Source of the DNA: Ruminococcus sp.
GTDB taxonomy: Bacteria > Bacillota > Clostridia > Oscillospirales > Ruminococcaceae
Direction of reading: 5' to 3'
Assembly: GCA_015066815.1 (NCBI GenBank)
Contig: SVNR01000004.1
Coordinates: forward strand, 1-64,000
DNA: 64,000 bases
The notes under the pieces were generated by a model. The model searched no databases. It saw only the letters and a list, made by a program, of their open reading frames with translations, and was not told the origin of the DNA. The position numbers were made by a program, and so were the translations under genes. Each line of letters begins with the position of its first letter. The stretch's first letter is position 1. Positions 1-64,000 of this stretch are shown here, in pieces.

Positions 1-114
1 GCGACCGCAAAGCCCTGCTATTACCCTAAACCCACTCTTCTCACCACAAATACACCACCACCCAAAACAAATACATTCTTCCCGCGAAGGTGCAGGGCGA
101 CCGCAAAGCCCTGC
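1..114. repeat. Direct repeat carrying a short hairpin
   Basis: The 21 bases at 1-21 recur exactly at 97-117. The second copy is preceded by GCAGG, so GCAGGGC (92-98) can pair with GCCCTGC (108-114) around a 9-base loop. The first copy is cut by the window edge, so a longer array may lie to the left. No coding sequence overlaps it. The function is unknown; it could be the end of a tandem intergenic repeat. Confidence 0.6.
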
Positions 115-158
115 TATAAATTCCACCGCTAAATTCCGCTAAAATTTCTTATCTTCTA

Positions 159-187
159 TTGAAAAAAACTTTTTTTTATGTTATCAT
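159..187 (+). promoter_or_regulatory. Candidate sigma-A promoter of the response regulator gene
   Basis: TTGAAA at 159-164 and TATCAT at 182-187 are separated by 17 bases. They lie about 70 bases before the chosen start codon at 256. Confidence 0.5.
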
Positions 188-255
188 AGTCGTATTAATG
201 ACTTATAAAAAGAATTTTGCAGAGAAAAACAATATGCAGAAAGGTTGTCGAAAAA

Positions 256-945
256 ATGTCTTTCAAGTACAGTCTTCTTATCATAGAAGATGAGCCCGTT
301 TCACGCGAGCTTCTAAAATCAGTTTTTGCGAATTACAGCTTCCGTATATATACCGCCTCAAACGGCATGAACGCACTCAGAATCATCAAGGACTACTCCC
401 CCGATATGGCCCTCCTTGACCTCGGACTTCCCGATATAGACGGCCTGAGACTCTTAAGAAAAATCCGTACCTTTACCGATATGCCTATAATAGTAGTTTC
501 CGCCCGCACCGACGAAAAGGACAAGGTAGCCGCCCTCGACCTCGGCGCCGACGACTATATGACAAAACCCATCGGTACAGCCGAGCTTATAGCAAGAGTA
601 AAAAACGTTATCCGCCACTCAGCCTCACTCCGTTCCAGATCTGCTGATTACTTCCGCAAAGGCGACATGATAATAGACTACAAGAGACAGCGCGTAACTA
701 TAGAAGGAAACGACGTACGTCTCACAAGAAACGAATACAGCATAGTCGAGCTTCTTGCCAAAAACGCAGGAAAGGTAATAACCTATGACTATATCATAAA
801 AAGCATATGGGGCACAAGCACCGACGGCGACAATCGTATTCTCAGAGTAAACATGACAAACATACGAAAAAAAATAGAAAAAGATACCGCAAACCCCGAG
901 TACATCATCACAGAGACAGGCAGAGGCTATCGCATGATATTATAG
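256..945 (+). CDS. OmpR/KdpE-type DNA-binding response regulator, orphan
   Basis: A transcription factor switched by phosphorylation. The N-terminal receiver domain (about residues 5-118) has the acidic pair D12/E13 region, phospho-acceptor D55 (motif LLDLGLPDIDG), S82 and K104. The C-terminal winged helix (about 130-228) is of the OmpR/PhoB class. The receiver core (VSARTDEKDKVAALDLGADD) resembles KdpE, but no kdp or histidine kinase gene lies nearby, so partner and regulon are unknown. An upstream in-frame TTG at 217 would add 13 residues; ATG 256 is preferred because AGAAAGG lies about 12 bases before it. A strong terminator follows immediately. Confidence 0.93.
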   Translation: MSFKYSLLIIEDEPVSRELLKSVFANYSFRIYTASNGMNALRIIKDYSPDMALLDLGLPDIDGLRLLRKIRTFTDMPIIVVSARTDEKDKVAALDLGADDYMTKPIGTAELIARVKNVIRHSASLRSRSADYFRKGDMIIDYKRQRVTIEGNDVRLTRNEYSIVELLAKNAGKVITYDYIIKSIWGTSTDGDNRILRVNMTNIRKKIEKDTANPEYIITETGRGYRMIL

Positions 946-961
946 ACCATAAAAAACATAT

Positions 962-1000
962 CCCCTTTACGCATCATACACGTAAAGGGGATATATTTTT
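962..1000. terminator. Bidirectional intrinsic terminator
   Basis: CCCCTTTACG (962-971) and CGTAAAGGGG (981-990) form a perfect 10-bp stem with a 9-base loop, followed by a T-rich run. It separates the convergent response regulator and Wzz-like genes. Confidence 0.85.
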
Positions 1001-2559
1001 TATTTGGTGTTTTTGGATTTTTCGTTCTTAGTTACTTTCTTTTCAGGCTTTTCTTCTGTTTCTTCCTTATCTGCATCAGTACCCTCTGCTGCATGAGCCT
1101 TCTTATACTCCTGCATGCAGGAAACAATAACTGCTGCCGCAAAGTAAATAACAAAGATAAGTGCATCGATAATAATGATAGTCATCATCGAATCGCTTAC
1201 AGCCTGCTTTGCAACACTTCCGAACGAAGCGTTTGCAGGAACAAGTATGTTATACGCCTTGGAGAAAACTACAGTCTTATAATAATCATCAGCTGTCCTG
1301 TTTACAACATCGATAAGTATATTTACCTGTGAGTTGAGCTTGCTTAAGTCCTCCTCAACCTTTGCCTTCATCGTAGCAGAGTTTATAGCTGTTGATGCTG
1401 TAAGTCTTTCTATTCTCTTGTTATAGAGGTTTATACTCTGGATAGTAGTAGAGAGCTCGTTCTGAGCGTCAGTCTTCATGTTGAAGAGTCTGTCATACTG
1501 CTCTGATGCTTCTGAAGCTGAAACGTTCATGTTTTCAGAACCGTTCGCACCGAACATCATGATAGTGTTCTTTTCGTAGTTTGCTATGGATTCGTTTATA
1601 GAAGCAAGGTTCTCCTGACATATCACCTGTCTTCTCTGAAGGTCCTCAACCTTGAACTGATAGTACGTAAGAAGTGAATCCTTGTCCTTTGTTATAGTGT
1701 TGAGAGTTACATACGAAGCTATTCTTTCAAGATCGAGGTTTCTGATAGTAGATATAGTTTCTGTAAGGTCTGCAAACGTCTGACCTGTCTCAGTTGAACG
1801 AAAGCGTGTTGTATCAGTGCTTGAAACCTGCTTTACGTAAGTTGAGAGTCTGCTTAATGTGGAGTCAAACAGATCAACAGCCTCAGCATAGTCATAATCC
1901 TGATAGTCAAGTGCACTAAGTGAGCTTCCGAGCGCTCCGTTATAACCATATACTTCAAGGAAATATTCGCTGTAGCACTCGAGCATCTGATTAAGGAGTG
2001 CTGCCGCTTCCTTTGCATCAAGTCCTGTACTTGCATAATCAAAGTATACCTTATACTGAGTAGGATAGTATGTCTCTTCTATGATCTTGTCTACAGCTGT
2101 AAGCTGTGAACCGCCGCTGCTCTCTTCAAAAATATTCTTATAAGCAGTGAGTCTCTCTGCAGTGTCCTGCGGGATTATACCTTCAAAATATATATTTTTT
2201 CTTACAGACTCAAGCTTCTCTATAGGAATATCAAGCTCTTCAAACGCAGCTTCTATTATCTGAGGGCTCTTTACAGTATTTACGTTAAACTTGTTTCCGT
2301 TAGGATCAAGTCCCTTCTCTACACCATCGTATGTAAAGCTCACGAGCGATACCATCTGCTTATACTCATCCTGCTTCATAAGAGCAGAACCTACAAGTGC
2401 CAGTATCGATACTATGATAGAAACCGATACCCACAGTGCAAAAAATCTTTTTAGGTTTTTAAGTATACCAACTATGGATATACACACCTGCTCATTGTCA
2501 CAATCATCCTGAGAGTTCTTGAGAGTGACGTTGAGATAACGTTCGTTTTTTTCTTCCAT
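1000..2559 (-). CDS. Wzz/chain-length-determinant-like membrane protein
   Basis: A 519-residue protein with the layout of polysaccharide co-polymerases. It has a short cytoplasmic N-terminus, a first membrane helix at about residues 39-60, a long extracytoplasmic region rich in helical and coiled-coil sequence, a second membrane helix at about 459-482, and a charged Lys/Glu-rich tail. Such proteins set polysaccharide chain length or regulate a tyrosine kinase, but no glycosyltransferase, flippase or kinase gene is nearby, so the role is inferred from architecture alone. Start: GGAGG lies 5 bases before ATG 2559. The in-frame ATG 12 bases earlier overlaps that site, and the reading frame only extends further upstream through the promoter. 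Confidence 0.65.
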   Translation of the reverse strand: MEEKNERYLNVTLKNSQDDCDNEQVCISIVGILKNLKRFFALWVSVSIIVSILALVGSALMKQDEYKQMVSLVSFTYDGVEKGLDPNGNKFNVNTVKSPQIIEAAFEELDIPIEKLESVRKNIYFEGIIPQDTAERLTAYKNIFEESSGGSQLTAVDKIIEETYYPTQYKVYFDYASTGLDAKEAAALLNQMLECYSEYFLEVYGYNGALGSSLSALDYQDYDYAEAVDLFDSTLSRLSTYVKQVSSTDTTRFRSTETGQTFADLTETISTIRNLDLERIASYVTLNTITKDKDSLLTYYQFKVEDLQRRQVICQENLASINESIANYEKNTIMMFGANGSENMNVSASEASEQYDRLFNMKTDAQNELSTTIQSINLYNKRIERLTASTAINSATMKAKVEEDLSKLNSQVNILIDVVNRTADDYYKTVVFSKAYNILVPANASFGSVAKQAVSDSMMTIIIIDALIFVIYFAAAVIVSCMQEYKKAHAAEGTDADKEETEEKPEKKVTKNEKSKNTK

Positions 2560-2622
2560 TTTTTCCTCCATAAACCTGAATATTATTTTAAAACAATACT
2601 CTGTGTCAAACAGAATATTATC

Positions 2623-2651
2623 ATTATACCATACACAAAATCTTTTGTAAA
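2623..2651 (-). promoter_or_regulatory. Sigma-A promoter of the Wzz-like gene
   Basis: Read on the minus strand, TTTACA (2651-2646) and TATAAT (2628-2623) are spaced by 17 bases. They lie about 65 bases upstream of the start at 2559, which supports the shorter start. Confidence 0.7.
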
Positions 2652-2748
2652 GCACATTTTTTTGCCTTTTATCGCACAGACCCCACCGTTTTGTATCTTT
2701 CCACAAACCCTCCCCATAACTTTATACACACGATCCGCATTTTTTGTA

Positions 2749-2778
2749 TTGCGTAAGCTAGTTCATGTATAGTATAAT
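2749..2778 (+). promoter_or_regulatory. Candidate promoter of the GH9 cellulase gene
   Basis: TTGCGT at 2749-2754 and a perfect TATAAT at 2773-2778 with an 18-base spacer, about 75 bases before the GH9 start codon. Confidence 0.5.
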
Positions 2779-2853
2779 AGTTATAGGTGCGGTTTTCCTT
2801 ACAAACCGGGAATAACCGCTGTAACGATCAAGCAACAGGAAAGGTAGTGTACT

Positions 2854-5430
2854 ATGAAAAAGAAAAGTTTTTGGAAACGTTTTCTTGCAGGAACGCTCAG
2901 CCTTGCGGTCATGAGCAGTGTGTCCGTATGTGCTCCGGCGTTTGCGGATGCAGGTGAAAAGCCGCCGGAGATCTTTGAGGATGAGATAAAGTTCCCTGAT
3001 CCGGATTCGTTTTCATATGACGACGTAGAAGTAAACTTTGCCAAGGCGCTTCAGTATGTACTTTACTTCTATGACGCAAACATGTGCGGATATGACAAGG
3101 ACCCGGAAACAGGTGAAAAAAACAAAAAACTCGAGTGGCGCGGTGACTGTCATACAGAAGACTATAATATACCGCTCCAGCCTATCGACGAAGAAGGCGC
3201 AGACGCACGATACGGGACAAACCTCTCACAGGAGTTCATTGACGAACACCGTGATATACTCGACCCTGACGGTGACGGATATATCGACTGCGGAGGCGGC
3301 TTCCATGATGCAGGCGACCACGTGAAGTTCGGTCTCCCCGGTTCGTATGCCGCATCAACACTCGGCTGGGGATACTATGAGTTCAGAGATGCATACAAGG
3401 ATACAGGAACACAAGAACATATGGAGGATATACTCCACTGGTTCAACGACTTCTATATGAAAGGAACATATCTTGATGAAGACGGAAAGCTTCTTGCGTT
3501 CTGTTATCAGGTAGGCGAAGGAAACAACGACCATAACTACTGGTGTCCGCCGGAGCTTCAGGATACTAAGATGCTTCTTAACTTTGCGCGTCCGGCTTAC
3601 TTTGCTACTGTAGATACTCCGGCCTCTGACATGTGCGCAGGAGCTGCGGCTTCTCTTGCTATAAACTATCTGAACTTCAAGGATACAGAGCCTGAGTATG
3701 CAAAAGAAAGCCTTGAAAAAGCCATCGCACTTTATGACTTTGCAAGAGAAACCCACAAGGAAGCCGATGACAGCAACAAAGTCCTCAGCCTCGGTTACGA
3801 CGGAGGTTTCTATACTTCAAGCTATGACTACGACGAGCTTGCATGGGCTGCAGTATGGCTTAAGATCTGTACAGGAGAAGACGACTATATAGATCATATA
3901 GTATCAGTTGATACATCAGAGGTAACAGAAACCGGAGGATACAACTACACGGGCTATATCAAGCGTATCATAGAAACAACGGGAAGCACATGGCAGAACA
4001 TATGGGTCCACTGCTGGGATACAGTATGGGGAGGCGTTTTTGCCAAGCTTGCTCCTATAACAAATAACGAACGTGACTGGTTTATTTTCAGATGGAACCT
4101 GGAGTTCTGGTCCGGAGAACCGCATCTCAAGACAGCAGGACTTGCAGACGAGATCTGGAACATGGACTATCAGCACATCAAGGACATCGACGAAAACGAT
4201 AAGACATATATCGCTATGACAGAAGCCGGCTTCTCCATGCTTAACGAATACGGCTCATGCCGTTATAACACAGCTGCCGGCCTGTGCGCTATGGTATACA
4301 GAAAAGAAACTGCAAAGTTCGGCAAGGATGAAGAATACACCGGCTTCACCGACTGGGCAGAGAGACAGATGGAATACATCATGGGTAAAAACCCTATGAA
4401 CCGTCCATACATAGTAGGCTACTCTGAGACCGCAGCTTCACATCCGCATCACCGTGCCGCTCATGGTTCAACAACCTTCAGCATGGACGATCCTATCGAT
4501 CAGACACATACACTCTGGGGCGCACTTGTCGGAGGACCTGATATCAAGGACTGGCACAGAGATATAACAAAGGACTACGTATATAACGAGGTTGCTGTAG
4601 ACTATAACGCAGCTGTCGTAGGCGATCTTGCAGGACTTTATTACTACTATGGTACTGAGGATATGAAGCCTGAGGAAAACTTCCCGCCAAAGGAAGAACC
4701 TAAAACAGAGTTCTGGATAGAGGGAAATATAACACAGGAAAACAACGAACGCTCACAGATAACTATAAGAGTTCACAACGATACTACACAGCCGCCTAAG
4801 TATCTCTATACAGAAAGCCTCAAGGCACGTTATTACTTTGATATATCGGAGCTTATAGCTCTCGGTCAGTCCATAGATGATGTACGTACAGAGGTATACT
4901 ACGACGAGGTACAGTCAACTACCGATATGAAGGAATCCGCCAAGGTTTCTCAGCCTATACACCTCGAAGGAAATGTATACTATGTTGAGATAGACTGGAC
5001 AGGCACACTGTTCCATGGCGCAAGAGCACTTCAGTTCGGTATACTGGTAGGACAGGATGAAAACTACGAAAGCAACTGGGATGCCACAAACGACTACAGC
5101 CGCAAGGGACTTGAACTCAGTGAGGAATTCGGTTATACTGACCGTATCCCGGTTTACTTCGAGGGTGAACTCGTATATGGCCGTCCTTACGGAGAAGAAA
5201 CTCCCGATGACGAAATCATTTACGGTGATCTCAACAACGATAAGAGAGTTGACCTTACTGACCTGTCCGTGCTCAGTCTCCACCTCTTAGGCGAATACGA
5301 GCTTACCGGAACAACATTAAAGGCAGCTGATGTTTACGGAGACGGAAAACTCAACATCGCTGACCTTGCCCACTTCAAGCGCTTCCTGACTATGAAAAAA
5401 GGAGTAGTGCTCGGACCACGCGAAAAATAA
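2854..5430 (+). CDS. Secreted GH9 endoglucanase with CBM3c-like module and dockerin
   Basis: Hydrolyses beta-1,4-glucan outside the cell, probably as a cellulosome subunit. Domains of the 858-residue protein: signal peptide (1-32, cut near AFA-DA), GH9 catalytic domain (about 57-605), CBM3c-like module (about 615-778), dockerin (about 788-850). GH9 hallmarks are DAGDHVKF with D152 and D155 (nucleophilic-water base pair), the SHPHHR motif near 529-534, and NEVAVDYNA with E579 as catalytic acid. A CBM3c after GH9 usually marks a processive endoglucanase. The dockerin has two calcium-loop repeats (GDLNNDKRVDLTDL and a second starting ADVYGDGKLNIADL). ATG 2854 follows AGGAAAGG. Gene is monocistronic: own promoter and terminator. 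Confidence 0.93.
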   Translation: MKKKSFWKRFLAGTLSLAVMSSVSVCAPAFADAGEKPPEIFEDEIKFPDPDSFSYDDVEVNFAKALQYVLYFYDANMCGYDKDPETGEKNKKLEWRGDCHTEDYNIPLQPIDEEGADARYGTNLSQEFIDEHRDILDPDGDGYIDCGGGFHDAGDHVKFGLPGSYAASTLGWGYYEFRDAYKDTGTQEHMEDILHWFNDFYMKGTYLDEDGKLLAFCYQVGEGNNDHNYWCPPELQDTKMLLNFARPAYFATVDTPASDMCAGAAASLAINYLNFKDTEPEYAKESLEKAIALYDFARETHKEADDSNKVLSLGYDGGFYTSSYDYDELAWAAVWLKICTGEDDYIDHIVSVDTSEVTETGGYNYTGYIKRIIETTGSTWQNIWVHCWDTVWGGVFAKLAPITNNERDWFIFRWNLEFWSGEPHLKTAGLADEIWNMDYQHIKDIDENDKTYIAMTEAGFSMLNEYGSCRYNTAAGLCAMVYRKETAKFGKDEEYTGFTDWAERQMEYIMGKNPMNRPYIVGYSETAASHPHHRAAHGSTTFSMDDPIDQTHTLWGALVGGPDIKDWHRDITKDYVYNEVAVDYNAAVVGDLAGLYYYYGTEDMKPEENFPPKEEPKTEFWIEGNITQENNERSQITIRVHNDTTQPPKYLYTESLKARYYFDISELIALGQSIDDVRTEVYYDEVQSTTDMKESAKVSQPIHLEGNVYYVEIDWTGTLFHGARALQFGILVGQDENYESNWDATNDYSRKGLELSEEFGYTDRIPVYFEGELVYGRPYGEETPDDEIIYGDLNNDKRVDLTDLSVLSLHLLGEYELTGTTLKAADVYGDGKLNIADLAHFKRFLTMKKGVVLGPREK

Positions 5431-5450
5431 CTTTTATATCGGCTGATATT

Positions 5451-5490
5451 AAAAAACCGTATTGCTTATAATCGGCAATACGGTTTTTTT
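5451..5490 (+). terminator. Intrinsic terminator of the GH9 gene
   Basis: Stem AAAAAACCGTATTGC (5451-5465) with GCAATACGGTTTTTT (5475-5489) and a 9-base loop, 20 bases after the stop codon. Confidence 0.88.
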
Positions 5491-5560
5491 ATTATAGAAT
5501 TTTGTAACTCTTAAGCCTCTCCCATCAGTAACCTCTCCGCTTCACTTCGTTTTTTCACCA

Positions 5561-5642
5561 AGATATATCTATAAGTAAAAATTCAGCGGAAACTATGGCT
5601 CTCCTTTTAAGGAGAGCTGTCAGCGAAGCTGACTGAGAGGTT
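5561..5642 (+). repeat. Interspersed ~82-bp hairpin repeat, copy 1
   Basis: Contains AGATATATCTATAAGT, then TCAGCGG, then GGCTCTCCTTTTAAGGAGAGC, which is a hairpin by itself, then GTCAGCGAAGCTGAC, another palindrome, and GAGAGGTT. Copy 2 lies inverted at 22392-22476 with only scattered substitutions. No coding capacity, so it behaves like a MITE/REP-type element. Confidence 0.85.
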
Positions 5643-5657
5643 CAGAAAAGCTTAGCC

Positions 5658-6518
5658 TCATGAAAACTCAAACAGTATATTAAGGTCCGTTTCATAATCG
5701 ATCCCGTCTATGATACCTTCGTCTGTATACTGCCACATCCTGAAATCATAAGGATACTCCGGAAAATCCTTATACTCGGCAAGCCAGAGATCATAATCGG
5801 AAATAATCTCTACATCGTATTTTTGAAAATGCTCACGCAGGAGATTTAACGAAGCATATATTATCGGCTTGTAGCCCGCTTCTTCTATCCTGCGGCAAAA
5901 AGCAAGAGCACAGCTGTTAAGTGTTTCCTGAGATATATTATCGGTACGTGCATCAGCTTCGGAAATAACCTCCCAGTCAAAGGCCACAGGATATGTAATA
6001 TCATAGTCTCTGAGCTTCTCTATAACAAAGTCGGCTTCCTCGATAGCCTCCTTCTCACTTATAGCCTGAGAGAAAAAATACACACCTGTTCCGATACCGG
6101 CGGCGGCTGCACCGTTCATGTTTTTTTCGAAAAACTCGTCAAGGTTGAGTTTACCGCTCTCATAGCCGCGGAAGCCAAGGCGGACCATTGCAAAGTCTAT
6201 TCCGGAAGCCTTTACCTTGTTCCAGTCTATCTCCTTCTGGGCATATGAAACATCTATACCTGCCTTTGAGGTTATCCCTTCATATGAGTACCTTCTTATA
6301 CCTTTTTCGGCAAAAAAACCCCTGTCAGCATACGGGTTAAACGATACCTTAAGATGCTCCACCGTATACGGTCCCGGATCGACCATAACACTAACAGCCT
6401 CTTTGGCTATTATTTTTACTATAGCAGTTACAACAAGGATGAACACTGCACACAGCACTACCAGAAGTATCATCTGCTGTTTTCTTTCCTGTTGTTTTCT
6501 TTTTATTCTGTTCATCAT
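5658..6518 (-). CDS. Membrane-anchored GH25 muramidase
   Basis: Lysozyme of glycoside hydrolase family 25, cleaving the N-acetylmuramic acid-N-acetylglucosamine bond of peptidoglycan. A basic N-terminus and one hydrophobic helix (about residues 17-38) without an obvious cleavage site suggest a signal anchor facing outwards. The GH25 barrel spans about residues 83-285 and shows GIDVS (D89), the acidic pair in FDWE (D181, E183) and the C-terminal MWQYTDEGIIDGID segment. There is no wall-binding repeat or dockerin. It follows the dockerin lysozyme gene on the same strand, separated by a repeat element. Possible roles are wall remodelling or making room for envelope machines; this is inference. 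Confidence 0.9.
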   Translation of the reverse strand: MMNRIKRKQQERKQQMILLVVLCAVFILVVTAIVKIIAKEAVSVMVDPGPYTVEHLKVSFNPYADRGFFAEKGIRRYSYEGITSKAGIDVSYAQKEIDWNKVKASGIDFAMVRLGFRGYESGKLNLDEFFEKNMNGAAAAGIGTGVYFFSQAISEKEAIEEADFVIEKLRDYDITYPVAFDWEVISEADARTDNISQETLNSCALAFCRRIEEAGYKPIIYASLNLLREHFQKYDVEIISDYDLWLAEYKDFPEYPYDFRMWQYTDEGIIDGIDYETDLNILFEFS

Positions 6519-6563
6519 CTCTTTTTCTTTCCTTTTTTCTTCATTGGGTAAAATATATTTGTC

Positions 6564-6650
6564 GTTTACCGTCAGCCGATATGCACTATGCTTTCATAGT
6601 CAGCGGATGTGCAAGACAATAGTACTGCTCCTTATGGCAGGAGCATAAGT
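6564..6650 (+). repeat. Core-type interspersed hairpin element (copy a)
   Basis: GCCGATATGCAC at 6575-6586 is followed by CTATG/CATAG, which can pair locally, and by GTGCAAGAC. It belongs to the family described at 24011-24139. A further hairpin TGCTCC/GGAGCA follows just before the lysozyme stop codon and may help end that transcript. Confidence 0.7.
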
Positions 6651-8108
6651 CTATCTGTTATTATAAAGAAACTCTTTTTTTGCTCTTATACTGTCAAATA
6701 TATTTATCACGTCATCGCTGTTCATATCACCAAGCTCTGCATCAAAGTCTTCATCAGCATCCGCAAGTATGTGTTTTTTTATACTTAAGCTGTCCTGTAT
6801 ATCGACAGTACCGTTCTTGTTTATATCTCCTGCAAAAGGAGTCACAACTACCGACAGCTCAAAGCACTTTCCCCTGTACTCAACTGTTATAGTACTTATA
6901 CCTGGCATCGTTGTGTTTCCGTTACAGCCATACTCTGAAACGATCTCCTCACGGCCTGTACTGTAAAGCGCAGAAACCTTCATTCCTGATGAATCAAAAA
7001 GCTCGCCTGCCGTATATGTTGTTTTTGAAGGAAGCTCAACTACGTATATTCCATCAAGAAGCTCCTCAGAGTCATCAAAAAGCGAAGCATAGTTAAGAAC
7101 ACACCAGCCTGCCTTTCCTTCAAAATCAGTTCTTCCCCATATATATCCGTCTTTTGACTGCTGTTCGTATACGGTTATTATCGCACCATACGGCACAACT
7201 CCGAGAACCTCATGCTCTGTTCCGTAGTTATAACGAAGCTTTACACCATCATCTGAAACTATTCTCCACTTCTGATAGCCTGTACCATCCGGTACAACAG
7301 TGGTTTCTATGCTTCCGCTCACATGCTCTGCATAGTCAAGAACACACCAGCCGTTTTTACCGTTATAGCTTATCCTTCCCCATACAAAACCGTCACGTTC
7401 TGTTTTTTCTTCTACAGTAACAAGAGTGTTATACGGTATGACCCCTATGATATCTGAAGTTGTAACAGAATCCTTGCGCAAACGAACACCTGTTGTTGAT
7501 TTTATACGCCATCTTTCGTTTTTTACAGGTACAGAAACCGAGGTACCCTTAAGGAAAAGCTTTGCCTCTTCTTCCCTTCTTCTGAGAAGTCCCGGCAAAA
7601 CCTCGCCGCCTGCCTTACACCAGAGCTTAAAAGCATCTGTTATCTGCTTATCGGTATAGTTTGATATTCCGTTTATCAGATAAGTTCTTATAGTAACCTC
7701 AGATGTGTTTTTCCATACGTTTCCAAGATTATACGTAAAGCTGACAAGAGCGTCATACTGGTTCTGGTTTACTTCTATATCATAGCTGTTAAGAAAGTTC
7801 TGTACATACCCCTCATATACAACAACTACCTCTCTCAGAAGCCGGTCAGCCTCTGCTTCAGTTATTCCGTTCGGATAAGCGTTTTTATCTACCCCTGTAC
7901 CGTATCCGATAGTCCATTGCTTATAATCCCACTTGGCATACTGAAGAAAACCTTCAAACTCCTTGATGAGCATAAGACCGTTTTCGCTTATACGGCTTAC
8001 TCCAACGGAACGTACTACGGATGTTTCGGAAATACCCGGAACATCAGGACTGAAAAAACAAGCTCCTGTCACAACAATTGCTGTAAGTAAACTTAAAAGC
8101 TTTTTCAT
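6651..8108 (-). CDS. Secreted GH24 lysozyme with two SH3-like domains, Ig-like domain and dockerin
   Basis: A phage-type (GH24) muramidase built into a 485-residue secreted multidomain protein. Order: signal sequence (1-about 20), GH24 domain (about 38-188) with IKEFEGF (probable catalytic E52) and WTIGYGT, two SH3-like repeats (about 199-262 and 280-343), a bacterial Ig-like domain (about 353-423) and a dockerin (about 427-482, calcium loops GDINKNGTVD and GDMNSDDVIN). The dockerin sequence differs clearly from the two cellulase-type dockerins in this window. A peptidoglycan hydrolase with a dockerin is unusual and could be displayed on a cellulosome. ATG 8108 follows GAGGA; the longer frame would run into nth. 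Confidence 0.9.
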   Translation of the reverse strand: MKKLLSLLTAIVVTGACFFSPDVPGISETSVVRSVGVSRISENGLMLIKEFEGFLQYAKWDYKQWTIGYGTGVDKNAYPNGITEAEADRLLREVVVVYEGYVQNFLNSYDIEVNQNQYDALVSFTYNLGNVWKNTSEVTIRTYLINGISNYTDKQITDAFKLWCKAGGEVLPGLLRRREEEAKLFLKGTSVSVPVKNERWRIKSTTGVRLRKDSVTTSDIIGVIPYNTLVTVEEKTERDGFVWGRISYNGKNGWCVLDYAEHVSGSIETTVVPDGTGYQKWRIVSDDGVKLRYNYGTEHEVLGVVPYGAIITVYEQQSKDGYIWGRTDFEGKAGWCVLNYASLFDDSEELLDGIYVVELPSKTTYTAGELFDSSGMKVSALYSTGREEIVSEYGCNGNTTMPGISTITVEYRGKCFELSVVVTPFAGDINKNGTVDIQDSLSIKKHILADADEDFDAELGDMNSDDVINIFDSIRAKKEFLYNNR

Positions 8109-8121
8109 TTTTTGATTTTCC

Positions 8122-8769
8122 TCATTTTTGATTTTCGGCGTTTTTCTGATAGTAGCTGCACACCTCGCTGAGTGTGCATATATCACAGAGCGGTTTCCTT
8201 GCTTTGCATATTTCCCTTCCGAAGCTTACAAGGCGGTGACAAAAATCACTGCCCTCGTTTTCAGGGATAACTGCTCTGAGGTCTTTTTCTACCTTATACG
8301 GGTCACTGTTTTCCGTAAGGCCGAGTCTGCCTGTTATTCTTATACAATGTGTATCCGTGACTATTGCCGGCTTACCATACACATCTCCGAGAATAAGGTT
8401 TGCAGTCTTACGGCCGACTCCCGGCAGTGAAATAAGCTTTTCCATAGTATCAGGAACTTCCCCGTCAAAATCAGAAATAATCTTTTTTGCCATTTCTTTT
8501 ATACTTTTTGCTTTGGTTCTGTAAAATCCGCAAGGTCTTACTGCGTCTTCAAGCTCTTTTTCATCAGCCGATGCGAAGCTCTCAAGCGATGTATATTTTT
8601 TAAAAAGCTCCTTGGTTACGATATTTACCCTTGCATCCGTACACTGAGCAGACAGTCTTGTTGCTATAAGAAGCTCATACGGCTTCGAATAAGAAAGCGT
8701 ACACTCAGCAGCAGGATATATCTTCTTCAGTTCACTGCATATCTTCAGAGCTTTTTCTTTTTCGTTCAT
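8122..8769 (-). CDS. nth: Endonuclease III (DNA glycosylase/AP lyase)
   Basis: Base-excision repair enzyme that removes oxidised pyrimidines and nicks abasic sites. The 215-residue protein has the helix-hairpin-helix LPGVGRKTAN with catalytic K121, catalytic D139 in VTDTHCIR, and a 4Fe-4S cluster motif C188-x6-C195-x2-C198-x5-C204 at the C-terminus. Normal family length. The start lies 38 bases inside the end of the upstream Nudix gene, so the two are likely translated together; GGAGG is 12 bases before ATG 8769. The dockerin lysozyme gene starts 13 bases after its stop. Confidence 0.97.
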   Translation of the reverse strand: MNEKEKALKICSELKKIYPAAECTLSYSKPYELLIATRLSAQCTDARVNIVTKELFKKYTSLESFASADEKELEDAVRPCGFYRTKAKSIKEMAKKIISDFDGEVPDTMEKLISLPGVGRKTANLILGDVYGKPAIVTDTHCIRITGRLGLTENSDPYKVEKDLRAVIPENEGSDFCHRLVSFGREICKARKPLCDICTLSEVCSYYQKNAENQK

Positions 8770-9505
8770 GATAATCTCTGACCTCCATAAGCAGGATTAT
8801 TTCCTGCGGATACTCAAGCCGCCTTATGGCTTCATCATAATCAAGGCTCAAAACATTGAACTCACTGTCCATAGGAAGCTTTATAACGCTTTCCTTATAC
8901 TCGGCAAGAAAGAAAACAGATCTCTCTCTTGTATGCTCGGAGGTACCGTATATGTACTCTGATCTGAAATCCTCAGATATATCGGCATATATTCCTGTCT
9001 GTTCAAGAACCTCACGTACTGCGGTTTCCTTTTCTGTCTCACCGAACACGGTCTCTCCTTTTATAAAATGAACCCGGCCGCTTTTTTTGTTTTCGGCAAG
9101 CAGAAATTTTTTCTGCCCCTGTTCGTTTTTATAGAGGATAATTCCGCACGACATGCTCATATAGAAGTCATACTCGGAGTCATACTGTTTTTCATAAAAC
9201 CCTAAGCATTCTCTTATCTGTGGCTCGTAAAAAAACTTTCCGGCAGGAGCTGCAACAAGAAGAAGCTGGCCTGTCCTCTCTCTTTTTATTGTGCTGATTA
9301 TTGTGCCTTTAAAAGTATCGGATGTGTTTTCCGCTCCTATTATGTAGATAAAGTGTCTGCCTGAACGGAGGTTTTTTTCAGCTGCAAAGTATCCGCTGCG
9401 AACGCTGTAGGTTATGTTTCTGTGTCTTATGTTGCGCGTTCCGTGCTGTCTGTCTATCGTTATGTCAGCTGTTCTTCCGAGCAATGAGTTTGTGTTTATT
9501 GTCAC
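8732..9505 (-). CDS. Degenerate pyrophosphatase-fold domain fused to a Nudix hydrolase
   Basis: Two-domain protein of 257 residues. Residues about 8-115 resemble the small soluble-pyrophosphatase-like domain (ITIDRQHGTRNIRH and following SGYF), but where the family has an acidic cluster this protein has SGRHFIYIIG, so catalytic aspartates appear to be missing. Residues about 118-245 form a Nudix domain with box G-ETVFG-E-TEKETAV-REVLEQTG, matching G-x5-E-x7-RE-xx-E-x-x-G but with Q for one of the usual glutamates. The Nudix part would hydrolyse a nucleoside-diphosphate-linked substrate, not identifiable here. GTG start at 9505 with AAGGAAGGA upstream; no in-frame ATG fits. Overlaps nth. Confidence 0.75.
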   Translation of the reverse strand: MTINTNSLLGRTADITIDRQHGTRNIRHRNITYSVRSGYFAAEKNLRSGRHFIYIIGAENTSDTFKGTIISTIKRERTGQLLLVAAPAGKFFYEPQIRECLGFYEKQYDSEYDFYMSMSCGIILYKNEQGQKKFLLAENKKSGRVHFIKGETVFGETEKETAVREVLEQTGIYADISEDFRSEYIYGTSEHTRERSVFFLAEYKESVIKLPMDSEFNVLSLDYDEAIRRLEYPQEIILLMEVRDYHERKRKSSEDMQ

Positions 9506-9671
9506 GCTGTTTTATTCCTTCCTTACGGTTTGTTTGTATAGCGTACACAAGAATTTTTTATTGCGTTCACTATATATACAAATATATTTTATCATATCCT
9601 GAGGAATATAGCAATGTTTTTTTGACAGAGGTAAGATGTGGTGATAGTGAAAAATCAGGATTTTGTATATT

Positions 9672-11021
9672 TTACGGTGTCAGGGTCCTGTAAAGCTCAA
9701 GGGCTTTTTTGTCTGTTGTTCCGAAAATAAAATCAAGTGCCATAAGGATCCTGAGATAAAGCTTTTCCGGCTCAGACTTTCCCTGTGAGCTTTCGCTGTA
9801 GACTTTTCTGTACCCTGAGGGTATCAGTTCTGTAAGTCTTGTTGATTTTACTGTCATTTTTTCATCTGTATCATAGCTTATAACGGCTCTTACAAAGCCT
9901 GAAACGAGAGCTTTCAATATTTCTGTACTACTGCTTATCGACATCAGAACATCATGCGCACTGTATATCTGTTTTTCACACTCATCAAAAACTTTTTTTA
10001 CGTTTCTGCACCACGAGCTGCTTATCAGATCACCTTCAAACTCTCCCGAGGTTATCTTCTCATAGTTTCTGACAAAGCTGTCCGCAACAAAGCTTCCCAT
10101 CTCTCTGCGCAGGTACACTATCCAATTGTGAAACGCTTCAAAATCATCAATATTCTTTCTTTCCAGTCTTGATTCGATATACCGGTCGCTCAGACTGCTT
10201 GTTATACGGCAATAACTGTCGTACTCATCCATCTCTATATCCTCATAAAAATCATCCATATTTCTGAAAAAATGCAGCACCTGACGGCACAGCAGGCATC
10301 TGTTGTATATCGCTTCTTCTATCGCAGAAGTCACAGAAACAATATACTCAGAGGCTTCGAGTATATATGAAACAGGCGGTTTCCTGCTGCGTACACCGAC
10401 TGACCTGTCCATATCATATACTGCTTCTTTTTCTGCTAAAAAAGGCTTTCTTTCAGTGATATCAGAAGCAGAGTGAAGGATCGTTTTTATTATAGGACAC
10501 GATGATCTGATATCTCCGTCAGAATACCTCAAAGCATTACGCAGTGCTCTGCGTACTCCGCCATAACAGCTAAGGTCGTTTTTCATATCCGTGCTTAAGA
10601 TATCTCCGACCGGAACTCCCGCAAAACAAAGCTTACAGAAGTCCTCATCAAACCACTCACTTAAAGCTGTATTTACCGCATATCCGAACGGCGGTTTTCC
10701 TGCGGAGCTTATCATTGAAGCACAGAACAGGAGATCTGATATATCAGAACAGTCAGACATATCCGAATCAGAAAAGCTTTCGTTTTCAAACACTCTGTGA
10801 ACTATTTTTCTGCAAAGCACCGATACTTCCATAGCATGACTGTACTGTGTTCCCGAATAAGGAGATTTTTCAAAAGGTATCCATTCGGTTTTTTCCTGCA
10901 TAAGTCTTACGTTAAGACCTGATATTATCTCTTCAGAGCATCCGCAATAATCATACTTTTTTTGTTTAGTCGAATTTTTTTTATTTGTCCTGCAAGGCAC
11001 AAACAACTCGGAAAACCTCAT
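9672..11021 (-). CDS. dGTPase-like HD-superfamily protein lacking the HD motif
   Basis: 449 residues resembling deoxyguanosine triphosphate triphosphohydrolases in landmarks, not in active-site residues. YSHAMEVS (H62) corresponds to the family THSLEV motif. ISSAGKPPFGY at 104-114 corresponds to the family HDIGNPPFGH, so the metal-binding His-Asp has become Ser-Ser and the later His is Tyr. YGGVRRALRNALRYS corresponds to the family FEGNAQALR region. Later parts (EASEYIVSVTSAIEEAI, VRNYEKITSGEFEGDLI) keep the helical pattern. Probably catalytically dead on dNTPs and perhaps regulatory; this is inference. The frame is intact over its full length, so it is not a simple pseudogene. AAGGTG precedes ATG 11021. 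Confidence 0.6.
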   Translation of the reverse strand: MRFSELFVPCRTNKKNSTKQKKYDYCGCSEEIISGLNVRLMQEKTEWIPFEKSPYSGTQYSHAMEVSVLCRKIVHRVFENESFSDSDMSDCSDISDLLFCASMISSAGKPPFGYAVNTALSEWFDEDFCKLCFAGVPVGDILSTDMKNDLSCYGGVRRALRNALRYSDGDIRSSCPIIKTILHSASDITERKPFLAEKEAVYDMDRSVGVRSRKPPVSYILEASEYIVSVTSAIEEAIYNRCLLCRQVLHFFRNMDDFYEDIEMDEYDSYCRITSSLSDRYIESRLERKNIDDFEAFHNWIVYLRREMGSFVADSFVRNYEKITSGEFEGDLISSSWCRNVKKVFDECEKQIYSAHDVLMSISSSTEILKALVSGFVRAVISYDTDEKMTVKSTRLTELIPSGYRKVYSESSQGKSEPEKLYLRILMALDFIFGTTDKKALELYRTLTP

Positions 11022-11100
11022 TTTTCATACACCTTCTGCAAAAATATTTTCAGTAAAAATTATATAATATTTTGCCATAGCTTGTCTATATAATGCTAAA

Positions 11101-11136
11101 GAACCCGTCTCATTCTTAACAAGACGGGCTCTTTTC
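11101..11136. terminator. Hairpin after fliS
   Basis: GAACCCGTCT (11101-11110) pairs with AGACGGGCTC (11122-11131). On the minus strand it lies just after the fliS stop, but the T-run there is short, so read-through into the dGTPase-like gene is possible. Confidence 0.6.
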
Positions 11137-11146
11137 TTAACATGTT

Positions 11147-11527
11147 TTATTTTGTATGTACCTTTTTTTCAGCCTGCTGAAATGAGCTTCTCAGCTCTTC
11201 GAGCATAGGTATCAGCGGCTTTAATACTTCTGCACGCTTTCTTATGTTAGACTGAACGAGAGTTCTTATAAAATAATCATACAGCATATGAAGCTCTGAA
11301 GCTATCTGATACTTGTAATCAAGTATACCATCGAGGTAGTGGATTATACGCTGAACCTTCTTGATACACTTTTCAGCCTCTTCTGTGTCTTTGCTTTCCT
11401 CTATATGATAAACTGCAAAATTAAGTGTTTTGATACACTCATCGTACAGAACTATTATAAGTTCTCCCGGCGTCATTGTCATGATCGCCTGTTCCTTGTA
11501 CTGATTATGTGGATTTGAAGCAGCCAT
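11147..11527 (-). CDS. fliS: Flagellin export chaperone FliS
   Basis: Cytoplasmic chaperone that binds the C-terminus of flagellin and prevents premature polymerisation. 126 residues, the usual length, with the family opening NQYKEQAIMTMTPGELI.VLYDECIK and an all-helical remainder. It follows fliD by about 40 bases on the same strand, the classical fliD-fliS arrangement. The flagellin gene itself is not in this window. Confidence 0.95.
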   Translation of the reverse strand: MAASNPHNQYKEQAIMTMTPGELIIVLYDECIKTLNFAVYHIEESKDTEEAEKCIKKVQRIIHYLDGILDYKYQIASELHMLYDYFIRTLVQSNIRKRAEVLKPLIPMLEELRSSFQQAEKKVHTK

Positions 11528-11569
11528 GATGACTTCTCCTTTCAGAATTATTTTTTATTGATTCAGTAA

Positions 11570-13948
11570 TCAATAGCCGCCACCCATCATAGATGCAAGA
11601 TAGTTAGAAGTAGAGTTCATACCTGAAAGCGCGGATTCCATGGAGTTGAACTGTTTCCACAGTCTCTCCTTACGTGATTCGTACTGCGCCTTGAGCTTTT
11701 CTATCATTTCCTTGATAGAATCTATGCGTTTATTGATGGTGTTGTTTTTCTCTGTAGCTTTTCCCTTAAGTCCTGCAAGTGATACAAGAGAGCCCGGGGA
11801 GCCCGACGAAGTATTTGCGGCTTTTTTGCATACGTTCGAAAGTCGGTTTGCAATACCTGTACTTCCTGTGAATATATCCGCAACGCCTTTCATATCTGTC
11901 TGAAGAGCGTCGGTAAGCTTTTCCTTGTCAACCTTTAGTTTTCCGTATTCCTTCCAGTCAGAGCTTGCTTCGATACCTATATCTGCAAGCATCTTGCTGT
12001 CTCCTACCTTGGTATAGAGAACTGTTCTCATTTCTGAAAGGAATTTACTGATATCAGAGTCACCGCTGAGAAGACCTGTTTTTGATTTTTTATTCCACTT
12101 TTCTATCTCGCTTTCAGACATCTCGTCTTCCTGAGCGCTTGTAAGCGGAGCGTATTTTTTATACTCTGGCTTTTCGTGTATTCTCTTGTTAAGGTCTTCT
12201 ATGAGCTTGTTGTAGTCCTCTACAAAAGAAACTATAGTATCAAGAGCCTTTTCTGTGTTTCTTGATGTTTCTATGTTTACAGGACCGTCTGTAACCTTCT
12301 TGAGTGTGAGGTTTATTCCGTTGTAAGAAACTTCGTTACCGGAATATTCTACATACTCACCGTCGATATTAAGCTTAGCATCATTACCCTTTTCATCTAT
12401 AGAAGCTACGCCAAACATCTTTGAGATGATGCCGCCCTGACCGTCTGTAACTTTTATAGCAGAACCTGAACCCATCTCCTGACTTACGATGCTGAACTTA
12501 TCGTTGAGAGAGTTGTAGGTAAAGGTTACACCTGCACGGCTGTCGTTTATTTCTGACATCATATCAGCAAGAGATGTTGTTCCTTTAAAATTAAATGTTG
12601 TGTCGTTTATTGTGAAGCTTATTGACGAATCCTCATCAATATCGTCATATATATCGGCGAGGGAATCTGATACGCTTACACGGTTTGAAACACCCTTCTC
12701 GTCAATACCGAGATATTCGAGAGCATCCTTGCTTCCCTTGATAGATATGTTTTTACCTGTTCCTGCAGTAATATCTCCTGAAGCAGGATCAAAGTGAACT
12801 CCTGAACCAAAAGCGTTAAAAAGCTTTTCACTGAAGCTGTCCTTGGTGTCTGTATCAGTAATAGTTATACTTTTTGTAACACCGTTAAAGCTCATCTCAA
12901 GTGTTCCTTTTGTTTTTATCTCGGGAGCATCCACAGTAGCTGAGGATGTTCTTATGCCTTCAGCCTTTGCTGTAAAACCAAGCGCCTTGAAGTCGTCCTC
13001 GGCACCGTCAGCCGCTTCTATAGTAAGCTTGCTTGCAGTATCAGCTTCAAACTTAAGCTTTCCGTCATTGTTCTTTACTGTCACTCCGAGACCTGAAAGC
13101 GCATCTGTAAGCTTCTCAGCAATCTGATCCTCAGTATCATCCTTGCTGAGAGAAACTGTTATCTCCTGGTCGTTTACCTTGAGCTTATAATCCTTAGCAG
13201 TCTCTGAAAGCTTTGATGGTGTTATCTTTGATGACTCTACGGAAGCCTTTACGTCGTTAAAAGTAAGAGCGTTTCCGTCCACAGTAAATACTGTATCATC
13301 CTCAGAGCCTGAGTATACTATTTTTTTGTCTGAATCCAGTGAAGCGGAAATACCTATTGAAGTTCCGTTTACCTTGTTATATGACTCTATGCCTTTGTTG
13401 ATACGATCAACTATATCATTTTCGTTTATAGCGCCGCTTATATCAATACTTATATTATCCGAACCGCATCCGATAGTTATGGTTTTCTTTGAGCTATTCA
13501 TAAGATCACTGTCTGCAGCAAGCGTTAATGATTTTCCGGAGCTTGCAGACACACCCGATGTAAACTTTGCTGCTGTAGCTAACTCAATAACCTCAACATC
13601 AAAGCTTCCCTCTACTGCATCCGATGTTGAAACAGCCTTTACTGCTGCAGAACTGCTCTCTGTATTGCTGCTCTTGAAGGTAGAGGACATTACGAGGGAT
13701 TTTTCTCCGGCTACGCTGAAGTACTTATCCTTAAAATCGTTTATCTTGTCGATAACCTCTCTGTACTCTTCCTGCTGCATTTCGAGAACTTTTTGTTTCT
13801 GTTCCTGTTTATCTATCTTCGTCTGGATATCAGACAACATGCTTTTTACCAGTCCCTCAGTATCAAGACCCGATACCATACCGGATACACCCTTGTTACT
13901 GTATGCTGACGAGGTATATGTGTTGTCGCTGCTTGAACCTACCTGCAT
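11570..13948 (-). CDS. fliD: Flagellar filament cap protein FliD (HAP2)
   Basis: Cap protein at the filament tip that helps flagellin fold into place. The 792-residue protein is longer than most FliD. The N-terminal domain contains VSGLDTEGLVKSMLSDIQ and a heptad-rich stretch, the middle has several flagellin-IN-like repeats (segments of the type ITITDTDTKDSFSEKL), and the C-terminal FliD domain ends with the coiled coil near KAQYESRKERLWKQFNSMES. The extra length lies in the surface-exposed middle. Start ATG 13948 follows GGGGTGATT. Between the chaperone candidate and fliS, all on one strand. Confidence 0.95.
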   Translation of the reverse strand: MQVGSSSDNTYTSSAYSNKGVSGMVSGLDTEGLVKSMLSDIQTKIDKQEQKQKVLEMQQEEYREVIDKINDFKDKYFSVAGEKSLVMSSTFKSSNTESSSAAVKAVSTSDAVEGSFDVEVIELATAAKFTSGVSASSGKSLTLAADSDLMNSSKKTITIGCGSDNISIDISGAINENDIVDRINKGIESYNKVNGTSIGISASLDSDKKIVYSGSEDDTVFTVDGNALTFNDVKASVESSKITPSKLSETAKDYKLKVNDQEITVSLSKDDTEDQIAEKLTDALSGLGVTVKNNDGKLKFEADTASKLTIEAADGAEDDFKALGFTAKAEGIRTSSATVDAPEIKTKGTLEMSFNGVTKSITITDTDTKDSFSEKLFNAFGSGVHFDPASGDITAGTGKNISIKGSKDALEYLGIDEKGVSNRVSVSDSLADIYDDIDEDSSISFTINDTTFNFKGTTSLADMMSEINDSRAGVTFTYNSLNDKFSIVSQEMGSGSAIKVTDGQGGIISKMFGVASIDEKGNDAKLNIDGEYVEYSGNEVSYNGINLTLKKVTDGPVNIETSRNTEKALDTIVSFVEDYNKLIEDLNKRIHEKPEYKKYAPLTSAQEDEMSESEIEKWNKKSKTGLLSGDSDISKFLSEMRTVLYTKVGDSKMLADIGIEASSDWKEYGKLKVDKEKLTDALQTDMKGVADIFTGSTGIANRLSNVCKKAANTSSGSPGSLVSLAGLKGKATEKNNTINKRIDSIKEMIEKLKAQYESRKERLWKQFNSMESALSGMNSTSNYLASMMGGGY

Positions 13949-14165
13949 AAATAATCACCCCTGTTTATATCATAGAAAAATTTTTTTCTCCGTTGTTACT
14001 TTTTACGGACTGTTTTTGTAGTGGATTTGTTTTGCGTCTTGAGTAACTTCTTTTTTTGTCGTGACCGTCCTTTGAAGGAACTGTCTTAAGTCCGTAAGTA
14101 ACCTACTATTATATTATTCGTCATAACGGCGTTAATTTAAAGAGTTTTTTCTGTATTTTTATGCA
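13949..14165. other. fliD leader region without a recognised feature
   Basis: About 217 bases upstream of fliD before the palindromic element begins. I see no ORF, clear sigma-A promoter, clear sigma-28 promoter or riboswitch consensus. A long untranslated leader for fliD is possible. Confidence 0.3.
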
Positions 14166-14169
14166 AATA

Positions 14170-14250
14170 TAGTAAAAGAAAAATATATTTTTCTTTTACT
14201 ATTAGCCGATATGCACGAAGCTTTTGTAATCAGCATATGTTCACGGCAAT
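14170..14250 (+). repeat. Composite palindromic element (copy b)
   Basis: A perfect 15-bp inverted repeat (14170-14184 with 14187-14201, arms TAGTAAAAGAAAAAT) is followed directly by a core beginning GCCGATATGCAC (14204) and ending GTTCACGGCA. It lies between the chaperone candidate stop and fliD. Family described at 24011-24139. Confidence 0.8.
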
Positions 14251-14263
14251 AAAAACAAATCAA

Positions 14264-14752
14264 TTATATACTTCTGTTTTTTTGTGAAAAATGACGTACA
14301 GGCTCTTCATCGCTGACTGCACCATAATACTTTGAAGCACGTGCACTCTGGCTTGAATTGTTCTGTTTTATTTCTTCAAGAGTTCTTTCCATTGATTTTT
14401 TAAGTCTTTTTTCTACCATCGGTATTATGTCGTTTATCCTGAATGCTACAGCGTTCAGTTCCTGACGCTTTTCAAAAACCTCTTCAAGAAAATCCGGTAT
14501 ATCCGCACGGTCAGTCTTCGGCATAACAGCTTTCTTAAGCAGGCCTTCAGGATCCGTATCGCATACGGCGTATATATCACCAAATACTTCGTCTATTATT
14601 TCTCTGTATTTTGTTATACGTTCGTTACATACTTCTATATCATCAGGCGGACATGAGAAAAGATTGTTTACTTCGATTTCCATTTCGAGAAGAAGTTCAT
14701 ATATTTCTTCAAGATAATGACATATTTCCTGTGCTGATTCTTTATAATCCAT
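14264..14752 (-). CDS. Small helical protein, possible flagellar chaperone (FliT/FlgN-like)
   Basis: 162 residues, strongly helical and acidic (MDYKESAQEICHYLEEIYEL...), with repeated heptads and a polar Ser/Gln-rich tail. Size, predicted helix content and position upstream of fliD-fliS on the same strand suggest a substrate chaperone for the filament cap or hook-associated proteins. There is no diagnostic motif, so the assignment is contextual. GGAG lies 9 bases before ATG 14752, which is preferred over the ATG 15 bases earlier because that one overlaps the site. Confidence 0.5.
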   Translation of the reverse strand: MDYKESAQEICHYLEEIYELLLEMEIEVNNLFSCPPDDIEVCNERITKYREIIDEVFGDIYAVCDTDPEGLLKKAVMPKTDRADIPDFLEEVFEKRQELNAVAFRINDIIPMVEKRLKKSMERTLEEIKQNNSSQSARASKYYGAVSDEEPVRHFSQKNRSI

Positions 14753-14835
14753 TGTTATCATCTCCATGAAAAATTTTTCTTTTAAAAAAATCCGGTTTTT
14801 TTATAAAACGTATTTCATTTTTCTGCATAATGTGG

Positions 14836-14841
14836 TATAAT
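14836..14841 (+). promoter_or_regulatory. Possible -10 box before the PilZ-like gene
   Basis: TATAAT directly ahead of the composite repeat. The -35 region is weak (ATTTCA-like), so this is tentative. If it is used, the whole repeat would lie in the leader RNA of the gene at 15001. Confidence 0.3.
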
Positions 14842-14973
14842 TATAGCGAACGTCAAAATAAATCTGACCTTCACTATAAAAAAACTTATTTTTGTTGCCT
14901 TGCACATACGCTGACTACAAAAGCTGCGTGCATATCGGCTTATAGTAAACGAGAAATTTTTTTCGTTTACTAT
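14842..14973 (-). repeat. Composite palindromic element (copy c), inverted
   Basis: Two palindromes bracket a core read on the minus strand. Left: 14842-14878 (TATAGCGAACGTC...GACCTTCACTATA). Core: 14896-14940, GCCGATATGCACGCAGC... in reverse. Right: 14942-14973 (ATAGTAAACGA with TCGTTTACTAT). Complete element of about 130 bp. Confidence 0.85.
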
Positions 14974-15000
14974 TTTTAGTATTAATTGGGGGTGTGATTA

Positions 15001-15657
15001 TTGTTTCCTGCAAAATGCAAAGCAATATTAAAAAATATGAAGGACGAAGTCCTTGAAATAGGCTATGTTTCATACTCTGCTCAGGATCAGTATCTGGATT
15101 TTACTGCGCAGTTTGTTCCGATAATCCCGATAAACGAACAGGTGAAGGTAATATGCAGCGAAAGCGGCATAACAACGCATGTCTTTATCGGAAACGTTTA
15201 TCTTTCATCAACAAAGCTTCTGAGAGTGATTTCTCTCAAGTGTGCTTTTATTCACGGTGCCGAGAGAGTCCTTGCTGCACATATCCCGTTCGAGGCTCAG
15301 ATATATCTGCCTGCCTTCAAGCACAAGCTTTTTGTAAACAAGCTCATGTACAAATGGCAGGACTGCAGCATAAAAGCCATATCGCTCAACGGTGCAGCAA
15401 TCGAATGTCCGGAGATACTGTCCGAATACGAGGAAAAAATAACTATAAAAATATCCGATCCTATATTTACTAAGCCTACCGAGCTTCATCTTCACACAGG
15501 CGAAAAAGGTCTGATGTTCGGAAACCATACAAAATACAAATATAAGATCGGAAAAATAAGCAAACGCTGCGAATCAGAGTTAAGAGCATTCATAAGAGCA
15601 GCAAACATAGCACTGCTCGGCAATGTAGAAATGATCGACGAAAAGACGCTGTACTAA
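15001..15657 (+). CDS. Divergent PilZ-like protein, possible c-di-GMP effector
   Basis: 218-residue soluble protein on the opposite strand to the surrounding flagellar genes. The layout, an N-terminal beta-rich domain (about 1-90) and a second domain (about 95-205), resembles YcgR-type proteins. The segment KAISLNGAAIEC matches the PilZ pattern x-S-x-x-G, but the preceding Asp/Asn is Ala and no clear RxxxR is seen, so c-di-GMP binding is uncertain. TTG start at 15001 with GGGGGTG about 9 bases upstream; the first in-frame ATG is at codon 13. If functional it could link c-di-GMP to motility, as YcgR does elsewhere. Confidence 0.5.
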   Translation: MFPAKCKAILKNMKDEVLEIGYVSYSAQDQYLDFTAQFVPIIPINEQVKVICSESGITTHVFIGNVYLSSTKLLRVISLKCAFIHGAERVLAAHIPFEAQIYLPAFKHKLFVNKLMYKWQDCSIKAISLNGAAIECPEILSEYEEKITIKISDPIFTKPTELHLHTGEKGLMFGNHTKYKYKIGKISKRCESELRAFIRAANIALLGNVEMIDEKTLY

Positions 15658-15674
15658 AATACATCGTCTTTTTT
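15641..15674 (+). terminator. Terminator overlapping the end of the PilZ-like gene
   Basis: AAAAGACG (15641-15648) pairs with CGTCTTTT (15665-15672), followed by T residues. The stem begins inside the last codons of the gene. Confidence 0.65.
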
Positions 15675-15686
15675 TGTCAATGTACA

Positions 15687-15920
15687 TCAGCCCTTGTTTT
15701 TTATACTACTGAGCATATCCTTGAAGGTGTCAGGTGAAACAGCATCTGATGCCTTCATGTTGCTTTCCATGGTCTGGCGCAGTTCACTTCTCAGAACCTT
15801 GACGTCCTTAGGCGCTTCTATTCCGAGTCTTACCTTATCCCCGCTTACTTCTATTATTTTTATCTCTATATCATCGTTAATACAAATTGTTTCCCCCGCT
15901 TTTCTTGAAAGTATAAGCAT
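15687..15920 (-). CDS. csrA: Carbon storage regulator CsrA
   Basis: RNA-binding translational repressor, 77 residues, with the characteristic start MLILSRKAGETI and core GDKVRLGIEAPKDVKVLR. In Gram-positive bacteria it represses flagellin mRNA translation and is antagonised by FliW. Its ATG overlaps the fliW stop by one base (TGATG), so translation is coupled. The C-terminal tail (about residues 50-77) is longer than in E. coli CsrA, as is common for proteins that bind FliW. Confidence 0.97.
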   Translation of the reverse strand: MLILSRKAGETICINDDIEIKIIEVSGDKVRLGIEAPKDVKVLRSELRQTMESNMKASDAVSPDTFKDMLSSIKNKG

Positions 15921-16351
15921 CAGTTTTCCTCCTTAGTCTTTTCAAAAAGCTTATAACGAATAGTATAGTCTTCTTCAGCTATAAACTGAGCAGCTCTTCT
16001 CTCATCGAGATTTACTATAATAGGGCTCTTGAGGTTTACGGTTGATTCCTTGAAATCTTCAGCTACAACCATAACAAGCCACATCTCACATGTTCCTTTT
16101 CCTATGGTTTTTGATATATCTTCGGCAAAGGTAGGTGTATAACCCTCAGGAAGTGTACCGGGATTTGCAAGAACAAAACAGAGACTGCCGTTCTCAACAG
16201 ACTGAAGCCATATAAACTCTCCGTTCAGAGAATCATCCATCATAAAAACATATTTTTTGTATTCTTCAAACCCCAGAACAGGCTGGTCAAATGTAATAAT
16301 ATCGTTTTCGGATATTTCTATTTCGCCAAAATTTTTTGTAAGTACTTTCAT
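15920..16351 (-). CDS. fliW: Flagellar assembly factor FliW
   Basis: 143-residue antagonist of CsrA that also binds flagellin, giving a feedback switch on flagellin synthesis. Family features: opening KVLTKNFGEIEISENDIITF, LGFEEYKKYVF and the C-terminal SPIIVN.DERRAAQ segment. The start ATG 16351 is placed by GGAGGT four bases upstream; a longer frame to 16408 has no such site. Its stop overlaps the csrA start. Confidence 0.96.
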   Translation of the reverse strand: MKVLTKNFGEIEISENDIITFDQPVLGFEEYKKYVFMMDDSLNGEFIWLQSVENGSLCFVLANPGTLPEGYTPTFAEDISKTIGKGTCEMWLVMVVAEDFKESTVNLKSPIIVNLDERRAAQFIAEEDYTIRYKLFEKTKEEN

Positions 16352-16437
16352 AACTACCTCCGTATATATCAATTTTTTTAAAAAATACAGGGGTGTGAAC
16401 AAGCACACCCCTAATCTGCTATGTTTTATAAATAATG

Positions 16438-17031
16438 CTATTCTTCTTCAGGATCGACATAATCAGGTGCCGAGCTCTCAGGTACATAGTTGAAGCCGCC
16501 GAGATATTCTATATCAACATGTGCATACTCTTCAACTATCATACGCTTTTTTGTACGCTCCACAGAACGGACTGCCTTGGTCGATACATTGTCGTTCCGG
16601 TTTACGTTCTGCTCTTTTTGCTGCGGCTCCCATGAGCTGTCCGGATAAAGCGAGTCTATGTTGTCCATAGCCGCTTCCATAGAAACTGCAGGAAGCATCG
16701 TATTGTTAATATACGAACATGTCGCTTTTATATCGGGAGATACGTTTTTCTTTCCGTAACAATACTTTACGTCATACTGATCCTCCGAACCTGCCTGTCC
16801 TGCCTTATCGGCTGCGTTTCCGGCTCTTGCACGTCTGAGTGCCTCTGCCCTGAAGTTGTTTTTGTCGATCAGTCTCTCCGTGTTGTTCTGTGCTGCTGAA
16901 GGTGCAGCAGGCGCTATAGAAGCGTCTGATACATTTTTCACAGGTGAAACCGGCGGAGTGGCCTCGACAGTAACTGTTTCCTGTTCAACTCTGTACTTTA
17001 TCGGAACAGTTGTGATCTTAAGTAACTGCAT
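16438..17031 (-). CDS. DUF6470 (YviE)-like protein of the flagellar operon
   Basis: 197 residues, low complexity and proline/alanine-rich in the first third, no membrane helix or signal. Position between flgL and fliW is the position of yviE in Bacillus, whose family (DUF6470) is similar in character, opening with MQLLKITT and a segment rich in alternating Val/Glu. Sequence similarity cannot be judged by eye beyond this, so the name rests mainly on context. GGGAGG lies 7 bases before ATG 17031. Function unknown. Confidence 0.55.
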   Translation of the reverse strand: MQLLKITTVPIKYRVEQETVTVEATPPVSPVKNVSDASIAPAAPSAAQNNTERLIDKNNFRAEALRRARAGNAADKAGQAGSEDQYDVKYCYGKKNVSPDIKATCSYINNTMLPAVSMEAAMDNIDSLYPDSSWEPQQKEQNVNRNDNVSTKAVRSVERTKKRMIVEEYAHVDIEYLGGFNYVPESSAPDYVDPEEE

Positions 17032-17066
17032 ATTGATCCCTCCCAAATATCACCGGAAAACCGTCA

Positions 17067-18116
17067 TCAGGTCACATAATCCATAAGGGACTTAGGAATC
17101 ACACTGCTGCCGAACTGCATAACAAGACTCCATGAGTTCTTGTATCCGAGATAGTTTGTGATCTCTGTTGCGTCGTCAACTCCCTCGATATCCTTCTGCA
17201 TCTTGGTAAGCGAATAGTTTTCGTTTTCAAGTCTTGTAAGAGTTGTATCGAGGAATTTTGTTCTTACGCCTATCTCTGATACGCCTGTGATCACGTTTTC
17301 CGTCTGAGCTTTAAAGTTCTGCAGTATAGCGCGGAGCTCTTCTGTATCTGACTCCTTGAGTGCTTCACCCATCTGAGTCATCATATCGTACAAGTTGTTT
17401 GATATCTCGTAGGTTGTTTCGGTTCCATCGTCGTTTTCACACTTTACTTCGGACTTTCCGTGGCCGAGCACCTCTATGCCCTCTACTGATACCTTGTATG
17501 CTGTTTTAGGATTTACTGCTCCGTCCTTAACGCTTATATCAAGACCGATATCCATAAACGCTTTTCCGCTGTACGGAACTTCCTTGCCGGCAGCATCTAT
17601 ATACTTACCGTTTTCTTCTTTGATATCGGATGCTTTTACACCGTTGAACGTCAGACATCCGTCCTTGTCAACCTTGTACGGGGTTTCACCGACTCCGAGT
17701 CCGCCCATAACATACTTGTTGTTGTACTTGGTGTTTGAAAGTCTGAGAATCTCATCCTTTGCTTCGTCAAGATATGCCAGAAAAGCTTCACGTCCTGCTT
17801 CAAGTGTATGCGTGTTAAGTGCCTTGAACATTTCGGCGTTTACAGAAGAAGCGATATCGTTCATTTCCATGATAGCGTCCTCTGCCATAGCAAGCTGTTC
17901 GTTGGCTGTGTTTACATTATCCTGAGCCTGTTCGTTTTTATAAAGTCTTGATCTGACATCGATCGCTCTTGTGCCTGAAGTTACGTTCTGAGAAACCTTT
18001 GTGAAGTCTCTTCCCGTTTCAACTCTTTCCATTGCGTTGTTCATAGCATACTGAGCATTGTTAAGATTTTTAAGATATGTCCTGTTTGTATTGGCCTGTG
18101 TTATTCTTACTGCCAT
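17067..18116 (-). CDS. flgL: Flagellar hook-filament junction protein FlgL (HAP3)
   Basis: 349 residues, flagellin-family ends: N-terminal RITQANTNRTYLKNLNNAQ and helical C-terminal region (LENENYSLTKMQKDIEGVDDAT) that form the coiled-coil core, with a variable middle. Joins FlgK to the filament. The opening RITQ is typical of FlgL rather than flagellin, and the position directly after flgK confirms it. GGGGGTGG precedes ATG 18116; 33 bases separate it from flgK. Confidence 0.95.
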   Translation of the reverse strand: MAVRITQANTNRTYLKNLNNAQYAMNNAMERVETGRDFTKVSQNVTSGTRAIDVRSRLYKNEQAQDNVNTANEQLAMAEDAIMEMNDIASSVNAEMFKALNTHTLEAGREAFLAYLDEAKDEILRLSNTKYNNKYVMGGLGVGETPYKVDKDGCLTFNGVKASDIKEENGKYIDAAGKEVPYSGKAFMDIGLDISVKDGAVNPKTAYKVSVEGIEVLGHGKSEVKCENDDGTETTYEISNNLYDMMTQMGEALKESDTEELRAILQNFKAQTENVITGVSEIGVRTKFLDTTLTRLENENYSLTKMQKDIEGVDDATEITNYLGYKNSWSLVMQFGSSVIPKSLMDYVT

Positions 18117-18149
18117 TTTACTTTTCCACCCCCATAAACTCCTCTGTTA

Positions 18150-19691
18150 TCAGCCTAATGCACCGACCTGATTTATTATTACGTCAAGCAGCTCATCCAT
18201 AGTTGTCATCATCTTTGCTGCCGCCTGAAAAGCTCTGTTGTATGTAAGCATACTTACTGTTTCTTCGCTTTCACTTACAGCTGTTACGTTTTCTCTTGTA
18301 TCCTGAAGCTCGTTGGAATACTTTTCGCATGATTCATAACGTGACTTCATGTTGTATACATCCGAGCCTATCTTTCCGGCATAGTTTGATATAAACTCCT
18401 GGAAGGTTCCCCTGAAGCTCTCCGCACCGTTGTTTATATCATGCTCATCCTTGGAAAGCTTTCCTATAAGATTCAGAAGATATGTATTATCACTGCTGTT
18501 CTTGTCGGTTAGAACATAGGTGGGGTCGCTGTAAAGCTCGTCGGATATTGTTATGTTTGCGGCTGTTACTTTTCTGTTGTTATATATAACAGTTTCGCCG
18601 TTTTCTTCTATACATTCTCCGACCAGTTTTTTGTATGTAAGTATGTTCCCGTTTTCGTCAAATGTTTCGGGAACAGTGTTATTGAGAACCTCGGCAAGTC
18701 TTACTGCAAAAGAATCAAGAGAGTCGATGTAATACTTGAAGCCTCTTGCGTCGGAAGCAACTGAACCATCTGCGTTTACACCTCTGCCGTTTATTACTTC
18801 AGAAGATGCCTTGAGGCTTCCGTTTTCGGTAGCAGCGTTTTCTGAGTTGCTCTTCCATGTAAGAGATACCGTCTCATCCTTGTTTGCTGTGTAAACAATA
18901 CTGTCAGCAACAGTTCCTTTTACACACTTGTGTCCGTTAAGCGAAACATCCACTGTGCCGTCTGACTTTGCAGCAACATCAAGCTTTCCGAAAGCTGACA
19001 GCTTATCGAGAATAACGTTTCTCTTATCTATAAGCTCGTTAGGTCCGTACTGCTCTGTATAGCCACCGCCTGCAAGTATTCCGGAAATCTGCTTGTTGAG
19101 TGAAGCTACTTCTTCGAGGAAAGAGTTTACGTCCTTTGTCTCTGTCTGAAGCTGAAGCCTGTACGACTCACATGCCTCGTCGAGTGTGGAAGCTGTGTTA
19201 TTGAGAAGAACTGTAACATTATATACTGCATCAGCAAATATCGTAGTGTTCGCATCAATATTTACGTTGTTCGAAAGCTCTTCGAGAGCTCCGTACATTT
19301 CTTTCATACCCCAGCTCAGTCCGTAGCCGTCCCCGTCAACTCCTATATCTATCTCGGAAATAATAGTTTCTATCTCGGAAAACATCTCATAACCCTTGCT
19401 GTAGTATGACGTATCCGAATAAGAGTTTCTGAAAGAAGTGTCCATTCTTTCGTCACGTACCTGGGCTATTCCTTCTACCCTTGTTCCGATTCCTATGTGG
19501 TTATACGAGGCATTTGCCTTTCTGCTGTTATAAGCATAGTTATCAACAGATACCTGATCGAGTCTCTGTCTTGTATAACCCTCAGTTGTCATATTTGCAA
19601 GGTTGTGGCCAACTATATCAAGTGCCTTCTGGCTTGCAAAAATCGCCGACTTAGAAGATTCAAACCCCATAAATGTCGGTCTCATACTCAT
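18150..19691 (-). CDS. flgK: Flagellar hook-associated protein FlgK (HAP1)
   Basis: 513-residue junction protein between hook and filament. Hallmarks: N-terminal MRPTFMGFESSKSAIFASQKALDIVGHNLANMTTEGYTRQR (flagellar rod/hook N motif, LDIVGHNLAN) and C-terminal YNRAFQAAAKMMTTMDELLDVIINQ. GGAGGGG precedes ATG 19691. Second gene of the flgN-flgK-flgL group. Confidence 0.97.
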   Translation of the reverse strand: MSMRPTFMGFESSKSAIFASQKALDIVGHNLANMTTEGYTRQRLDQVSVDNYAYNSRKANASYNHIGIGTRVEGIAQVRDERMDTSFRNSYSDTSYYSKGYEMFSEIETIISEIDIGVDGDGYGLSWGMKEMYGALEELSNNVNIDANTTIFADAVYNVTVLLNNTASTLDEACESYRLQLQTETKDVNSFLEEVASLNKQISGILAGGGYTEQYGPNELIDKRNVILDKLSAFGKLDVAAKSDGTVDVSLNGHKCVKGTVADSIVYTANKDETVSLTWKSNSENAATENGSLKASSEVINGRGVNADGSVASDARGFKYYIDSLDSFAVRLAEVLNNTVPETFDENGNILTYKKLVGECIEENGETVIYNNRKVTAANITISDELYSDPTYVLTDKNSSDNTYLLNLIGKLSKDEHDINNGAESFRGTFQEFISNYAGKIGSDVYNMKSRYESCEKYSNELQDTRENVTAVSESEETVSMLTYNRAFQAAAKMMTTMDELLDVIINQVGALG

Positions 19692-19708
19692 AAAAAACCC
19701 CTCCGCTT

Positions 19709-20179
19709 CTAAGCCTGCCTGTCAAGAATGCCTGTCTGATAATTTTTTTCGGAAACATTTCCTTTTTTATCATAGCAAGCCGGATCTGTAATCCCGTCAT
19801 AACCCTGAACACCGTTTTCCTTAAGGTTTTTGCGGACTATATCAAGTGAACGCTTGTTATACTCGCTCGCCTTTGCAACAGCGTCGCTGAAATCATAAAG
19901 CAGGTCCTCAAGCTCCTCCTTACGATCCCCAGTCTCCGTGTCTATAATCTGTCTGAAGCTCTTACCTTCCAGGCCCAGTTTCTTAAACAATTCGCTTCGC
20001 TTTTTTTCGTACATTTCTACTTTTGAAACATAAACCTGATATTCCGAAAGAATGTTATTGATTGCCTGAAGGTCATCAGACTGAAGAGCATCTGTTTTTT
20101 GTTTTTCGTTTTCACATACTTCATCATAAAAATCAATGTACTCTTCCATAAAGCTATAAAACTCTTCGTAATCTTTCAT
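19709..20179 (-). CDS. flgN: FlgN-family chaperone
   Basis: 156 residues, all-helical, acidic, located between flgM and flgK as in other Firmicutes. The pattern KTDALQSDDLQAINNILSEY followed by a second long helical hairpin fits FlgN, the export chaperone of FlgK and FlgL. GGAG lies 9 bases before ATG 20179; the longer frame to 20248 is disfavoured since it lacks such a site. 17 bases before flgK. Confidence 0.8.
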   Translation of the reverse strand: MKDYEEFYSFMEEYIDFYDEVCENEKQKTDALQSDDLQAINNILSEYQVYVSKVEMYEKKRSELFKKLGLEGKSFRQIIDTETGDRKEELEDLLYDFSDAVAKASEYNKRSLDIVRKNLKENGVQGYDGITDPACYDKKGNVSEKNYQTGILDRQA

Positions 20180-20280
20180 TGCATTCATCTCCGGAAAATC
20201 AGTTTTTTTGAAATAACAGGAACAGTTTTCTGTATTTACAAAAACCATTCCTGCTCTTTGTATTTTTTGTTTACCCTGAA

Positions 20281-20595
20281 TTAGAATGCCATACGTTCAA
20301 GAATGGCATCTGCTACGCTGCCGGCTGAAATATTGTATGTCCCGGCTGAGATCTGTGATTTCAGAGAATTAATTTTTTCCTGTGACGCAGAACCGTAAAC
20401 TTCGGAAGCGATTGTCTTAGTGCTGCGATCAAGCTCTCTGAAGGACGCTGCCTCAGGGCTTATGGATACCATATCATGCTGCCCGGAATGAACTTTTCCG
20501 GATGACATCGGATCTATGTATCCTTTTGTGTTTATGTTCCCGATTTTCTCGGTCTTCATATATCCGCTGCACACATTATTAAAATTAATATTCAT
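20281..20595 (-). CDS. flgM: Anti-sigma-28 factor FlgM
   Basis: 104-residue inhibitor of the flagellar sigma factor, secreted when the hook is finished. The family C-terminal pattern is seen: DMVSISPEAASFRELD, then RSTKTIASEVY, then KINSLKSQISAGTYNISA and SVADAILERM. First gene of the cluster on this strand. AAGGAG upstream supports ATG 20595; a GTG six bases earlier is possible. Confidence 0.93.
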   Translation of the reverse strand: MNINFNNVCSGYMKTEKIGNINTKGYIDPMSSGKVHSGQHDMVSISPEAASFRELDRSTKTIASEVYGSASQEKINSLKSQISAGTYNISAGSVADAILERMAF

Positions 20596-20743
20596 ATACA
20601 CACAACTCCTTTCTGTAGTTTGAATATAAATCGTCGCAAAACAACCCCTACAGAATATATATCGTCACTTCCGTTTTATTTTAAATACCGATAGGCGTAA
20701 AATATTTTTCTAAATTTTAGGAAAAACAAGACTGATGCTTTCA

Positions 20744-20788
20744 TACGTTTTGTGCAGAGCTTTTTCGGAGAACCCTGCACCAAACGTA
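20744..20788. other. Strong isolated hairpin between eno and flgM
   Basis: TACGTTTTGTGCAGAG (20744-20759) pairs with CCCTGCACCAAACGTA (20773-20788) with two mismatches and a loop of about 13 bases. Neither side is followed by a clear T-run, so it is not an obvious terminator. Confidence 0.6.
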
Positions 20789-20815
20789 CAAAAAGTATTT
20801 TTCAAAAAATCAAAT

Positions 20816-20851
20816 TATAGTGAACGTAAAAATATTTTTTAGTCCACTATA
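20816..20851. repeat. Palindrome of the TATAGTGAACG family
   Basis: TATAGTGAACGTAAA... with TAGTCCACTATA, an imperfect inverted repeat just after the eno stop codon. Confidence 0.75.
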
Positions 20852-20884
20852 CCTGCAGAGCTTTGCTTTTTTGAAACAAGTGAG

Positions 20885-22321
<1,437 letters not shown>

Positions 22322-22391
22322 TATTATCGGAGTTTATATATTTTTTTATACACAAAACGCAATGAGTTTTCATATCTATTAATTTTTTTTA

Positions 22392-22476
22392 TAACCTCTC
22401 TGTCAGCTTCGGTGACAGCTCTCCTTAAAAGGAGAGCCATGATTCCCGCTGATTTTCACTTGTAGATATATCTATA
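22392..22476 (-). repeat. Interspersed ~82-bp hairpin repeat, copy 2 (inverted)
   Basis: Reverse complement matches copy 1 at 5561-5642 over its whole length, including GGCTCTCCTTTTAAGGAGAGC, the GTCA..GAAGCTGAC palindrome and AGATATATCTA. A shorter related stretch (CTTCTCCTTTTAATGAGAGC) follows at about 22478-22497. Confidence 0.85.
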
Positions 22477-22544
22477 GCTTCTCCTTTTAATGAGAGCTAA
22501 CCGGCCAGCCTTCTTTTTACTTCTCTTTTACTTTCAGACTAAAC

Positions 22545-22617
22545 GCAACACCTATTACCTTCAAAGTAACTGCAACAGGTGTATTTTTCCGTGTTGCATT
22601 TACTTTGAAAATTCACT
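22545..22617. other. Long hairpin with competing pairings upstream of prfB
   Basis: TTCAAAGTAA-C-TGCAACA (22560-22577) pairs with TGTTGCA-T-TTACTTTGAA (22592-22609), 17 pairs with one mismatch. GCAACAC (22545-22551) could instead pair with GTGTTGC (22591-22597). It lies upstream of the prfB promoter, so it is not a prfB leader; possibly a terminator or repeat relic. Confidence 0.55.
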
Positions 22618-22653
22618 TATAAAGAATAAGTTCAATTTTTTTCATAATAATAA

Positions 22654-22682
22654 TTGAAGTTTTTTCATTTTCGTAGTATAAT
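22654..22682 (+). promoter_or_regulatory. Promoter of prfB
   Basis: TTGAAG (22654-22659) and TATAAT (22677-22682) with a 17-base spacer. A second TATAAT lies at 22685-22690. Confidence 0.65.
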
Positions 22683-22689
22683 ATTATAA

Positions 22690-22721
22690 TGAGCGTCAGA
22701 ACAAACCTGATGTTCATTATA
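22690..22721. repeat. Degenerate palindrome of the TATAGTGAACG family in the prfB leader
   Basis: TGAGCGTCAG...CTGATGTTCA, an imperfect inverted repeat just after the prfB promoter. Confidence 0.6.
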
Positions 22722-22757
22722 TGTATTAAAAACAATGTATTTTGAAAGGATATACCG

Positions 22758-23879
22758 ATGCTGATTTTAGATGATCTTAAAGCCGAACTTATTGCCTACA
22801 AGCCGCAGCTTGACGAGCTTCATGACGTACTTGCGATCGAGGCTGCAAACGAAAAGCTGTCCGAGCTCCAGATGATGGTTGAACAGCCGGGCTTCTGGGA
22901 CGATGTAGAAAAATCCCAGAAAACCATGCAGACTATAAAAGGTCTTGAGAGCAAAATAGAAAAATTCAACAAGCTCACAAAAATGCTCGATGATACCCTG
23001 ACACTCATTGAACTTTGTATCGAGGAAAACGACGACAGTGCAAACGACGAGATAGAGGCTGAGGCTGAAGCCTTCAAGAGAACCCTCGAAGAACAGAAGC
23101 TTGCTACACTTATGACAGGTGAATATGACAACTCAAACGCTATACTTACCTTCCATGCCGGCGCAGGCGGTACTGAGGCTCAGGACTGGGCTCAGATGCT
23201 CTACAGAATGTACAACCACTGGGCAGACAGCCACAACTTCAAGGTAAATCTTCTTGACTATCTTGACGGTGACGAAGCAGGTATGAAAAGTGCATCAATA
23301 CTCGTAGAGGGTACAAACGCATACGGTTTTCTCAAGTCGGAAGCCGGTGTTCACAGACTTGTACGTGTTTCACCCTTTGACTCTTCAGGAAGAAGACATA
23401 CATCATTTGCCGCTATCGAGGTAACACCTGATATAGATGACAGTATAGAAGTAGATATCCGTACAGAAGATCTCAAAATAGACACATATCGTGCAAGCGG
23501 CGCAGGCGGACAGCACATCAACAAAACATCATCGGCTGTACGTATAACTCATATCCCTACAGGAATAGTAGTCGCTTGTCAGACTCAGCGAAGCCAGTTC
23601 CAGAACAAGGACTTCGCTATGAAGATGCTCCGTTCCAAGCTCATCGAAATAAAAGAACGTGAGCACCTCGAAAAAATCGAAGATATCAAGGGTGTGCAGA
23701 AGGAAATCGCATGGGGCGCACAGATACGTTCATATGTATTCATGCCATATACTCTGGTAAAGGATCACAGAACAGGCTTTGAAACCGGCAACGTTGACGC
23801 TGTCATGGATGGTGAGCTTGACGGATTTATAAACGAATACTTAAAGTCCCTCTCGCACGGAACTCTCGAAAAAGAATAA
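22758..23879 (+). CDS. prfB: Peptide chain release factor 2, without programmed frameshift
   Basis: Terminates translation at UGA/UAA. 373 residues with the RF2 tripeptide context SPF (VSPFDSSGRR) and the GGQ motif (GAGGQHINKT) that enters the peptidyl-transferase centre. Most bacterial prfB genes carry an in-frame UGA near codon 25 that needs a +1 shift; here the frame from ATG 22758 (MLILDDLKAELIAYKPQLDE) to the stop is continuous, so that autoregulation is absent. AAAGGA lies upstream of the start. A weak hairpin follows the stop. Confidence 0.97.
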   Translation: MLILDDLKAELIAYKPQLDELHDVLAIEAANEKLSELQMMVEQPGFWDDVEKSQKTMQTIKGLESKIEKFNKLTKMLDDTLTLIELCIEENDDSANDEIEAEAEAFKRTLEEQKLATLMTGEYDNSNAILTFHAGAGGTEAQDWAQMLYRMYNHWADSHNFKVNLLDYLDGDEAGMKSASILVEGTNAYGFLKSEAGVHRLVRVSPFDSSGRRHTSFAAIEVTPDIDDSIEVDIRTEDLKIDTYRASGAGGQHINKTSSAVRITHIPTGIVVACQTQRSQFQNKDFAMKMLRSKLIEIKEREHLEKIEDIKGVQKEIAWGAQIRSYVFMPYTLVKDHRTGFETGNVDAVMDGELDGFINEYLKSLSHGTLEKE

Positions 23880-23888
23880 AAAAATTTT

Positions 23889-23920
23889 TAAGGGTATGGT
23901 TTTAAGATCATGCCCTTATA
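23889..23920 (+). terminator. Possible weak terminator after prfB
   Basis: TAAGGGTATG (23889-23898) pairs with CATGCCCTTA (23909-23918), but no good T-run follows. Confidence 0.4.
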
Positions 23921-23949
23921 ATATTGCTAAGACATGTAAAAAAATCACC

Positions 23950-23978
23950 TTGAAGCTGATGCTATGATATGGTATAAT
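23950..23978 (+). promoter_or_regulatory. Promoter of the dockerin enzyme gene at 24189
   Basis: TTGAAG (23950-23955), 17-base spacer, TATAAT (23973-23978). The composite repeat at 24011-24139 lies between this promoter and the start codon. Confidence 0.65.
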
Positions 23979-24010
23979 TTTTACATACATAATATAGTAA
24001 CCGATATATT

Positions 24011-24139
24011 TATAGTGAACGAAAAAAAATTTTTTTGTTCATATCAGCCGATATGCACGGAGTTACCGCAGGGAACGGATGTGCAAGGCAATATTAATAA
24101 ATTATAGTGAAAGTCAGATTTAATCTGACGCTCACTATA
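24011..24139 (+). repeat. Composite palindromic element (copy e), best complete example
   Basis: Three parts. Left palindrome 24011-24043 (TATAGTGAACGAAAAA ... TTTTTTGTTCATAT). Core 24047-24090: GCCGATATGCAC, then GTTACC-GCA-GGGAAC, which folds back on itself, then GTGCAAGGCA, so GCAC/GTGC and GCC/GGC can form an outer stem. Right palindrome 24103-24139 (TATAGTGAAAGTCAGATT with AATCTGACGCTCACTATA). It would lie in the untranslated leader of the gene at 24189. Confidence 0.88.
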
Positions 24140-24188
24140 TTTTTACTTACACTATGAATAAAGGTTTTTAACCGGAAAGGAAAAGAAA

Positions 24189-25319
24189 ATGCATAACAGA
24201 AAAATATTCAAACGTTCCTTAAGCTTTGCTTTGTCCCTGTCTCTTGCACTTACATCAGCATACCTTGTTTCTGCTGACCAACAGGCAGCCGTATCTGCAA
24301 GCAGTGAAGCCGCACATGATCCTGACAGGGATGTACAGGCCGAAGGCGTAGGAAATCCTTTTAACTACGGAGAAAGAAATACTCCCGAAAACGGAAGCGA
24401 CGAAGAGATCCGTGCTATCAATCATGCTATGACAGTACAGGAAGTAAAATACTGTATGTACAAGGAAATAGACGAACACTGGGATCTCATAAAGGTACGC
24501 TTCGGTCAGGACAACCGTGAAATGGTCTACGCACTCTTTTTAGGCCTCGGAACACGTGAATCAACTCTTGGCGGAAACGGTGACGGAGCGGATATAGAAA
24601 CTGCTCATTCGGAAGGATTTGGCGTAAGCTCCGCTCATGCATACGGAACAATGCAGACAGCAGTCACAGCTTTTAAAGACTGCAATCCGACGTTCATGAA
24701 AGAAGACGACGTTCCCGAAATGTTCCAGTACTCGCTTACACACGCTAACTTCTATGACGCAGTTATATCAAACCATATGGGCATACGAAAGCTTATGCAC
24801 TTCGTGCGTTCCGCAATAGTGGACTATGAGCTTGAAGGATATCAGGTAGTCAGAGGTGCTCTCAAGGCCTTCAATACAGGCTGGGCAAACTATACCGGAG
24901 AGGACGACGGATACTATAAAAACTACCCCGATGAAATAATCGCTCTTGCACGCTGGTACTATGAGGAGGGACACCTCTACGACAATGTGTTTACCTGGAC
25001 AAACGACGAAAGAGTAAACGAATACCGCCAGGGTAACGTATGGGACTGGTGGGGAGACGGAGTTCCAAGCCTTGCAGAAATACAGCCCTCAAGTCCATCC
25101 GATCCCCCGTCACCGAACGAAATAACCAAGGGTGACACGGATGAAAACGGTATGGTTGATATTACCGATCTTTCTGTACTGTCCATATATCTTCTTGAGG
25201 GTCAGAATCTATCCGGAAACGGATTAAAAGCTGCTGATGTAAACGCTGACGGAAGCGTAACACTTTCTGACCTTGCAAGACTAAGACAGTATCTTTCAAA
25301 AAAGACAGATAAACTCTAA
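24189..25319 (+). CDS. Secreted dockerin enzyme with lysozyme-superfold catalytic domain, GH124-like
   Basis: 376 residues: signal peptide (1-29, cut near VSA-DQ), a linker, a helical catalytic domain (about 70-292) and a dockerin (about 313-371; loops GDTDENGMVDITDL and ADVNADGSVTLSDL). LFLGLGTRESTLGG with E124, then YGTMQTAV, are the layout of the GH23/lytic transglycosylase superfold. GH124 cellulases of cellulosomal Firmicutes share this fold, and the dockerin closely resembles that of the GH9 enzyme (shared TDLSVLS), so a cellulosomal endoglucanase is my best guess; a peptidoglycan-active enzyme is the alternative. Own promoter and terminator. Confidence 0.65.
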   Translation: MHNRKIFKRSLSFALSLSLALTSAYLVSADQQAAVSASSEAAHDPDRDVQAEGVGNPFNYGERNTPENGSDEEIRAINHAMTVQEVKYCMYKEIDEHWDLIKVRFGQDNREMVYALFLGLGTRESTLGGNGDGADIETAHSEGFGVSSAHAYGTMQTAVTAFKDCNPTFMKEDDVPEMFQYSLTHANFYDAVISNHMGIRKLMHFVRSAIVDYELEGYQVVRGALKAFNTGWANYTGEDDGYYKNYPDEIIALARWYYEEGHLYDNVFTWTNDERVNEYRQGNVWDWWGDGVPSLAEIQPSSPSDPPSPNEITKGDTDENGMVDITDLSVLSIYLLEGQNLSGNGLKAADVNADGSVTLSDLARLRQYLSKKTDKL

Positions 25320-25329
25320 AAAATATTTG

Positions 25330-25361
25330 ACTGCCGCATATATAAAGTGCGGCAGTTTTTA
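25330..25361 (+). terminator. Intrinsic terminator of the GH124-like gene
   Basis: ACTGCCGCA (25330-25338) pairs with TGCGGCAGT (25348-25356), followed by TTTTTA. Confidence 0.9.
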
Positions 25362-25395
25362 TAGTGAACGAAAAAAATATTTTTCGTTCACTATA
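25360..25395. repeat. Near-perfect palindrome of the TATAGTGAACG family
   Basis: Arms TATAGTGAACGAAAAA (25360-25375) and TTTTTCGTTCACTATA (25380-25395), 16 bp each, directly abutting the terminator. Confidence 0.9.
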
Positions 25396-25506
25396 TATAA
25401 CACCGGAAAAACAGCATAACTGCCAATCTTAAAATATTTATCCTCAATAAGATTATATAAAAACACAAACTTATTTTCTTTCTTATTTTTATCACATATT
25501 ATACAC

Positions 25507-25535
25507 TTGAAAAACATATGGATTTGTTATACAAT
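25507..25535 (+). promoter_or_regulatory. Promoter of the ABC transporter gene
   Basis: TTGAAA (25507-25512), 17-base spacer, TACAAT (25530-25535). The composite repeat starts a few bases downstream. Confidence 0.6.
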
Positions 25536-25540
25536 AGTAA

Positions 25541-25644
25541 TGTTCACTATTTGCCGATATGCACGAAGCTAACGCAGTCAGCGGGTGTACAAGAGGTGAA
25601 ATAAATTAATTATAATAAACAAAAAATATTTTTTGTTTATTATA
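25541..25644 (+). repeat. Composite palindromic element (copy f)
   Basis: Half palindrome (GTTCACTAT), core GCCGATATGCAC (25553) with inner GCTAAC-GCA-GTCAGC and GTACAAGAGG, then a perfect 34-bp palindrome at 25611-25644 (TATAATAAACAAAAAAT and its complement). It occupies the leader of the ABC transporter gene. Confidence 0.85.
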
Positions 25645-25663
25645 ACAACGAAAGGAACTATAT

Positions 25664-28600
25664 ATGCTGGAGTTAAAATCAATAAAAAAGGACTATCCGG
25701 CCGGTGACGGAATAGTCCATGCTCTGAAGGGAATCGATCTTCAGTTCCGGAAAAGTGAGTTTGTATCGATACTCGGTCCCTCGGGCTGCGGAAAAACAAC
25801 AATGCTCAACATAATAGGCGGTCTTGACCACTATACAGAGGGAGACCTTATTATCAACGGAAAATCAACAAAAGAGTTCAAAGACAGGGACTGGGATGCT
25901 TACAGAAACCACTCCATAGGCTTTGTGTTCCAGAGCTACAACCTGATACCTCATCAGACAGTCCTGCAGAACGTAGAGCTTGCTCTTACGCTGTCGGGAG
26001 TTTCAAAGAGTGAAAGACGGGAAAGAGCAAAAAAAGCCCTCGAAGACGTAGGTCTTGAATCTCAGCTTAACAAAAAACCTACAGAGATGTCAGGCGGTCA
26101 GATGCAGCGTGTTGCTATAGCACGTGCTCTTGTAAACAATCCGGACATCATACTGGCTGACGAACCTACAGGCGCACTTGATACCGAAACAAGCGTTCAG
26201 GTAATGGAAATTCTCAAGAACATAGCTAAAGACCGTCTCATAATCATGGTTACCCACAACCCTGAGCTCGCAGAAAAATATTCCACACGAATCATACGCA
26301 TGCTTGACGGAGAGGTTACCGGTGATACTGCACCTCTTGAGGAAAAGGAATTAAAGAAAGCCCGCGATGAAGATAAAAAAAGAGCAGAAAAAGAAGGCAA
26401 GGTGAAAAAGCCTTCCATGTCCTTCGGAACCTCATTCGGACTTTCTCTGAAAAATCTCTTTACCAAAAAAGGCCGTACAACGCTTACATCATTTGCCGGA
26501 AGCATCGGTATAATCGGTATAGCACTTATCTTTGCCGTTTCACAGGGAACGACAAACTATATTGACACTGTACAGGAGGATACGCTATCCTCGTATCCGC
26601 TTTCGATAGAAGCGTCAAGCACTGATATAAGCTCTATAATGAACGCCTTCATGAGCTCTGCGGAATCTGACAGCGTTCACGAAAACGACGCTGTCTATAC
26701 CAAGTCTGCTATCTATGACATGATAAATGCCATGAGCAATCTTGAAACCATAGACAACGATCTTGTATCCTTCAAGCAGTATCTCGAAGAGCAGCTGAGC
26801 TCCGATGAAGAAACAGAGCTTACTGAGGCACTCAACGGCATACAGTACACTTATGACAACGATCTTATAATATATACCAAAAACGTTGACGGAAACATCA
26901 TAGTATCTGATACTGAAGAAATAATGACAGACGTACTTATCGAGCATCTTGGTTTCGATATGAACTCCATGATACAGATGCGTGATATGAGTCCTATGTC
27001 AAATACCGGAATGAGCTCCATGATGATAAACAGCACAAAAATGTGGCAGGAAATGCTCTCCGGAAAAGACGGCGAGCTCATAAACCCTCTCCTTGAAAAG
27101 CAGTATGAGATGGTATACGGTTCATGGCCGTCAGCATATAACGAAATAGTTCTCATCCTTGACAAAAACAACGAGCTCAGCGATATTTCACTCTATGCTC
27201 TCGGTTTAAAATCAAAGGCAGAAGTAGACGAAATAATGGAAGCTTCTATAAACCAGAAAGAGATAGAAAAGAAAAACGAAAGCTGGTCATATGAAGAGAT
27301 ATGTGATATGGAATTCTGTGCCATACTCAACTCTGACTGCTACAGCTTCGATGAAAAAACAGGAACATACACAGATCTCAGGGATACCGAAGCAGGTCTA
27401 AGATATCTTTACGACAACGGCATCAGGCTCAAAGTTTCGGGTATTATCCGACCTGACGAAAAAGCAGCCTCAGCTATGCTTACAGGCCAGATAGGATACA
27501 CAAAACTTCTCACAAAGCACATAATCGAGCAATCACGTGAATCCGATGTTATAAGAGCACAGCTCACATCTCCGGATACTGATATATTTACAGGTCTTCC
27601 GTTCAACGAAAATTCGGAAAACCTCTCAGACGAAGAAAAGGAAGAAGTTTTCAAGAGCTATATCAAAGAACTCAGCACAGACAAAAAAGCTGAAACATAT
27701 ATAAAAATAGCTTCTATCCCATCTGAAGAACAGCTCAATGCATCTATAGAACAGACTATGTCACAGATGAAACGTGCAGATATAGAGCAGGCTATCACTC
27801 AGTCGTTCACACAACAGACAGGAAAAAGCGAGGCTGAGATATCCGGATATATTTCAACAATGAGCGACGAGGATCTTGAAAAGTTATTTATCAGTGCACT
27901 CACCGAACAGATCAAGGCGCAGACAGCAGCACAGGTAAAACAGCAGCTTGCCGCTATGACACCTGAACAGCTCAGTGCAGCACTCGACGCAGAGATGGAA
28001 AATTATTCAGCAAAGCAATGCGCCGTTTATTATGATGAAATACTCGAGTTTTCTGATTCATCATATGAAAACAATCTTACAAAGCTTGGCTATATAGACC
28101 TTAACAGTCCTTCCACCATAAATATTTTTGCTTCAAGCTTTGAAAACAAGGACATTATAGAAGACGCTATCACCGAATACAACGATTCAGTCGATGAGCT
28201 TTCAGAGATACGCTATACTGATTATATAGGAATAATGATGTCCTCTGTAACAAAAATAATCAACGCTATAACCTATGTTCTTATAGCTTTTGTAGCGATT
28301 TCTCTCATTGTTTCTTCAATAATGATAGGCGTTATAACTCTTATTTCTGTTCAGGAAAGAACAAAGGAAATAGGTATTCTCCGTGCTATCGGTGCTTCTA
28401 AGAAAAACGTTTCAAGCATGTTCAATGCAGAGACCATGATAATAGGATTCACTTCAGGTCTTCTCGGTATAGCCGTAACATATCTCCTCTGCATACCGAT
28501 AAACGCTATCATATACAAGCTTACATCTATAGAGGGACTTCGCGCTTCGCTTCCTGTTCCGGTTGCGGTAATCCTTATCCTTATAAGCATGCTTCTTACA

Positions 28601-28672
28601 ATAATCGCCGGTATCATACCTTCAAGAAGCGCTGCCAAGAAGGATCCTGTAGTAGCACTGAGAACTGAGTAA
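25664..28672 (+). CDS. Fused ABC transporter, ATPase plus MacB/FtsX-type permease
   Basis: 1,002-residue single-chain exporter subunit. ATPase domain (1-about 225): Walker A GPSGCGKTT (38-46), Q-loop Q90, signature SGGQMQR (143-149), Walker B ending DE (E167) and H198. A charged linker (about 228-262) leads to one membrane helix (about 275-297), a large extracytoplasmic domain of about 550 residues and three C-terminal helices with the FtsX motif (QERTKEIGILRAIGASKKNV). This matches the LolD/MacB class that exports peptides or acts mechanically on envelope proteins rather than sugar importers. Substrate unknown; no partner gene beside it. The GAAAGGAAC site precedes ATG 25664. Confidence 0.88.
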   Translation: MLELKSIKKDYPAGDGIVHALKGIDLQFRKSEFVSILGPSGCGKTTMLNIIGGLDHYTEGDLIINGKSTKEFKDRDWDAYRNHSIGFVFQSYNLIPHQTVLQNVELALTLSGVSKSERRERAKKALEDVGLESQLNKKPTEMSGGQMQRVAIARALVNNPDIILADEPTGALDTETSVQVMEILKNIAKDRLIIMVTHNPELAEKYSTRIIRMLDGEVTGDTAPLEEKELKKARDEDKKRAEKEGKVKKPSMSFGTSFGLSLKNLFTKKGRTTLTSFAGSIGIIGIALIFAVSQGTTNYIDTVQEDTLSSYPLSIEASSTDISSIMNAFMSSAESDSVHENDAVYTKSAIYDMINAMSNLETIDNDLVSFKQYLEEQLSSDEETELTEALNGIQYTYDNDLIIYTKNVDGNIIVSDTEEIMTDVLIEHLGFDMNSMIQMRDMSPMSNTGMSSMMINSTKMWQEMLSGKDGELINPLLEKQYEMVYGSWPSAYNEIVLILDKNNELSDISLYALGLKSKAEVDEIMEASINQKEIEKKNESWSYEEICDMEFCAILNSDCYSFDEKTGTYTDLRDTEAGLRYLYDNGIRLKVSGIIRPDEKAASAMLTGQIGYTKLLTKHIIEQSRESDVIRAQLTSPDTDIFTGLPFNENSENLSDEEKEEVFKSYIKELSTDKKAETYIKIASIPSEEQLNASIEQTMSQMKRADIEQAITQSFTQQTGKSEAEISGYISTMSDEDLEKLFISALTEQIKAQTAAQVKQQLAAMTPEQLSAALDAEMENYSAKQCAVYYDEILEFSDSSYENNLTKLGYIDLNSPSTINIFASSFENKDIIEDAITEYNDSVDELSEIRYTDYIGIMMSSVTKIINAITYVLIAFVAISLIVSSIMIGVITLISVQERTKEIGILRAIGASKKNVSSMFNAETMIIGFTSGLLGIAVTYLLCIPINAIIYKLTSIEGLRASLPVPVAVILILISMLLTIIAGIIPSRSAAKKDPVVALRTE

Positions 28673-28674
28673 GG

Positions 28675-29172
28675 CTATCTTACACGTTTCAGGACATACT
28701 GAGCACACAATCCCGTAAACAAACCGGATATGCACGCCGAAACGATAAGAAACGGATAATATACGATAACCGCAGTGGTTCTCATTATCAGCACAGCCAC
28801 AGCAAGCTGACCTGTGTTATGAAGCAGCGCACCAACTATACTGCTCATAAAAATATATTTTTGGGGTATGATTCTTTTTACAGCAATCATACCCCCGAAA
28901 CACAGCACAGCACCTGCTATACTGTACAGTAACGCTGATATGTTTCCTGCAAAAAAAGCCCCGAGTAATATACGGGTAATCAGTATCATAAAGGTCTCCC
29001 CCGCACTGAAGCGATACACTGCAAAAACAGTTATTATATTTGCAAGACCAAGCTTTATTCCGGGAACAGGTGTAAGATCAGGGATACGCATTTCCAGAAA
29101 AAATATTATCAGTGCAAGCGCAGTAAGCATTGCCATAGCCGTAAGCTTATGTATTCTGTTTTGTTTTTTCAT
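28675..29172 (-). CDS. Gx transporter family membrane protein
   Basis: 165-residue integral membrane protein with about five hydrophobic helices and the family segment VPGIKLGLANIITVFAVY. In databases this family is called Gx transporter or heptaprenyl diphosphate synthase component I, though enzymatic function is doubtful and S-component-like transport is suspected. It is convergent with the ABC gene, their stops only 2 bases apart, with no terminator between. In other Firmicutes it often stands beside FMN-binding or ApbE proteins; none is here. Confidence 0.75.
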   Translation of the reverse strand: MKKQNRIHKLTAMAMLTALALIIFFLEMRIPDLTPVPGIKLGLANIITVFAVYRFSAGETFMILITRILLGAFFAGNISALLYSIAGAVLCFGGMIAVKRIIPQKYIFMSSIVGALLHNTGQLAVAVLIMRTTAVIVYYPFLIVSACISGLFTGLCAQYVLKRVR

Positions 29173-29185
29173 ACTTTCAAGTCCT

Positions 29186-29216
29186 TATATAGTCATAAAT
29201 CTGACGTTTACTATAT
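29186..29216. repeat. Degenerate palindrome of the TATAGTGAACG family
   Basis: TATATAGTCATAAATCTGACGTTTACTATATA, a shortened copy just upstream of the Gx transporter start. Confidence 0.55.
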
Positions 29217-29258
29217 AAAAGCCTGAGAAGAGGTTAGTTTCTTCTCAGGCTTTTTATT
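29217..29258. terminator. Bidirectional terminator at the end of the suf-HMA genes
   Basis: AAAAGCCTGAGAAG (29217-29230) pairs with CTTCTCAGGCTTTT (29241-29254), followed by T residues in either direction. Confidence 0.9.
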
Positions 29259-29271
29259 ATCTATAAAATAC

Positions 29272-29538
29272 TCACTTCACCCCAAACGAAAACAGACCCT
29301 TTTTCTCATAAGGTTCTCTTTTTGCGGATATAAACTTATATCCTGTTTTTTCAACAGCCTCCTTAAGCTTATCATCACTTATATCCTCCGGAGTGATGAT
29401 AACGGAGCTTTTGTCTGAATGAGATGATGTTACTTTTTTTATAAAGGAAAACTCATTACGGAATCCGTCATCCATATGTGATTCGCACATTCCGCACATC
29501 ATACCGTCTATCTGTACCGTTATTTTATACATTTTCAT
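29272..29538 (-). CDS. Small HMA-domain (heavy-metal-associated) protein downstream of suf
   Basis: 88-residue ferredoxin-like fold protein: beta strand YKITVQID, metal site GMMCGMC with the two cysteines of M-x-C-x-x-C, and the helix following, as in copper chaperones and the N-terminal domains of metal ATPases. The C-terminal tail is basic. It is the third gene after sufC and the sufB/D-like gene, 15 bases downstream, with a terminator directly behind. No P-type ATPase is nearby, so a role in metal handling for Fe-S assembly is possible but unproven. AAAGGGG precedes the ATG. Confidence 0.8.
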   Translation of the reverse strand: MKMYKITVQIDGMMCGMCESHMDDGFRNEFSFIKKVTSSHSDKSSVIITPEDISDDKLKEAVEKTGYKFISAKREPYEKKGLFSFGVK

Positions 29539-29552
29539 TTTTTATGTCCCCT

Positions 29553-30470
29553 TTACTTCAAAAATCCGTCTATTATTTTTCTTTCAGCTTCTTCTTCGGT
29601 AAGTCCGAGCGTGCAGAGCTTTATTATCTGTTCGCCGGCTATCTTGCCTATTGCAGCTTCGTGAATAAGCGAAGCGTTTATGTCAGAAGCGTTAAGTCCG
29701 GGAACAGCGTTTACACGGCCGTTTTCTGAGAGGATAGCGTCACACTCAGAATGTCCTGTACAACGGCAGTTGCCGTTTATCTGTGAATAGAACTCCTGAT
29801 ATGAGTTTCCTCTTGCAACAGAACGTGAAATCAGATCTATACACGAATCATCACCGTTCATATCGACTTTGAAGTCAGACTTTGCATATTCGTCTCCGTC
29901 TGTCATAAGTCTTTCCTTTATAATAAGCTTAGCTCCCTTTCCGAGCTTTGCAGATGTAAGTCTGTTGCTCTTTGTAACTCCGCCTATCTGAACGGTATCC
30001 ATCTCCATATAGGAGTTCTCATCCATTTCAACATCAGTTACGGGGTCTATTCTCTTTGCACCCTTACCGTTTCCTGTTCCGATATGCTTTTCCTTATAGA
30101 GTACCTTTGCGTTTTTTCCTATGAAAAATCTGTGTATACCGTTATGTCTTGCTTCTTCTTCGCCTTCAGAATGAACACCGCATCCTGCTACGATAATAAC
30201 GTCTGCTCCGTCCTCTACAATAAAATCGTTATATACAAGATCGTTCACTCCCGACTTAGTTACACACGCAGGAATATATACCGTTTCATTCTGAGCCTCA
30301 GAGCTTATACGGATAACTATACCGGGATTATCGTTTTTGGATTCTATCTTTATGTTTTCTGAAGACTGTCTGCCTGCACAGCCTCCGTCCTCACGGATAT
30401 TGTATGCGCCCTTGTAGCTGCCATCCCAGTCCGAAACAGATGAAAGCAGCTTCTCTGTAATATCGTTCAT
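29553..30470 (-). CDS. SufB/SufD-family Fe-S cluster scaffold subunit
   Basis: 305-residue beta-helix protein of the SufBD family, shorter than E. coli SufB (about 495) and SufD (about 420). The core from about residue 60 to 300 has the family signature near the C-terminus (CDAILSENGRVNAVPGL, then HEAAIGKIAGEQI, then GLTEEEAERKIIDGFL). With sufC just upstream (18 bases) and no sufS, sufU or second sufBD gene, this is the minimal two-gene (SmsCB-type) arrangement known from archaea and Clostridia. It would act as scaffold together with the SufC ATPase. Confidence 0.9.
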   Translation of the reverse strand: MNDITEKLLSSVSDWDGSYKGAYNIREDGGCAGRQSSENIKIESKNDNPGIVIRISSEAQNETVYIPACVTKSGVNDLVYNDFIVEDGADVIIVAGCGVHSEGEEEARHNGIHRFFIGKNAKVLYKEKHIGTGNGKGAKRIDPVTDVEMDENSYMEMDTVQIGGVTKSNRLTSAKLGKGAKLIIKERLMTDGDEYAKSDFKVDMNGDDSCIDLISRSVARGNSYQEFYSQINGNCRCTGHSECDAILSENGRVNAVPGLNASDINASLIHEAAIGKIAGEQIIKLCTLGLTEEEAERKIIDGFLK

Positions 30471-30488
30471 GAAAAAAAGCCCTCCTTA

Positions 30489-31208
30489 TCAGTTGTTTCT
30501 GAGTGAACAGCGTGTTGCCGAAGTTTTATCAATAAGCGACGGGAACACTTCGTCTCTTGTACCTGTTTTTGTTACCCTGCCATCTGCCACTACAGCTATA
30601 TGATCTGCTATATTCATGATTCGTTCCTGATGGGAAATAATGAGAAGAGAACGTGTACTGTCCTGTTTTATCTTTTCAAAAGCATCAATAAGGCTTGTAA
30701 AGCTCCAGAGATCAATTCCTGCCTCAGGTTCATCAAACACAAGAAGCTTAGCGTCCTTTCTCGCAAGAACAGTGGCTATTTCTATTCGTTTGCTCTCACC
30801 ACCGGAAAGACTTGCGTCTACCTCTCTGTCCATGTATTCACGGCCACAGAGTCCGACTTCTCCGAGCATTTCACAGATCTCGTTTTTGGAAAGAGTACGT
30901 TCTGCTGATATTTCGAGGAGGTTTCTTACTGTAAGTCCTTTGAACCTTACCGGCTGCTGAAAAGCATATGCCATTCCGTTTTTCGAGCGTTCTGTAATAC
31001 TCAGATCAGTTATTTCCTTATCATCTATAAGTATCTGTCCGCCGCACGGTTTATAAAGACCGGCTATTATTTTTGCAAGAGAGGTCTTGCCGCCTCCGTT
31101 AGGTCCTGTTATAACTGTAAGCTTTCCGTCGGGAACAGTGAGATTTATTCCGTTTAATATTTTTTCACCTGTTTCGGTTGTCCATTGGATATCTTTGAGC
31201 TGCAGCAT
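30489..31208 (-). CDS. sufC: SufC ATPase of Fe-S cluster assembly
   Basis: Cytosolic ABC-type ATPase without membrane domain, 239 residues. Walker A GPNGGGKTS, signature LSGGESKRIEIA, Walker B LLVFDEPEAGID and the H-loop SH in LIISHQE are present. It partners the downstream SufB/D-like protein. The frame continues to 31289, but a clear promoter lies at 31255-31283, so only ATG 31208 is inside the transcript. Confidence 0.93.
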   Translation of the reverse strand: MLQLKDIQWTTETGEKILNGINLTVPDGKLTVITGPNGGGKTSLAKIIAGLYKPCGGQILIDDKEITDLSITERSKNGMAYAFQQPVRFKGLTVRNLLEISAERTLSKNEICEMLGEVGLCGREYMDREVDASLSGGESKRIEIATVLARKDAKLLVFDEPEAGIDLWSFTSLIDAFEKIKQDSTRSLLIISHQERIMNIADHIAVVADGRVTKTGTRDEVFPSLIDKTSATRCSLRNN

Positions 31209-31254
31209 TGAAAAATCATACCGCCCTTTCGTAAATTTCTTTTTATTCTTATTA

Positions 31255-31283
31255 AGTATACCATATAAATAATCAGATGTCAA
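31255..31283 (-). promoter_or_regulatory. Promoter of the suf genes
   Basis: On the minus strand TTGACA (31283-31278), exactly 17 bases, TATACT (31260-31255), about 47 bases before the sufC start. Confidence 0.8.
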
Positions 31284-31365
31284 AAACACTTGAAACTTTT
31301 TTGTAGATAAAAAACTATGTTTACCCTTTGCTTTTATTATCCCCCTGTTTTAAAACAAATAACCA

Positions 31366-31407
31366 AAAAAATCACTTCCTGCACGAAAGCGGGAAGTGAT
31401 TTTTTTA
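31366..31407 (-). terminator. Terminator of the pilus operon
   Basis: AAAAAAATCACTTCC (31366-31380) pairs with GGAAGTGATTTTTT (31393-31406). It lies about 50 bases after the stop of the giant prepilin gene, the last gene of the operon. Confidence 0.9.
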
Positions 31408-31416
31408 GTTTAGAAT

Positions 31417-31453
31417 TATAGTGAACGTAAACATAAGTTTGTAGTTTACTATA
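31417..31453. repeat. Palindrome of the TATAGTGAACG family
   Basis: TATAGTGAACGTAAAC...GTAGTTTACTATA, lying between the giant prepilin stop and its terminator. Confidence 0.8.
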
Positions 31454-31455
31454 AC

Positions 31456-34400
31456 TTAAGGCGAAACATTGCAGCCCTTGAAGGCATCTGACATAATTTT
31501 TGTACTTGACTTGTCATATCTGATTTCGGTTATACCGGTGCAGTTTTGAAACGCACGGCTCCAGACATTTTTCACACTGCTCTCAAAAGTCAATATGCCT
31601 GTTATATTACTATAATTACCGGTATTATTGAAAGCATCTTCAGCTATACATTTTACCTTTCCTCCGAATGTGAGATTTTTGATATGAGCCTGTGAGAAAA
31701 TATTAATAGTACTAAAATCTTCTGTTGAACCAAAAGCACCGTCACTTGGATTTGAACAACCATAGATCTTGACACTTGGAGGATTCCAGAGATTCTGAGC
31801 AAATCCGTAAAAAGACCACTTACCTATATGTTCTACTGACTCTGGGATTATAAACTCACGTTCTCCAATAGATATTCCTCCGTAGATCTGCGCTAAACCG
31901 TCAAAGCAGCTTTCACCTATCCATCTGAGGCCATCGTGTAAAATAAGCTTTCCATCAAGTTTCCTGCAATGATAAAACGATTTTTGATTTACAGAGTCAA
32001 CACCTGGCCCTATTTCAAGAGTACCGGTCAGATGATATACGTTTGCACCAGTATTATTCGGATCATTATTGAACATATTATGAGCTATGTAAACCACTTC
32101 TCCGGCTATCTTGATATTTCTGAAGCGTCCACCTGCAAAGATAGGATTGTTTGAATCCGTATTTTCTAATCCTCTTAATCCCTTGCTATCTGTAACTGAG
32201 CTTCCGTTGATAACAAGCGGACCTGCGTTTTCATCAGATAAAGCACTGGCATAGTTTTTGAAAACTCCACCTTCCATAGTTCTGACTGAAACAGGAACAG
32301 TGAGACCACCGGAAACATTGATACATTCGGCAAATGCTTCTGTTTTTAAAGTTTTAAGCTTACTGCTACCGTCGTTTCCAAGCTTGATGCTTCCGGTAAA
32401 ACCATTACAGTAATAAAACGCTCTTCTTCCTATCTCTTCTACATTATCACCGATATAGAGTGAACCTTTTATATTTGTATAGTCATAGGTCGGAAGATCG
32501 TTTATCTGACTTGTGTCAGCACCCGGCATGAAATAACAGTTATCCATAAACCTCTGCTCTATAACCTGTACAGTTCCGTCTATATAGACATCCTTAAACT
32601 TAGCGCTCGGGAATATCGGAGCTCCGTCTCCGCTGCTTGCGTTTCCAAGAACCTTTCGTCCCTGACTGTCTATTGCAGAACAGCCTCTGATTATGAGCGG
32701 ACCGATATCCTGTTCGTTAAGTCCGCTTGCAAAATACTTGAAAGCACATCTGCCTATAGATGTTACTGTCTCGGGAATCACAAGACCACCTTTTATTTTA
32801 GTACATCTGTTAAAAGCATTCGGACCTATAGTTCTGAGATGACCATTATCAAGACTGAGCTCTGTAAGTTCGGCGGTTCCGAATGCTCTGTAGCCTATTT
32901 TTTCGACGCTTCCGCCTATAGTAAGCTTTCCTGTGATGCTTCTGTAATTTGCAATATCATTGTTAAGCTTATATGTCCAATTATCAGATGTAAAGCCCTC
33001 ATGTACTCCATCATGATCCTGATCATCTTCAAACTGTTCTCCACCACTTGGAAAATCGCTGGTATAAAACGCAAAGTCACCTATAGTTTTTACATTTCCT
33101 TCTATAGTGATACCTGTAAACTTCGACTGAGAGAAAAGTCTGTATCCCAGAGTATGTGCTGAATCATTCTCAGAATATCCGCGGACTATCAGTTCACCCG
33201 GTTCACTTGAGTCAGCTGCAAATTTTTTGAAAGCACGTTCGCCCATAGTAGTTACTGTATCAGGTATCACAAGACCGCCCTTGACTTTTTTACAATCTGC
33301 AAAAGCGTCATGTTTTATGGTGTGTACTGTTCCGAGATGAATCCTGTCATCAAAGTTCACCCCAAGAAAAGCTTCTTCTCCTATTATTTCCACCGTATTA
33401 TCAATTATATTTAGCTTTCCTGTAACACGGCTGTAATCATAGTCAAAACTCTGATTAAGCTCACCATCCCAGAATTTTTCCATAGCCAAATTTTTCATAA
33501 ATCGGAAATCAATATTTTTTACTACTCCTCCTACTGTAACGTCTTTAAATCCAGCACCAAGGAAGATAGTACCTTCTATTTTATTGCTACTCGAACATCC
33601 GTATATCTCAAGCGGACCCTTTCCACTTCCGAATCCTCTGAAGGCAGCTGTACTTATCTTTGTAACTGACTCAGGAATAACAAGACTATCAAACTGAGAT
33701 ACATTTGCAAAAGCTGAACGTCCGATACTCTTTACTCCGTCAGCTATGGTAAGCTTACCTCTCATATTGAAGTAATCGGCACTATCTTCACTATATGTCT
33801 TACCGTTTACTTCTTTTGTGACGCCGTTTTCACCGATATTGAAGAAAGCATAATCAGATATATTTTCTACCTTTCCTTCAATATATACATTGTTAAAATG
33901 AGCATGCGGGAAAATAAACGGATCGATAGTTTTTCCGCTGTCACTCGAACCTGCCCTGAGATGCAGTTCGCCTATCTCTGTCGTACCTTTTCTGTCCTGG
34001 GCAAAATGCTTGAAAGCAAAGTTTCCTATACTCTCTACTGTTTCAGGAACAGTCAGTCCGCCGCTGAAGCGTGTACATGAGTTAAAAGCGTTTTCTCCGA
34101 TAGTCTTGACTCCGCTTCCCATGTTTTCTCCGGGTATATCTGCGTTGAGAGTAAGCTTTCCGTCAAACTGCGCACAGCATATAAACGCATTATCAGCTAT
34201 AGTTTCAACGTTCATACCTATATTCAGATCTCCGGTAATATCCGCATATTCATTTCCGATAGCACCATTGCTAAGGTTATTCATAAACGAAGATCCAATA
34301 TAACTGATATTTCCGCCGATAGAAATATTTCTGAATTTTGAATGCGGGAATATAAGCTCACCTATCTTTGTGCCGTTATCATACGAACCCGATAACAGTA

Positions 34401-37400
34401 TAAGCTCACCCGGTTCAGCTACATCTGCAGCAAAGTACTCAAAAGCGTACTTGCCTATTCCGTCAGTAAGTGTAGTAGGAATATACAGGCCCCCTGTAAA
34501 GCTTCTGCAGTTGCTGAATGCTTTTTCACCGACTTTTTTAGTACTGTTAAGGAAAAGTCTTCCGTTAAAACCTGTACAGTTCATAAAAGCCCGGTTTCCG
34601 ACAGTCTGAACCTTATCTAAGGTAAGATCACCCGTAAGGTTTTTGCAGCTCTCAAAAGCACTGTCACCTACTGTTATAACCTCCGGTATCGAAAGCGTTC
34701 CGGTAAAGCCTTCACAGTTTCGGAATGCTTCTGATCCGACAGTTGTAACCTTGTTAAGATTAAGCTCGCCTGTAAAATTACATTTTTTAAAAGCACTTGC
34801 AGCGATGGTCTGTACGCTGTCCTCTATGGTAAGCGTACCGGTTATATCTGAAAAATCAAATGTTGTATACTCATTTGTACCTGGTTGGAGGTTATATATA
34901 TTAGTAAGATCGTTATTCATAAAGTCAATACAGATCTCTTTAACGTTTCCACCTATTGTAACGTTTGTGAACTTACAGGAAGAAAATATAGGATGATTCA
35001 GTTCATCTGTTCCCGGTTCAGGTGCTCCGAGTTTTGTTCCCGTTCCGTCAGAACCGCCATGAACCGTGAGCGAACCGGTACCATCGCCAAAGATCTTGAA
35101 CGCACTTCTACCCATATATTTTACAGTTCCGGGTATATACAGATCTCCGCTTATCCTTTCGCATCCTCTGAACGCGCCTTCCGCTATACTGCTTACTCCA
35201 TCCGTCTCATCTGCATTCGTTTCAAAAGCAAGTGTTCCGTCAAGGTTTGAGCAGTTATAAAAAGAACAGTATCCTATAGTATCAACGCCGCTTTCAAAAG
35301 TCAGCGAGCCTGTAAACCTTGAATAGTCAGCAGTTATCGTAGAGCCGTTTTCTGCATAACCATGACGAAAAGCATAGGAGTCTATATCTTTTACATTTCC
35401 GCCTATTGTAATATCATGGAACTTTGCATCGTTAAAAATAAACGCCCCTATCTTTGTTCCGTTACTGTATGTTCCTGACTGTATATCAAGAGGTCCGGGA
35501 TTGTCAGACTCTTTTCCAAAGCCCTGAAAAGCATATAAACCTATTCCGTCAGTTACTGTACCAGGAATAACAAGCCCTTCACTGAACATTTTACAGTTCT
35601 TGAACGCTTCCATTCCTATCTTTTTAAGAGAAGCAACTCCTCCGTCTATAAGTGTAAGCTTTCCGTTAAACCCCACACAATCCATAAAAGCTCTTGAACC
35701 TATTGTTATAACAGTAGATGGTATAGTAAGATCTCCCGTAAAATTAATACATCCGCTGAACGTAGAATCGCTTATCTCCATGAGTCTATCCGGAAGATCA
35801 AGTTCCCCTGAGAAACCTGTACAGTTTTCAAAAGCGCTGTTTCCTATCCTTGTTACGTTGTTTCCGATAACCAGAGAACCTGTTATGTTACTGTATGGTG
35901 TCATACCATTAACGGGACTGTTCTTAAAAGCCATATCATCTATTTCGGATACTTTTCCTCCGATGATAACATCACCGAAAACACCGCCGGTAAAAACAAA
36001 ACCTCCAAGCACCGACTTTCCATCAGCTGTTGTATATGTTCCTGCATTTATTATAAGCTTAGGTTTTACAGGAAGTGAACCCTGATTCTGAGCAGCATAT
36101 CTCATAAAGGCATTTTTTCCGATAGAAACAACACTCTCCGGAATAACAAGATCTTCCTTAAAGCGCTGACATTCTGCAAACGCCTCTTCGCCAATAACTG
36201 AAACGTTTTTCAGATCAAGTCTTCCTTCAAAACTTGTTCCGTAAAAAGCCTGATTTCCTATTTTCTGCAGTGACGAAGGCAGAATAAGCGATCCATTGAA
36301 CTGGATATTTTTAAATGCTTCATCCTTGATTTCTACTACAGAGTCATCTGCAAACGAAAGCGTTCCGTTTATACTTTCATCTATATTTTGGTTTACATCA
36401 TGGTCCACCTTAAGAGCTTCTGACGGAAGTGCATTACTGCCTATAAGCTTTACTTCACTTCCAAAATAAATACTGCTGAAAAGTGCACTTCTGAACCATC
36501 TGCTTTCAAACATATGAGTTTCCTTATCGGTAACACCGCAGATTCTGATCTGACCGTTTCTCATGGTAAAATCATAAAAAGCTCCATCACCAATATACTC
36601 TATAGTTTCAGGAATGGTAAGAGAGCTGTTTTTATCTACTCCATTCATATACTGAAACGCAAATGAACCTATCTTTTTTAGTTTATTTCCGAGAACAAGC
36701 TCCTCTACAAAACTGTTCCTTCTGAAAGCACCTGTTCCTATCTGCTCCACAGCATCGCTCATCTTAAGACTTTTCAGCTGATAACCATTTTCAGGAAATA
36801 ATATAGTATAATCAACTCCCGGACCCATATCTGGAATAGGTTTACCAAGTACTTCTATAGTATATTCGTTTCCATCATCTATATAGTAAATATCACCGGT
36901 TCTTGTACTTACCGATGCCACACAATCCTCAGAAACACCATCAGGAATAACCGGTGACCAGTACCCCTTTACTTTTTCAGGTATATCAAGATACTGATTG
37001 CTTCCTCTGTATTCTATCATATACAGTCCTGTTGTAGATGATGTAGGATCCAGCTTATAGGTTACATACTCATTTGGTGTTATCTTAGCACGTGTTTTTA
37101 CATCAACGTAACATGACCTGGTTTCACCGTCTGTATACTGAATATATACTTTTCCTTCATAAGAGTCTGAAACAAGTCGCTTTACAGCTGCTGCATCCTT
37201 TTCAGGAGTGATGTTATCCTTTTCAGATTCAGTGTCCGTTATAAGATATCCATCCTGCACATCAGCTTCCTTGTGCTCTATAGTTTTAGAAAATTCTATT
37301 TCTTCTATTTTTGATTTTTCAGCGTCAAGGATGGTTATCACATAATCAGCAGTTACATCAAGACCATCAAACGAAAATACACTGTCATTTGCGTTATTAT

Positions 37401-39582
37401 CATAAGTGGCATGGATGTTTTTTAACTGAGTTTTTATCTCTCCTGCTACCGTAGTTTCACCTGTTACCGGATCCTTATAATACACATATGCATCAGAAGC
37501 CTTGCTGTTTATTTCATCTACAAGACCGGCTTCCTTTCCTGATTCTTTGGTTTCATCAGAAATATAGTATCCGCCTTTATCTGATTCGTTTTCCATATGC
37601 GGAATATCATATATGATAGTTGTATCCTCTGACACACAATTATCCTTATTATCACGTATAACAAGATCCATCTGCATAGAGACGTTTATTTTATCCGGAT
37701 CAAACGAATTATCGTTTTCTGAACCGTCATAGCCCATGGATATAGTTTTGTTATCTGTTGAGATAGTGCCTATCTTTACGTCTTCCATACCGGGTGCATG
37801 GTAATATATATCTGCTGAGATTTCGCCGGAGTTTATACGATCTATTATATCAGCGTCACCGTTTTCAGGATAACCGGGAGGTGAACCAGACACGACAAAG
37901 TAATACCCTGATGTATCACTTCCGCTTGTCATATGTGATACTTCCTGCTTCTGTATAAAAGACACCGATGGTTCTTCAGTACCGGACAGAGTAAGATTTG
38001 TCTCTACATCTACAGTTACCTTAAGATCTTCAGTAGTAAAGGTCGTGTTCCCTTCACTCTGTTTATACTCAATATTTGCATCCTTATAAACTCCCTCTGT
38101 CTTTCCGATAACTCCGAAAACTGTAACCGGCTCATACCTGTAGCCATATCCGTCGTATACCTTATGATACTCCTGATATGCCACAGTAAGCTCGTCTCTT
38201 CTGCCCTCCATAAAATCTTTTATAAGATCTTCCTCTTTATCAAGCAGTTCCTTGAGATCGGATTTTTCATCAGCATTAAGAGATGGATCAGAAAAAATAC
38301 CTGCCCATGTAGTATCGCTGACAGCTTCCTTGCTTTCTACTATTATAAAACCGTTTCTTATCGAATGTGGTTTTGACTCAGAATCAACATCCCACGCAAC
38401 CATATGACTGAAGTTTTCTTTTAAACCGTCATCATACTCTACTGCAACATTAAATGAGTTCTTGAAGGCATAAGCATTATCTGAACTTATATCTCCGGAT
38501 ATTTTTGATATGGCAAGTTCCTTGGACGAATCCGGTTTTTTCTCAGAAATAAGTATATGACTATCCTTGTTTTCTGCTGTAACATCTTCAAGGTCTATTC
38601 CCTTTACATCATCGCACACCTGAACATACCAGTTTCCGTCACGCTGTATCCAGGACACAGAATCACTCTCGTACTTATCTGCAACAGAATGCGGTTTAGT
38701 TGTATCCCAGCCTTCCTTATATACATAAGATCCTGCTGTTCCTTCAGCCGGAGGCCACTTCTGAGGATCGTTGTATTCGGCATTGGTCAGAGTCTCTATG
38801 ACAATATTATCCTTTGAAAATGTGAAAAACCTGTATGTATTTTCTTCCTCGTTATTTGCGTTGTAGTTTTCCTGATAGTACATGCTTATCCATTCAACTT
38901 CTCCGTCAGCTCCGACAGATACACCTGCTATCTTATAAACACTGTTACCATCGTTTATGTCTTCTACTATGTCAGGAATCGTAGAGGGATTTGAAAGCAC
39001 ATCCTCTATCTTGTCTATTGTTATATCTATCTGATCCTTGAAGATCTCTTCTTCGTTTCTCACCTCTTCAGTATATCCTGTATCCGAAACAAGAGCTGCG
39101 GTGAACTCATGACCTTCCATATATAACGCTTCTTCGCCACAGTCACAGGTACATCTGTTCACATCTACTCTGGCTGTAGGCATGGCTTCGCCCGAAACCT
39201 CCTGAGGAATAATTTCCCAACCGAAACTATACTTTCCGCCGTTCGGACATATTCCGTCAACAGAGGTTACTGTTGTAAGGATACTTGTTATAACAGTATC
39301 ATTTTTTGAAACAACTGTTTCAGGCTCAAGTTCAGACTTTGCGGCTTTTTCTACCATACCGACAAGACTTCTGTTGAGCTCCTCAACATCATAATATCTT
39401 CTGGAAACTATACTATACTCTATATCGTTTACAAAATCATTCATAATGCTGCGGCAGTTGTTATCCTTTGTTCTTTTTACATACCCCGAAATATTCGGAA
39501 CAGCTACAGCTGCAATTATGGCAATTATAGTAAGCACACAGATAACTTCTATCAAAGTAAATCCTTTTCTTGCCCTTTTCAT
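31456..39582 (-). CDS. Giant prepilin with BspA-type leucine-rich repeats, probable pilus-linked adhesin
   Basis: 2,708 residues. The N-terminus is a class III prepilin signal: MKRARKG, then F8TLIEV with the Glu at mature position 5, then a hydrophobic helix (about 8-30). Residues about 30-480 are a unique region; about 490-880 hold roughly four imperfect repeats of about 100 residues (pattern GYYI...INS...VYY.D..TGET). From about 930 to the end are BspA/LRR_5 repeats (IG..AF..C..F.G.L.IP..V..IG), organised in about ten units of roughly 150 residues, each starting with a F.DV.IGG.VK.I strand. No dockerin, sortase motif or second membrane helix. It is the last gene of the pilus operon, so probably assembled as a minor, perhaps tip, subunit. 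AAGGGAAG precedes ATG 39582. Confidence 0.88.
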   Translation of the reverse strand: MKRARKGFTLIEVICVLTIIAIIAAVAVPNISGYVKRTKDNNCRSIMNDFVNDIEYSIVSRRYYDVEELNRSLVGMVEKAAKSELEPETVVSKNDTVITSILTTVTSVDGICPNGGKYSFGWEIIPQEVSGEAMPTARVDVNRCTCDCGEEALYMEGHEFTAALVSDTGYTEEVRNEEEIFKDQIDITIDKIEDVLSNPSTIPDIVEDINDGNSVYKIAGVSVGADGEVEWISMYYQENYNANNEEENTYRFFTFSKDNIVIETLTNAEYNDPQKWPPAEGTAGSYVYKEGWDTTKPHSVADKYESDSVSWIQRDGNWYVQVCDDVKGIDLEDVTAENKDSHILISEKKPDSSKELAISKISGDISSDNAYAFKNSFNVAVEYDDGLKENFSHMVAWDVDSESKPHSIRNGFIIVESKEAVSDTTWAGIFSDPSLNADEKSDLKELLDKEEDLIKDFMEGRRDELTVAYQEYHKVYDGYGYRYEPVTVFGVIGKTEGVYKDANIEYKQSEGNTTFTTEDLKVTVDVETNLTLSGTEEPSVSFIQKQEVSHMTSGSDTSGYYFVVSGSPPGYPENGDADIIDRINSGEISADIYYHAPGMEDVKIGTISTDNKTISMGYDGSENDNSFDPDKINVSMQMDLVIRDNKDNCVSEDTTIIYDIPHMENESDKGGYYISDETKESGKEAGLVDEINSKASDAYVYYKDPVTGETTVAGEIKTQLKNIHATYDNNANDSVFSFDGLDVTADYVITILDAEKSKIEEIEFSKTIEHKEADVQDGYLITDTESEKDNITPEKDAAAVKRLVSDSYEGKVYIQYTDGETRSCYVDVKTRAKITPNEYVTYKLDPTSSTTGLYMIEYRGSNQYLDIPEKVKGYWSPVIPDGVSEDCVASVSTRTGDIYYIDDGNEYTIEVLGKPIPDMGPGVDYTILFPENGYQLKSLKMSDAVEQIGTGAFRRNSFVEELVLGNKLKKIGSFAFQYMNGVDKNSSLTIPETIEYIGDGAFYDFTMRNGQIRICGVTDKETHMFESRWFRSALFSSIYFGSEVKLIGSNALPSEALKVDHDVNQNIDESINGTLSFADDSVVEIKDEAFKNIQFNGSLILPSSLQKIGNQAFYGTSFEGRLDLKNVSVIGEEAFAECQRFKEDLVIPESVVSIGKNAFMRYAAQNQGSLPVKPKLIINAGTYTTADGKSVLGGFVFTGGVFGDVIIGGKVSEIDDMAFKNSPVNGMTPYSNITGSLVIGNNVTRIGNSAFENCTGFSGELDLPDRLMEISDSTFSGCINFTGDLTIPSTVITIGSRAFMDCVGFNGKLTLIDGGVASLKKIGMEAFKNCKMFSEGLVIPGTVTDGIGLYAFQGFGKESDNPGPLDIQSGTYSNGTKIGAFIFNDAKFHDITIGGNVKDIDSYAFRHGYAENGSTITADYSRFTGSLTFESGVDTIGYCSFYNCSNLDGTLAFETNADETDGVSSIAEGAFRGCERISGDLYIPGTVKYMGRSAFKIFGDGTGSLTVHGGSDGTGTKLGAPEPGTDELNHPIFSSCKFTNVTIGGNVKEICIDFMNNDLTNIYNLQPGTNEYTTFDFSDITGTLTIEDSVQTIAASAFKKCNFTGELNLNKVTTVGSEAFRNCEGFTGTLSIPEVITVGDSAFESCKNLTGDLTLDKVQTVGNRAFMNCTGFNGRLFLNSTKKVGEKAFSNCRSFTGGLYIPTTLTDGIGKYAFEYFAADVAEPGELILLSGSYDNGTKIGELIFPHSKFRNISIGGNISYIGSSFMNNLSNGAIGNEYADITGDLNIGMNVETIADNAFICCAQFDGKLTLNADIPGENMGSGVKTIGENAFNSCTRFSGGLTVPETVESIGNFAFKHFAQDRKGTTEIGELHLRAGSSDSGKTIDPFIFPHAHFNNVYIEGKVENISDYAFFNIGENGVTKEVNGKTYSEDSADYFNMRGKLTIADGVKSIGRSAFANVSQFDSLVIPESVTKISTAAFRGFGSGKGPLEIYGCSSSNKIEGTIFLGAGFKDVTVGGVVKNIDFRFMKNLAMEKFWDGELNQSFDYDYSRVTGKLNIIDNTVEIIGEEAFLGVNFDDRIHLGTVHTIKHDAFADCKKVKGGLVIPDTVTTMGERAFKKFAADSSEPGELIVRGYSENDSAHTLGYRLFSQSKFTGITIEGNVKTIGDFAFYTSDFPSGGEQFEDDQDHDGVHEGFTSDNWTYKLNNDIANYRSITGKLTIGGSVEKIGYRAFGTAELTELSLDNGHLRTIGPNAFNRCTKIKGGLVIPETVTSIGRCAFKYFASGLNEQDIGPLIIRGCSAIDSQGRKVLGNASSGDGAPIFPSAKFKDVYIDGTVQVIEQRFMDNCYFMPGADTSQINDLPTYDYTNIKGSLYIGDNVEEIGRRAFYYCNGFTGSIKLGNDGSSKLKTLKTEAFAECINVSGGLTVPVSVRTMEGGVFKNYASALSDENAGPLVINGSSVTDSKGLRGLENTDSNNPIFAGGRFRNIKIAGEVVYIAHNMFNNDPNNTGANVYHLTGTLEIGPGVDSVNQKSFYHCRKLDGKLILHDGLRWIGESCFDGLAQIYGGISIGEREFIIPESVEHIGKWSFYGFAQNLWNPPSVKIYGCSNPSDGAFGSTEDFSTINIFSQAHIKNLTFGGKVKCIAEDAFNNTGNYSNITGILTFESSVKNVWSRAFQNCTGITEIRYDKSSTKIMSDAFKGCNVSP

Positions 39583-39620
39583 AAAACCGCTTCCCTTCAT
39601 AAACAAAAACATCCTGTTTT

Positions 39621-39692
39621 AAAAAAACGCTGATCAAATTAAGCATGACAGCTGTGTGCATATCCTTATCGCAAAATTCAATCAGTGTTTTT
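39621..39692 (-). terminator. Large hairpin between pilB and the giant prepilin gene
   Basis: AAAACGCTGATCAAATT (39624-39640) pairs with AATTCAATCAGTGTTTT (39675-39691). The enclosed sequence, read on the minus strand, has GATATGCACACAGCTGTC, resembling the core of the interspersed elements. The stem is followed on the minus strand by T residues, so it may attenuate expression of the giant gene. Confidence 0.6.
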
Positions 39693-39711
39693 CTTTGTAA
39701 TTCTTTTTATG

Positions 39712-41388
39712 TTAATCTGTATCGTATGCTACCTTCAATACCTCTTCAGGTGTTGTGATGCCTCTTTTTACAAGTGCAACAGCACCTTCCTTAAGTGTTT
39801 TCATCCCCTGCTGCTCAACTGCATAGTTGAACATATCCAGACTGTCCGCTCCTTTTGTAATCATTCGCTTGAGCGTTTTGTCTATAAGCACCATCTCGTG
39901 TATGGATACTCGCCCCTTATATCCCGTGTTGTTGCATATATGACAGCCCTTGCCTTTTCGGATAACCTTTATATCCGGACCGATTATGGCTGTCTCTTCA
40001 GCAGTAGGCGTTGTCTCATATCCGCAGTTTGCACATACCTTACGCACAAGTCGCTGAGCAACTACACCTACAAGAGAGTTTGCTACGAGATACGGCGCAA
40101 GTCCCATATCTTCAAGTCTTACTATCGACGATATAGCATCGTTTGTGTGAAGGGTGGATATAACAAGATGTCCTGTTATAGCCGCCTTTACTGATATCTC
40201 TGCTGTTTCCGCATCTCGTGTTTCTCCGAGCATTATGATATCCGGGTCCTGACGAAGAAGCGCTCTGAGTCCTACTCCGAACGTAAGCCCTGCCGGAACG
40301 TTTACAGACATCTGGTTTATCTTTGGCAGACCTCGTTCAACCGGGTCTTCTATAGTAGAGATATTTACCTGACGCTTAGCAAGATGCTCAAGAACCATGT
40401 AAAGCGTGGTTGTTTTTCCCGAACCGGTCGGACCGGTTATATATATGATACCGTTAGGAGAAGCGAGCATTTTGCTTATTTTTTCATACGCCTCCGGCTC
40501 CATTCCAAAGTGTCCTGCCTTGTCTATAGTAGTATCAGAGGAAAGATATCTCATAACTACTTTTTCACCGTATATTGTCGGGATAACCGAAACACGTATA
40601 CTTATATCATAGCCTTCCACAACTGTACGGAAGTTACCGTCCTGCGGAATTCTCTTTTCTGCAATATCAAGGTTTCCCATGATCTTGATACGTGCTACGA
40701 GTGACGAATGAAGTGATTTTGCTAAAGTTACGTATTCTATTATCAAGCCGTCTATTCGCATGCGTACCTGAGTATGTTTTTCAAAAGGCTCTATATGAAT
40801 ATCACTTGCGTTTGTGCTGTAGCCTCTTGCAAGCAGTGAGTTTACAAGCTTGATAACCGGAACCTCATCTTCTCCTTCTTCAAGCTGAAGTGTCGGAACC
40901 TCAAGCTCCTTAACTGATGTGTTTGCCTGCTTTGCCGCAAGCTTTGCGCCTACCTCGGCATAGTTCTGATCTATCAGTCTTTTTATGTGAACACTCTCAG
41001 CAAGATATATTTCGAGAGGAAGTCCGACTATCTGACGGATATCCTCCTGTGCATAGAAGTTGAGCGGATCGCTCATAGCTATCTGAAAACGATTGTCCAC
41101 CTGTGACAGTGGAAGTATGCTGTACTTGAGAGCCAGCTGTTTCGGAACTTTTTCGGAAGCTTCAAGATCTATGACGTATTCGTCAAAGTTTATCATAGGC
41201 AGCTCAAGCTTACGTCCAAGACACTCGAGAACCTGATACTCCGTTACAAACCCCAGCTCCTGAAGCAGTGCACCGAGTCGTTTTCCCTGACCTGCTTCTG
41301 TTTTCTGGAACGCAAGCGCCTGCTGTATATGTTCATCGGTGATATAACCGTATTCTTTTAATACTTCACCTATCGGTACGTTTTTCAA
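39712..41388 (-). CDS. pilB: Type IV pilus extension ATPase PilB
   Basis: 558-residue hexameric motor for pilus assembly (GspE family). N-terminal GspE-N-type domain (about 1-145), then catalytic domain with Walker A GPTGSGKTT (319-327), Asp box region TIEDPVE, Walker B DIIMLGETRD (383-392), His box STLHTND, and a zinc site C452xxC455...C482xxC485. It starts with TTG at 41388, with AGGAGG 8 bases upstream; the nearby ATG is in another frame. Works with PilC in the inner membrane. No pilT retraction ATPase or prepilin peptidase is in the window. Confidence 0.96.
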   Translation of the reverse strand: MKNVPIGEVLKEYGYITDEHIQQALAFQKTEAGQGKRLGALLQELGFVTEYQVLECLGRKLELPMINFDEYVIDLEASEKVPKQLALKYSILPLSQVDNRFQIAMSDPLNFYAQEDIRQIVGLPLEIYLAESVHIKRLIDQNYAEVGAKLAAKQANTSVKELEVPTLQLEEGEDEVPVIKLVNSLLARGYSTNASDIHIEPFEKHTQVRMRIDGLIIEYVTLAKSLHSSLVARIKIMGNLDIAEKRIPQDGNFRTVVEGYDISIRVSVIPTIYGEKVVMRYLSSDTTIDKAGHFGMEPEAYEKISKMLASPNGIIYITGPTGSGKTTTLYMVLEHLAKRQVNISTIEDPVERGLPKINQMSVNVPAGLTFGVGLRALLRQDPDIIMLGETRDAETAEISVKAAITGHLVISTLHTNDAISSIVRLEDMGLAPYLVANSLVGVVAQRLVRKVCANCGYETTPTAEETAIIGPDIKVIRKGKGCHICNNTGYKGRVSIHEMVLIDKTLKRMITKGADSLDMFNYAVEQQGMKTLKEGAVALVKRGITTPEEVLKVAYDTD

Positions 41389-41428
41389 GCATTTTTCCTC
41401 CTAAAAATCAATAACACGGTGTATTGAT

Positions 41429-42085
41429 TTATTCGTAGTAAGTATAAAAAATCTCGATACCGCTTGTTTCGTTGCTTATATCGTCTGCTTTTATGTGAGA
41501 GTTTACTGTATTATTCAGAAGAGGTATACTGCCTGTTTTGGTATAGAGAATATCTCCGTCACGTTCGAGAGTAACAGTAAGTATAATAACGTTCGAATCC
41601 TTTGTGTATCCGGCAAAGGAAACTATGCAGTGTGCACCGTACAGTCCGTCATTTCCTTCGTTTCCGCCATATATATATACCGTTTCTGACATGTTTTTTC
41701 TTTCAAGCTTCATAGAAGCGTTTTCCGAACCACTTTGGCTTATCGTTATCTTTTCATAATAAGAGGATATATCCTCTATATTGCCATCCTCAGATACAAC
41801 AAGTAACTCTTCTGGAACAAAATCATTTTTTTCCATACTACTATTTATTATATCGGCATCTTCGCTTATTTTTAAAGACGTTGCATAAGACAATCTGTCA
41901 TATAAAAAATTATAAATGTTGTTTCCCTCATTCTGAGCAGCCCTCATGACGGAATTTTTTCCGAATATGTTAAAGCTTGTTATCATCACTGATGAAGAAA
42001 CAGTGATGAGAATACTCATTATCGCAAGAGATGTCATGACCTCAACAAGTGTAAAGCCTGACATTCTCCGTTTAGTTTTTTTCAT
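41429..42085 (-). CDS. Minor prepilin, PilW/PulJ-like
   Basis: 218 residues. Class III signal: MKKTKRRMSG, then FTLVEV with Glu5, followed by a hydrophobic helix ending about residue 35. The globular remainder (FLYDRLSYATSLKISEDADI...) has the size of PilW/GspJ minor pilins and a predicted beta-rich C-terminal. One of three adjacent minor pilin genes. GGGGTG 8 bases before ATG 42085 defines the start; a longer frame from a TTG overlaps the preceding gene. Confidence 0.85.
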   Translation of the reverse strand: MKKTKRRMSGFTLVEVMTSLAIMSILITVSSSVMITSFNIFGKNSVMRAAQNEGNNIYNFLYDRLSYATSLKISEDADIINSSMEKNDFVPEELLVVSEDGNIEDISSYYEKITISQSGSENASMKLERKNMSETVYIYGGNEGNDGLYGAHCIVSFAGYTKDSNVIILTVTLERDGDILYTKTGSIPLLNNTVNSHIKADDISNETSGIEIFYTYYE

Positions 42086-42102
42086 ATTTTCACACCCCGT
42101 TT

Positions 42103-42516
42103 TCAAGGATTTTCGGGTACCTCTGTTACCATATACGGAACAAAAAGCTCATACTCTACTTTTTCGTCCGAACCGGTTACGACTCCGGCAGCTATCATAC
42201 CATCTGTCTCCTCTGCGTCGGCAGACGGCATCATATTTCCGTTACTGTCAGGAATAAGCTCTCTGATATTCAGTGTATATGGTATATATGTTGTGACCTG
42301 CGCGCCCTCCTTGTTGTATTTTGCAAGGCCGTTTTCAAGCTCTTCTGCTGCCTTTCCGTCAGAGCTTCTGAGATCCACTCCGTGCTTCATGAAGTTAGCC
42401 GATGCGTTCACACCGATAAACGCTGCTATTGTCACGAGAATTATTATTGCCATTGCTATTATTACTTCTGTAAGTGTCATACCGCGAAGGCTTTTATTTT
42501 TCTTAATATGTAACAT
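42103..42516 (-). CDS. Minor prepilin, PilV/GspI-like
   Basis: 137 residues. The signal is MLHIKKNKSLRG followed by MTLTEVIIAM, with Glu5, then a hydrophobic helix. Position and length suit PilV/GspI. It overlaps the end of the previous gene by 14 bases, and the next gene starts 17 bases after it, so the three minor pilins are likely translated as a unit. Confidence 0.85.
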   Translation of the reverse strand: MLHIKKNKSLRGMTLTEVIIAMAIIILVTIAAFIGVNASANFMKHGVDLRSSDGKAAEELENGLAKYNKEGAQVTTYIPYTLNIRELIPDSNGNMMPSADAEETDGMIAAGVVTGSDEKVEYELFVPYMVTEVPENP

Positions 42517-42919
42517 AGCCTTTTAACCCCCATGTTCTGTGAACCACATCATATTCCATTATCCCTATGACCGTACAGGTCACATCTGCTGATTCTGCCC
42601 CCGATACAAGTCTTATAGTGTTTGTGCCGGTTCTCATGACTTCAACTTTTCCCCATTCATAGTCAATAACGATCTGTTTTTCCTTGACTATAAGCTTATC
42701 GGACGTTTTTTCTTCTGAGAGCCTGTTGTCCCTGATAAGTCCTGCAGTAAGCTCCACACCCGAACGCGCAAGATACTCAGCCCGTCTCGAGGCTATGTTT
42801 GTGATCTCCTCCTCGGCATAAGACTTATTCAAAGCAAGAAGTCCTGTCAGAACAAATGTTATAATCAGCAAAGAACAGACAGCCCACAGCATAGCGGAAC
42901 CTTTATACTTTTTTTTCAT
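42503..42919 (-). CDS. PilX/GspK-like minor pilus protein
   Basis: 138 residues with a short basic N-terminus KKKYKGSAMLWAVCSLLII, one hydrophobic helix and a segment rich in ARSGVELTAGLI, typical of PilX and GspK. The Gly-Ser junction in place of Gly-Phe fits this class, which often lacks the Glu5. GGAGG precedes ATG 42919. Confidence 0.75.
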   Translation of the reverse strand: MKKKYKGSAMLWAVCSLLIITFVLTGLLALNKSYAEEEITNIASRRAEYLARSGVELTAGLIRDNRLSEEKTSDKLIVKEKQIVIDYEWGKVEVMRTGTNTIRLVSGAESADVTCTVIGIMEYDVVHRTWGLKGYVTY

Positions 42920-42941
42920 ATAAAAACCTCGCCTCCGTTTT

Positions 42942-42996
42942 TTACTATCAGCCGATATGCACTAAGCTGACGCAGTCAGCGTATGTGCAAGAGGTA
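42942..42996 (+). repeat. Core-type interspersed hairpin element (copy g)
   Basis: Half palindrome (TTTACTATCA), then GCCGATATGCAC (42951) with inner perfect stem GCTGAC-GCA-GTCAGC and GTGCAAGAGG. It is inside the pilus operon between the pilO-like and pilX-like genes. Confidence 0.8.
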
Positions 42997-43005
42997 TAAT
43001 AAAGA

Positions 43006-43788
43006 CTAATCAGTTCTCGACTTCAGTGTAAAGTTTCTGTCATACATATAGACCTTTATGCCTATCCCTGCTTTGTATACAGTGTTGTTTACAACTCCCG
43101 AATCAACAGGATTTCCCTCCTCAAGCTCTTCTATCAGGTCATCAATCTCTGAAGAATTGTAAGGCTTATCACCGTTCAGATTTCCGCTGTTAAAATAAAA
43201 GCTGCTTATCTCCATTGATTTTTCATTATATACCATTGAAAGAAATCTTATGATATCACCGTATCTTCCTGCAATATCATAGTATATTTCACGGGAATAC
43301 TCACCTGTCTCATACTCAAGAACAACTGTGTCTTCAGTACTGGAAACTACCTTTCCCCCCTGCGGATACATGGATATAACAGAATATGCGTCAACACCGT
43401 CTTCGCCGTCCTCCATTACGCTGCACTTGACCTGGACTGTATCTGCCTTGAACGGTGAAACATCTGAGGACTCTATCACAAGATTGCAGGACAGAAGCAT
43501 GTTTGTTATCATGTTATCCTGCTGACCGTTTTTCATAAAAGGAAGAAAGTCACGGCGTTTTTTATCAAGAAGCTCCTTTTCCTCCTTGTATGTGACAGAA
43601 TCTATACTATAGAAGGCTGCGAGCATTTTCATATCTTCATATACCATGTTCATACTGTCTACTTTTTCTGTAAGCTCAGCTTTTTTACTTAAAATAGGCC
43701 TGTAAAAATACTGAACAGCTATAACAAGGATAAGTATAACTATCAGAACAATAAGCGTTATCATCTGTTTTTTACTTATGTTTTTCAT
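43006..43788 (-). CDS. pilO: PilO-like pilus alignment protein
   Basis: 260 residues: short cytoplasmic start, one membrane helix (about 9-28), a coiled coil (about 30-75) and a ferredoxin-like C-terminal domain, the PilO layout. Similarity to PilO is by architecture and gene order, directly following the PilN-like gene by 3 bases. With PilM and PilN it would form the inner-membrane platform. Confidence 0.75.
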   Translation of the reverse strand: MKNISKKQMITLIVLIVILILVIAVQYFYRPILSKKAELTEKVDSMNMVYEDMKMLAAFYSIDSVTYKEEKELLDKKRRDFLPFMKNGQQDNMITNMLLSCNLVIESSDVSPFKADTVQVKCSVMEDGEDGVDAYSVISMYPQGGKVVSSTEDTVVLEYETGEYSREIYYDIAGRYGDIIRFLSMVYNEKSMEISSFYFNSGNLNGDKPYNSSEIDDLIEELEEGNPVDSGVVNNTVYKAGIGIKVYMYDRNFTLKSRTD

Positions 43789-43791
43789 CTG

Positions 43792-44412
43792 TTACTCCTC
43801 CTCCTGTTCCTCTGTAACTGTCCTCTCGTCATCAACGTCAAAATCCCCCGTTGCCGAGAATATATAGACATCACCTACACGGGCATAACCCAGATATGTC
43901 ACGTTACTGAATATATTCATACTGTCAAGCTCGCTTACAAAGCCTGAAGCCTGATACGGCTCCTTGGCCTCAACGCTTATGAACACGATACCCTGATCAA
44001 ACGATATCATGTTTATCCTCGTATCCTCATACTGACACTGAAGTATATCCTCTATAAGCTCCGGGTATAGCTTTCTTGTCTGTTTGTTTCCCTCTTCTAT
44101 AGTTTCTCTGTTTTCAGCATGCTTTTCCTCTATTAGCTGAAGTATCTGGTTTTCGTATTCGAGTCTTTCTGCGTTTACCGACTGTTCTGCTGCAGCCTCA
44201 GAATATATCTGTTCATACAAAAAGTCATATTCTTTTTGTACACTCCTGTACTGGAGATAAAAAACTACATACACACCGACAAGAACAAGAATGCCTGAGC
44301 CGCCGTATATTATTATAGTAGTTTTTGTACTGAGTTTTTTTCTTTTTTCTTTGCCGATGGTTTTCTGATACTGTTCATAAAGATTGATGTTTTTTCTCTT
44401 CATTTTCCTCAT
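43792..44412 (-). CDS. pilN: PilN-like pilus alignment protein
   Basis: 206 residues with the cytoplasmic PilM-binding peptide KRKNINLYEQYQ (the INL signature of PilN), one membrane helix (about 31-53), a coiled coil and a C-terminal ferredoxin-like domain, then an acidic tail (EEQEEE). GGGGG precedes ATG 44412. 17 bases after pilM. Confidence 0.82.
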   Translation of the reverse strand: MRKMKRKNINLYEQYQKTIGKEKRKKLSTKTTIIIYGGSGILVLVGVYVVFYLQYRSVQKEYDFLYEQIYSEAAAEQSVNAERLEYENQILQLIEEKHAENRETIEEGNKQTRKLYPELIEDILQCQYEDTRINMISFDQGIVFISVEAKEPYQASGFVSELDSMNIFSNVTYLGYARVGDVYIFSATGDFDVDDERTVTEEQEEE

Positions 44413-44428
44413 ATTTATAAACCCCCGT

Positions 44429-45310
44429 TTACAAATCGATCATGTTTCCTATAGCATAAATAAAATTGTTTGCGTTTTCCGTTCCCTTGTACTTTATCTC
44501 ATCAGGAACAGGTGCTGCAGTCACGCTTACTCCTATAGTATCGGTAAGCCTTCTGTATATTTCATCATACTCCGGCAAAAAGCCTACAAAGTAGAAGTCA
44601 GTGATATCGTTGTTGGTTTTTTCTGACTTATTGAACTGTATAAGGTTAAGAAGTGTTCTCACAAGCTCGTCAAACAGCTCCTCCTTGTTGTCCTCCGCTA
44701 CTATTCTTATCCTTCTTGAAAACCTGTAGTCCCCTTCAACAAAAAGAGCAAACGTAACAGTATGCTTGTCAACGACTGCATAAACAAAAGTTTCATCTAT
44801 AAGGTCGTTTATGTTCATGATGTACTTTATCATACAAGCAAGAGAGATGTCTATTGACTCTATCTTAAATCCGAGAGATTCAAAAAGCTCTATATACTCC
44901 GAAACAAACTCCTTCTCTACAAGAGTTGCAAGAACTGTTGCTCCTCCTGCAGAGTTACGCTGTTCAAGAACCATATAGTCGGTTATCATGTTTTCACGGT
45001 TATCTATATCCTGGAAGTTATCGTTTATGAGAGTCGTGAGCTTTTCCTTATCTCTTAGCATAGGAACCTCAAGAAGCTTTGTCATAACTCCTGCACCGTC
45101 TATAACAAGCCTGATGCTTTTGGAATCTATGGCAGCTGATTCTATGCTCTGCTTCAGTGCAGCCTGATCGGTTATAACACCGTTTATTATACAGCCCTCC
45201 TGGACCTTTGATTCTATTATCTCCTTTATCCTTACGTTTCTTTTTGAGCCTGTCCCCTTTACTACGTGTATAGACTCGTTAGAAATATATACTGATGTTG
45301 TGACTCCCAT
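44429..45310 (-). CDS. pilM: Type IV pilus actin-like protein PilM
   Basis: 293-residue cytoplasmic protein of the actin-like (FtsA/PilM) fold, opening [18 protein letters not shown] and containing [17 protein letters not shown], the usual phosphate-loop and PilM region. It binds the PilN N-terminal peptide. AAGGAGG, 9 bases before, fixes ATG 45310. 4 bases after pilC. Confidence 0.88.
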
Positions 45311-45314
45311 ATAA

Positions 45315-46568
45315 CTATACCTCCTTCCACTCACTTATATCGCGCACTGCCTGAACCTCATAGCCTCCGCTCCTGTCGGAAGCACCCTCGATACTGCTGT
45401 ACATGTTGAATATAGGAAGCATTACTGAACCTATAACCACAAGAACAAGACCCGCCAGTATGATTATCATAACAGGCTGAAGTATAGTTATCATCTTGTT
45501 TATAGCCGCCTGTGACTCATACTCATAGGAGTCGGCAGTACAGTTAAGCATTCTGTCAAGCTGACCGGTTTCCTCACCAACCTCAACTGTCTGTGAAAGC
45601 TTGATATCAAAGCCGTCTATTCCCCTGAGGGTTTCTGAAAGAGTTATTCCTGCACGTATTTTTTTTACTGCATCGTCAAACTGTTCTCTTATATAATAGT
45701 TTGAGAGAGTGTTTTTTGATATCTGAAGGCTGTCTACGATGTTTATACCGCTTGCATACAGAGAAGCAAGGGTTCTCGCAAACTGAGCCGTATAGACTAT
45801 TTTTATAAGGTTTCCTATCTTAGGAAGCTTTAGTATGAACTTGTCTATCTGATACTTTACCGGATAGAGAGTAACTATGAAGCCTATAAGCGTTACCGAT
45901 ATAGCAGCGACAAGAGCTATTATGATAATGTTCTCTCTTATAAAAGTACTTAAGTTCATAACTATCTGTGTTATGAGAGGGACCTCCATGTCTTCAAAAA
46001 GCTCAAAAAACGTAGGAAGCACAAAAGTAAAAAGACCCATCATAACAACCACTATAAGCACAAGAAGGACTATCGGATAAGTCAGCGCACTCTTTACACT
46101 TCCGGCCATCCGATATTCCTTGTCATAGTGAACTGCCATCTTATCAAAGGTCTTGTCTATATCTCCGCTCTCCTCACCGGCACGGATCATGTTTACGAGC
46201 ATCTCAGGAAACATACGTCCCTGAAGCTCCATGGCGTCCGAAAGCGGAACGCCTCTTTTTATCTGTGTTGATATGTTTGTATATGATTTTTTTAGCTTCG
46301 GATCGATATCACGTCCGCTGATTATTGTAAAGGAACGAACCACAGATATGCCTGAGCCTAAAAGTGAGCCAAGCTCCCTGCACAGCTCTGCAAGCTCGTT
46401 CGACTTGAGTTTTCTTCCTGTTGTCATGTTTGCCTTTTCCTCGTAGCTTATAAGGAAAAGATTCTGCTGCTTCAACAGCTCCCTGAGCTGTTCGGGGTTT
46501 GCTGTTGTAAGCTGCCCTTTTTTTATTTTTCCTCCCATATTGGAGGCAACATACTGATATACTGCCAT
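45315..46568 (-). CDS. pilC: Type IV pilus inner-membrane platform protein PilC
   Basis: 417 residues of the GspF family: N-terminal cytoplasmic domain, two T2SF domains (about 70-195 and 275-400) with the motifs [15 protein letters not shown] and [15 protein letters not shown], each followed by conserved GEESG/GEETG, and three membrane helices (about 170-195, 215-240, 375-398). It couples the PilB motor to pilin insertion. It follows pilA across a hairpin. Confidence 0.95.
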
Positions 46569-46618
46569 ATACCCTCATCCCCCGGTTTGTTTTTCTTTAT
46601 TTCCTGTAAAAAAGTTTT

Positions 46619-46656
46619 AAAGCATTCAGCACTCATATCAAGTGCTGAATGCTTTT
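46619..46656 (-). terminator. Intra-operon hairpin after pilA
   Basis: AAAGCATTCAGCACT (46619-46633) pairs with AGTGCTGAATGCTTT (46641-46655), a perfect 15-bp stem. On the minus strand it is followed by AAAACTTTTTT, so it should partly terminate pilA transcripts and leave less mRNA for pilC onward. Confidence 0.8.
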
Positions 46657-46697
46657 GTAATACTTATATTGTAATACTTACAAGAGTATTTTAGTTA

Positions 46698-47195
46698 TTA
46701 TGTACCTGAAGATCCTGTGGTTTTTGTTACAGTAAAACCTGTAGCACTAGTATAGTTAATTGTTTTTTCATCAGAAACCACATAAGTCATAGCTGTAATC
46801 TTGTTTTTATCGTTTACAGTAATAGAAGTAATATTACCTGAACACTCTGCCAAAGTTTCCATGTTATCAAACGAATAACCTGCATCATAACCGCCGTCAT
46901 TTTCGGTGGTTGTTTGCGACTGACTTGCCCCTGTCTGAATCTCCTTACCTAAACCATAAGCCTCACTTGCAAGAGTCTGAGCTGCTGTGAGAGCGTTTCT
47001 TGCTTCTGAAATATCTGTTCTGTCCCTCGCCTTATCAATGTACCCCGTAAGTGCTGGAATCATAGCCGCTGCAAGAATTGCGAGAATTACGAGAACAACG
47101 ATAATTTCAACCAATGTAAAACCTTTGAGTGATTTCTTGCCGTTTTTCTTGTTTTCAGCAACGCGTTTCATAGTTCTTTCCATCAACTTTTTCAT
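46698..47195 (-). CDS. pilA: Major type IV prepilin PilA
   Basis: 165 residues. A long basic leader (about 24 residues, ending KKSLKG) precedes FTLVEIIVVLVILAILAAAM, a class III prepilin signal with Glu5; the hydrophobic helix continues to about residue 48. The small Thr/Ser-rich globular domain lacks the usual cysteine pair. First gene of the pilus operon, with the strongest promoter seen here and a partial terminator behind it, consistent with the abundant structural pilin. AAAGGTGG precedes the ATG. Confidence 0.93.
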   Translation of the reverse strand: MKKLMERTMKRVAENKKNGKKSLKGFTLVEIIVVLVILAILAAAMIPALTGYIDKARDRTDISEARNALTAAQTLASEAYGLGKEIQTGASQSQTTTENDGGYDAGYSFDNMETLAECSGNITSITVNDKNKITAMTYVVSDEKTINYTSATGFTVTKTTGSSGT

Positions 47196-47239
47196 AATAA
47201 ATCCACCTTTCTGAATATAAAAAAAATTATATTTTTTTG

Positions 47240-47298
47240 AGATCAGATAATCCCTTATCTCATAATCCTATTATAGCAGAAGGTTTGTCGATTGTCAA
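47240..47298 (-). promoter_or_regulatory. Consensus promoter and 5' hairpin of pilA
   Basis: On the minus strand TTGACA (47298-47293), exactly 17 bases, TATAAT (47275-47270), a perfect sigma-A promoter. The transcript would begin near 47263 and carry AGATAA-GGGA-TTATCT right at its 5' end, a possible mRNA-stabilising hairpin, about 65 bases before the pilA ATG. Confidence 0.88.
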
Positions 47299-47342
47299 TA
47301 GTTTATATAAAAAAATATCTAATACTTTCGTTTTTTTAAGCA

Positions 47343-47376
47343 TTTTCACATAAACAGATAGGTTTTATGTGAAAAA
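47343..47376. other. Inverted repeat upstream of the pilA promoter
   Basis: TTTTCACATAAA and TTTATGTGAAAA form a 12-bp inverted repeat about 45 bases upstream of the pilA -35 box. It could be an operator or a spacer hairpin between the divergent genes. No T-run on either side. Confidence 0.45.
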
Positions 47377-47504
47377 CAACTACAAAACCGGTTCCTGAGC
47401 TCATAAAAATAGAAAAAAATGAAATATTAAGGTTATAATTTCTAAAAATCAGGTAATAATATTATTGCATAAGTTATCATTATCAGAAAAGTAAGGTATA
47501 AAAA

Positions 47505-47939
47505 ATGATAGAACACGATACTATACGACTTCTCCGCGAATGTGACGCAGGTGTAAAAATGGGAATCTCCTCAATAGAAGATGTTCTCGACTACACAAGC
47601 AACGAAAAGCTTAAGAATATCCTTTCCGAAGGAAAAAAAGAACATCAGAAGCTCGCAGAGGAGCTTCAGGAGCTGCTTGACAAATATCACGACGACGGCA
47701 AAGAACCGAACGTAATGGCAAAGGGTATGTCATGGATAAAAACAAACGTCAAGCTAGCACTTGACGAATCCGATAACGTTATCGCAGACCTGATGACAGA
47801 CGGATGTGATATGGGAATAAAATCCCTTCAGAAATATCTCAACCAGTACGAGGGAGCAGACGAAAAATCCAAAACACTTGCCAAGAGACTTATCAGCATA
47901 GAAGAAAACATGGAAAAGGATATAAAAGAGTTTCTTTAA
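47505..47939 (+). CDS. DUF2383-like (ferritin-like fold) protein
   Basis: 144 residues, all helical, four long amphipathic helices. The sequence pattern IRLLRECDAGVKMGISSIEDVL, HQKLAEELQELL and GMSWIKTNVKLALDESD fits DUF2383, a ferritin-like family of unknown function often annotated in Clostridia. Metal-binding glutamates and histidines (E/H pairs near KEHQKL) are suggestive only. Divergent from pilA; own terminator. Confidence 0.7.
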   Translation: MIEHDTIRLLRECDAGVKMGISSIEDVLDYTSNEKLKNILSEGKKEHQKLAEELQELLDKYHDDGKEPNVMAKGMSWIKTNVKLALDESDNVIADLMTDGCDMGIKSLQKYLNQYEGADEKSKTLAKRLISIEENMEKDIKEFL

Positions 47940-47940
47940 A

Positions 47941-47979
47941 AAAAAGATACCGGAGCATAAGGTTCCGGTATCTTTTTTT
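47941..47979. terminator. Bidirectional terminator between DUF2383 and DUF1846 genes
   Basis: AAAAAGATACCGGA (47941-47954) pairs with TCCGGTATCTTTTT (47964-47977). Confidence 0.92.
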
Positions 47980-47984
47980 AAGGT

Positions 47985-49457
47985 TTATCTTTCGTACTTC
48001 GGCTCACAGGTAACGTTTACTCCGAGTCTTTTGAATATCCTCTCGTCAACTGCCGAAAGAATAACTGTAGAATGAACCTCACAGCCACGGAGACTCGCTA
48101 TCTCATCCATAGCAAGCTTTGCTTTTTCGCTTGTTGTAGCACAGATAGAAAGCGCCAGCAGAGTTTCATCCGTATGAAGACGGGGGTTTATGTTGCCGAG
48201 ATGTCCTACCTTAAGGTTCTGTATAGGCTCTATGACCTGAGGAGACATAAGCAGAACATCATCGTCTATCTTAGCAAAATACTTCAGTGCGTTGAGCAGA
48301 ACTGCTGATGATGCACCAAGAAGGTTTGAGGTCTTGCCTGTAATGATCGTTCCGTCCGGAAGCTCCATAGCTGCAGCAGGAGCACCTGTGTTTTTTTCTC
48401 TCTCGAGAGCCGGCGCAACGACTTTTCTGTCTGAAGAGCTCACTCCTGCCTGCTTCATCAGAAGCTCAAGCTTATATACCTCCTCATCAGAAACACTTCC
48501 CTGACGTCTGCCGCAAAGTGCGTTATAGTAACGGCGTACTATTTCCTGTTTTGCCGCTTCCCGTACTGCTTCATCATCAACTATACAGCTTCCTGCCATG
48601 TTTACTCCCATGTCTGTAGGTGACTTGTACGGAGACTCTCCGATTATTTTTTCAAACATAGCGTTAAGTACAGGAAAAATCTCAACATCACGGTTATAGT
48701 TTACTGTAGTCACACCGTAAGCTTCAAGATGGAACGGATCGATCATATTGAGATCGTTAAGGTCTGAAGTAGCGGCCTCGTAGGCAATGTTTACAGGATG
48801 GCGAAGCGGAATGTTCCATATAGGAAATGTTTCAAACTTTGCATATCCTGCCTTGACGTTTCTTTTATGTTCGTGATAGAGCTGAGAAAGACAGGTCGCC
48901 ATTTTTCCGCTGCCCGGACCCGGTGCTGTAACGACAACAAGATTATGGGTGGTTTCCACGAAGTCGTTTTTTCCGTATCCCTCATCACTCATAATAAGCT
49001 GAAGATCGGACGGATAGCCTTTGATATGATAGTGATGATATACTTTTATACCGAGTGCTTCAAGTCTTTCCTGAAAAGCATCCGCAGATGCCTGTCCCTC
49101 ATACTGAGTCAGAACAACACTGCTGACATAAAGACCTATCTTTGAAAAGATGTTGTAAAGACGGATAACATCTACGTCATAGGTAATACCAAGATCTCCT
49201 CTGACCTTGTTTTTCTCGATATCCGCAGAGTTGATTACGATAACTACCTCTACCTCATCCTTTAGCTGAAGGAGCATCTGAAGCTTACTGTCAGGCTTAA
49301 AACCGGGTAGAACACGGGAAGCATGGAAGTCGTCAAAAAGCTTGCCGCCGAACTCAAGATAAAGCTTGTCTCCGAACTGCGAAATACGCTCTCTTATATG
49401 TTCAGACTGCATTTTCAGGTACTTGTCGTTATCAAAACCGATTTTTTTAATGCTCAT
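47985..49457 (-). CDS. DUF1846-family protein with P-loop-like motif
   Basis: 490 residues, family of conserved unknown function found widely in Firmicutes and Actinobacteria. It has [23 protein letters not shown], a Walker A-like GPGSGK motif, at about residues 180-205. It opens with [20 protein letters not shown], typical of the family. Cytosolic, no signal. The start ATG 49457 follows AAAGGACG; a frame to 49607 exists but has no good ribosome binding site. Own terminator. Confidence 0.85.
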
Positions 49458-49550
49458 AAAAAACGTCCTTTCGTAAAACATAACACCTATTAAGTATATA
49501 ACAAACGATTCAAAAAAGCAAGAGACACAAAGGGATATTTTTTTCAGGCT

Positions 49551-49605
49551 GCTGCCGGCCGATACGCACCGGATCCGCAGATCAGGCGGATCGTATAAGG
49601 GCAGC
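49551..49605. repeat. GC-rich relative of the composite core (copy h)
   Basis: GCTGCC (49551-49556) and GGCAGC (49600-49605) enclose CCGATACGCAC, then GATCCGC-AGATCAG-GCGGATC, then GTATAAGG. The layout matches the core of the interspersed family with different, but still pairing, bases. Confidence 0.65.
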
Positions 49606-49631
49606 AAGAATAAAACACGAGCTTTTTACAC

Positions 49632-49666
49632 AAAAAACAAGACTCCACCGGGAAGCCTTGTTTTTT
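49632..49666 (-). terminator. Terminator of the asd-dapA-dapB operon
   Basis: AAAAAACAAG (49632-49641) pairs with CTTGTTTTTT (49657-49666), with further pairing inside; T-run on the minus strand. Confidence 0.85.
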
Positions 49667-49673
49667 ATATTTT

Positions 49674-50432
49674 TTATATCTCTTTGAGAACATCCGACAT
49701 ATCATATATACCGGCATTCTTTCCTTTTAAAAACACTGCAGCGTTTATAGAACCTACTGCAAATACTGTTCTTGAAGCAGCACTGTGTGAAAGAGTGATA
49801 ACCTCATCCTTTCCGGCAAAGATAATCTCATGTTCACCTACAATAGTACCACCTCTTACAGCGTGAATACCGATCTCTTTCTTTTCACGTTTTTTACGCT
49901 GTGAATGTCTGTCATAGATATACTGCTTTGTGTTGTCAAAGGTTTCGTTTATGCCGTTTGCAAGCATAAGCGCTGTTCCGCTCGGCGCATCAAGCTTCTG
50001 GTTGTGATGCTTCTCGATGATCTCGATATCATACTGTTCTCCGAGAAAAGCAGCTGCTTTTTTTGAAAGCTCAACAAGAAGGTTTATACCCATAGACATA
50101 TTCCATGAGAAAAATACAGGTATCTGCTCAGATGCAGCTTTTATCTTTGCTATCTGCTCATCCGAATAACCGGTCGTAGCAAACACAACAGGAGTACCGG
50201 ACATAAGACAGTAGTCAAGAAGACCATCAAGCAAAGCAGGGTTTGAAAAATCAATGATAACATCCGGTTTTACAGTAAGCTCAGCAGGAGTTTTTACTAT
50301 CGGAAAATCAGCATAGCTCTCTGTAAAAATATCTATACCGCCTACAACTCTGCAGTCCTCTCTCTCGGAAACGCACGAATATATCATTTTTCCCATTCGG
50401 CCGTTCGCACCGCTGATAACTATATCAGTCAT
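49674..50432 (-). CDS. dapB: 4-hydroxy-tetrahydrodipicolinate reductase
   Basis: Third committed enzyme of the diaminopimelate/lysine pathway, NAD(P)H-dependent. 252 residues with nucleotide-binding GANGRMGKM, family motif EKHHNQKLDAPSGTA with the catalytic His and Lys, and HAVRGGTIVGEHE. AAAGGA, 9 bases before, supports ATG 50432 rather than the ATG 9 bases earlier that abuts the site. Last gene of the operon. Confidence 0.97.
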   Translation of the reverse strand: MTDIVISGANGRMGKMIYSCVSEREDCRVVGGIDIFTESYADFPIVKTPAELTVKPDVIIDFSNPALLDGLLDYCLMSGTPVVFATTGYSDEQIAKIKAASEQIPVFFSWNMSMGINLLVELSKKAAAFLGEQYDIEIIEKHHNQKLDAPSGTALMLANGINETFDNTKQYIYDRHSQRKKREKKEIGIHAVRGGTIVGEHEIIFAGKDEVITLSHSAASRTVFAVGSINAAVFLKGKNAGIYDMSDVLKEI

Positions 50433-50454
50433 TTTTTTCATTCCTTTCAGAGTC

Positions 50455-50489
50455 TTATAATAAACGTAAAATATTTTTTGCGTTTACTA
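50455..50489. repeat. Palindrome of the TATAGTGAACG family between dapA and dapB
   Basis: TTATAATAAACGTAAAA and TTTTTTGCGTTTACTA, imperfect inverted repeat inside the operon. Confidence 0.75.
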
Positions 50490-50495
50490 CAAAAA

Positions 50496-51383
50496 TTATA
50501 TAAGACCTATTTCTGCCATAGCGTTCTTCATCTTTGCGATGTTTTCTTCAGCCATAGGATAGAGCGGCATACGGCATACTCCGCCGCCTAAGCCCATTAT
50601 GTTCATTGCTTCCTTTACAGGTATAGGATTTACCTCTATGAAAAGGCTGTTTATAAATCTGAGATACTTAGCCTGGAGCTTTGCTGCCTCTGCAACATCG
50701 TTATCAAGGCAGTACTGTGTAATCATATGTGTTTCCTTAGGCATAACGTTTGAAAGAACTGAAATAACACCCTTTCCGCCAAGTGCCATAAGAGGAACTA
50801 TCTGATCGTCGTTTCCGCTGTATACATCAAGCAGGTCACCGCATTCGGCGATGAGCTGAGCAACATAGCTCATGTTTCCGCTTGCTTCCTTTACAGCAAC
50901 TATGTTCTTATGCTTTGCAAGCTCCTTGTATGTGTCAATAGCGATGTTTACTCCTGTTCTTCCGGGGATATTGTAAAGAATGATAGGAATATTCACGCTG
51001 TCTGCAATAGCGTTGAAGTGTGCTACAAGGCCTCTCTGTGAAGTCTTGTTGTAGTAAGGAGTAACAACAAGAAGACCGTCAGCTCCTGCTTCTTCGGCTT
51101 TCTGAGAAAGCTCGATAGCGTACTTTGTATCGTTGCTTCCTGTACCTGCAATAACAGGAACTCTCTTTGCTGTTCTCTCTACTGTAAATCTTATGCACTC
51201 AATATGCTCTTCGTCTGTCATTGTAGAAGATTCACCTGTTGTTCCGCATACGATAATAGCGTCAGTTGAATTTTCTATCTGGTGATCTATGTTCTTTCCG
51301 AACTGTTCAAAGTTTATGGAACCGTCTGCGTTCATAGGTGTTACAATAGCAACTCCCGCACCGGTAAAAATTGTGTTCTTCAT
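50496..51383 (-). CDS. dapA: 4-hydroxy-tetrahydrodipicolinate synthase
   Basis: Condenses pyruvate with aspartate semialdehyde. 295 residues, with CGTTGESSTM, PYYNKTSQRGLVAHF, LYNIPGRTGVNI and the Schiff-base lysine in VAVKEASGN. GAGAGG precedes ATG 51383. Second gene of the operon. Confidence 0.98.
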   Translation of the reverse strand: MKNTIFTGAGVAIVTPMNADGSINFEQFGKNIDHQIENSTDAIIVCGTTGESSTMTDEEHIECIRFTVERTAKRVPVIAGTGSNDTKYAIELSQKAEEAGADGLLVVTPYYNKTSQRGLVAHFNAIADSVNIPIILYNIPGRTGVNIAIDTYKELAKHKNIVAVKEASGNMSYVAQLIAECGDLLDVYSGNDDQIVPLMALGGKGVISVLSNVMPKETHMITQYCLDNDVAEAAKLQAKYLRFINSLFIEVNPIPVKEAMNIMGLGGGVCRMPLYPMAEENIAKMKNAMAEIGLI

Positions 51384-51416
51384 AGCAAAACCTCTCTCCT
51401 GAAAAATTTTTTAGGA

Positions 51417-52496
51417 TCAGTCAAAATATCCCTTTGCAGCAAGTAACTCTGCAAGAAGTACTGCACCGCCTGCGGCACCTCTTAATGTATTGTGTGAAAG
51501 ACATACAAACTTGTAGTCATACTGTGTATCTTCTCTGAGACGGCCTATAGATACTGCCATACCGCCTTCCATATCTCTGTCAAGCTTAGCCTGCGGACGG
51601 TTATCCTCTTCGAAGTAGTTGAGGAACTGCTTCGGAGCGTGTGGAAGCTCGAGTTCCTGAGGAACACCGGCGAACTCCTTCCAGCACTTGAGTATCTCTT
51701 CCTTGGAAGGCTTCTGTTCAAAGGATACGAAAACAGCAGCTGTATGACCGTTGGATACAGGTACACGGAGACACTGTGTTGTGATAGCAGGTGTCTGAGC
51801 CTTTACTATCTTTCCGTTTTCGATAGTACCCCATACCTTGAGTGGCTCCTGCTCGGACTTTTCTTCCTCACCGCCGATAAAAGGAATGAGATTATCTACC
51901 ATCTCCGGCCATGTTTCAAAAGTCTTTCCTGCACCGGATATAGCCTGGTATGTACAAGCAAGAACGTTCTTTATGCCGAATTTTTTAAGAGGGTGAAGTG
52001 CCGGTACATAGCTCTGGATAGAACAGTTTGACTTAACTGCGATAAAGCCTCTCTTTGTGCCGAGTCTTTCTCTCTGTGAGCTGATGATCTCAATATGCTC
52101 AGGGTTTATCTCAGGAACAACCATAGGAACATCATCTGTAAATCTGTGAGCTGAGTTGTTTGAAACTACAGGACACTCTGCCTTTGCGTAAGCCTCTTCG
52201 AGAGCCTTGATCTCGTCCTTCTTCATATCTACTGCACAGAATACAAAGTCAACCATTGAAGCGATAGCCTCTATATCTGCTGCTGCATCCATAAGTACCA
52301 TGTTTTTCATTGACTCAGGCATAGGTGTTGTCATAGCCCATCTGCTGCCTGCTGCTTCTTCGTATGTCTTTCCCTTAGAACGTGGTGAAGCGGCAAGAAC
52401 CTTTACGTTAAACCATGGGTGGTTTTCAAGAAGTGTAGCAAATCTCTGGCCAACCATACCTGTCGCGCCGATGATACCTACGTTGAACTGTTTCAT
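51417..52496 (-). CDS. asd: Aspartate-semialdehyde dehydrogenase, archaeal/fungal-type
   Basis: 359 residues. NADP-binding GIIGATGMVGQRF, catalytic cysteine in VKSNCSIQS, substrate histidine in PVSNGHTAAVFV. The length and CSIQ motif place it in the archaeal/yeast-type subfamily rather than the E. coli type. First gene of the lysine-regulated operon. GGAGG before ATG 52496. Confidence 0.97.
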   Translation of the reverse strand: MKQFNVGIIGATGMVGQRFATLLENHPWFNVKVLAASPRSKGKTYEEAAGSRWAMTTPMPESMKNMVLMDAAADIEAIASMVDFVFCAVDMKKDEIKALEEAYAKAECPVVSNNSAHRFTDDVPMVVPEINPEHIEIISSQRERLGTKRGFIAVKSNCSIQSYVPALHPLKKFGIKNVLACTYQAISGAGKTFETWPEMVDNLIPFIGGEEEKSEQEPLKVWGTIENGKIVKAQTPAITTQCLRVPVSNGHTAAVFVSFEQKPSKEEILKCWKEFAGVPQELELPHAPKQFLNYFEEDNRPQAKLDRDMEGGMAVSIGRLREDTQYDYKFVCLSHNTLRGAAGGAVLLAELLAAKGYFD

Positions 52497-52551
52497 AAAA
52501 AATAACCTCCGTAAAACTTTTTTGACTTAATCACAAAATACTTTTTGCAAT

Positions 52552-52588
52552 TACAGTGAACATCAGAATAAAACTGACTTTTGCTATA
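52552..52588. repeat. Palindrome of the TATAGTGAACG family in the asd leader
   Basis: TACAGTGAACATCAG...CTGACTTTTGCTATA, degenerate copy between the riboswitch terminator and asd. Confidence 0.65.
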
Positions 52589-52602
52589 ATATGATTTCAG
52601 AT

Positions 52603-52643
52603 ATAAAAAAACCGGAAACAAAAAAAATTTTTTTGAACCGGTC
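52603..52643 (-). terminator. Expression-platform terminator of the lysine riboswitch
   Basis: ACCGG (52611-52615) pairs with CCGGT (52638-52642), with pairing of CAAAAAAA and TTTTTTTG inside; on the minus strand a run of seven T follows. It lies between the aptamer and asd. Confidence 0.85.
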
Positions 52644-52717
52644 CATCAGTCAATATAATCAGAAAAATACTGGTACACATCCTGCAGGGAAATGTGAAAT
52701 ACATCCATGCCTGTATA

Positions 52718-52885
52718 CCGATAGCCCTCCATCACACTGAATGATGACAGTTATATGCCTGTTTGACATATACCCAAAGTGAATCTTACCGGGAAACACT
52801 CTTCGGCGGCTCTGCCTTTCTCATCTGCTGATAACGGAATGGTTTTCCTTACAGACGATACTGATCTCACCGCACCTCTATCTTT
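52718..52885 (-). ncRNA. Lysine riboswitch (L-box) controlling asd-dapA-dapB
   Basis: Read on the minus strand, the leader contains the conserved L-box landmarks in order: GATAGAGGTGCG (5' side of P1), AGTAT, GCCGCCGAAG, TGGGTAT, ACTGTCA and GGAGGGCTATC (3' side of P1; GATAG pairs with CTATC). A terminator follows. Lysine binding should stop transcription before asd. Known class; the sequence match is direct. Confidence 0.96.
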
Positions 52886-52890
52886 TAAAT

Positions 52891-52919
52891 ATAATATCAC
52901 GTTACGGGCTTGTTGTCAA
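52891..52919 (-). promoter_or_regulatory. Promoter of the lysine operon
   Basis: On the minus strand TTGACA (52919-52914), 17 bases, TATTAT (52896-52891), placing the transcript start at the 5' end of the riboswitch. Confidence 0.85.
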
Positions 52920-53108
52920 TAGTTTTTTAGGATAAGTACAGTAAACAACAAAAATTCAGTACAGTAAACCGGCACCGTTTGCAGATTCACAAAACAATAA
53001 TATGTCATTTACAATAATCACTATAATATAATATGCCTCTTTCTTTTTTGTGTTACCTGTATCACTTTTTTATGAGTATGAAAATTATGAGTATGAAAAA
53101 AATATTTA
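52920..53108. other. Divergent intergenic region between the lysine operon and queA
   Basis: AT-rich DNA between two divergent promoters, with no ORF, repeat or hairpin that I can support. Confidence 0.4.
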
Positions 53109-53137
53109 TTGCTATGGCTTAAAAAATATGTTATAAT
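53109..53137 (+). promoter_or_regulatory. Promoter of queA-tgt
   Basis: TTGCTA (53109-53114), 17 bases, TATAAT (53132-53137), about 45 bases before the queA start. Confidence 0.7.
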
Positions 53138-53182
53138 TTTTTATAAGTGAAATAAACGGAATAGAAAGGACAAAATGTAAAA

Positions 53183-54220
53183 ATGCACACAATGAGCACA
53201 TCGGATTTTTACTATGATCTCCCTGAGGAGCTTATTGCACAGACTCCTGTTGAACCGAGAGACCATTCAAGGCTCATGATTCTTTCAAAAGAAACCGATA
53301 CCATAGAACATCAGCACTTTTATGATCTTTGTGAACATCTCAGAGAAGGCGATCTCCTTATACTCAACGACTCCAGAGTTCTTCCTGCAAGACTCTACGG
53401 AGAAAAATGCGGTACAGGCTCTGCTATAGAGTTTCTCCTGCTTGAACAGAAGGGCGATAAGCTGTGGGAAATAATATGCCGTCCCGGAAAAAAAGCAAGA
53501 GAAGGCGCTGAGTTTGTTTTCGGAAACGGCAGACTTCACGCTAAGGTCGTTGAAGTAAAGGAAGACGGAAACAGAGTCGTACAGTTTTGCTGTGACGGAA
53601 ACCTCTTTACCGCTCTCGAAGATATCGGGCATATGCCTTTGCCTCCGTATATAACCCGGAAGCTTGAAAACAAGGAAAGATATCAGACGGTTTATTCAAG
53701 AGAGCCCGGTTCTGCTGCTGCACCTACGGCAGGTCTTCACTTTACTCCGCAGATGCTTGAAAAAATAAAATCCAAAGGTGTAAACATAGCATATGTTACA
53801 CTTCACGTCGGACTCGGAACGTTCAGACCGGTCAAGACAGACAACATACTCGAACACAAAATGCATTCGGAGCACTATCACCTTCCTTCTGAAACTGCAA
53901 AGCTTATAAACAGTACAAAGGCTGCAGGAGGAAGAGTTATTGCTGTCGGCACAACATCCTGCCGTACAGTCGAAAGCGTTGCAACGTTCGGAAACGGAGC
54001 TATAACCGAATCCGACGGGTATACTGATATATTTATATATCCCGGATACAGCTTCAAGGTTCTTGACGGACTTATAACAAACTTTCATCTTCCTGAGAGC
54101 ACGCTTATCATGCTTGTTTCAGCTTTTTACGGTTATGAAAAAACAATGGAAGCATACAAAAAAGCTGTCGAAGAAAAATACAGATTTTTCAGCTTCGGCG
54201 ACGCTATGCTCATCATATAA
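53183..54220 (+). CDS. queA: S-adenosylmethionine:tRNA ribosyltransferase-isomerase
   Basis: Makes epoxyqueuosine on tRNA from the preQ1-modified base and SAM. 345 residues with FYYDLPEELIAQTPVEPRDHSRLM, LILNDSRVLPARL, GHMPLPPYI, TAGLHFTPQ and TNFHLPESTLIMLVSAF, all family signatures. ATG 53183 has AAGGA 12 bases upstream. 27 bases before tgt; both act on queuosine. Confidence 0.97.
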   Translation: MHTMSTSDFYYDLPEELIAQTPVEPRDHSRLMILSKETDTIEHQHFYDLCEHLREGDLLILNDSRVLPARLYGEKCGTGSAIEFLLLEQKGDKLWEIICRPGKKAREGAEFVFGNGRLHAKVVEVKEDGNRVVQFCCDGNLFTALEDIGHMPLPPYITRKLENKERYQTVYSREPGSAAAPTAGLHFTPQMLEKIKSKGVNIAYVTLHVGLGTFRPVKTDNILEHKMHSEHYHLPSETAKLINSTKAAGGRVIAVGTTSCRTVESVATFGNGAITESDGYTDIFIYPGYSFKVLDGLITNFHLPESTLIMLVSAFYGYEKTMEAYKKAVEEKYRFFSFGDAMLII

Positions 54221-54247
54221 ATTTATAAAAAGAAAAGGATTTTTTTC

Positions 54248-55381
54248 ATGTACACACTAATAAAAAAGAACGGCAAAGCAAGACGCGGACAGTTTGAAAC
54301 TGTACACGGAACGTTTCAGACACCGTGCTTTATGAACGTCGGAACATCAGCTGCCATCAAGGGCGGAATATCATCTGTAGACCTTAAAAACGAACTGAAG
54401 TGTCAGGTTGAGCTCTGCAACACATATCATCTTCACGTCCGTCCGGGAGACCATATAATCAAGCAGATGGGCGGACTTCACAGGTTTATGAACTGGGACA
54501 AGCCAATACTTACAGACAGCGGCGGTTTTCAGGTATTTTCTCTTGCAAAGCTCCGTAAAATAAAAGAAGAAGGCGTATACTTCAACTCCCATATAGACGG
54601 AAAGAAGATTTTTATGGGACCTGAGGAAAGCATGCAGATCCAGTCAAACCTTGGTTCTACAATAGCTATGGCGTTTGATGAATGCGTCGAAAATCCTGCT
54701 ACTCACGAATACTCAAGGCTCTCATGTGAAAGAACGACAAGATGGCTTGTGCGCTGCAAATCAGAAATGCAGCGTCTTAACAGTCTTCCCGACACAATAA
54801 ACCCAGGACAGATGCTCTTCGGTATAAACCAGGGCTGTACATACGAGGATCTCAGAGTAAAGCACATGAAAGAAATAGCAGCTCTTGACCTTGACGGATA
54901 TGCTATAGGAGGTCTTGCTGTAGGCGAAAGCACTGAGGATATGTACAGAATCATTGATGCTGTCGAGCCGCATATGCCTGAAGACAAACCACGTTATCTC
55001 ATGGGAGTGGGTACTCCGTCAAACATCATAGAAGCTGTCGCAAGAGGTGTTGATATGTTTGACTGTGTAATGCCGAGCAGAAACGCAAGACACGCCACTG
55101 TTTTCACATGGAGCGGAATAATGCATCTTACAAACAAGTGCTACGAAACAGACCCTCGCCCTATAGACGAAAACTGCGACTGTCCGGCATGCCGCAGCTT
55201 CTCAAGAGCATATATACGCCATCTTTTCAAATCCCGGGAAATGCTTGCCGGCAGACTTGCGGTAATGCACAACCTCTACTTCTACAATACACTTACCGAA
55301 AAAATACGCGAGGCTATCGAAAACGATACTTTTGATGAATTCAGAAAAAAATACTCTGCGCTCCTTGCAAAGCTTCTCTGA
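54248..55381 (+). CDS. tgt: Queuine/preQ1 tRNA-guanine transglycosylase
   Basis: Exchanges guanine 34 of target tRNAs for preQ1. 377 residues, with LTDSGGFQVFSLA (catalytic Asp), MAFDECVENPA, GGLAVGE, the nucleophile Asp in DMFDCVMPSRNARH and a C-terminal zinc site C-x-C-x2-C...H. AAAAGGA precedes the ATG. Second gene of the queuosine pair; no queuosine biosynthesis genes (queCDEF) in the window. Confidence 0.98.
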   Translation: MYTLIKKNGKARRGQFETVHGTFQTPCFMNVGTSAAIKGGISSVDLKNELKCQVELCNTYHLHVRPGDHIIKQMGGLHRFMNWDKPILTDSGGFQVFSLAKLRKIKEEGVYFNSHIDGKKIFMGPEESMQIQSNLGSTIAMAFDECVENPATHEYSRLSCERTTRWLVRCKSEMQRLNSLPDTINPGQMLFGINQGCTYEDLRVKHMKEIAALDLDGYAIGGLAVGESTEDMYRIIDAVEPHMPEDKPRYLMGVGTPSNIIEAVARGVDMFDCVMPSRNARHATVFTWSGIMHLTNKCYETDPRPIDENCDCPACRSFSRAYIRHLFKSREMLAGRLAVMHNLYFYNTLTEKIREAIENDTFDEFRKKYSALLAKLL

Positions 55382-55463
55382 CATATTACGGAAGCGGCAA
55401 AGTTTTTTAAAAAACAAAAAATTTTTTCTCATATAAAAATACTTTAAAAGGAAGTCCAGTACA

Positions 55464-56111
55464 ATGTATAAAGCTATTATTTTTGATCTTGACGGCACAC
55501 TCATAGATTCTCTTGAAGATATCGCAGACGCAATGAACAACAGTCTTGTAAAAATGGGCTATGCTCCTCATTCTGTTGAGGCATACAAAAAAATGGTAGG
55601 TAACGGTGCAATGAAGCTCTGTGAAAGAGCGCTTGAAAACTACACGGACTATAACGAAAAAACAGAAACTCTCTGTTCGCTCTTTTCAGAATACTACAGC
55701 GAGCACTGCACTGACAAATCCCTCCCGTATGAAGGAATACCATATCTGATATCAGAACTTAAAAACAATCACATAAAGCTTGCCGTAGCCTCAAACAAGC
55801 CTGACGGGTTCACAAAATCAATAATAAACCAGATGTTCCCTGAGGACAGTTTTTCTATAGTTCTCGGCAAACGTCAGAACAGAGAAGCGAAACCTGCCCC
55901 TGATATTATACTTGATATACTGAATGAACTTGAGCTTTCAAAGGAAGATGTTATTCTTGCCGGTGACTCCGATGTTGATATCATGACAGCGGCAAATGCA
56001 GGAATAAAATCCATAGGATGCACATGGGGCTTCCGTACAGAAGAAGAGCTCACAGCCGCAGGAGCTGATTTTATAGTAAACTCACCCGAAGAAATCCTTG
56101 AGTTTATCTGA
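55464..56111 (+). CDS. HAD-family phosphatase, phosphoglycolate phosphatase-like
   Basis: 215 residues with the HAD motifs: FDLDGTL (nucleophile Asp), VASNKP (motif II), K in REAKPAPD (motif III) and LAGDSDVDIMTAANAG (motif IV). Cap domain type C1 between residues about 17-80. Phosphoglycolate phosphatase (Gph) is the closest textbook match, but HAD substrates cannot be read from sequence. 82 bases after tgt with AAGGAAG upstream. Confidence 0.88.
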   Translation: MYKAIIFDLDGTLIDSLEDIADAMNNSLVKMGYAPHSVEAYKKMVGNGAMKLCERALENYTDYNEKTETLCSLFSEYYSEHCTDKSLPYEGIPYLISELKNNHIKLAVASNKPDGFTKSIINQMFPEDSFSIVLGKRQNREAKPAPDIILDILNELELSKEDVILAGDSDVDIMTAANAGIKSIGCTWGFRTEEELTAAGADFIVNSPEEILEFI

Positions 56112-56116
56112 TAATT

Positions 56117-56164
56117 AAAAAACAGTCTTAAAAACGTATCACAACGTTTTTAAGACTGTTTTTA
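56117..56164. terminator. Bidirectional terminator
   Basis: A perfect 20-bp inverted repeat (56118-56137 with 56144-56163, centre ACAGTCTTAAAAACGT) with a 6-base loop, between convergent phosphatase and methyltransferase genes. Confidence 0.95.
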
Positions 56165-56977
56165 TTTTTTACATAATTCCCAGAACGCCACAGCCGAAGC
56201 AGCGGCAACGTTAAGTGAATCAACATCGTGGGACATGGGGATCTTTACTGTGTAATCACAGCTTTTTATAGTGGATTCTTTTAGTCCCTCGCCCTCTGTT
56301 CCAAGTATGACTGCAAGCTTTTGTCCTGATCTTACTGAAGGATCATCAATGTTTACAGTGTTGCTGTGAAGAGCCATAGCCACTGTTGTAAAACCCATAG
56401 CCTTAAGCTCTCCGACATAGTCAGGAGCCCCCTTGTCAAGATAGGTCCACGGCAGCTTGAAAACTGTTCCCATACTTACTCTGACCGAACGTCGATATAA
56501 CGGATCGCTGCAGGCAGGAGTAAGCAGAACAGCGTCTATTCCCAGTGCAGCTGCTGAACGTATGACAGCTCCTATGTTCGTCTGATTCATAACATCTTCA
56601 AGCACTGCTATACGCGATGCGTTTCTGCAGATCTCCGAAGCATCCGGAAGGTCTTTTCTTTTCATTGCGCAAAGAACGCCCTGCGTAAGCTTAAAACCGG
56701 TTATGCCTGTAAGTATATCCGAATCAGCTGTATACACGGGGATATCTCCCATACGGCTGATTATGTCATCAGCCTTACCCATAGTGTATTTTCTTTCGGC
56801 AAGAACAGAGATAGGCTCATACCCTGCGTCAAGTGCCAGCCTTATCACCTTGGGGCTCTCTGCAATAAAGATACCGTTTTCAGGCTCAAACCACCGTCTG
56901 AGCTGTATCTCGTTAGAAGAAACAAACGGTTTCAGAGCCTCAGATGAAAGATCTTTTATTTCTGTTATATAAGGCAT
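56162..56977 (-). CDS. SpoU/TrmH-family RNA 2'-O-methyltransferase
   Basis: 271 residues. N-terminal substrate-binding domain, then the SPOUT knot domain with motif 1 LEDVMNQTNIGAVIRSAAALG, motif 2 LAVILGTEGEGL and motif 3 PMSHDVDSLNVAAASAVA. It methylates the ribose of a tRNA or rRNA nucleotide; target unknown. AAGGAG precedes ATG 56977. A composite repeat occupies its upstream region. Confidence 0.93.
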   Translation of the reverse strand: MPYITEIKDLSSEALKPFVSSNEIQLRRWFEPENGIFIAESPKVIRLALDAGYEPISVLAERKYTMGKADDIISRMGDIPVYTADSDILTGITGFKLTQGVLCAMKRKDLPDASEICRNASRIAVLEDVMNQTNIGAVIRSAAALGIDAVLLTPACSDPLYRRSVRVSMGTVFKLPWTYLDKGAPDYVGELKAMGFTTVAMALHSNTVNIDDPSVRSGQKLAVILGTEGEGLKESTIKSCDYTVKIPMSHDVDSLNVAAASAVAFWELCKK

Positions 56978-57000
56978 ATTTTTTATTCTCCTTGATATTC

Positions 57001-57126
57001 ATAGAAAACCAAAAAGTTTTTCGTTTTCTATCAGCCTGTATGCAGCTTTCACAGTCAGCAGATGTGCAAGTCAATAAAAATAAAATTATTATAGTGAAAG
57101 TCAGGTTTATTCTGACTTTCACTATA
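57001..57126 (+). repeat. Composite palindromic element (copy i)
   Basis: Left palindrome 57001-57031 (ATAGAAAAC...GTTTTCTAT), a shortened core (GCCTGTATGC...GTGCAAGTC), right perfect 15-bp palindrome 57090-57104 with 57112-57126 (TATAGTGAAAGTCAG). It lies between the methyltransferase start and the GGDEF gene stop. Confidence 0.85.
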
Positions 57127-57152
57127 AAACAATATACTTAAGCCTGCGTATG

Positions 57153-59114
57153 TCAGTGCATCTTTCCCTGCTTTTCCTTAAAAGCTTTCTTATATATATA
57201 CATCTTTTCGTCCGCTTCATTTATCATAGCATCTACATCCTCCTCGCTCCGCGGTTTTCCGCAGCTCGAGCCGAAGCTTGCTGTTACTTCATAGGGCTTA
57301 CCGGAAGTAAGATTGTAGTTTTCAAGCAGATTGTTTATAAGTATTGTCTTGACTTTTATTTCATTTCTCGCGTCTTCCGAACAGCCTATTATGATGAATT
57401 CATCTCCGCCCATACGCACACACACGCAGTGTTCAGTACATACAGAGGATATCGTCTGAGCGAGAACGTTTATTGCATCGTCTCCGGCATCATGACCATA
57501 CACGTCGTTTATGAGCTTCAGTCTGTTCATATCCACAAACTCGACATACAGTTCGATATTTTTCATACGTGAATGCTCAAGCTGTCTTCTGATATGATTT
57601 TTCAGACTGTTTCTGTTGCAGAGACCTGTCATAACATCATGAGTAGACATCATGTACAGAAGCTCTCTTACTCTCATCATTTCGAGGGCGTTGTTTACAT
57701 ATCTGCTCCATATCTGATAGATAAAGTTTACAGTAGCGTTCCCGTGCGGACAGCGCAGAACAGAGTAGCCTATTCTTCTTCCGTTAAAATGAACCGGTGT
57801 AAAATAATATACTGCCGGTATATCACGCTGAGGCTCAAAAATCTTAGGAAGCATATGAGTGGTTTCAAAAAATGTGTTTATGTAGGGATCTATCTCACCC
57901 TGCACTCTCCACTCGTGAAAAAGCTCCGGAATACAGCGGTAAACGCAGATTTTTACTTTTTCGGTGTATCCGCAGTCATTGCCGTAGTATGCATCATCAT
58001 CGCTTTTTATAGAATCCCATTCGTCACATGTGCATAAGAAGTACTCCTGACAGTTATCAACAAGATACGCGTGTTTTAATATTTTGTCGTAGCACTCGTT
58101 CATCCCGGATGCCTCTGTCAGAGTTTCAGCCATATAGCTCATAAGGAACTTCTGCATGTCTATCTCCTGACTCGAATAAGGCGCTATATATCCATAGTCG
58201 TCCTTTTCTCTCTTTCCGGAGTTTGTTATATGACATCCGCATGACATTCCGCATACAAGCTTTCCGTAATAGCTCCTGCTGTACTCAAGCTGTTTCTTGT
58301 TTATTTTTTCATACAGTCTTACAACAGCGTATTCCCCTGTTTCAGCTATAGGAGGGATATACGACGTAAGGGTTATTTCGTTTGCTCTTGATTCTATAAC
58401 CCCGTCATATCCTGTAACTATAAAATCTCCGGGAATACGGAAACCATGCTTTGTAGCTTCGTTTATAAATCCAAGACCTATATAATCACTTGCTGCAATA
58501 ACAGCCTCAGGCTTTTCAAGCTCTCCGTCTGCTATACGTCCCGCTATACGTTCGCCGAACGTATACCAGAACTCGCCGTAGAAGATGTTTTTCTCTTCAA
58601 GCTCTATGTTATGAGATCTGAGTGACTTGACAAATCCCCTGTATCTCATATCAGAAGTAACTGTGCCCTTTTCACCGGCAAGAAGATAAAGCTTTTTGCA
58701 GTTGTGAACTTCTATAACATGATCGGTAATACTTCTGAAGGATTCTTCATCATCGGTCGATATATGCTCATAGTCTCCCATAGACTCGTCAACTGTAATA
58801 ACAGGACAACGGCACTTTTCCTTCATAAGCTTTTCTATCTGATCAAAAATGATATTGTCAGAATGATACTTGAAAGAAAGCGTAAGAAGTATAACTCCGT
58901 CAAGCATATCAAAGTTTATTATGTTGTAGATATTTGCTTCTCCCTTGAGATACTGGAGGTTCGGATGTGTTGCTTTTACAAAGGTTGTAAAAACCAGTAC
59001 ATCAAGGTCAAGCTCGTTTGCCTTTCTGAATATTCCTTCCAGAACGGTTGCCTGATAGATATTTTCCGGATCAGTTGTTATAACCCCTATCGTTTTCCGA
59101 CGCTTCGCATTCAT
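57153..59114 (-). CDS. Soluble LacI-type sensor domain fused to a GGDEF diguanylate cyclase
   Basis: 653 residues, with no signal peptide or membrane helix. Residues about 8-290 resemble the effector-binding domain of LacI-type repressors (KTIGVITTDPENIYQATVLEGI, EAVIAASDYIGLGFINEATKHGFRIPGDFIVTGYDG) but no helix-turn-helix precedes them. A Cys-rich middle (about 290-480) is unassigned. The C-terminus (about 490-645) is a GGDEF domain with intact RMGGDEF (569-573) and FVDMNRLKLINDVYGHDAGD; no RxxD inhibitory site is seen. It should make c-di-GMP in response to a cytoplasmic ligand, perhaps a sugar. AGGAAGGAC, 8 bases before, fixes ATG 59114. Confidence 0.85.
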   Translation of the reverse strand: MNAKRRKTIGVITTDPENIYQATVLEGIFRKANELDLDVLVFTTFVKATHPNLQYLKGEANIYNIINFDMLDGVILLTLSFKYHSDNIIFDQIEKLMKEKCRCPVITVDESMGDYEHISTDDEESFRSITDHVIEVHNCKKLYLLAGEKGTVTSDMRYRGFVKSLRSHNIELEEKNIFYGEFWYTFGERIAGRIADGELEKPEAVIAASDYIGLGFINEATKHGFRIPGDFIVTGYDGVIESRANEITLTSYIPPIAETGEYAVVRLYEKINKKQLEYSRSYYGKLVCGMSCGCHITNSGKREKDDYGYIAPYSSQEIDMQKFLMSYMAETLTEASGMNECYDKILKHAYLVDNCQEYFLCTCDEWDSIKSDDDAYYGNDCGYTEKVKICVYRCIPELFHEWRVQGEIDPYINTFFETTHMLPKIFEPQRDIPAVYYFTPVHFNGRRIGYSVLRCPHGNATVNFIYQIWSRYVNNALEMMRVRELLYMMSTHDVMTGLCNRNSLKNHIRRQLEHSRMKNIELYVEFVDMNRLKLINDVYGHDAGDDAINVLAQTISSVCTEHCVCVRMGGDEFIIIGCSEDARNEIKVKTILINNLLENYNLTSGKPYEVTASFGSSCGKPRSEEDVDAMINEADEKMYIYKKAFKEKQGKMH

Positions 59115-59293
59115 CGACAAACGTCCTTCCTTTCTCCAAATAATAGTTTACTATAAGACTATCCCTATATTTTTTTGTTGTGTGAAACACGCCATAAAAA
59201 GTGCATAACGCACAACTTTATATTATTATAACATATATTTTTTTACTTTTCAATGATAATCATAAACTTATCTTCACAACAGATGATTAATTT

Positions 59294-59330
59294 TATAGTG
59301 AACGTCAGAATAAATCTGTCGTTTACTATA
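59294..59330. repeat. Palindrome of the TATAGTGAACG family
   Basis: TATAGTGAACGTCAG...CTGTCGTTTACTATA, immediately after the stop of the DUF6106-like gene. Confidence 0.8.
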
Positions 59331-59332
59331 TA

Positions 59333-59890
59333 TTAAAGATCATATTCTTTTTCCTCAGGCAGATCTCCGATAGTCTGCTTAAGATTTCCCTTCAGATAAA
59401 GCTTTATCTCTCTGAGGATCTTGTCTGAAGGCGAGAAGAGAAGACGGCATTTTCCATAGACGCTGTGGTCAAAGTCGGCAAAATAAGTATCGGGATCTTC
59501 CTCATCGAAAATACTTGTTCCGACCGCCCAGATTATTGTAGCATCATCGTTTTCCTTTGTCAGCTTGTCGTATTTTCCGAAGTTCTCAAAATCCGACGCC
59601 TTGACAGTAAGCATGCTTTTTCTTTTTTTCTTTCCGAGTATCTTGTCTATATCAAGTTCACCGTTTACTATGATATACTCGTACTCTACATCAAAGTTTG
59701 AGCTTAAGAGTATTCCGCCGTAAAGTGCTGCGACTCCGAGAAGACTTCCTACTATTGCAAGTCTTAAGAACATGCCTGCGGCTATAAGAAGAACGCCTGC
59801 GGCTACTCCGCCTGCAAGACAAAGCATTCTTTTCAGATTATCTGAACCGCCGTCACTCTTCTTTACTATCTGTTCTGCATGTGAATCCAT
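59333..59890 (-). CDS. DUF6106-like membrane protein
   Basis: 185 residues. Two hydrophobic helices (about 22-42 and 46-64), then a soluble domain starting EYEYIIVNGELDIDKILGKKKRK. This layout and the EYEY...GELDIDKI segment fit the DUF6106 family of Clostridia; function unknown. 23 bases before pepV on the same strand; there may be one transcript from rqcH down to here. Confidence 0.6.
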   Translation of the reverse strand: MDSHAEQIVKKSDGGSDNLKRMLCLAGGVAAGVLLIAAGMFLRLAIVGSLLGVAALYGGILLSSNFDVEYEYIIVNGELDIDKILGKKKRKSMLTVKASDFENFGKYDKLTKENDDATIIWAVGTSIFDEEDPDTYFADFDHSVYGKCRLLFSPSDKILREIKLYLKGNLKQTIGDLPEEKEYDL

Positions 59891-59912
59891 TTGGTTTTTC
59901 TCCTTAAAACTG

Positions 59913-61265
59913 TTATTTGCATATTCTGTATATAGCGTTTGCTATTATTTTTGTGTTGAGAAGAAGGCTTTCGAGAGATATAGACTCGTCGTTTCCGTGC
60001 ATGTTGTTTTCGTCTCCCGGGAACTCTGCTCCAAAAGCAACTCCGCCTTCTATGTCATGAACATAAGTACCGCCGCCTATCGCCTTGCAGTAGCCCTTCT
60101 GTCCGGTTTCGTCCTCATAAACGCCAAGAAGCGTTCTGATAAACTCACTGTTTTCATCTACGCAGTGAGGCAGACTCTCTATATCAGAAGAAAGCTCAAG
60201 TCCTGCCTCTGATACTGCCTTAGTTATTTTCTGCTTTATTTCTTCCTTGCTGCCTGAAACAGGATATCTTACATCGACCTTGAATTTTATTTCGTTTCCG
60301 TCATAGCTTACGATACTGAGAACCTGAGTGAGTGCCCCTGACTTTTCATCGGACATGGATATTTTGCAGCCGCTTCCGCTGAAATCCCCGTGAACAAAAG
60401 CTTTTTTCATAGTACCGAGAACCTGCTTTTCTTCTTCGTCAAGCGGAAGTTCAAGCAGATAGCTTATAAGACCTGTTATCGCATTTTCACCGCCTGACGG
60501 AGTTGATGCGTGTGCCGCAGTGCCCTTGTACGATACACAAAAAGCATCGTTTTCCTTGATAACAGTGATGTTTTCTCTCTCGGGAAAAACGTCGATCCCC
60601 TTTACAACAGCGTATGCGTCTGACGGAACTGCATTAGGCACTGTTCCGCCTTTCATCAGCATTATGTGACCAAAGTCCGCTTTTCCGGAAAGAGTGAGCC
60701 TGAGCATTCCCTTTTCTATGTTTATTACCGGATAGTCACCATCGGGAGTAAACACAAGAGGAGGCATTTTTTCCTTGCGAAGATAGTACTCAAGATCTGT
60801 AGATCCGTTTTCCTCATCGCATCCTACTATAAAACGCACGTTATGAGTAAGCTCTATCCCCGCTTCCTTGAGAGCCTTGAGTGCAAAAAGCACTGCCATA
60901 GCAGGTCCCTTATCATCTATAGCCCCTCTTCCGTACACTCTGCCGTTTTCTATCTCACAGCCAAAAGGATCATGAGTCCAGTCCTCTGCCGTAACCGGAA
61001 CAACATCAAGATGACATAACACACCGAGCTTTACCGGTTTTTCGTTAAAACCTATAGTACCGACATAGTTTTCGTGATTGTGAACATACAGTCCCTCTTC
61101 GTCTGCCATATCGAGAAATCTTCTGAGCACCCTGCCACATTCCTTTCCGTATGGCATTTCCTTTGAAGGCTTTCCCGAAACGCTTGGTATAGAGATTATT
61201 TCAGCAAGCATAGGCAGCATCTTTTCAAAGTTTTTTTCGATTATAGAATTGATTTTTTCTCTCAA
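59913..61265 (-). CDS. pepV: Dipeptidase PepV (M20 metallopeptidase)
   Basis: Zinc dipeptidase of 450 residues. Metal and catalytic motifs: LGVLCHLDVVP (His ligand and Asp), YGRGAIDDKGP (bridging Asp), FIVGCDEENGS (catalytic Glu) and FTPDGDYPVI. A lid domain lies in the middle, as in Lactobacillus PepV. It starts with TTG at 61265, with GAGGGAAAG just upstream and one base after the rqcH stop, so translation is probably coupled. Confidence 0.95.
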   Translation of the reverse strand: MREKINSIIEKNFEKMLPMLAEIISIPSVSGKPSKEMPYGKECGRVLRRFLDMADEEGLYVHNHENYVGTIGFNEKPVKLGVLCHLDVVPVTAEDWTHDPFGCEIENGRVYGRGAIDDKGPAMAVLFALKALKEAGIELTHNVRFIVGCDEENGSTDLEYYLRKEKMPPLVFTPDGDYPVINIEKGMLRLTLSGKADFGHIMLMKGGTVPNAVPSDAYAVVKGIDVFPERENITVIKENDAFCVSYKGTAAHASTPSGGENAITGLISYLLELPLDEEEKQVLGTMKKAFVHGDFSGSGCKISMSDEKSGALTQVLSIVSYDGNEIKFKVDVRYPVSGSKEEIKQKITKAVSEAGLELSSDIESLPHCVDENSEFIRTLLGVYEDETGQKGYCKAIGGGTYVHDIEGGVAFGAEFPGDENNMHGNDESISLESLLLNTKIIANAIYRICK

Positions 61266-61266
61266 G

Positions 61267-63024
61267 CTACTTTCCCTCTCTTAGTTTGTTTACGGTTTCT
61301 TCGTCAGGCTTTACATATACTGTGGAGTTGTTTGTAAAAATAACCATTCCCGGTTTTGCGCCGCCCGGTTTCTTTACGAATTTTGCCTGAGTATAATCAA
61401 CCGGAACCTGTGAAGAATTTTTTCCTCTGCTGTGATATGCGGCAAGCATGGCTGCCTCTCTTATCGCCGTGTCCGATGGTTCTCTGCCCTCAGTAAAAAG
61501 AATGACATGCGAGCCTGTTATATCGTGAGTATGGAACCATATATCGCTTTTTCCTGCTGTTTTCAGAGTAAGCCTGTCGTTCTGCCTGTTGTTTCTCCCT
61601 ACTGCCACTGAAAAACCATCGCTTGTACGGAACCTGAGCGGCGGCTGTTCCTTAGGTGGCTTACCCTTGGTCTTTGCTGAACGGATATATCCCTGTTCGG
61701 CGAGCTCCGTTCTGAGCTCTATGATATCAAGATCTGTGCGCGCTCTGGTAAGAGAGTCAAAAACGCTCTCTATATACACCAGCTCCTCACTGCTTTTACT
61801 TATCTGCTCAGCAAGGATCCTTTCTGCTGTAACAAGCTTCTTGTATTCGTGATAATACTTCTGGACGTTCTGAGGCGGAGTCAGACGTTCGTCAAGCTCT
61901 ATAGTCACCTGAGGACAGCCGTCTTCATAGAAGTTTTCAACTATTACTGATCTGTCGCCTTTCTGAACCTTATATATATTTGCCGACAAAAGATCGCCCA
62001 TAAGCTTGCTGTATTCTTTTTTCTCAGACTCTGCAAGCTCTGAACGCTGGTTTGATATTCGCTTGCTTATACGCTCGGTAAGTCCTATCAGAAGCTTGAA
62101 AAGATCGTTTGCTCTCTGTCTTATACGGGATTCGGTGTCCCTCGCCTCATAAAAATAATCAAGCGTACCACAGGCGCTTTCCGCAGACTGTGTTATCATT
62201 ATAGTGCCGTACTGAGTTATGTTTATAAAGGAAAAGTCCTTGGGTATGTTTTCTCTGTTTTTTAAAACAGTATAACAAGGCTTGCCGTTCTCAAACTGCT
62301 CTGCTGTCTGCTTTATCCTGAAAACAAGTCTCGAAAGTATGTTTTCATCGATCTGCGAAATATCAGTATCAATCCCTCTTGTCGCATAGAAAACCCACTC
62401 CCTCGCTACGACCGGTGAAATACCTTCAAATATTTTTACAAGAGCCTTAGAAATATCGCCGCTCCTGTATTCTGAAAGCGCATCTGCAATATCTTCAGCC
62501 GTCGCCCTGGTAAACATAAGACGGCTGTCTCTCGGCGGAAGCTCGTATTTCATCTTCGGCAGAACAAGACGCGCTCTTGACATACCTGCATCTACACGTT
62601 TTATACTGTCTACTATAAAGCCATCCCGGTTCACAAGGATTATGTTTGAATACTTGCCCATAATCTCACAGACAAGAGTCATGCCTACGATATCCCCAAG
62701 CTCGTTTGTGCATTCAAAATCAAAGCTTAATATTCTCTCGAACCCGTCCTGCCTTATACCAAGAAGCTTTGCTCCTGAAAGATGCTTTCTCATAAGCATG
62801 CAGAACATAGGAGGTACTGCCGGGTTATCGATATCTGCCGCTGTTATATGCACTCTTGCACTGTCTGCCGACGCACTCAGAAGAAGCCTGCTGCTTCCTC
62901 CCTTATAACGCAGTCCTATGATGATCTGTTCCCTTGAGGGCTGATATATCTTATCCACTCTTGAGCCTGCAAGAAAATCAAGTTCTTTTTTTACAAGACT
63001 CAGAAACGCTCCGTCCAAAGCCAT
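61267..63024 (-). CDS. rqcH: RqcH/NFACT ribosome quality control protein (fibronectin-binding-like)
   Basis: 585 residues of the NEMF/Rqc2 family. NFACT-N (about 1-250, opening ALDGAFLSLVKKEL and EIMGKYSNIILVN), helix-hairpin-helix, coiled coils (about 290-450) and the C-terminal NFACT-R domain (DIWFHTHDITGSHVIL). It recruits Ala-tRNA to add alanine tails to nascent chains stuck on the 50S subunit. AAGGAGG precedes ATG 63024. Confidence 0.95.
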   Translation of the reverse strand: MALDGAFLSLVKKELDFLAGSRVDKIYQPSREQIIIGLRYKGGSSRLLLSASADSARVHITAADIDNPAVPPMFCMLMRKHLSGAKLLGIRQDGFERILSFDFECTNELGDIVGMTLVCEIMGKYSNIILVNRDGFIVDSIKRVDAGMSRARLVLPKMKYELPPRDSRLMFTRATAEDIADALSEYRSGDISKALVKIFEGISPVVAREWVFYATRGIDTDISQIDENILSRLVFRIKQTAEQFENGKPCYTVLKNRENIPKDFSFINITQYGTIMITQSAESACGTLDYFYEARDTESRIRQRANDLFKLLIGLTERISKRISNQRSELAESEKKEYSKLMGDLLSANIYKVQKGDRSVIVENFYEDGCPQVTIELDERLTPPQNVQKYYHEYKKLVTAERILAEQISKSSEELVYIESVFDSLTRARTDLDIIELRTELAEQGYIRSAKTKGKPPKEQPPLRFRTSDGFSVAVGRNNRQNDRLTLKTAGKSDIWFHTHDITGSHVILFTEGREPSDTAIREAAMLAAYHSRGKNSSQVPVDYTQAKFVKKPGGAKPGMVIFTNNSTVYVKPDEETVNKLREGK

Positions 63025-63040
63025 CTGAACGTATCCTCCT

Positions 63041-64000
63041 TCAGAAAATATACTCTGTTATATCACGGCTGCTTTCAGCAGCTTCTGTTCTTATTCCGGG
63101 GGCAAAGGTTCTCAGAAGACGCATGAGATATTCTGCACTTATCTGCTCTGTGTAGAAGTGACCACAGTCAAAAAGTGAAATATCGTTTGCCGCGGCATCA
63201 AGCCATACATCATGCTTGACATCCCCGGTTATATATGCGTCACAATCCTGCTTTACAACATATGAAAGAAGCGAGCCGCCGCTTCCCGAACATACTGCAA
63301 CTTTTTTTACAGGTCTGCTTCCTCCCGTATATCTTACCGGAATATCTCCGAACATTGCCTTAAGCCTTTGTGCAAAAGCCTTTGCGCCAAGTGTCTCACC
63401 GCTTATGGTAACTATTCGTCCGTCACCGTCAGGTGAATTTTTTTCGTCCGGAATTATCGGACATCTTGTCATGCCGGTCCTGAATTCTCTTTCAAGCATA
63501 TCCGCTATGATATCGTTTATCCCGTTTACTGCCTTGTCAAGCGGAGTGTGTACACATATTGCGGATATTCCGTTTGCCGCAAGTCTTACTGCAGGATTTT
63601 TGAAGGAAAGCTTTTTTAACGGATGAAAAATAACAGGATGATGCGATATTATCAGGTTTGCTTTTTTCCTGATCGCCTCATCAATAACTTCGTGAGTTAT
63701 ATCAAGCGCAGTAAGAACAGAGGTTACCTCCGTTTCTCTTTCTCCTACAAGAAGGCCTGAGTTATCCCAGCTGTCCTGAGTGTGAAAAGGTGCTATACGG
63801 TTTATCTCATCATATATCATGCCTACTGTTACTTTACTCTCACCGTCTGCTATTGATTTTATCCTGATACACTCCTCGTCAAGTGCAGATGTATCAGCAG
63901 TCTTTCCGGATTTTTTTATTCCGTCAGATATAGCTTTTATGCGGGTGTATTGTTTACGGGCATAGCTTAATGAATCCTTATCGGAAAAATCAAACATACC
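63041..64000 (-). CDS. Nif3-like dinuclear metal protein, probably fused to the C-terminus of TrmK (partial)
   Basis: The frame stays open to the window edge, so the 5' end is missing. From about residue 60 (IYDEINRIAPFHTQDSWDNSGLLVG) the Nif3/DUF34 domain is complete, with metal ligands in ISHHPVIFHP, CVHTPLDKA and DCGHFYTE. The first 58 residues visible are helical and charged (YARKQYTRIKAISDGIKKSG) and resemble the C-terminal coiled coil of TrmK, the tRNA adenine-22 methyltransferase that precedes Nif3 in Bacillus (yqfN-yqfO). No ribosome binding site precedes the Met at the Nif3 start, which supports a fusion. 16 bases before rqcH. Confidence 0.8.
   Translation of the reverse strand, partial: GMFDFSDKDSLSYARKQYTRIKAISDGIKKSGKTADTSALDEECIRIKSIADGESKVTVGMIYDEINRIAPFHTQDSWDNSGLLVGERETEVTSVLTALDITHEVIDEAIRKKANLIISHHPVIFHPLKKLSFKNPAVRLAANGISAICVHTPLDKAVNGINDIIADMLEREFRTGMTRCPIIPDEKNSPDGDGRIVTISGETLGAKAFAQRLKAMFGDIPVRYTGGSRPVKKVAVCSGSGGSLLSYVVKQDCDAYITGDVKHDVWLDAAANDISLFDCGHFYTEQISAEYLMRLLRTFAPGIRTEAAESSRDITEYIF

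Follow-up and report, generated by a model that had tools for sequence, protein, structure and literature searches.

A giant modular prepilin with a BspA-type leucine-rich-repeat passenger, encoded by the last gene of a pil operon in Ruminococcus sp.

The window, a stretch of 64,000 nucleotides of Ruminococcus sp. (positions 1 to 64,000 of contig SVNR01000004.1), contains a type IV pilus operon whose last gene encodes a giant modular prepilin. This gene occupies positions 31456..39582 of the minus strand, an assignment absent from the earlier note on this DNA, and runs from an ATG at 39582 to a stop at 31456. The product comprises 2,708 amino acids, approximately 16 times the size of a normal type IV pilin. 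The start is indicated by the Shine–Dalgarno-like AAGGGAAG, which lies immediately upstream of this ATG. Starting at another in-frame ATG, at 39612, would lengthen the protein by ten residues; this is the less likely start, as no such site precedes it. Residue numbers for the parts of the protein are nevertheless counted from the ATG at 39612, i.e., with ten added.

The N-terminus is a class III signal (39502..39582, minus strand), in which a short, basic leader of seven residues ending in glycine (predicted cut MKRARKG^FTLIEV) is followed by Glu5 and a hydrophobic helix. It is recognized above cut-off by N_methyl (PF07963, E 1.7e-7) and by TIGR02532, the NCBI prepilin domain model (30.9 bits against a cut-off of 16.3), while matches to GspH (E 1.8e-4) and GspG (E 2.2e-4) fall far under theirs. 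In the same open reading frame, LRR_5 is matched in 15 stretches (E 5e-135). No other Pfam family exceeds its cut-off, and neither a carbohydrate-binding module nor a dockerin was found with Pfam. The mature chain has a mass of about 295 kDa and a pI of 4.6, and its sequence holds neither an LPxTG motif nor another evident anchor. The protein is a modular pilin, in which the pilin module is fused to one that is not restricted to type IV pilus biology; both the class III signal and the prepilin–LRR_5 fusion proposed in the earlier note are real.

The mature pilin and a head module span approximately residues 18–345 (38578..39561, minus strand), as delimited by alignments, a structural model of residues 12–503, and a homologue in a related species (G009). 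This part includes helices alpha1 and alpha2, a beta-sheet, and the conserved segments CPNGG...CxCxC and WIQRDGNWYV. Its end is a natural boundary: the G009 homologue stops there, at 354 aa and inside its contig, with no LRR remnant downstream in three frames. The model of this region (492 residues, pLDDT 69) consists of helices at 9–25 and 29–59, then strands. Fold searches with it (Foldseek, VIA-align) returned no pilin and only weak matches (Z <=5.4), such as actin-capping protein. A second head part follows, then a stalk, and then the solenoid.

The stalk (approximately residues 500–850; 37063..38115, minus strand) is composed of three beta-rich repeats of about 110 aa, with motifs at residues 560, 672, and 780 and a possible fourth copy ahead of them. 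A model of residues 500–1290 is all-beta here, with pLDDT mostly between 80 and 90. Fold matching of the stalk gave only weak S-layer-domain hits (EA1 Z 3.6, SbsC Z 3.2), which were not used. The remainder of the protein, approximately residues 848–2718 (31459..37071, minus strand), is a leucine-rich-repeat solenoid assigned by PF13306, repeat anchors, and fold matching. Ten super-repeats of about 150 aa were counted by profile, with anchors between residues 1211 and 2643 spaced 116–212 aa apart; these counts, ten long units and three to four short ones, agree with those given earlier. The modelled start of the solenoid (residues 848–1290) matches PDB 4fs7 with Z 24.1 (rmsd 6.7 over 346 residues) and PcpA with Z 17.6, and in a viral structure library good matches were obtained solely to LRR proteins. 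According to this modelling, the LRR part has a BspA-type fold, as in the surface proteins 4fs7 and PcpA. The giant thus shares LRR_5 sequence and solenoid fold with Tannerella BspA, pneumococcal PcpA, and 4fs7. To our knowledge, known BspA and LRR_5 surface proteins carry ordinary secretion signals or wall- or choline-binding parts and are not delivered as pilins.

The operon, all of it on the minus strand, has the order pilA, pilC, pilM, pilN-like, pilO-like, K-like, I-like, J-like, pilB, and giant prepilin. A promoter-like site (47270..47298; TTGACA-N17-TATAAT, 12/12, with TG) precedes pilA (46698..47195), an N_methyl protein and the probable major pilin. Between pilA and pilC lies a 17-pair terminator-like stem (46619..46655), a possible attenuator; from sequence, this arrangement would fit abundant PilA and scarce downstream subunits. 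The platform protein gene pilC (45315..46568) is assigned by PF00482, and pilM (44429..45334) by TIGR01175 (E 1.3e-7) and PF11104 (E 2.3e-5), both under their curated cut-offs. They are followed by the PilN-like (43792..44412) and PilO-like (43006..43788) genes, each encoding a transmembrane segment, N-terminal in the latter. Next are three minor pilin genes: a GspK/PilX-like one without Glu5 (GSAMLWAVC; 42503..42919; weak ComGG match, E 0.011), a GspI-like one (42103..42516; N_methyl, weak GspI match, E 0.004), and one that is J-like by position (41429..42106; N_methyl). The N, O, J, and K assignments draw on gene order, size, and sequence character, convincing family matches being absent. 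The assembly ATPase gene pilB (39712..41388; PF00437, PF05157) encodes an N-terminus of the MshEN, c-di-GMP-binding type (NF053729, 50.8 bits against a cut-off of 38), and no terminator was found between it and the giant gene. A gene for a fourth, small minor pilin is absent from the operon. Elsewhere in the window, a GGDEF protein (57153-59120) whose receptor domain is LacI/sugar-binding-like may be a source of c-di-GMP for the MshEN-type PilB.

The giant had been described as the last gene of a complete pilus operon. It is the last gene; the operon is not complete, as it lacks a prepilin peptidase and PilT, both of which the genome encodes at another pil locus (L069; G000:C65:45000-62000), the second one. 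This locus holds its own pilB (42% identical to the giant-operon PilB), pilT, pilD with the A24 prepilin peptidase, and two small pilins, without a giant. Its PilB type was found in 10 of 11 genomes of the genus. The distinction is relevant to comparison with the R. flavefaciens Pil3 and R. albus CbpC-GP25 pili, likewise type IV pili of cellulolytic ruminococci, for which a link to growth on cellulose or to adhesion to it has been described (PMC3672088). The Pil3 cluster consists of pilT, pilB, pilD, and small pilins (PMC3672088), which is the gene content of the second locus and not of the giant's operon, and the PilB of R. flavefaciens Y1 is only 41% identical to that of the giant's operon. 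Equating the latter with the Pil3 pilus was consequently rejected.

Conservation was assessed in 11 genomes of the genus, the present one (G000) and ten related species. A PilB match is present in ten of them, and nine carry the PilB of the giant's operon (80–91% identical); in G002, only the second-system PilB was found, and in G008 no pilB match. The G010 contig breaks off at pilB. In the remaining eight genomes, the present one included, a giant lies beside pilB in seven, and the 354-aa form takes its place in G009. Seven of the ten related species thus have a homologue beside the orthologous pilB, six of these being giants. The complete giants span 1,909–4,722 aa (2,708 here; G006, 2,794; G001, 3,186; G004, 2,568; G003, 4,722; G007, 1,909), and that of G005 has at least 1,684 aa up to a contig end. 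In G006, an ORF of 367 aa is located between pilB and the giant gene, and G001 encodes a tandem giant of 1,950 aa in addition to the 3,186-aa one. All six giants scanned, the present one among them, combine N_methyl with LRR_5, and an N_methyl census of the 11 genomes revealed no prepilin ORF longer than about 365 aa outside this pilB locus. The check proposed earlier, whether the fusion always sits beside pilB, therefore gives a positive answer throughout the genus, and for this particular pilB.

The same comparison disposes of the suspicion that the pilin and LRR parts are separate genes joined by an assembly or annotation error. The present assembly is fragmented (92 contigs), which invites such doubt, yet the same fusion stands beside orthologous pilB in independent congener genomes, one of which consists of 4 contigs. 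The error is refuted on this ground, and the probability left to it is negligible.

Divergence within the locus is graded. Between G000 and G006, identity is 90% for PilB, 83% for PilC, and 56% for PilA; within the giant, it is 81% for alpha1, 49% for pilin and head together, 36% for the stalk, and 40% for the LRR part. Such a gradient in the sequences would be expected if the machine is conserved while its binding face changes. The G003 giant contains thousands of residues of near-repeated stalk. In G001, the two tandem giants (L189:2577-18285) have a 1.8-kb segment in common at 94.5% DNA identity, and in the second the frame is shifted by one additional T within a run of T; gene conversion or phase variation may underlie this pattern, or it may stem from a sequencing error.

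Outside the genus, giant passengers recur in other forms. At E<=1e-155, PilB of the giant-operon type was found in 19 of 298 family genomes. In genus g28, G217 has a pilB-pilT-giant prepilin arrangement (L180; 1,172 aa, without LRR), and the giant prepilin of G037 is interrupted. Genus g75 has no giant after pilB-pilT, and weaker relatives of the head module, 344–355 aa long and without LRR, are encoded elsewhere in the genome. Lachnospiraceae AC2029 (L105:10939-21131) encodes a prepilin of 2,065 aa that carries DUF285 repeats, in the same gene cluster as a 56%-identical PilB. A Eubacterium MAG (L125:9953-19716) has prepilins of 1,166 and at least 2,083 aa, the former with DUF285, and a prepilin of 2,152 aa without LRR_5 occurs in other Clostridia (L181). 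The giants of L105 and L125 are tandem, with DUF285 or unassigned repeats, and the AC2029 pair lies within the pil cluster. All these giant proteins resemble the present one in combining a prepilin signal with a passenger of great length, and L180 also in following pilB-pilT; they differ from it in their passengers, which are without LRR_5 and are apparently independent grafts. Among 394 genomes of the order, the head module at E<=1e-12 matched only its own genome and one short pilin. Because the head is nearly confined to the genus in this order-level sample, its combination with LRR_5 can be regarded as a trait of this genus, within the genomes covered.

LRR modules are used in more than one way in this lineage. 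LRR_5 occurs in about 12 ORFs of the genome. Four ORFs other than the giant carry dockerins according to Pfam, and a fifth dockerin is seen by eye; of the further ones, two have one dockerin-like repeat at their end, another is probably a lipoprotein, one has no signal, and two are cut by contig ends. The genome's other secreted LRR proteins use ordinary Sec-type signals or a lipobox. In R. flavefaciens FD-1, 28 LRR modules have been reported among dockerin proteins (PMC2930009), and R. albus 7 has LRR-CBM37 proteins (PMC4300822). Considering these proteins together, the pilus may be seen as a second route for an LRR module otherwise often carried on the cellulosome. An LRR_5 protein with Thr/Pro-rich repeats is encoded in two near-copies at L221 (G000:C87:7001-12967), where one dockerin-like repeat forms the end. 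By gene content, the lineage is cellulolytic, since GH48 is present in 11 of 11 genomes of the genus; together with dockerin-bearing enzymes in the window, this agrees with the earlier description of the host as a cellulolytic bacterium. G008 has GH48 without a pilB match, which suggests that pili are not required for a cellulolytic lifestyle, and with the head-only form of G009 it suggests that the adhesin is dispensable as well.

The fusion type itself is already known from a database survey, contrary to the earlier suggestion that it was undescribed. Raynaud et al. (2021) count N_methyl with LRR_5 (IPR012902-IPR026906) as one of the 15 modular-pilin architectures encountered most often and give the added module "no clear function" (PMC8179133); IPR026906 is LRR_5 (PMC5998147). 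Their modular pilins, like the present one, consist of a pilin module and a C-terminal non-pilin module, and the most extreme multidomain case they cite is a protein of 860 aa (PMC8179133). The giants differ in their length of 1,909–4,722 aa, the repeat stalk between pilin and LRR, the fixed place beside pilB, and the genus-wide occurrence. A literature search found no description of the prepilin–BspA fusion as a system, nor of the giant stalked form, the fixed locus, the size series, or the LRR-dockerin link; such giants may be included in the supplementary dataset of Raynaud et al., which lay outside the search. Consequently, what is apparently new is the size, the stalk, the fixed locus, the conservation of the motor while the passenger diverges fast, and the use of LRRs in two ways.

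A tested precedent is provided by PilB (vWA) and PilC (lectin) of S. sanguinis. These modular minor pilins bind host ligands through their C-terminal modules and have been modelled at the pilus tip (PMC8179133, PMC9934059). Each carries one extra module (PilC has a mass of 52.8 kDa), whereas the present protein has about 295 kDa, a stalk, many repeats, and a putative ligand. By this analogy and from the operon, the giant is predicted to be incorporated in pili and exposed at the tip, and it is probably a minor pilin of low abundance, acting as a long adhesin on the pilus. The prepilin would be inserted in the membrane, and its leader would be cut by the prepilin peptidase of the second locus. 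Its pilin module may then enter the initiating complex of the tip alongside the K-, I-, and J-like minor pilins. The place it takes there is probably the "H" slot, assigned by elimination because a gene for a fourth, small minor pilin is absent. Stalk and long solenoid would project from the tip, on a fibre extended by PilB and presumably controlled by c-di-GMP via the MshEN-type domain.

The ligand bears on the earlier proposal of a cellulose-binding fibre. LRRs usually bind proteins; for this reason, a protein or glycoprotein of the plant wall or of a microbial or host surface is a more likely ligand than bare cellulose. That proposal is further weakened by the absence of a carbohydrate-binding module from the Pfam matches of the protein, by the correspondence of the R. 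flavefaciens pilus to the other, paralogous system (PMC3672088), and by a tip position being likelier than a shaft-wide fibre. The giant possesses Glu5, as major pilins do, so its sequence would also allow a place in the shaft, in many copies that form a bristly substrate-binding fibre, the arrangement closest to the original picture. Raynaud et al. allow a shaft position if the linker is flexible (PMC8179133). The bulk of the giant, the normal-size PilA in the same operon, and the position of its gene, last and beyond the attenuator-like stem after pilA, make a shaft subunit rather improbable.

A different objection to a tip adhesin is that the prepilin signal may serve only to anchor an ordinary LRR surface protein, inserted in the membrane, perhaps trimmed, never assembled, and acting at the surface or shed. 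A load of 295 kDa is heavy for pilus assembly, the precursor would reside in the membrane before any assembly, and no other anchor is evident, LPxTG being absent. This explanation is nonetheless unlikely in view of the linkage to pilB conserved across the genus, the conservation of alpha1 (81%) with Glu5 present, and the ordinary Sec-type signals or lipobox of the genome's other secreted LRR proteins. The passenger may also be a surface for recognition or antigenic variation (kin recognition, evasion of phage or host) rather than a substrate adhesin, its repeats turning over by recombination. Fast passenger divergence, the long near-repeated stalk of G003, and the G001 tandem giants, with their nearly identical segment and frameshift, speak for it. 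However, divergence alone equally fits adaptation to a ligand, and the comparison is one between species; the probability of this reading is low.

Modular pilins have been proposed to explain the gain of function by type IV pili, and the examples studied so far are small. The genus offers a natural series in which the machine is constant and the passenger ranges from none (354 aa) to a protein of 4,722 aa, so that it becomes possible to test how far pilus assembly and tip display can go. A tip adhesin of this kind is also a candidate for attachment to fibre or surfaces in cellulosome-producing gut bacteria, apart from the pilus usually discussed there. More speculatively, the giants may represent a class of perhaps retractable tip fibres, in which a swappable pilin module carries an adhesin as long as 4,700 residues and the length of the stalk is tunable; in cellulolytic ruminococci, the same LRR module would be delivered by both cellulosome (through dockerins) and pilus to a common target on fibre. 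This extension is tentative and on the whole doubtful.

Several other genes in the window relate to the lifestyle of the organism. Positions 2854-5430 encode a GH9-CBM3-dockerin protein, and positions 24189-25319 a Cel124-type enzyme with a dockerin. A phage-type lysozyme with SH3, Big_3, and dockerin domains (6651-8186) is apparently a cell-wall hydrolase attached to the cellulosome. Positions 9672-20601 hold, by sequence character, a late flagellar cluster (FliD-, FliS-, FlgL-, FlgK-like, and others) in this GH48-bearing ruminococcal lineage, and flagellin-domain matches, some of them FlgL-like, occur in 10 of 11 genomes of the genus.
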